Origin: Deltaproteobacteria bacterium
GTDB taxonomy: Bacteria > Bdellovibrionota_F > JAHFAK01
Direction of reading: 5' to 3'
DNA length: 17,985 nt
Assembly (NCBI GenBank): GCA_023250585.1
Contig: JAHFAK010000037.1
Span: 1-17,985, forward strand
Each line of letters opens with the position of its first letter. Within the stretch, counting starts at the first letter, position 1. Positions 1 through 17,985 of the stretch are shown here, in pieces. The notes beneath the pieces are model-generated. The model did not search any database and was not told the DNA's origin. It saw only the letters and a list, made by a program, of their open reading frames with translations. A program made the translations under genes and the position numbers.

Positions 1-1
1 C

Positions 2-172
2 CCTTCGAGTACCGGAGCATCATCGTATGATCGGATGATCATGGCATATGAGAAGGAATTGCTTGAAAAACTACTTATTAAGAATAACTGGCATAGGATG
101 AAGACTTCTAAAGAATTAGGTATATCTAGGAATAGGTTGTATAAAAAAATGCAGGCTTTGGGGATTGAGTAA
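2..172 (+). CDS. Sigma-54 activator / NtrC-type response regulator, C-terminal fragment
   Basis: Only the last 56 residues are in the window; the gene begins off the left edge. The fragment has the shape of the Fis-type DNA-binding domain that ends NtrC-family sigma-54 activators: a helix (YEKELLEKLLIKNNWHRMKT) leading to a helix-turn-helix with KELGISRNRLYKKMQALGIE just before the TAA stop. In this family a helix of the 'long-range repression of abortive growth' type, followed by 'xAAxxLGIxRxxLYxKMxxLGI', is the standard pattern, and the match here is close. The AAA domain and any receiver are not visible, so its signal cannot be told. It suggests another two-component or activator operon lies to the left. 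The call rests on the domain pattern only; a stand-alone Fis-like protein is less likely. Confidence 0.75.
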   Translation, partial: PSSTGASSYDRMIMAYEKELLEKLLIKNNWHRMKTSKELGISRNRLYKKMQALGIE

Positions 173-248
173 AATTATCTATTATTTATACAATCAGAAC
201 AATAGGTTATAAGATTCTAAATATTTACCCTTCTTTTTTATCACAAAC

Positions 249-267
249 TATGATATACTGTATCATA
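249..267. promoter_or_regulatory. Palindrome overlapping a -10-like box at the start codon of the surface-protein gene
   Basis: TATGATA, a 5-nt spacer (TACTG), then TATCATA form a perfect 7-bp inverted repeat at 249-267. Inside it, TATACT at 254-259 resembles a sigma-70 -10 box, with only a poor -35 candidate (TTCTTT, 231-236, 17-bp spacing). A start about 7 nt after this box would fall on or next to the ATG at 267, giving a leaderless transcript, which would fit the absence of any Shine-Dalgarno sequence there. The palindrome could be a repressor operator. The rest of 173-248 is AT-rich and shows nothing else. Confidence 0.3.
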
Positions 268-2084
268 TGTTACAGTATTTTCAGTGGCACAAGAAACAAC
301 ATCAACAAGAATCATGTCTCTACCCAGCAATTATTGTTATTGTAATCGGGATCATATTGCTCATCTTATCATTAGGTATTCCCTGGTGTGGTGGAGGAGA
401 TGATAAAGAGGGAGCAAGTGAAAATGCACTGACTGAAACGAATACGGAGAGCGCTGAAAAAGCTGATCCAGAAGCAGACACTGATGCCGATGGAATTCCT
501 GATTCGAATGATAATTGTCCTGCAATCGCAAATTCAGATCAGCATGATAGTGATGATCCTCCTAATGGAATTGGAGATGCATGTCAGGATTCAGACAATG
601 ATGGGATTATTGATACAGGAGATAATTGCGATACGGTCGTTAATCCCGATCAAGCTAATAGCGATGATGATTTAGACGGTGATGCCTGTGATACGGATAA
701 AGACAATGACTCTATTTCTGATTCAGAAGATCCGTGTCCCTATAATCCTGAAAATACCTGTAATCCTGATATTGATAAAGACGAAGATGATATTCCCAAT
801 GATTCTGACAATTGTCCTGATATACAAAATCATGATCAGATAGATTCTGATGGGGATGGGATTGGCGATGTATGTGATCCTGATCGTGATGGCGATGGAT
901 TTGATGATGCGAATGACAATTGTCCTTTGAATAATAATCCTGATCAGGCTGATGATGATAATGATAAAATCGGCAACGTCTGTGATACCTACGATGATCG
1001 TCAAAAAGAAGAAGGTGATGATCCTGATAATAACAACGAGGACCAGCAAGAAGAAAATGCAACAACCGATCTCATATTAGAATACACGTGTGCTAACGGA
1101 GAAGGATCATATGAATGTTTTAAGATATATTGCCCAACTAACCAAGGAACTCATGAATATTGTGGTCAACTCATTGACAACATGAATTCAGCTTTTATTT
1201 CAGGAAATAATCTCGTCTATGCAGAAGAACCAATCTATGTCGAAAAGATAAAAATTAAAGATGAAATTATCGAACGAGGCGACATCATGGAACGAGGTGA
1301 TTTAGTTGATAAGATCATTGAACGGGGAGATATGAGCTTTGGAGATATCGTACTTGCAGTTAACCAAAATATGTTCGCAGAAGCGTATACCTTTAATGAG
1401 ATCGAACCGGTACTTGATATAAATTATACCGTCAATTCTGAGATCTATGGGATGGTACCTCAACCCAAGAGCTATGAGGAAATGCTGAAAGATATGATTG
1501 CCTGTATGAAAAGAAATAAAGATATCTTAGAAGAAAACGCCAAAGAATTTTTAGCTCATTATGAAGAATGGCAGCGCAGGAACATTCGTAATCGTGAACA
1601 CCTCATTGATCACGTAAAATATGAAGTTGCATATACCCAATTAGAAGCTACATCAGGAATATTTGAGACAATACAACGCGTGGCTTCTGTGTGTAGTGAA
1701 GACCCTCGTAATGGGGTTGTGTCCTGTACTTCTAGAATACAGCCGAAAATTACTACTCCAGCAAGTAGGATAATCAGTATTGCAGCAATAACGAACATAC
1801 TTGGTTTTGATTTTTTAGGAGGTTCATTTGTATTTCCTGAGTGCATAGATTGTGGGAACTTCATATCATTATTAAAGATTACTGAAAATTATCTAAACAT
1901 TGATAATCCACAGAAAAATAATCTTGAGTATAAAGGTCTTTACACCCCTTCTCAATTAGATAATTTCAAACTTTCACCTGAATTAAAAAAGAACGTTAAT
2001 TTAGATGGAGATATAAAAATAAATCTCTTCGAGCGATTTATTACTCCTCCTGAACAGTGTTTATCAAAATCTAGAGAACCCTAG
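267..2084 (+). CDS. Membrane-anchored protein with thrombospondin type-3 repeats and three RGD motifs
   Basis: The 605-residue product has a short basic N-terminus, a hydrophobic segment at about residues 20-40, and an acidic linker. Residues 71-240 hold five thrombospondin type-3-like repeats (DxDxDGxxDxxDNCP pattern, starting near D71, D108, D142, D168 and D204), a fold known to bind calcium through the aspartates, often with paired cysteines. A further acidic linker (to about 268) leads to a C-terminal part of some 335 residues with no family I recognise; it carries ERGD three times (336-339, 342-345, 352-355) and several scattered cysteines. It is therefore likely an envelope or surface protein, anchored by the N-terminal segment or released after cleavage. 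No Shine-Dalgarno precedes the ATG; no upstream in-frame start is better. It ends 5 bp from the convergent minus-strand gene. Function (adhesion, calcium-dependent structure) is inference. Confidence 0.8.
   Translation: MLQYFQWHKKQHQQESCLYPAIIVIVIGIILLILSLGIPWCGGGDDKEGASENALTETNTESAEKADPEADTDADGIPDSNDNCPAIANSDQHDSDDPPNGIGDACQDSDNDGIIDTGDNCDTVVNPDQANSDDDLDGDACDTDKDNDSISDSEDPCPYNPENTCNPDIDKDEDDIPNDSDNCPDIQNHDQIDSDGDGIGDVCDPDRDGDGFDDANDNCPLNNNPDQADDDNDKIGNVCDTYDDRQKEEGDDPDNNNEDQQEENATTDLILEYTCANGEGSYECFKIYCPTNQGTHEYCGQLIDNMNSAFISGNNLVYAEEPIYVEKIKIKDEIIERGDIMERGDLVDKIIERGDMSFGDIVLAVNQNMFAEAYTFNEIEPVLDINYTVNSEIYGMVPQPKSYEEMLKDMIACMKRNKDILEENAKEFLAHYEEWQRRNIRNREHLIDHVKYEVAYTQLEATSGIFETIQRVASVCSEDPRNGVVSCTSRIQPKITTPASRIISIAAITNILGFDFLGGSFVFPECIDCGNFISLLKITENYLNIDNPQKNNLEYKGLYTPSQLDNFKLSPELKKNVNLDGDIKINLFERFITPPEQCLSKSREP
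477..986 (+). repeat. Thrombospondin type-3 repeat block (five units, coding)
   Basis: Residues 71-240 of the surface protein are five Asp-rich calcium-binding units of about 26-37 residues with recurring D-x-D-x-D-G and DNCP signatures. At DNA level the repeats are diverged (mostly GAT codons), which makes spurious long reading frames on the minus strand at 712-1065. Units 1, 2, 4 and 5 keep DNC; unit 3 has DPCP. Confidence 0.8.
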
Positions 2085-2089
2085 AATTA

Positions 2090-2779
2090 CTATTGGTTAA
2101 GAACCACGGTATTTTTGAATCTACTAATAGTGGTTAATTGACGAGGATTACCTGCGATAATGGAATCAGAATCATAAAAAGGAATATTTTCTGCTTCCAT
2201 AATGAGTCGTGGTCCATCTCCATCATCATCATCAAGGCACATATAAAATGGAGTGGTAATAGTATAGTCAAATTGATAATTACTATCGCACGTATCTTCA
2301 CCTAAGTAGGTTTGATCAGAAATAATGACTACTGGCTCAGCATAAATCTCTTCACAATCAGGCATTTGAGGAGGATTAGCTGCAAACCATTTACCTAACA
2401 TTACTTTGTACCTTAGTTTTGTAGCACTACTCAAAAGATATTTCATGTTATAAACAGCATAGGTATTCCCACATCCATAAAATTCATGTGTTTCTTCATC
2501 AAATGGCTTATATGGAATGTAATTACTTGCCTTTTTGATAGCCGTTTTTGTCTGGGCATCATCCATAGCAATTAAATAATCACCAGATCCACTACCACCA
2601 ACAGTCATGATAATTGGTATATTGGTATCCATTGAAATATACTCTAGATAGGTATCTTTATATGGATTATTTACATCGGTAAACCCAATTAAACCAGCAC
2701 TGTAATAAGTATATTTTGTGAATGAAAGAATAAATAAAGAAATAATAAGAAGTGAAAATATAGAATATAATCGTCGCAT
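2090..2779 (-). CDS. Secreted or membrane-anchored protein of unknown function
   Basis: A 229-residue product beginning MRRLYSIFSLLIISLFILSF, a basic start followed by a hydrophobic stretch, so a signal peptide or N-terminal anchor. I chose the ATG at 2779 because GGGAGG lies 6 nt upstream (2785-2790 on the plus strand); an in-frame ATG at 2842 would add 21 residues but has no such site and would put a charged stretch before the signal sequence. The mature part has several cysteines (an FYGCGNTY motif, MPDCEE, EDTCDSN, MCLDDDDGDG) and a Gly-Ser run (VGGSGSGDY), suggesting an exported, perhaps disulfide-bonded protein; the DDDDGDG stretch could bind a metal. I recognise no family. It lies 92 bp downstream of the large Ser/Thr kinase gene on the same strand, so it may share that transcript, and it converges on the thrombospondin-repeat gene with a 5-bp gap. 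Confidence 0.7.
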   Translation of the reverse strand: MRRLYSIFSLLIISLFILSFTKYTYYSAGLIGFTDVNNPYKDTYLEYISMDTNIPIIMTVGGSGSGDYLIAMDDAQTKTAIKKASNYIPYKPFDEETHEFYGCGNTYAVYNMKYLLSSATKLRYKVMLGKWFAANPPQMPDCEEIYAEPVVIISDQTYLGEDTCDSNYQFDYTITTPFYMCLDDDDGDGPRLIMEAENIPFYDSDSIIAGNPRQLTTISRFKNTVVLNQ

Positions 2780-2871
2780 ACGTACCTCCCTCACTGTATT
2801 TAAAAACAATACCTTCTTATGTAATTTTTGGAAAAAAGTCAAATTTTTTAGAATGGAGGTTAATGTAAGGA

Positions 2872-5800
2872 TTAATGAATTTTTTTTGAAAAATTTTCTA
2901 CAACAAGGGAGAGATTATTTTGTTTAATGATTACCTGGGCATCCTTGAAAACTATCTGAGATTCCTTGGTTTTATCTTCAAGTGCAAGGATTCTTGATTT
3001 AACCAGACAGGCTTTAGCAATCAGTTCAGGATGCTTTAATTCTTTTGCTCCTTGTAAAGCTTCATTGATAAGAATTGTTGCTTCATCGATAGCGTAATTT
3101 TTCAATAGATAAATAAGGCCTATATGAAGGCAGTTTGATACTATTCCTTCCTTAAAGAACATTGTCTGTGAATGCTCACTTCCTTGTTTAAAATAAGAAA
3201 GCGCTTTATCATAATCATCCTTCTCAAGGTAGATTTCCCCTAAGTTATTAAGATTTAGACATACTCCTAATTTATCTTCTATCTCGGAAGAAATTCGTAA
3301 AGCAAGTTTCGCATACTTGATTGCTTTATCAAATTTTTTATTTTTATACCATAAAGCTGAGACATTCGAAAAGAGAACTGATAGAGAAAGTTTATTATTC
3401 ATTTCTCTACGCAAGAGGTATGATTCCTTAAAAAAACCGAGCGCCTTTTTATAATCGATGTTTCCGTAAATAATTCCTAAATTATTGAGATATTTACTGA
3501 GCAATTGTTTATCGTCTAATTTTCTTACTTCGCTTAACCCCTTTTCAAGAATCTCCAATGCCTTTGTATTATTACGTATCGTTCGATACATATTTGCCTG
3601 CTCATGAAGGAATTCTAGAGTATCGTATTGATTATTTGCGTAACTCGAAATTGTTATAGCTTTATCGATATACTGAAAAGCCTTGTCGTAATCTCCTTTA
3701 ATACTAAAAACTCGCGATATTTGATGAAAAATTTTAGGAATAAAATCTTTGATCTGCTGATCTTCGGAAATCTTTAATGCATCATTGAGACTTCCGAGTG
3801 TATCATCAAGCTTTCCAAGGATTTGACTTACCATTCCTGCTTTGATCTTGAGTTCAATCAGCACAAGAAAACTATCGCCGAGCATGTCTTTATTATTCAT
3901 AAAGCAGTCGATTGCTTCTTTGTAATAGCGATGTGCTTCATTCAAGAGATAGACTGTGTGTGATTCATCCCCAGCCTTGATCAAATAATGAAATGCCTTT
4001 TCAGGATCGTTGGAATTGCTGTAATGATACGCAAGTTCATTCGTATATTCTTCTATTTCACTCATGTATTTCTCAAGGAGATATTCAGCAATTCGTTTAT
4101 GTAATGATTTTCGTATTTCTAAAGGAGTATTCTGATATACAACATCTCTCGCGAGTGCATGCGTTATTTCAAACCCATTAGATGTTTGGTGTATCATTCC
4201 ATGAGACTGCAGCTCGGTCAGTGAACGCTTGAAGCTTTCCCGATCTTTGTTCCAAAGCTCATAAAGAATATTACTGCTAAACTCCTTGCCAATAACAGAT
4301 GCAAGCCTCATAAATTCTTTAGTGGATATTGAGAGCGCATCAACACGAGCGGCAAGTAACGAATACAGTGAATCAGGAATAACACGTGGATCTTTATGTT
4401 TTCCTAACACATATTTGTTATTAAGTCTTTCTAACGATTTGTTATCGAGAAGGCTTTTCGTAAGTTCACCAGCAAACAACGGATTTCCTGAGGATTTTGA
4501 ATAAATTTGAGAAAGGGAATTTTCTTCGATTGGAGAATGAGTAATTGTCTGTAGATAATTTCCAAGCATTTGAATATCAAGCGGTTCAAGCTTAATTGTT
4601 ATTTCTTCGTGATCAATATTCTTCCATGGATAAATAAATTCTTTTCGATACGTTTTAATGAGTAAAACATTAGGAATCGGTCCGTTAGCTAAGATCGAAT
4701 CAAGAGCTTCAATCGATAATTCATCAGCCAAATGAAGATCTTCAAAAATACAGATTGTCTTTTGATTCGCAAATCCAAGCATAATCTTTTTCAATGCAAG
4801 AAACACGAGTATTTTTCTCTTCTCAGGAGGAAGAACATCGAGCGATTCACTTTTATATCTCATAGACATAATGCTTTTGATTGATTCAAGTTCCATGGGT
4901 GTTAATCCAAAGCCTTGCAATTCCGCAATCTGCGATAACGAAATTTCTCGATTACTGTGCTCGCCAGTAAAAATTTGGATAATGAGCTGTTTAAAAACAG
5001 CATAGGGTGTTTTTACATGTTCACGAAATGAACCGACAAAAACTTGAGTATTTAATTCTTGCGTTCTTCTTACAATTTCATGAATAAATGCTGTTTTCCC
5101 AATGCCCGCTTCTCCGGTGATGGTTATTATTTTTCCCGTTTCGATCGTTACATCACGAAGAGATTTCTCAACGAGAGCAAGTTTTTGTGTTCGATTAACA
5201 AAGTGCTCTTTATGATCCTGAGGAAGTACGTCTTTTGATATATCAAGTAAAGTCGGATACTTTTGACCGTTTCGTTCGACAGTTGAAAATTCAAAGAGAC
5301 CCATGCCCATGGATTCAATCAAAGAACCACATAAGATATCTCCAGGTGATGCGATAGCAATGAGCTCTTTAACCTGCTTTTCAGGTCCTTCTGAAATCGT
5401 GAAATTATTGAGATCGTCATTCTTAAAATTAACAATAACATTACCATAGTCTAAGGCAATTCTGAAACCTGCTTTACATGACTGTACATAATTTCTTATT
5501 TCTATTGTTGCATGTAATGTTCGATATATGTCATCTTCTTTATTTTTAGGAAGCCCAAAAACTGCAATGAGTTCTGTCTTCTGGAGTCTATGCACCATTC
5601 CGTTATGCTTTAATACGATACGCATGACCTCTTGAAAAAATCCGAGTATTTCCTCATCAGGACTTTCTACTTGTGGCTCTATGTTTATGTGTAAAACAGC
5701 GATCTTCTTTTGTTCAGTAAACGATAGGGTTTCTGGTGAAAGGATTATGGTCTCAGATTCTTGTGCTCCTTCTTTACTTCCATGAATATCACTCGAAAAT

Positions 5801-6711
5801 AGAGTTTTGATATAGTTTGCTGTCGTAAAATCATTGACCGAATCATTGGAGTTCATAATAAAACGCATCAAATCAGTATAAAGTCCTAATGCATTCTTAT
5901 AGCGATCGTCGGGATTAATTGCCGTTGCCTTTTCAATGATATCTTTTAATTCCTTGGGAATTGTATTCATTAAATTCTTATCAAGCTTTGGATCAACGTG
6001 TGATGTATCGCTTTCATCAAGGATCAGAGCACTTCGATTTCCCATTCTTCCCGGAGGAAGCTTTTTAAACAGTAATTCATAAAGAACAATTCCTGCTGAG
6101 AATATATCAGATTGTGGGGTTAGCTCTTTTCCTAAGAGTTGCTCTGGACTCATGTATGCGTATTTGCCTACAAAGATATCATTGCCAATGGTAAATGCTC
6201 TATTACGAGCATGCGCAATTCCAAAATCAATGATCTTTACTTCTCCATCATACGATACAATAACATTTCTCGGACTAATATCACGATGGACAATTCCCAG
6301 CTTATTTCCGCTTACATCACGAGCAGTATGTAGATAATGAAGTCCTTTGGAAAGCTCAGCAACAAAGTATGAGGCAATCTCTGGTGGAATTGTTGAAACT
6401 CGTTCAATGATTGAGCGCAAATCTTTTCCATGAATAAATTCCATGGCTAAGTAATAGCTATCGGCAATCTGATTAAATTCATAAACATGTGCTATGTTAC
6501 TATGACTAAGGGACACAATGATTTTTGCTTCATCGGCAAGCATGGTAATAAATGATGTGTTGTTGGAGTATTTTGGAAGAATCCGTTTGATTGCACAGAT
6601 CTTTTCAAATCCTTTGCTACCGTAAGACTTTGCTTTGTATACCTCTCCCATGCCTCCATGGGAGATTTTTTCAAGTAACAAATACTTGCCAAATGCGTGT
6701 GGTTTATACAT
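2872..6711 (-). CDS. Ser/Thr protein kinase with cyclase-like, AAA ATPase and TPR domains
   Basis: A 1279-residue cytoplasmic signalling protein with no evident membrane segment. Residues 10 to about 285 are a Hanks-type kinase: Gly-rich loop ISHGGMGEVY (first Gly replaced by Ser17), Lys42 in AIK, catalytic HRD 142-144 with Asn149, DFG 162-164 and an MSPEQ activation-segment end, so likely active. Residues of about 330-490 resemble a class III nucleotide cyclase homology domain (AVLHINIEP, LIAVFGLPKNKEDD, GFRIALDYGNVIV, ASPGDILCGSLIE), but the first metal aspartate is Asn (INI) and the usual GD before LxAVFG is replaced, so it is probably non-catalytic. An AAA/STAND ATPase follows (Walker A GEAGIGKT near 533-540, Walker B CIFEDLH near 652-658), then about 400 residues of tetratricopeptide repeats. 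Fusions of this type act as signal-dependent kinases with a nucleotide-switch and a protein-binding tail. No Shine-Dalgarno is seen before the ATG, but a stop codon lies just upstream in frame. Confidence 0.9.
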   Translation of the reverse strand: MYKPHAFGKYLLLEKISHGGMGEVYKAKSYGSKGFEKICAIKRILPKYSNNTSFITMLADEAKIIVSLSHSNIAHVYEFNQIADSYYLAMEFIHGKDLRSIIERVSTIPPEIASYFVAELSKGLHYLHTARDVSGNKLGIVHRDISPRNVIVSYDGEVKIIDFGIAHARNRAFTIGNDIFVGKYAYMSPEQLLGKELTPQSDIFSAGIVLYELLFKKLPPGRMGNRSALILDESDTSHVDPKLDKNLMNTIPKELKDIIEKATAINPDDRYKNALGLYTDLMRFIMNSNDSVNDFTTANYIKTLFSSDIHGSKEGAQESETIILSPETLSFTEQKKIAVLHINIEPQVESPDEEILGFFQEVMRIVLKHNGMVHRLQKTELIAVFGLPKNKEDDIYRTLHATIEIRNYVQSCKAGFRIALDYGNVIVNFKNDDLNNFTISEGPEKQVKELIAIASPGDILCGSLIESMGMGLFEFSTVERNGQKYPTLLDISKDVLPQDHKEHFVNRTQKLALVEKSLRDVTIETGKIITITGEAGIGKTAFIHEIVRRTQELNTQVFVGSFREHVKTPYAVFKQLIIQIFTGEHSNREISLSQIAELQGFGLTPMELESIKSIMSMRYKSESLDVLPPEKRKILVFLALKKIMLGFANQKTICIFEDLHLADELSIEALDSILANGPIPNVLLIKTYRKEFIYPWKNIDHEEITIKLEPLDIQMLGNYLQTITHSPIEENSLSQIYSKSSGNPLFAGELTKSLLDNKSLERLNNKYVLGKHKDPRVIPDSLYSLLAARVDALSISTKEFMRLASVIGKEFSSNILYELWNKDRESFKRSLTELQSHGMIHQTSNGFEITHALARDVVYQNTPLEIRKSLHKRIAEYLLEKYMSEIEEYTNELAYHYSNSNDPEKAFHYLIKAGDESHTVYLLNEAHRYYKEAIDCFMNNKDMLGDSFLVLIELKIKAGMVSQILGKLDDTLGSLNDALKISEDQQIKDFIPKIFHQISRVFSIKGDYDKAFQYIDKAITISSYANNQYDTLEFLHEQANMYRTIRNNTKALEILEKGLSEVRKLDDKQLLSKYLNNLGIIYGNIDYKKALGFFKESYLLRREMNNKLSLSVLFSNVSALWYKNKKFDKAIKYAKLALRISSEIEDKLGVCLNLNNLGEIYLEKDDYDKALSYFKQGSEHSQTMFFKEGIVSNCLHIGLIYLLKNYAIDEATILINEALQGAKELKHPELIAKACLVKSRILALEDKTKESQIVFKDAQVIIKQNNLSLVVENFSKKIH

Positions 6712-6757
6712 AAGATAATAATTTCAATATATTAAGAATCTTCCGTCCCATATCCTT

Positions 6758-6786
6758 ATTATACGTTATTTTATGTGGAAAATCAA
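6758..6786 (-). promoter_or_regulatory. Sigma-70-type promoter of the Ser/Thr kinase gene
   Basis: Reading the minus strand, TTGATT (6786-6781) is followed after exactly 17 nt by a perfect TATAAT (6763-6758). Transcription would start near 6751, about 40 nt before the ATG at 6711. This is the best housekeeping promoter I see in the window and supports constitutive expression of the kinase gene and perhaps of the small secreted-protein gene behind it. Confidence 0.7.
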
Positions 6787-6813
6787 TGGGATGAATATTA
6801 TGGATTAAGCTAG

Positions 6814-7199
6814 CCTAAAATTAACCTTCAACTCTATCAAACTCATGTTTCTGTAATACGCGCTTCGATAATTTTTCAAAGGCAAGAGATTTGCCTATCA
6901 GTAGCATTTCAGGTAATCATACGATTAGGATACGCTGTTGAAAGGCAGGATACGTATGACATAGCAGCTTCGCTTGCTTATTGGGTAACCGAGTATCAGG
7001 AATTACGATTTCCCCAAGACAATTTGTAATTACTGATAGAGATGAGGATTGGAAAACGATTACTACAGAAGCATGTGATTCACTTGATGAACATGTCATT
7101 AAACTCGTTGATGTGAGTAAAAAGATGTATACACTTACTCACCATGATCTCTATCGAAAAATTGCAGCTGATTATCTTATTGCATCGAAAACTGAGTAA
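6814..7199 (+). pseudogene. Possible decayed coding remnant, no family recognised
   Basis: Between the kinase promoter and the sigma-54 promoter two plus-strand frames read like pieces of one protein. One frame is open from 6814 to a stop at 7021 (containing GYAVERQDTYDIAASLAYWV and ending ELRFPQDNL); another is open from 6960 to a TAA at 7197-7199 (containing FVITDRDEDWKTITTEAC and ending AADYLIASKTE). Joining them near 7015 would need a frameshift and gives about 128 residues with protein-like composition. Neither piece has a convincing ATG or ribosome-binding site. It could equally be non-coding; I do not recognise a homologue. If real, the break marks a degraded gene at the edge of the cassette. 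Confidence 0.25.
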
Positions 7200-7203
7200 A
7201 TAT

Positions 7204-7314
7204 AAATTGTTCAATTTACTAAACTGATTTGTTAATGATATTGTACAATTTTGTATACATTCATAGATGATACAATATGAGCCAATTTCTAACCTGCTAT
7301 TATCATTAAACAAA
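7204..7314. promoter_or_regulatory. Dyad-rich region, candidate upstream activator sites
   Basis: Several inverted repeats lie upstream of the sigma-54 promoter: AAATTG-TT-CAATTT (7204-7217), ATTGTACAAT (7240-7249), TGTATACA (7252-7259), and a longer-range pair TTTGTTAATGATA (7228-7240) with TATCATTAAACAAA (7301-7314), matching except for one extra base. Most lie about 70-130 bp before the -24 element, the usual range for sigma-54 activator binding. The TAATGAT / ATCATTA half-site recurs in the dyad at 17798-17825. AT-rich DNA gives palindromes by chance, so the individual sites are uncertain. Confidence 0.4.
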
Positions 7315-7330
7315 AATATTCTAATACTTT

Positions 7331-7346
7331 TGGCATACATTTTGCT
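7331..7346 (+). promoter_or_regulatory. Sigma-54 (-24/-12) promoter of the cassette
   Basis: TGGCATACATTTTGCT fits the consensus TGGCAc-r-N4-TTGCw: GG at 7332-7333 and GC at 7344-7345 with the obligatory 10 bases between. Start of transcription would be near 7357, giving a leader of about 218 nt before the methyltransferase ATG. A sigma-54 response regulator is the last gene of the operon it heads, so autoregulation is likely. Confidence 0.75.
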
Positions 7347-7356
7347 TCTTAAATGA

Positions 7357-7574
7357 GACAAACACAAAAATATGGCAACAAATAATGCTTGCCAAAGATA
7401 CGCACGTGACGTATGAAAAGCATACTATATCTGGGGATGGAGAACATGAATGACAGGATGGAAAAGTAAATTTTCATTTTTTCGGTCGAACCCAGAGTTT
7501 ACCAAACTCTTTCAAATCCAAGCAATTTCAATCTGTGATATTTATCAGTTCTTATCTCAATCGAGGAGTAAAAA
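7357..7574 (+). other. Long 5' leader of the sigma-54 transcript
   Basis: About 218 nt without an intact gene. It contains inverted repeats that could fold in RNA: TGGCAA/TTGCCA (7373-7378 with 7389-7394), ATACG/CGTAT around CACGTGA (7398-7414), and a 7-bp stem AGAGTTT-ACC-AAACTCT (7494-7510). A 7-codon ORF (MNDRMEK, 7446-7469) has GGAG 3 nt upstream, too close to be a good site. No known riboswitch class recognised. The leader ends with GAGGAG (7563-7568), the methyltransferase ribosome-binding site. Confidence 0.35.
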
Positions 7575-8411
7575 ATGAAAACATCATTTGGAAATATGTT
7601 TTCAGACATACACAATGTAGAACTTGAACAATTGATGAGTGATTTTCTTAGACTACAAGTAAATGTATCTTTCAAAAAACATAAAGGCTTTATGATGACA
7701 CATGGTTTAGATACATCAAAACGAGTTCTCGATGTTGGAACGGGAAATGGATATTTTTGTGGTAAGTTAGCCCAACTCAGTCCTCATATGCAATTCATTG
7801 GAATTGATTTCAAAAAAGAAATGATAGATGAAGCAATGAAAACTCAAGCAACTCAAGGTTTATCAAACGTTCAATGGCTGCATGAAGATATTACTAACCT
7901 TTCTCCACAGTTTTTAAGTAAGAAGAAAGAATATTTTGATGGAGTGATTTTTCGCTTTGTTTTAGTCCATATAAAAGAAGTTGAGTCAGTTTTAAAAACA
8001 ACGCGGCAATTATTAAAACCTAACGGGATGGTATGGTTTTTTAGTATAGAGCTTGATTATATGAATTCAGAACCACAATATCCTGAATTTGAACTATACA
8101 AAAGAGCAACAGAAAAGCTCTATAGAACATTCGGAATTAATGGACATCTTGGAGGCAGATTGCCTGCTATGCTTAAAAAAGCTGGGTATAGAGATATATA
8201 TCTTGAAAAGGATTCTATGAGCAAAGAAGAAATTGGGCTCGAAAATTATCAGCGTTTTATGCTTTCTGAAGCGGCATTATTTCATCGCTATGCTCCAAAT
8301 TCCATAACAAAAAAAGAGTTAGAAGTGTTAACTCGTTTTGCTACAGAGATAGTACCGAAGCCACATTACCATGCTACCTACGGAAATGTTATGATCAGTG
8401 CAAGACAGTAA
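7575..8411 (+). CDS. Class I SAM-dependent methyltransferase
   Basis: A 278-residue cytoplasmic enzyme expected to transfer a methyl group from S-adenosylmethionine; the acceptor is unknown. The Rossmann-type SAM-binding core is clear: motif I VLDVGTGNG (51-59), the acidic end of strand 2 (GIDF, D78) that holds the ribose, EDIT (104-107), FDGVIFRFVLVHI (121-133) and the post-motif LLKPNG (148-151 region). The pattern is that of the Methyltransf_11/25 group, which acts mostly on small molecules, so protein or rRNA targets are less likely. The N-terminal 40 residues (SFGNMFSDIHNVE...) are helical and probably cap the active site. The ATG at 7575 has GAGGAG 6 nt upstream. First gene behind the sigma-54 promoter; its position with a hydrolase, exporter and acyltransferase suggests a tailoring step in a small-molecule pathway. 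Confidence 0.85.
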   Translation: MKTSFGNMFSDIHNVELEQLMSDFLRLQVNVSFKKHKGFMMTHGLDTSKRVLDVGTGNGYFCGKLAQLSPHMQFIGIDFKKEMIDEAMKTQATQGLSNVQWLHEDITNLSPQFLSKKKEYFDGVIFRFVLVHIKEVESVLKTTRQLLKPNGMVWFFSIELDYMNSEPQYPEFELYKRATEKLYRTFGINGHLGGRLPAMLKKAGYRDIYLEKDSMSKEEIGLENYQRFMLSEAALFHRYAPNSITKKELEVLTRFATEIVPKPHYHATYGNVMISARQ

Positions 8412-8415
8412 TAGA

Positions 8416-8508
8416 ATGAAAGTTTTATTAATACAACCTACGCTGGAGTTAATTGAAATTATTGATTTTGAGATCGAAGAAAATAACTTTTTTGAACTCA
8501 TGAGGTAG
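8416..8508 (+). CDS. Small ORF, 30 residues, start like a B12-binding radical-SAM protein
   Basis: Begins 4 nt after the methyltransferase stop, without a clear ribosome-binding site of its own (translation would rely on coupling). The product starts MKVLLIQPTLEL and continues acidic (EIEENNFFEL). MKVLLIxPP is the usual first strand of cobalamin-binding radical-SAM enzymes, so this could be the 5' stump of such a gene; it could also be a genuine small peptide or chance. No sequence downstream continues the family in any frame that I can see. Confidence 0.3.
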   Translation: MKVLLIQPTLELIEIIDFEIEENNFFELMR

Positions 8509-8532
8509 CAATGATTTCGGCAGTAAAGTGAG

Positions 8533-8542
8533 AGGAGGTGAT
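8533..8542 (+). promoter_or_regulatory. Full-length Shine-Dalgarno of the 12-residue ORF
   Basis: AGGAGGTGAT is a ten-base match to the complement of the 16S rRNA 3' end and the strongest ribosome-binding site in the window. AGGAGG ends 8 nt before the ATG at 8547, an optimal spacing. That such a site serves only a 12-codon ORF argues the ORF is translated on purpose. Confidence 0.7.
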
Positions 8543-8546
8543 AAGT

Positions 8547-8585
8547 ATGTTAGAAGGTACACCATATCAAACCATTATTGAGTAA
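8547..8585 (+). CDS. 12-residue micro-ORF MLEGTPYQTIIE: leader peptide or signal peptide candidate
   Basis: A 13-codon ORF (with TAA) encodes MLEGTPYQTIIE, driven by a near-perfect Shine-Dalgarno site. It has no secretion signal. It stands in the gap between the methyltransferase and hydrolase genes, and a 13-bp hairpin starts 37 nt after its stop, so it may be a translated leader that controls folding of the downstream RNA. Since the operon also encodes a peptide-type binding protein with a histidine kinase, it could instead be a small peptide product or pheromone precursor. Both ideas are inference; translation itself is suggested only by the ribosome-binding site. Confidence 0.5.
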   Translation: MLEGTPYQTIIE

Positions 8586-8622
8586 GAGTGACTCATTAAT
8601 CTATGTTTTTTAACAATTTCTA

Positions 8623-8655
8623 AGTGGACGCAATTATCTTTGAATTGCGTCCACT
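8623..8655 (+). other. 13-bp perfect hairpin in the methyltransferase-hydrolase gap
   Basis: AGTGGACGCAATT (8623-8635), loop ATCTTTG, and AATTGCGTCCACT (8643-8655) pair without mismatch. No T-run follows (AGATCTTGG), so it is not a classical intrinsic terminator. It could be an attenuator or RNA-processing/stability stem between operon parts, or a protein-binding dyad. A smaller palindrome GAGTGACTC (8586-8594) directly follows the micro-ORF stop. The remaining 8656-8750 shows nothing I can name. Confidence 0.6.
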
Positions 8656-8750
8656 AGATCTTGGTACAAGGGTATCAGGTTTTAGATATAAGTGAAAATT
8701 TTAATCTTAAGGCATTAATATTAGAAACATAAGAAGCAGGAATAGTTCAT

Positions 8751-9857
8751 ATGCGAAAAGATACGTTAAACAAAATATGGGTGAGCATATCGGTATTCTC
8801 AATTTGTTTATTCTTTTGTTATTACCAAGTTATGGCATCAGCAGATAATAAAATTGAAGGAAGAGAAAACGATATGGTCATACAATCATTTGATGGAGTT
8901 GCTTTGAGTGGAGTACTAACGTTACCAGCGAACGATAAAGTTCGTGGAATAATTATTATGGTACATGGAAGCTTTGTGCAAACACGCGATGGAGATCTTG
9001 ATGGAAATCAGACATGGATGTTTCCTTATGGGGTTCCTAAACGTGGGCTTTTTCGTGATATAACAAATGAATTCATAACAATAGGATTTGGAACCTATAG
9101 ATATGATAAAAGAGCAAGTGGAAAGAGTGGTGGTGATTATCAAGAAACGGATATGGTGACCCTAGTCAAAGATGTTGTTTCAATTTTTAATGTAATAAAG
9201 GCCCAATTTCCTAACATAGATATTGGTCTATTAGGCCAGAGTGAGGGTTCTCTTACGGTGTTGAAGGCATGGGAACTTGGTGCACGAGCTAATTTTATTC
9301 AGTTACAGGGTCCTGCTTTAGAGCCTTTCGATCTTACTCTTCACTATCAGAAATCTCATGCTGCTGCACCATTTTTAGCAGAAAATCTTGAAGGGCCCTT
9401 ATCACAGAAGTTTCCTTACTTAGCAGCTTTTTATCATGCTCTCTATTTTGAGGATATGCTTGAGAAAATGAGGCGTGGTAATGAAAAATACTATATGCTT
9501 GATTGGAATGGTTATAAATATCGTACCAATCTAAAAAAATATAGAGAATACCTTTGGAATGGCCTTGAAATGCTCAAGGCAGTTACGGTGCCTGTATACT
9601 TAATTATCGGAAGTAAAGATACAAATGTTCGTCCAGGAGTAGCCCAGGAAATTATCGAAAAACAGAAGATAGGAGAATATCAAAATGTTACTGTTCGAAT
9701 TATCGAAGGACTTGAACATAGCTTTCGAAAAGTATCTCCTGGTGACAATTTTGTAGATGTAATGGCCAAACCTATTTCTCAAAAGTATTTTGAAGTATTA
9801 CGTAGTTTCTATAAACAACAAGGTATTTATAATAGTAATTGTAAAAAGATTTTTTAG
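8751..9857 (+). CDS. Secreted alpha/beta-hydrolase
   Basis: A 368-residue hydrolase, probably periplasmic or membrane-attached. Residues 8-28 are hydrophobic and followed by VMASADNK, a plausible signal-peptidase site. The fold is clear: MVHGS oxyanion segment, nucleophile elbow GQSEGS with Ser164, acid Asp290 in GSKDTNVRP and His323 in GLEHSF, forming a complete Ser-Asp-His triad. DKRASGKSGG after strand 4 is typical of the serine-aminopeptidase-like/dienelactone-like group, which includes esterases and peptidases; the substrate cannot be told. A lid region lies between about residues 180 and 270. AGGA lies about 13 nt before the ATG, a weak ribosome-binding site, so expression may depend on upstream translation or structure. 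The MATE-family gene follows after 19 bp. Possible role: outside processing or detoxification of the exported product, or cleavage of an incoming signal. Confidence 0.85.
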   Translation: MRKDTLNKIWVSISVFSICLFFCYYQVMASADNKIEGRENDMVIQSFDGVALSGVLTLPANDKVRGIIIMVHGSFVQTRDGDLDGNQTWMFPYGVPKRGLFRDITNEFITIGFGTYRYDKRASGKSGGDYQETDMVTLVKDVVSIFNVIKAQFPNIDIGLLGQSEGSLTVLKAWELGARANFIQLQGPALEPFDLTLHYQKSHAAAPFLAENLEGPLSQKFPYLAAFYHALYFEDMLEKMRRGNEKYYMLDWNGYKYRTNLKKYREYLWNGLEMLKAVTVPVYLIIGSKDTNVRPGVAQEIIEKQKIGEYQNVTVRIIEGLEHSFRKVSPGDNFVDVMAKPISQKYFEVLRSFYKQQGIYNSNCKKIF

Positions 9858-9876
9858 TTAGAAATAAGGAAAATCT

Positions 9877-11250
9877 ATGAAGTTAGTAGCTTTTATTCAG
9901 AATAGAAAAATAAGAAGGTTATTTGAATTTCCACAATCACTTTATTCTCACTTTTTACTATTAATTCCACTCATAGCATCACAGTTTTTTCAGCGTATGT
10001 TTCATATTATTGATAATCGCTTTGTTGGAATACTTGGTAGTGATGCCCTCCTTATTCATAACGTCCAGTATAATTTCATTCTCCTTGGTCAACTCATGAG
10101 TGTTGCTACTACTACGAGTATGCTTGTCTTCTGGAAAAGAAAAGAAGCTCAGGGGAAACAGGGTTCATTGTTTTTAATTCATTTTTTATCAGCTCTTATA
10201 CTTAGTTTTTTATGCGCCGTAGTTTTTTTCGTTTTAAGAAGTCACCTGGCAGAACATTTTGAAATTTCATCATATTTATTACAGCTCACAAAACAATATT
10301 TTATTATCGGTATCATAAATATGGTTCTTCAGTGTATATATGGTAGTATTGAAGGCTCACTTATTGCAACCGGAAAGACAAAATATTGCATGTTCTTCTC
10401 AGCACTATTAGTAGCTGGAAACCTAGTATTGGATTTTATCTCTATCCAGCTATTTTTTACTCAAGAAAATCGGGGAATCGGAGCACCTCTTTTTTCTATA
10501 GGTTTATCGACAACATTTTTATTATTGCTCGTTATATCTATTGGGATTGTAATCATTAAAAGAGAAGCAGATGGATGGAAAAGATTTCCAATTAAAGATA
10601 TATTACCTGTTTGGTCGAGTGAAATTGGTATCGCGTTTGTACGTTCTTTACTTCCATTAATTTATATCTACCAACTAGCATTAATACATGCATCTAGGGG
10701 TTTCATTGTCAGTTATCAGTTGACGTTGCATTTAGCATATCTCTTCTGTTTACCAGTTGGAGCTGGTTTACAAATTGCCGTTAGTAATGCTTCAAAAGCT
10801 CAATCAGAAGAAAAAGATAATTCTCAATGGTTTAACGTGTTTTTTTATACTGCTCTCCTACCTACTTTTTTCTTGCTTCTTTTTGGTGCCTTAATACCTT
10901 TGCCTTTGATTAAAATTCTTTATAACTATGAGGTCCCTGCAGATCATTTTACATTCATTCCAGTTTACTTTTATGCATGTATTGTAGGACAGATAGGTCA
11001 TGTATTTTCAATCCCAATTCGCGCTCGAAAGAGAAATCTTGTGATGACTAAAAATTTTCTCATATCAGAAGCAGGAGTACTCATAGGAATTACACAGATT
11101 TTGATTTGGTTAAAGCAAGCAACCCCAGCAACAATTTGTTGGGCAACAATGGCTTTTACCGCTACATATCTATTTTTGAATAGTTATTCTCTGAGAAAAA
11201 TATTGAAAAATGAACAACAACTTCGATTTATTGAAAGTGCTTCTGTATGA
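9877..11250 (+). CDS. MATE/MOP-superfamily multidrug-type exporter
   Basis: A 457-residue polytopic membrane protein with about twelve hydrophobic segments, the normal length and count for MATE transporters. The N-terminus ([43 protein letters not shown]) has the family pattern of a first helix followed by a conserved D-x-x-(F/M)-(V/I)-G-x-x-G loop, here [17 protein letters not shown] proteins extrude organic cations or small molecules by Na+ or H+ antiport. AAGGAAAA stands about 7 nt before the ATG, and the stop overlaps the next start (ATGA at 11247-11250). The neighbours (methyltransferase, hydrolase, acyltransferase) suggest it exports the product of this cluster or protects against a toxic one. 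A Wzx-type lipid-linked sugar flippase of the same superfamily is possible given the acyltransferase, but no glycosyltransferase is present. Confidence 0.85.
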
Positions 11251-12071
11251 ATATAAGAATACTATTAAAGTCCTTATCACATACAATCTTCAATCTGAGA
11301 AAAATGTTATGGAGATCTTCGGTAAGTTCGTTAACATTTAATTTACAGTATCACTTTCGTTCATTAGTAGGATTTATAAGAGGATTATTATGTTTACTTC
11401 GAGGGTATGTAATTTTTGATGGGGTATGGAGACCATTAATTATTGGCCCTGGGGCTCAATATTTATTAGAAGCTCAGAGTGTTATTGTAATGAGAAGTAA
11501 GCAGCAGGAAATAATCCATAGGGAGTTTGAATACTCATTATTCAAGAATGCATCGTATCTTGGTTTTATTCCTTATTGGAAGTTTCTAAATCCTCCTGCT
11601 CACACTAATACTATTTTTCGTATACAACAAGGAGCTAAATTAATCGTTTCAGAGAATACATTAATTTGCAAAGGTTCGTACATTAGCATTTGGCCAAATA
11701 AGGACCTTGATATAGGAAAGAGCGTATATATTGGTCCTAATGTAACAATTAATACCAAATGTGGAATGAGGATTGGAGATAATACAATGATCGCACATGG
11801 ATCGACCATTTGGGACTATGATGGACATCCAATATATAACGAAAATTTAGAGGGCCCTTCTGATTCTTATGGAGGTGAAAGCAGCCCAATTGTTATAGAA
11901 CAAGATGTATGGATAGGGTATGAGGTCTCGATCTTAAAAGGCGTTCATATAGGCCAAGGAGCAATTGTGGGTGCTAAATCATGTGTAACTAATGATGTCC
12001 CTCCATACTCAATTGTAGCAGGGAACCCTGCAAAGATTATTAAAAGGAATGTGACATGGCGAAAATATTAA
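11247..12071 (+). CDS. Hexapeptide-repeat (left-handed beta-helix) acyltransferase
   Basis: A 274-residue enzyme whose residues from about 120 to 265 form a left-handed parallel beta-helix of hexapeptide repeats ([56 protein letters not shown]), ending [16 protein letters not shown], the signature of the NodL/LacA/CatB/WbbJ acetyltransferases. The catalytic histidine is expected to be His194 in WDYDGHPI. These trimeric enzymes transfer an acetyl or other acyl group from CoA to a hydroxyl or amino group of sugars or antibiotics. The N-terminal 110 residues are less conserved. Its start ATG overlaps the exporter's stop (ATGA), and it overlaps the next gene by 16 nt, so translation is coupled. 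Role: an O- or N-acylation of the cluster's small molecule or of a surface sugar; not resolvable from sequence. Confidence 0.85.
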
Positions 12072-13513
12072 GCACAGTTGTACTCGTATATAGTATATTA
12101 GTTTGCTTACATCTTTATGGTAAAGAACTAAAGATTCCACTTCACGCAAGTATGATTTCTCTTGATCCAACTGCTGTTCAGGATCAATCATCATTATGGG
12201 TCTCGCGACAAATAAACTGCCAGCTAGTAAGACTTACAAATGGAAATATTTTTAAAGAAGCTGCCAAGAGTATCCAATACGATGGTCCTCTTAAGATAAT
12301 TATAGAATTGAAGCATGATATACAATTCCATGATGGAACACAAATCAAAGCAGATGATGTAATTGCATCTTTTAATTACCTTAAAAAATCGAGGGAAGTT
12401 TTTCGTTCAATATTCCAATGGATTAATTCAATAGAAAAAGTATCCGAATCATCGTTTGTTTTTAAATTAAAAGAAGATATTCCACAGTTTCTTGATATTT
12501 TATCGTCACCTAACTATGCAATCTTTAAAAAAAGTTTTATTGAAAAAGCAAAAAAGAATAATAAGTATTGGGAAAAACCTTTGGGTTGTGGTAGTTACAG
12601 GGTTAGTCATTATAACAGTAAACCAAAAAGTGTACAACTAACACCGCTTAAAGAAGGTCTTCCCATAGTTTTTTATTTCAACAAAGAAAACCAAATTAGT
12701 AGAGAGGAATTAAATAGATATGATATTGTTAGTCTTCAAATAGAAGGAGAAAGTAAACAAAGTACTATGAACAATGCTTTTCGTATTGAAAAGATATTTG
12801 ATCCATATCATATTTTTTTAGGCCTTAATATTCTTAAGAAAAGATGGCAAAATAGAGAAGATAGATGTAAATTTTTTGCCAATCTAAATCCACAAATAGT
12901 TATTGATGAATATGTTGATTCTGCTGAATATGCAAACGATATCCTTCCAAGAGGAATTCTTGGTTATTCTAAACATATAAATTACAAAAAAATAATAGAA
13001 GAGATCGCAACAAAATCTAAGTATTCATTTGAAAATAAAAATGAACCTTTTTGTCTGACTTATTTATCAGTATCAATTCCTAAATTATATCGAGATGTAT
13101 ATACAAAAATGGTAACTTCTGTATATCAAAATATCGAAATAAAAATTCTTGATGATCCAAAACATTTCGGAAAAGATTTTCAGAAATTCGACTGTGATGC
13201 AATTATAATGGGATTAAAATCCAATACACTCGATGGATATGATTACTTATTACTTTATTCAGAAGAAGCTGCAAATATTTTTGGATTTCAAGATAAAGAA
13301 ACGATTCGTGTTATTAAAGAAAGCCAAAATATTGGAGACAGAAGCAAAAGAGCCTATGCCTATCAAAAGATAACAAGTAAAATTAGGAATGAATGTCTAA
13401 CTTTTCCTATTTTAACTATACCAATGAAAAATGTGTATATAAGAAATAATCTAATTACCCCTGAATTTGGGACCGTTCCGCTGAATGAATACTATTTAGG
13501 TTGGGTACGATGA
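12056..13513 (+). CDS. Family-5 (peptide/nickel-type) solute-binding protein, likely sensor component
   Basis: A 485-residue exported protein: an N-terminal hydrophobic segment (about 4-20) precedes LYGKELKI, a plausible signal peptidase I site (ILVC is not a good lipobox). The family-5 signature is seen at about 95-113 ([19 protein letters not shown]), and an LDP near 36-38 matches the common ...LDPxxxxxxx start of these proteins; length is normal. Family members bind oligopeptides, nickel complexes or other small ligands outside the membrane. No ABC permease or ATPase gene is near. Instead the stop codon overlaps the ATG of a histidine kinase (ATGA, 13510-13513), so it is probably the ligand-capturing partner of that kinase. 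AAGGA lies 7 nt before the ATG, and the first 16 bases overlap the acyltransferase gene. Confidence 0.85.
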
Positions 13514-16287
13514 ACATAAAAGCATATTCAGAAAAGTCTTTAAGAAATATTTTTAATAGATCAATAATAGCAGTATCTCTACTGACAGTGACTATCTCCT
13601 TAATGGTCACAATGTATATTACAAACAAAAACAGCCAACAGGAACGTTTAAATTATTACAAAAATATCCACAATACAGTAAATGAATTGATGAGATCAGC
13701 ACTTACCATGTCAGATTATGGAGCAATACAAAAAGTTCTCGGATCAGTCTCAAATAAAGACGAAATCAGTACAGTAATAAGTTCGGAAGGAGATATCTTG
13801 TTATCTGATTATAGTAATTATGGACTAGTAGCAAGTCTAAAAAAATTTATAAGGTCTGAGAATAATTGTAAAGAACTACCTGAAAGCCTTAAATACAAAG
13901 AAAAAACTTATAAGATATACTGTCATGAGATGAAAATGCAAAACAGATTAAAAGGAAAAGATGCTACAGTAGGATTACTCCTTACTTTAGTTCCAGGATG
14001 GCATATAAATTCCCCTTCATATGTATTTGTCTATCTTATTAGTATTTCATTATTGTCGGTGGTCATTTTAGTAAGCTTTTTGCGGTTGGTAGTCAGGAAA
14101 AAGATATTAATGCCTATTGAGAGAGTAACGAGAGAAATTACCAAGATGTCTGAAATGCCTTTAGAGAAAAAGTATTTAGAGATAGAAAATCTTAAAGAAG
14201 CTAATGAAATTGTTCTTTTGGTAAAGTCATTCGTTGAGTTGTTTGAAAATTTAAAAAAACATCAAGAACAAGCTGAGATCAATACAAAATTCATTTCCAT
14301 CGGCCACACGACCGCAATCCTTGCTCATGATGTCCGCAAGCCGTTTACAAAGCTGAAAGCTATGCTTAATTATTTTGATGATTATAAAAACTCATCCGGA
14401 CAACTTGAAAATGCAAAACAGGAGATTGATAAATCAATTAAGCACGTTGAAAGTATGATCAACGATATCATGGATTTTTCACGTGAAGTGAAATTGGAAA
14501 CAAAACCAGAAGCATTAGTTGATATGTTTGATTTTTCAATTCGGGAAGTAGCACAGCAGGAAGTGGTTCATATCTCGTCGTTCGTATCTCGTGAAGAGGA
14601 AACAGAAATTGCTATTCGATTTGAGTACAATTTCCAGCATACACATCAGCCATTAGCGGATAACGAAAGGCTCGTGCGGGTATTTTCAAATATTATTGGA
14701 AATGGAATCGAAGCAATTACTGTAATTGGAAAAAAGAATGAGGGAACTATTGCTATAACAACACAAGATGTGATTAAGAATGATACATCTTTTATTGAAA
14801 TAACAATTGCAAATGATGGACCTCCTATTCCCGAAGAAGACATTCCAAAATTATTTGAATCCTTTTTCACCAAAGGAAAGCAAAAAGGCACAGGATTGGG
14901 ATTAGCTTCAGCTCAAAAGCTTATCAATCTTCACGGTGGAGAAATTGTTGGAAGAAATAAAAACACTAAAGACGGTGTTGAATTTATCATGACAGTTCCT
15001 GCTTCAGATGAAAAAGAAGTAATCGATATAAGCAAACTTCCAAAGAATAATAGAGAAGCTGCGTTTGTTACATTAAAGAAAGATACCTATGAACTCGATA
15101 CGATTATTGAAACACTTAAAGATCAACACTTTAACATTCTCCTTTTGGAAGATGAATCACTCTATAGACAAGCAGTAAAGAGCTTAATCAATAAACATGA
15201 AATCCTTAAAAACATAATTATCCTCTATGATGCTCATACCGTAGATGAAGCATTATCGATTATTGAAAAAGAAAATATCACTCACGCAATAGTGGATATT
15301 GATCTCGGTGAAATGCAGACTGGCTTTGATTTTCTTGAAATTCTTCACCGAGCACTGAAAACCGAGAACCGATCACCGCTCTGCATGGTTCATTCAAACC
15401 GACATTTAGATGAGTTTAAACAAAAAGCTTTTTCATTAGGAGCGAAGGCCTTTGTTCCCAAGCCGCTTGCTCTTGAACATCTTGTGGACTTTTTAGATTC
15501 TGGGGAAGAAGAAAAATTGAAAACTAAAGATCAATCCCTAGAGACAAGAAATCAGAAACAAGAGCCGCGCATTCTCGTAATTGATGATGATCCAATGCTT
15601 TTAAACGGAAATACAAAAACACTGGAACGTTACTTTAAGACAAGGGCAATTTATAAAGCCATGAATCCTGAAGAAGCGTTTGAGCTAATAAAGAACACTC
15701 AGGTTGATTATATTTTCTGTGACATTTATTTCGATAATAGTACGTATACGGGGTATGACTTTGTGAAAGAAGTACGAAAAGATAATCCAGATATTCCTAT
15801 CTATCTTGTTTCATCAGAATCAAGGTGCATAGGAGAATCTAAGGCATTGGAATGTGGAGCAAATGGATTTATTGAGCAAATTCTTAATGAAACCAAGATT
15901 GAGAATGCATTAAGCGCCGAACCAATCAAGATCGAGAGCCCGACACCCCAACCTGAAAACCTCGTATTAGCAAAGATATTTCATGATCTTAAAAAACCTC
16001 ATGTACGCTATAGTTATTTAGCCCAAAAGATAAAAAACTGTTCGGATAACGAATTTGAGAAATTACATAATGAACTTATCATGAATTTTGAATACGTTCG
16101 CAATTTACTCGATATTTTACAAAGATATCTTCACGAAAACAAAATTATGATTAATGATCCAGAGTATCGTGCCGAATTCGAGAAAGAATTTGAACATTTT
16201 ATACAAGAGGAAGAGGCAATTACATCTATGCCTCAAGAAGAAGGAGGAAGTTATGTCAAAGCAAAAAATGAACGTCTTAGTAGTTGA
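13510..16287 (+). CDS. Hybrid histidine kinase with two receivers and a C-terminal DHp-like module
   Basis: A 925-residue membrane sensor kinase. TM1 is at about 18-37 and TM2 at about 171-194, enclosing a roughly 130-residue extracytoplasmic domain with cysteines at 120 and 138. A HAMP-like linker and coiled coil lead to a DHp domain with His273 (HDVRKPF), then the ATPase domain with an N-box (SNIIGNGIEA) and GTGLGLA at about 460-466. Receiver 1 (about 540-660) has an aspartate near 596 and the conserved KP; receiver 2 (about 687-800) has Asp738 but EQ in place of the usual Lys-Pro. The C-terminus (about 815-870) carries a second H-box-like FHDLKKPH with His825 and helices, but no ATPase. 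The ATG at 13510 overlaps the binding protein stop; a TTG 9 nt upstream is less likely. The 3' end overlaps the response regulator by 35 bp. Likely detects binding protein-ligand complexes and signals to the downstream regulator. Confidence 0.9.
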   Translation: MNIKAYSEKSLRNIFNRSIIAVSLLTVTISLMVTMYITNKNSQQERLNYYKNIHNTVNELMRSALTMSDYGAIQKVLGSVSNKDEISTVISSEGDILLSDYSNYGLVASLKKFIRSENNCKELPESLKYKEKTYKIYCHEMKMQNRLKGKDATVGLLLTLVPGWHINSPSYVFVYLISISLLSVVILVSFLRLVVRKKILMPIERVTREITKMSEMPLEKKYLEIENLKEANEIVLLVKSFVELFENLKKHQEQAEINTKFISIGHTTAILAHDVRKPFTKLKAMLNYFDDYKNSSGQLENAKQEIDKSIKHVESMINDIMDFSREVKLETKPEALVDMFDFSIREVAQQEVVHISSFVSREEETEIAIRFEYNFQHTHQPLADNERLVRVFSNIIGNGIEAITVIGKKNEGTIAITTQDVIKNDTSFIEITIANDGPPIPEEDIPKLFESFFTKGKQKGTGLGLASAQKLINLHGGEIVGRNKNTKDGVEFIMTVPASDEKEVIDISKLPKNNREAAFVTLKKDTYELDTIIETLKDQHFNILLLEDESLYRQAVKSLINKHEILKNIIILYDAHTVDEALSIIEKENITHAIVDIDLGEMQTGFDFLEILHRALKTENRSPLCMVHSNRHLDEFKQKAFSLGAKAFVPKPLALEHLVDFLDSGEEEKLKTKDQSLETRNQKQEPRILVIDDDPMLLNGNTKTLERYFKTRAIYKAMNPEEAFELIKNTQVDYIFCDIYFDNSTYTGYDFVKEVRKDNPDIPIYLVSSESRCIGESKALECGANGFIEQILNETKIENALSAEPIKIESPTPQPENLVLAKIFHDLKKPHVRYSYLAQKIKNCSDNEFEKLHNELIMNFEYVRNLLDILQRYLHENKIMINDPEYRAEFEKEFEHFIQEEEAITSMPQEEGGSYVKAKNERLSS

Positions 16288-17728
16288 TGACAAGATCAAT
16301 GAGCGTAAGGCGATAGTTGAGATTTTAGAATACGAAAGGCATGCGCTTATCGGAAGTATTTACGAAGCAGGAAGCGAAAAGGAAACACTCGATATACTTT
16401 CGAATAGTATCGACATTGTATTTTTAGATATATGGTTTTTTGCCAAAACCGAAGGTCTTCAACTGCTTATTGAAATAAAAAAACACAACCCTCTCATCGA
16501 AATCATTATGGTAACCAGTGATGGTTCACCGGAAATTATTAGAAAAGTAGTAGATCATGATGTGTACAACTATGTAAAAAAGCCGTTTAAGACGGATGAT
16601 ATTTTAGTTGCCTTTGAAATAGCACGGAGTTTGCGTGAAAAAAATTTAAAAAAAGAATTACAGGATGCATATATCGCAAAGACGAATGAAGCAATTGATG
16701 AAATTGTGGGTATAAGCCCCATTATGAATTCAATTAAGAAAAGCATACGCAATGCGGGAAGGTGTAAGGATATTACTATACTTATTCGAGGAGAATCGGG
16801 AACCGGTAAGGAGCTTGTTGCACGAGCACTCCATAAGGAGTATGGAGACCCAAAACGTCCCTTTGTTGCGGTAAACTGTGGAGCAATCTCAAAGGAATTA
16901 GTTGAAAGCGAACTCTTTGGGCATGAACAGGGTGCATTTACGGGAGCAAAAGATAAGAAACTTGGACTTTTTGAATTAGCGGATAATGGAGACATATTTT
17001 TAGATGAAGTAGCCGAACTTCCTCTAGAATCACAGGCAAAACTCTTACGAGTTCTTGATGGGAGTGGCTTTAGACGCGTGGGTGGTACGGTAACAATGCA
17101 TCCGCATTTTCGCATAATGTGTGCAACGAATCGTAATTTGGAAAATTTGGTAAGGGAAGGAAAATTTAGAGAAGATCTCTATCATCGCATATGCGTGTAT
17201 GAATTAGAACTTCCTCCTTTGCGTGAACGTAAAGAAGATATAATTCCGCTTACAGAAAGTATAGTAACAAAAATAAGCATTCGTTCGCATACTCCTAAAA
17301 AAGTATGTTCAGAAGAGGTCATTGATTATTTTTTGAATCAATCGTGGCCAGGAAATGTGCGAAGTCTTAAGAATATTTTAGAGATTATGGTTATTAATGC
17401 GGAGGGAAAAGAGTTACAATTACGGCATCTGCCGGGAAACAAAATAGAACGCCTTGAACAAAAAACACTCTCGACTTCAGGGAATGACCTCTCGTTCGAT
17501 GATGCGTGCGAATCCTTATATGAAGAATCTCTGTCACGCGGAGTGTATGATGTCATTGAACATGCGGAAAAATACATTATGCAAAAAGCGATTCATAATA
17601 ATAAAAATTTTGCTCAAGCAGCTACCTCACTTAGAACTTCTCGTGTGAATTTCCATAATAAAATGAAAAAATATGGGCTGCATGAGAAGAATGAACGTAT
17701 CCTTACGAAAGAATCGAGTAGTAAATAG
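16253..17728 (+). CDS. Sigma-54-dependent NtrC-type response regulator
   Basis: A 491-residue cytoplasmic activator. The receiver (1 to about 125) has DD at 12-13, the phosphoacceptor Asp59 (FLDIW), MVTSD and KKP. The AAA+ domain follows: Walker A GESGTGKE (about 180-187), the sigma-54-contacting GAFTGA (about 227-232), Walker B DIFLDE (about 246-251) and the sensor/arginine-finger region. The C-terminal Fis-type helix-turn-helix is at about 435-480, weaker than usual (FAQAATSLRTSRVNFHNKMKKYGL). All functional motifs are intact, so it should open sigma-54 holoenzyme promoters when phosphorylated. The ATG at 16253 has AGGAGG 5 nt upstream and lies within the 3' end of the kinase gene. An ORF extension to 16154 has no good ribosome-binding site. 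It is the likely partner of the hybrid kinase and of the two sigma-54 promoters in this window. Confidence 0.9.
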   Translation: MSKQKMNVLVVDDKINERKAIVEILEYERHALIGSIYEAGSEKETLDILSNSIDIVFLDIWFFAKTEGLQLLIEIKKHNPLIEIIMVTSDGSPEIIRKVVDHDVYNYVKKPFKTDDILVAFEIARSLREKNLKKELQDAYIAKTNEAIDEIVGISPIMNSIKKSIRNAGRCKDITILIRGESGTGKELVARALHKEYGDPKRPFVAVNCGAISKELVESELFGHEQGAFTGAKDKKLGLFELADNGDIFLDEVAELPLESQAKLLRVLDGSGFRRVGGTVTMHPHFRIMCATNRNLENLVREGKFREDLYHRICVYELELPPLRERKEDIIPLTESIVTKISIRSHTPKKVCSEEVIDYFLNQSWPGNVRSLKNILEIMVINAEGKELQLRHLPGNKIERLEQKTLSTSGNDLSFDDACESLYEESLSRGVYDVIEHAEKYIMQKAIHNNKNFAQAATSLRTSRVNFHNKMKKYGLHEKNERILTKESSSK

Positions 17729-17738
17729 TAGTATTTCC

Positions 17739-17760
17739 CTTGTTTAAGAGGCTTAACAAG
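17739..17760 (+). terminator. Weak hairpin after the response-regulator gene
   Basis: CTTGTTTAAG, loop AGG, CTTAACAAG pair as a 9-bp stem with one bulged base, 10 nt after the TAG stop. Only scattered T's follow, so if it ends transcription it is not a strong intrinsic terminator. Confidence 0.3.
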
Positions 17761-17797
17761 ATAGTTTAAAAATATAACAAGTAGTGAGTACTATGCA

Positions 17798-17825
17798 GTA
17801 ATGATTATTTACCAATAATCATTAC
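17798..17825. promoter_or_regulatory. Perfect 12-bp dyad before the right-edge sigma-54 promoter
   Basis: GTAATGATTATT (17798-17809), a 4-nt spacer TACC, and AATAATCATTAC (17814-17825) are exact inverted repeats. The dyad ends 39 bp before the -24 TGGCA. It is a good candidate binding site for the sigma-54 activator, close to the promoter but possible, or for a repressor; the arms share TAATGAT with repeats at 7228-7240 and 7301-7314. No T-run follows, so a terminator is unlikely. Confidence 0.6.
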
Positions 17826-17864
17826 ATCCAGTAATTATAAGGCCTGTATACTTTCCAAACAATG

Positions 17865-17880
17865 TGGCATGGATCTTGCT
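17865..17880 (+). promoter_or_regulatory. Second sigma-54 (-24/-12) promoter
   Basis: TGGCATGGATCTTGCT matches the consensus with GG at 17866-17867 and GC at 17878-17879, exactly 10 bases apart. It would start transcription near 17890, about 38 nt before the ATG at 17928, and so drives the gene at the right edge. It differs from the first promoter only in the variable part (both TGGCAT...TTGCT). Confidence 0.75.
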
Positions 17881-17927
17881 TTTCTCATTTGTACCTGGGG
17901 ATAACAATTTCAATAGGAGGATTTTGT

Positions 17928-17985
17928 ATGAAGCGAGCATTTATCACGGAACATGGGCCATTGGTACGAAGGCTATCAGAGTTAC
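17928..17985 (+). CDS. N-terminal fragment of a gene cut by the right edge, unknown
   Basis: ATG at 17928 has AGGAGG (17915-17920) 7 nt upstream, and the open frame runs to the window end, giving MKRAFITEHGPLVRRLSEL. Nineteen residues are too few to assign a family, and no signal peptide is evident. It lies about 38 nt after the predicted start of the second sigma-54 promoter, so it is probably a target of the same regulator and may belong to the same functional system. Confidence 0.6.
   Translation, partial: MKRAFITEHGPLVRRLSEL

Follow-up and report, generated by a model that had tools for sequence, protein, structure and literature searches.

Does the run of genes behind a sigma-54 promoter in this DNA form one circuit that makes, exports and senses a signal of its own, and is such a circuit known from other bacteria? 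The window, by which we mean the whole stretch of 17,985 nucleotides, is contig C91 of a 2.24-Mb genome in 164 contigs that is 96.7% complete. The original prediction had named seven genes, and all of them were found, in the same direction and with Pfam support for every assignment (Table 1). The last one indeed encodes an intact sigma-54 activator, with GAFTGA at residue 227 as well as the Walker A motif GESGTGKE. Two details were corrected: a 42-aa ORF ahead of the methyltransferase (MTase) gene had been overlooked, and the activator start at 16154 was replaced by 16253 (MSKQKMNVLVVDDK, SD GGAGGAAG), which is most likely the start used. The family-5 solute-binding protein (SBP5) has an N-terminal hydrophobic segment, and its best solved relative is the oligopeptide-binding AppA (1xoc, 5e-11). 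The MATE protein would work in the export direction, judging from its family. We see about an even chance that the run is one self-inducing, sigma-54-controlled sensor cassette with swappable cargo, of a secreted-signal type. An anti-phage defence system was considered and set aside: the PADLOC similarities are generic only (kinase, AAA+ and methyltransferase), and no system-specific PADLOC components were found among the window proteins.

Table 1 Features of the window and the evidence for each.
Feature	Position	Strand	Evidence
Sigma-54 (-24/-12) promoter TTGGCATACATTTTGC	7330..7345	+	GG (7332-7333)-N10-GC (7344-7345), exact
Conserved leader motif CTTGCCAAA-N-CTGGGG, before first start codon	7388..7436	+	recurrence in own genome
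Candidate 42-aa small ORF MTGWKSKFSFFRSNPEFTKLFQIQAISICDIYQFLSQSRSKK	7450..7578	+	starts 13 nt after CTGGGG, likewise in C14 and C5b; TGA overlaps MTase ATG
Class I SAM methyltransferase	7575..8411	+	PF13847 7.5e-21
Tiny ORF MKVLLIQPTLELIEIIDFEIEENNFFELMR (weak)	8416..8508	+	open frame only, without homolog
Tiny ORF MLEGTPYQTIIE (weak)	8547..8585	+	strong SD, gagaggaggtgataagt upstream
Strong hairpin in the MTase-hydrolase gap, perhaps an attenuator or terminator	8619..8658		fold of 8601-8700 = -30.4 kcal/mol, no U tract
Secreted alpha/beta hydrolase (S33-like)	8751..9857	+	PF12146 (Hydrolase_4) 1.4e-12; N-terminal hydrophobic segment
MATE-family transporter, probable exporter	9877..11250	+	PF01554 (MatE) 1.2e-8, above cut-off
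Left-handed-beta-helix acyltransferase	11247..12071	+	PF00132 (hexapeptide transferase) 3.3e-11; WbbJ-like under equivalog cut-off
Family-5 solute-binding protein (SBP5), putative sensor	12056..13513	+	PF00496 (SBP_bac_5) 6.4e-19; no ABC partner genes
Hybrid histidine kinase: TM, periplasmic domain, TM, HisKA, HATPase, REC, REC	13501..16287	+	Pfam
Sigma-54 activator: REC-AAA+(GAFTGA)-C-terminal HTH-like region	16253..17728	+	PF00072, PF00158 (Sigma54_activat)
Second sigma-54 site, preceding the multi-copy MKRAFITEHGPLVRR gene (17928 to window end)	17864..17879	+	exact TGGCAYN5TTGC core

As had been proposed, a -24/-12 consensus with GG-N10-GC spacing stands ahead of the run, and the match is exact. 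A first-order simulation of both strands of the window gives an expectation of 0.05 exact TGGCAYN5TTGC sites, against 2 present, at 7331 and 17865; the second core (17865-17879) lies 3' of the activator and heads a gene that is cut by the window end. RpoN is encoded in the same genome (PF04552, 1e-62). Genome-wide, 55 exact TTGGCAYN5TTGC sites were listed in 2.24 Mb, against about 1.4 expected (an estimate from base composition), and with at least 11 strong activator-domain matches in this genome, these 55 sites make cross-talk possible. Sigma-54 use is unusually wide here, and several exact sites precede unrelated genes, such as apparent lipoproteins. The leader motif between the promoter and the first start codon is present in five copies in this genome (window, C14, two in C5, and C102), each before the first start codon of a cassette operon, and the backwards control gave 0. 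A known riboswitch was rejected as an explanation of this leader, with no Rfam match at the gathering score and only chance-level matches below it. A structured RNA was rejected as well; the fold z-scores (+0.2, -0.8, +0.8, -1.5 and -0.2) are non-significant and the consensus has almost no covariation, so no structure is claimed.

From the hydrolase through the activator, neighbouring genes overlap or lie 19 nt apart; the SBP5 and kinase genes overlap by 13 nt, and the kinase and activator genes overlap too. Between the MTase and hydrolase genes, a gap of 340 nt (8411-8751) holds the two tiny ORFs and the strong hairpin, which may split the run, and one transcript for all seven genes is therefore only putative. 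The gap and hairpin favour a reading without any circuit, in which the neighbours are expressed independently and the promoter serves the small ORF and the MTase alone, as do the numerous sigma-54 sites that drive unrelated genes in this genome. We regard this reading as very improbable, since the genes from hydrolase to activator almost touch or overlap, the same part set occurs at seven loci, and its SBP-kinase-enzyme/exporter part returns in other genera.

These further loci were reached from the window kinase, which led to a paralog on contig C14, and from activator-domain matches, which led to the others; domains were assigned by Pfam. The home genome was covered in part (searches and the stretches around matches), so the seven cassettes are a lower bound and more may exist. 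At least seven are present: the window (MTase, hydrolase, MATE, acyltransferase, SBP5, hybrid kinase, activator), C14 (PfkB kinase, class II aldolase, SBP1, hybrid kinase, activator), C75 (radical SAM, 46-aa peptide, MFS, hybrid kinase, activator, with no SBP), C64 (activator, MTase, SDR, Peripla_BP_6, and a kinase cut by the contig end), C153 (activator cut by the contig start, MFS, radical SAM, two SBP5, 46-aa peptide, kinase), C102 (activator, EamA/Peripla_BP_6 fusion, kinase) and C5 (activator, Thr aldolase-like protein of the Beta_elim_lyase family, MTase, ABC_sub_bind at the cut-off, kinase). No exporter was seen in C5, C64 or C14. An eighth locus, C101, has a family-3-like SBP (judged from sequence) adjoining a kinase, without an activator. 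Six of the seven cassettes carry an SBP, drawn from four Pfam families, and a sigma-54 site precedes the cargo in all seven, exact in six and with a mismatch in C5 (TTGGTATGAAGTTTGC); in C64 it lies just 5' of the likely start codon. At the genome density, 0.02 exact sites would be expected in the upstream stretches examined.

These results support the view that the architecture is not a chance neighbourhood. The predicted order of sigma-54 promoter, enzymes, exporter, SBP, kinase and activator thus stands as a recurrent architecture, in at least seven home cassettes, but the co-conservation of the exact enzyme set with the sensors does not. In 98 sampled genomes, neither the SBP nor the hydrolase had a clear ortholog, the paralogous cassettes carry other enzymes and SBPs, and a kinase scan of the genome contigs for the exact gene set gave a 23% match at most. 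In G001, a class relative, the activator loci examined held no cassette. The exact gene set of the window is unique, whereas the architecture recurs.

The cargo of the siblings brings in the main rival explanation, that the cassettes are inducible utilisation or detoxification operons and form a sensory rather than a signalling toolkit. Here, the SBP would detect a compound from the surroundings, such as a sugar, an amino acid, a peptide or a toxin, and the kinase and activator would induce the enzymes and the transporter by which it is used or removed. This explanation is strongest for C14, whose PfkB, class II aldolase and family-1 SBP read like sugar catabolism and count against a signal. 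The Beta_elim_lyase-family enzyme of C5 also fits, and MATE, hydrolase and acyltransferase could serve detoxification. Furthermore, nutrient-sensing SBP-kinase-regulator three-component systems are known, for example CuaD in Ruminiclostridium, in which an SBP likewise acts as a sensor beside a two-component system (PMC10384115). That nutrient system, however, is tied to an ABC importer, whereas the cassettes combine biosynthesis/export cargo with sigma-54 control. No ABC permease or ATPase is present in the window, and no uptake permease or ATPase was recognised beside the SBPs of the sibling loci, unlike several generic SBP5 matches in other genomes, where Opp-type genes come next. For the cassettes as a whole we consider utilisation or detoxification unlikely, and two further observations given below, on sensor swapping and on synthesis genes, speak against it. 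Contig C145 (L058) carries what appears as the ordinary ABC-linked counterpart of the cassettes, namely Opp-type ABC transporter genes and an SBP5 gene, divergent from a kinase and a sigma-54 activator.

A comparison of the cassettes shows which parts are kept and which are exchanged. Activators are 45% (C91/C14), 55% (C102/C5) and 65% (C153/C5) identical, and the kinases are 51% identical over 755 residues for C91/C14 and 60% over 547 for C153/C5, where the alignment starts only past the sensor region. Kinase cores within subfamilies are thus conserved at 50-60%, and sensor domains and SBPs diverge. When the kinases were split at the sensor boundary, the sensor end was 26% and the transmitter 52% identical in C91/C14, as against 18% and 61% in C153/C5. 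By BLAST, the SBPs are mutually unrelated, except for the C153 tandem pair and two distant Peripla_BP_6 proteins. Between C75 and C153 the radical SAM proteins share 53% identity, although the kinases belong to different subfamilies; together with the MTases of C5 and the window, which are 28% identical, this indicates that cargo has moved between regulatory cores.

A direct case of exchange comes from another genome, G034, where the DNA of the loci L141 and L142 matches at 97% for the first 406 nt. An unrelated middle of 5 kb follows, after which a stretch of 1612 nt that starts within the kinase gene is 89% identical and a stretch of 1299 nt running through a MATE gene is 87% identical. Their kinase proteins rise from about 20% to about 80-90% identity near residue 200 (sensor end 22%, transmitter 87%). 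This looks like an exchange or diversification of all the parts that would determine specificity, with retention of the output half. Histidine kinases in general often combine divergent sensor ends with conserved cores; what is unusual in the cassettes is the size of the identity step and, in G034, the common DNA flanks. Such extreme sensor swapping over near-identical transmitters is typical of polymorphic signal systems and argues against utilisation or detoxification operons.

The entry point to other genomes was a weak SBP5 match with a kinase of the C101/C102/C5/C153 subfamily directly after it. A query with this kinase turned up four copies in G034, three in G101 and one each in G098 and G349; of 386 sampled genomes, 4 have a match at E <= 1e-60, and the window's own is one of these 4. 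G034, G101, G098 and G349 are related to the source genome at no closer level than 'same domain' and belong to four different families, and G034, G098 and G101 may be one phylum. As parts in the unannotated loci were labelled by Pfam or by phmmer searches against our own set of cassette proteins, a part called absent is one that was not recognised. In G034, L121 has an exact sigma-54 core (4240) followed by an aminotransferase, an uncharacterised protein, MFS, another uncharacterised protein, SBP5 and a histidine kinase (HK); L142 has SBP5, MFS and HK, then MATE; L141 has SBP5 and HK followed by MATE, and its alpha/beta hydrolase and MFS genes lie on the opposite strand; and L143 consists of a lone HK gene preceded by an exact sigma-54 site. 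Within about 35 kb, G101 holds the three sets SBP5-YcaO-HK, MFS-SBP5-HK and LanM-like-SBP5-HK, G098 holds SBP5-YcaO-HK with an activator about 2 kb 5' of the SBP5 gene, and G349 holds LanM-like-SBP5-HK with an MFS-like protein just below the cut-off.

Relatives in this kinase subfamily therefore mostly adjoin SBP5 genes, and the YcaO-SBP5-HK and LanM-like-SBP5-HK sets each occur in two families. The SBP5 proteins of G098 and G101 are 51% identical and their YcaO proteins 45%; for G101 and G349 the values are 29% (SBP5) and 34% (LanM-like). Exporter-type genes occur in at least eight loci, counting the home and other genomes. The kinase tree gathers 13 SBP-linked kinases and that of G034 L143 into a single starred group, to which C91/C14, C75 and C145 do not belong. 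Because the window kinase lies outside this group, the link from the window to other genera consists of the architecture, the SBP family and the hydrolase, which is 48% identical to the one adjoining the G098 YcaO-SBP5-HK cassette, and not of the kinase subfamily. No activator was found within reach in L121, G101 or G349, and none of the cassettes in G101, G098 and G349 is preceded by an exact sigma-54 site; activator linkage is common only in the home genome and G098.

Small peptides accompany several of the modifying enzymes. Each of the two radical-SAM cassettes has an SD-preceded 46-aa ORF, MKKRIILGILSVVRMIPVRAVSLRAQIVEAHIVSRETHMLSELSVW in C75 and MKKRMKMLLILVLTLIPIGSVALKAQIIAAGINENGRPVSFDEESG in C153, which align with a score of 69 (the best of 2000 shuffles reached 41) and are mutual best matches among 1340 SD-preceded small ORFs in the stretches examined. 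Both peptides appear to have a Sec-type start and then a short tail; in C153 the mature peptide may begin at Gln26. A comparable 49-aa ORF lies immediately 5' of SBP5 in G098. Possible pre-peptides beside a modifying enzyme are the homologous 46-aa pair, this 49-aa ORF and, in the window, the 42-aa ORF as an unproven candidate precursor; no homologs of the small ORFs of the window, G098, G101 or G349 were found in the loci examined. No RiPP maturase was recognised in the window, although such maturases occur in sibling cassettes. A peptide ligand for the window is further weakened, as far as the sequence goes, by the lack of a certain precursor and by the range of its SBP family, since family-5 SBPs also bind many solutes other than peptides. 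The repeated radical SAM, YcaO and LanM-like enzymes with small secreted-type peptides are synthesis genes, which disagrees with utilisation or detoxification.

The same enzymes could instead point to autoinduced bacteriocin or antibiotic loci, where the product is primarily a weapon, its production is self-induced as for nisin, and signalling controls production only. RiPP-type maturases (radical SAM/SPASM, YcaO and LanM-like DUF4135) with exporters and sensors would suit such loci, numerous copies with differing cargo fit strain competition, and nisin is sensed by its kinase NisK (PMC5266694). Against this, no immunity gene was recognised, the C75 and C153 peptides are short with a Sec-like N-terminus, and SBPs from several families would be unusual for bacteriocin autoinduction; we therefore hold weapon loci to be quite improbable.

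Under the self-inducing cassette reading, the MTase, secreted hydrolase and acyltransferase would produce a small molecule or modified peptide, or complete its synthesis, and the MATE protein would export it. The product would bind SBP5 outside the inner membrane, and the loaded SBP5 would contact the hybrid kinase, the product of the next gene, at its periplasmic domain. From the kinase, phosphate would then move to the receiver of the sigma-54 activator, which would open the promoter at 7330 and raise expression of the whole cassette in a positive feedback loop. We infer from the sequence that the ligand comes from the cassette enzymes, that the SBP signals to the kinase, that the activator receives the phosphate and that the loop feeds back. 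Observed are the parts and their order, the promoter match, RpoN, the recurrence, the conserved kinase cores with divergent sensor ends, and the mostly unrelated SBPs. The repeated association of cassettes with peptide-modifying enzymes and exporters fits the secreted-metabolite or signal reading put forward originally; the original interpretation is supported in part, with the exact enzyme set not kept alongside the sensors.

Known systems resemble the cassettes in part. LuxO is a sigma-54 activator. In Vibrio, periplasmic LuxP acts with the hybrid kinase LuxQ, and phosphate passes to the response regulator LuxO (PMC5394107). Like LuxPQ-LuxU-LuxO, which responds to autoinducer-2, the window appears to pair an SBP gene with a hybrid kinase (HisKA, HATPase and two RECs) and a sigma-54 activator. 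However, the window activator scores 298.9 bits with the LuxO model (NCBIfam) against a cut-off of 800 and is not an equivalog, the window proteins include no HPt domain (LuxU-like) and no LuxS, the cassette SBPs span four Pfam families, and synthesis and export genes share the cassette. Moreover, the ligand turns the kinase off in Vibrio (PMC5394107), unlike in the proposed cassette circuit. By analogy, the cassettes would work like LuxPQ-LuxO and yet not be members of that system.

A second parallel is the ComQXPA pherotypes of Bacillus, in which the kinase C-terminus is conserved. The modifying enzyme, small peptide, kinase and regulator are adjacent there (PMC4008528), and the locus is strikingly polymorphic (PMC4408185). 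The cassettes similarly have polymorphic sensor ends, conserved transmitters and, in G034, a swapped middle. In contrast to ComQXPA, no ComQ isoprenyl transferase or ComX domain is found among the window proteins, and the cassettes sense via a soluble binding protein, use a sigma-54 activator and coexist as paralogs in one genome. The streptococcal Rgg/SHP-RaS-RiPP systems are self-inducing and involve radical SAM enzymes, short peptides and transporters (PMC13361665). The radical-SAM cassettes are similar in this respect, although the defining parts are not homologous; in the Rgg/SHP systems, Opp brings the pheromone back into the cell, where it binds Rgg in the cytoplasm, whereas the cassettes have a periplasmic SBP and a kinase beside the enzymes, with no importer recognised. 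In the open-licence literature searched, no paper was recognisable as describing the cassette architecture.

More tentatively, and with doubt prevailing, we propose that the cassettes are an undescribed class of cell-cell signalling, in which exchangeable cargo makes modified peptides or other molecules that are exported and sensed via periplasmic SBPs by fast-diverging kinases driving sigma-54 activators. They would provide several parallel private channels per genome, diversified by swaps of the middle between conserved ends. The kinase-centred versions elsewhere point to a little-known family of chemical signalling systems that induce themselves and probably often use peptides. If true, poorly studied bacteria would hold a modular family of self-inducing signal loci that join RiPP-type or small-molecule synthesis, SBP sensing and sigma-54 activation in one unit. 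Each cassette would then couple a biosynthetic pathway to a candidate sensor of its own product, and the swapping of sensor ends and cargo over a near-fixed transmitter would be a natural experiment on the evolution of signal specificity.

The surroundings of the cassettes are rich in repeats. A multi-copy MKRAFITEHG gene (MKRAFITEHGPLVRRLSELRKLKGSTITIHIYGESG...), probably encoding a receiver-less sigma-54 activator by its sequence, begins at 17928-17985 of the window and on C14, C54, C64 and C75, that is, beside four cassettes and on C54; it has its own sigma-54 site, and its start occurs in five near-identical copies, with contigs breaking inside the gene. At positions 1-171 the window carries the 3' end of an activator-like gene with a Fis-type HTH, which is repeated on C63, C148 and C23; the copies are about 94% identical, lie mainly at contig ends and may be the other end of this multi-copy gene. 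A TSP3-repeat protein, a 250-aa probable lipoprotein and a Ser/Thr kinase-AAA-TPR protein (267-6711 in the window) are duplicated beside several cassettes (C102, C75 and C5); between the window and C102, the thrombospondin-3-repeat protein is 51% and the Ser/Thr kinase protein 63% identical. MITE-like palindromic repeats of about 110-160 bp are abundant on many contigs, for example C68, C6, C7, C75 and C87. Finally, contig C23 (L083:440-8207) carries a biosynthetic operon with a class II tRNA-synthetase-like protein, an MTase, an S66 peptidase, an MFS transporter and two ATP-grasp proteins, which ends near the activator-tail repeat.
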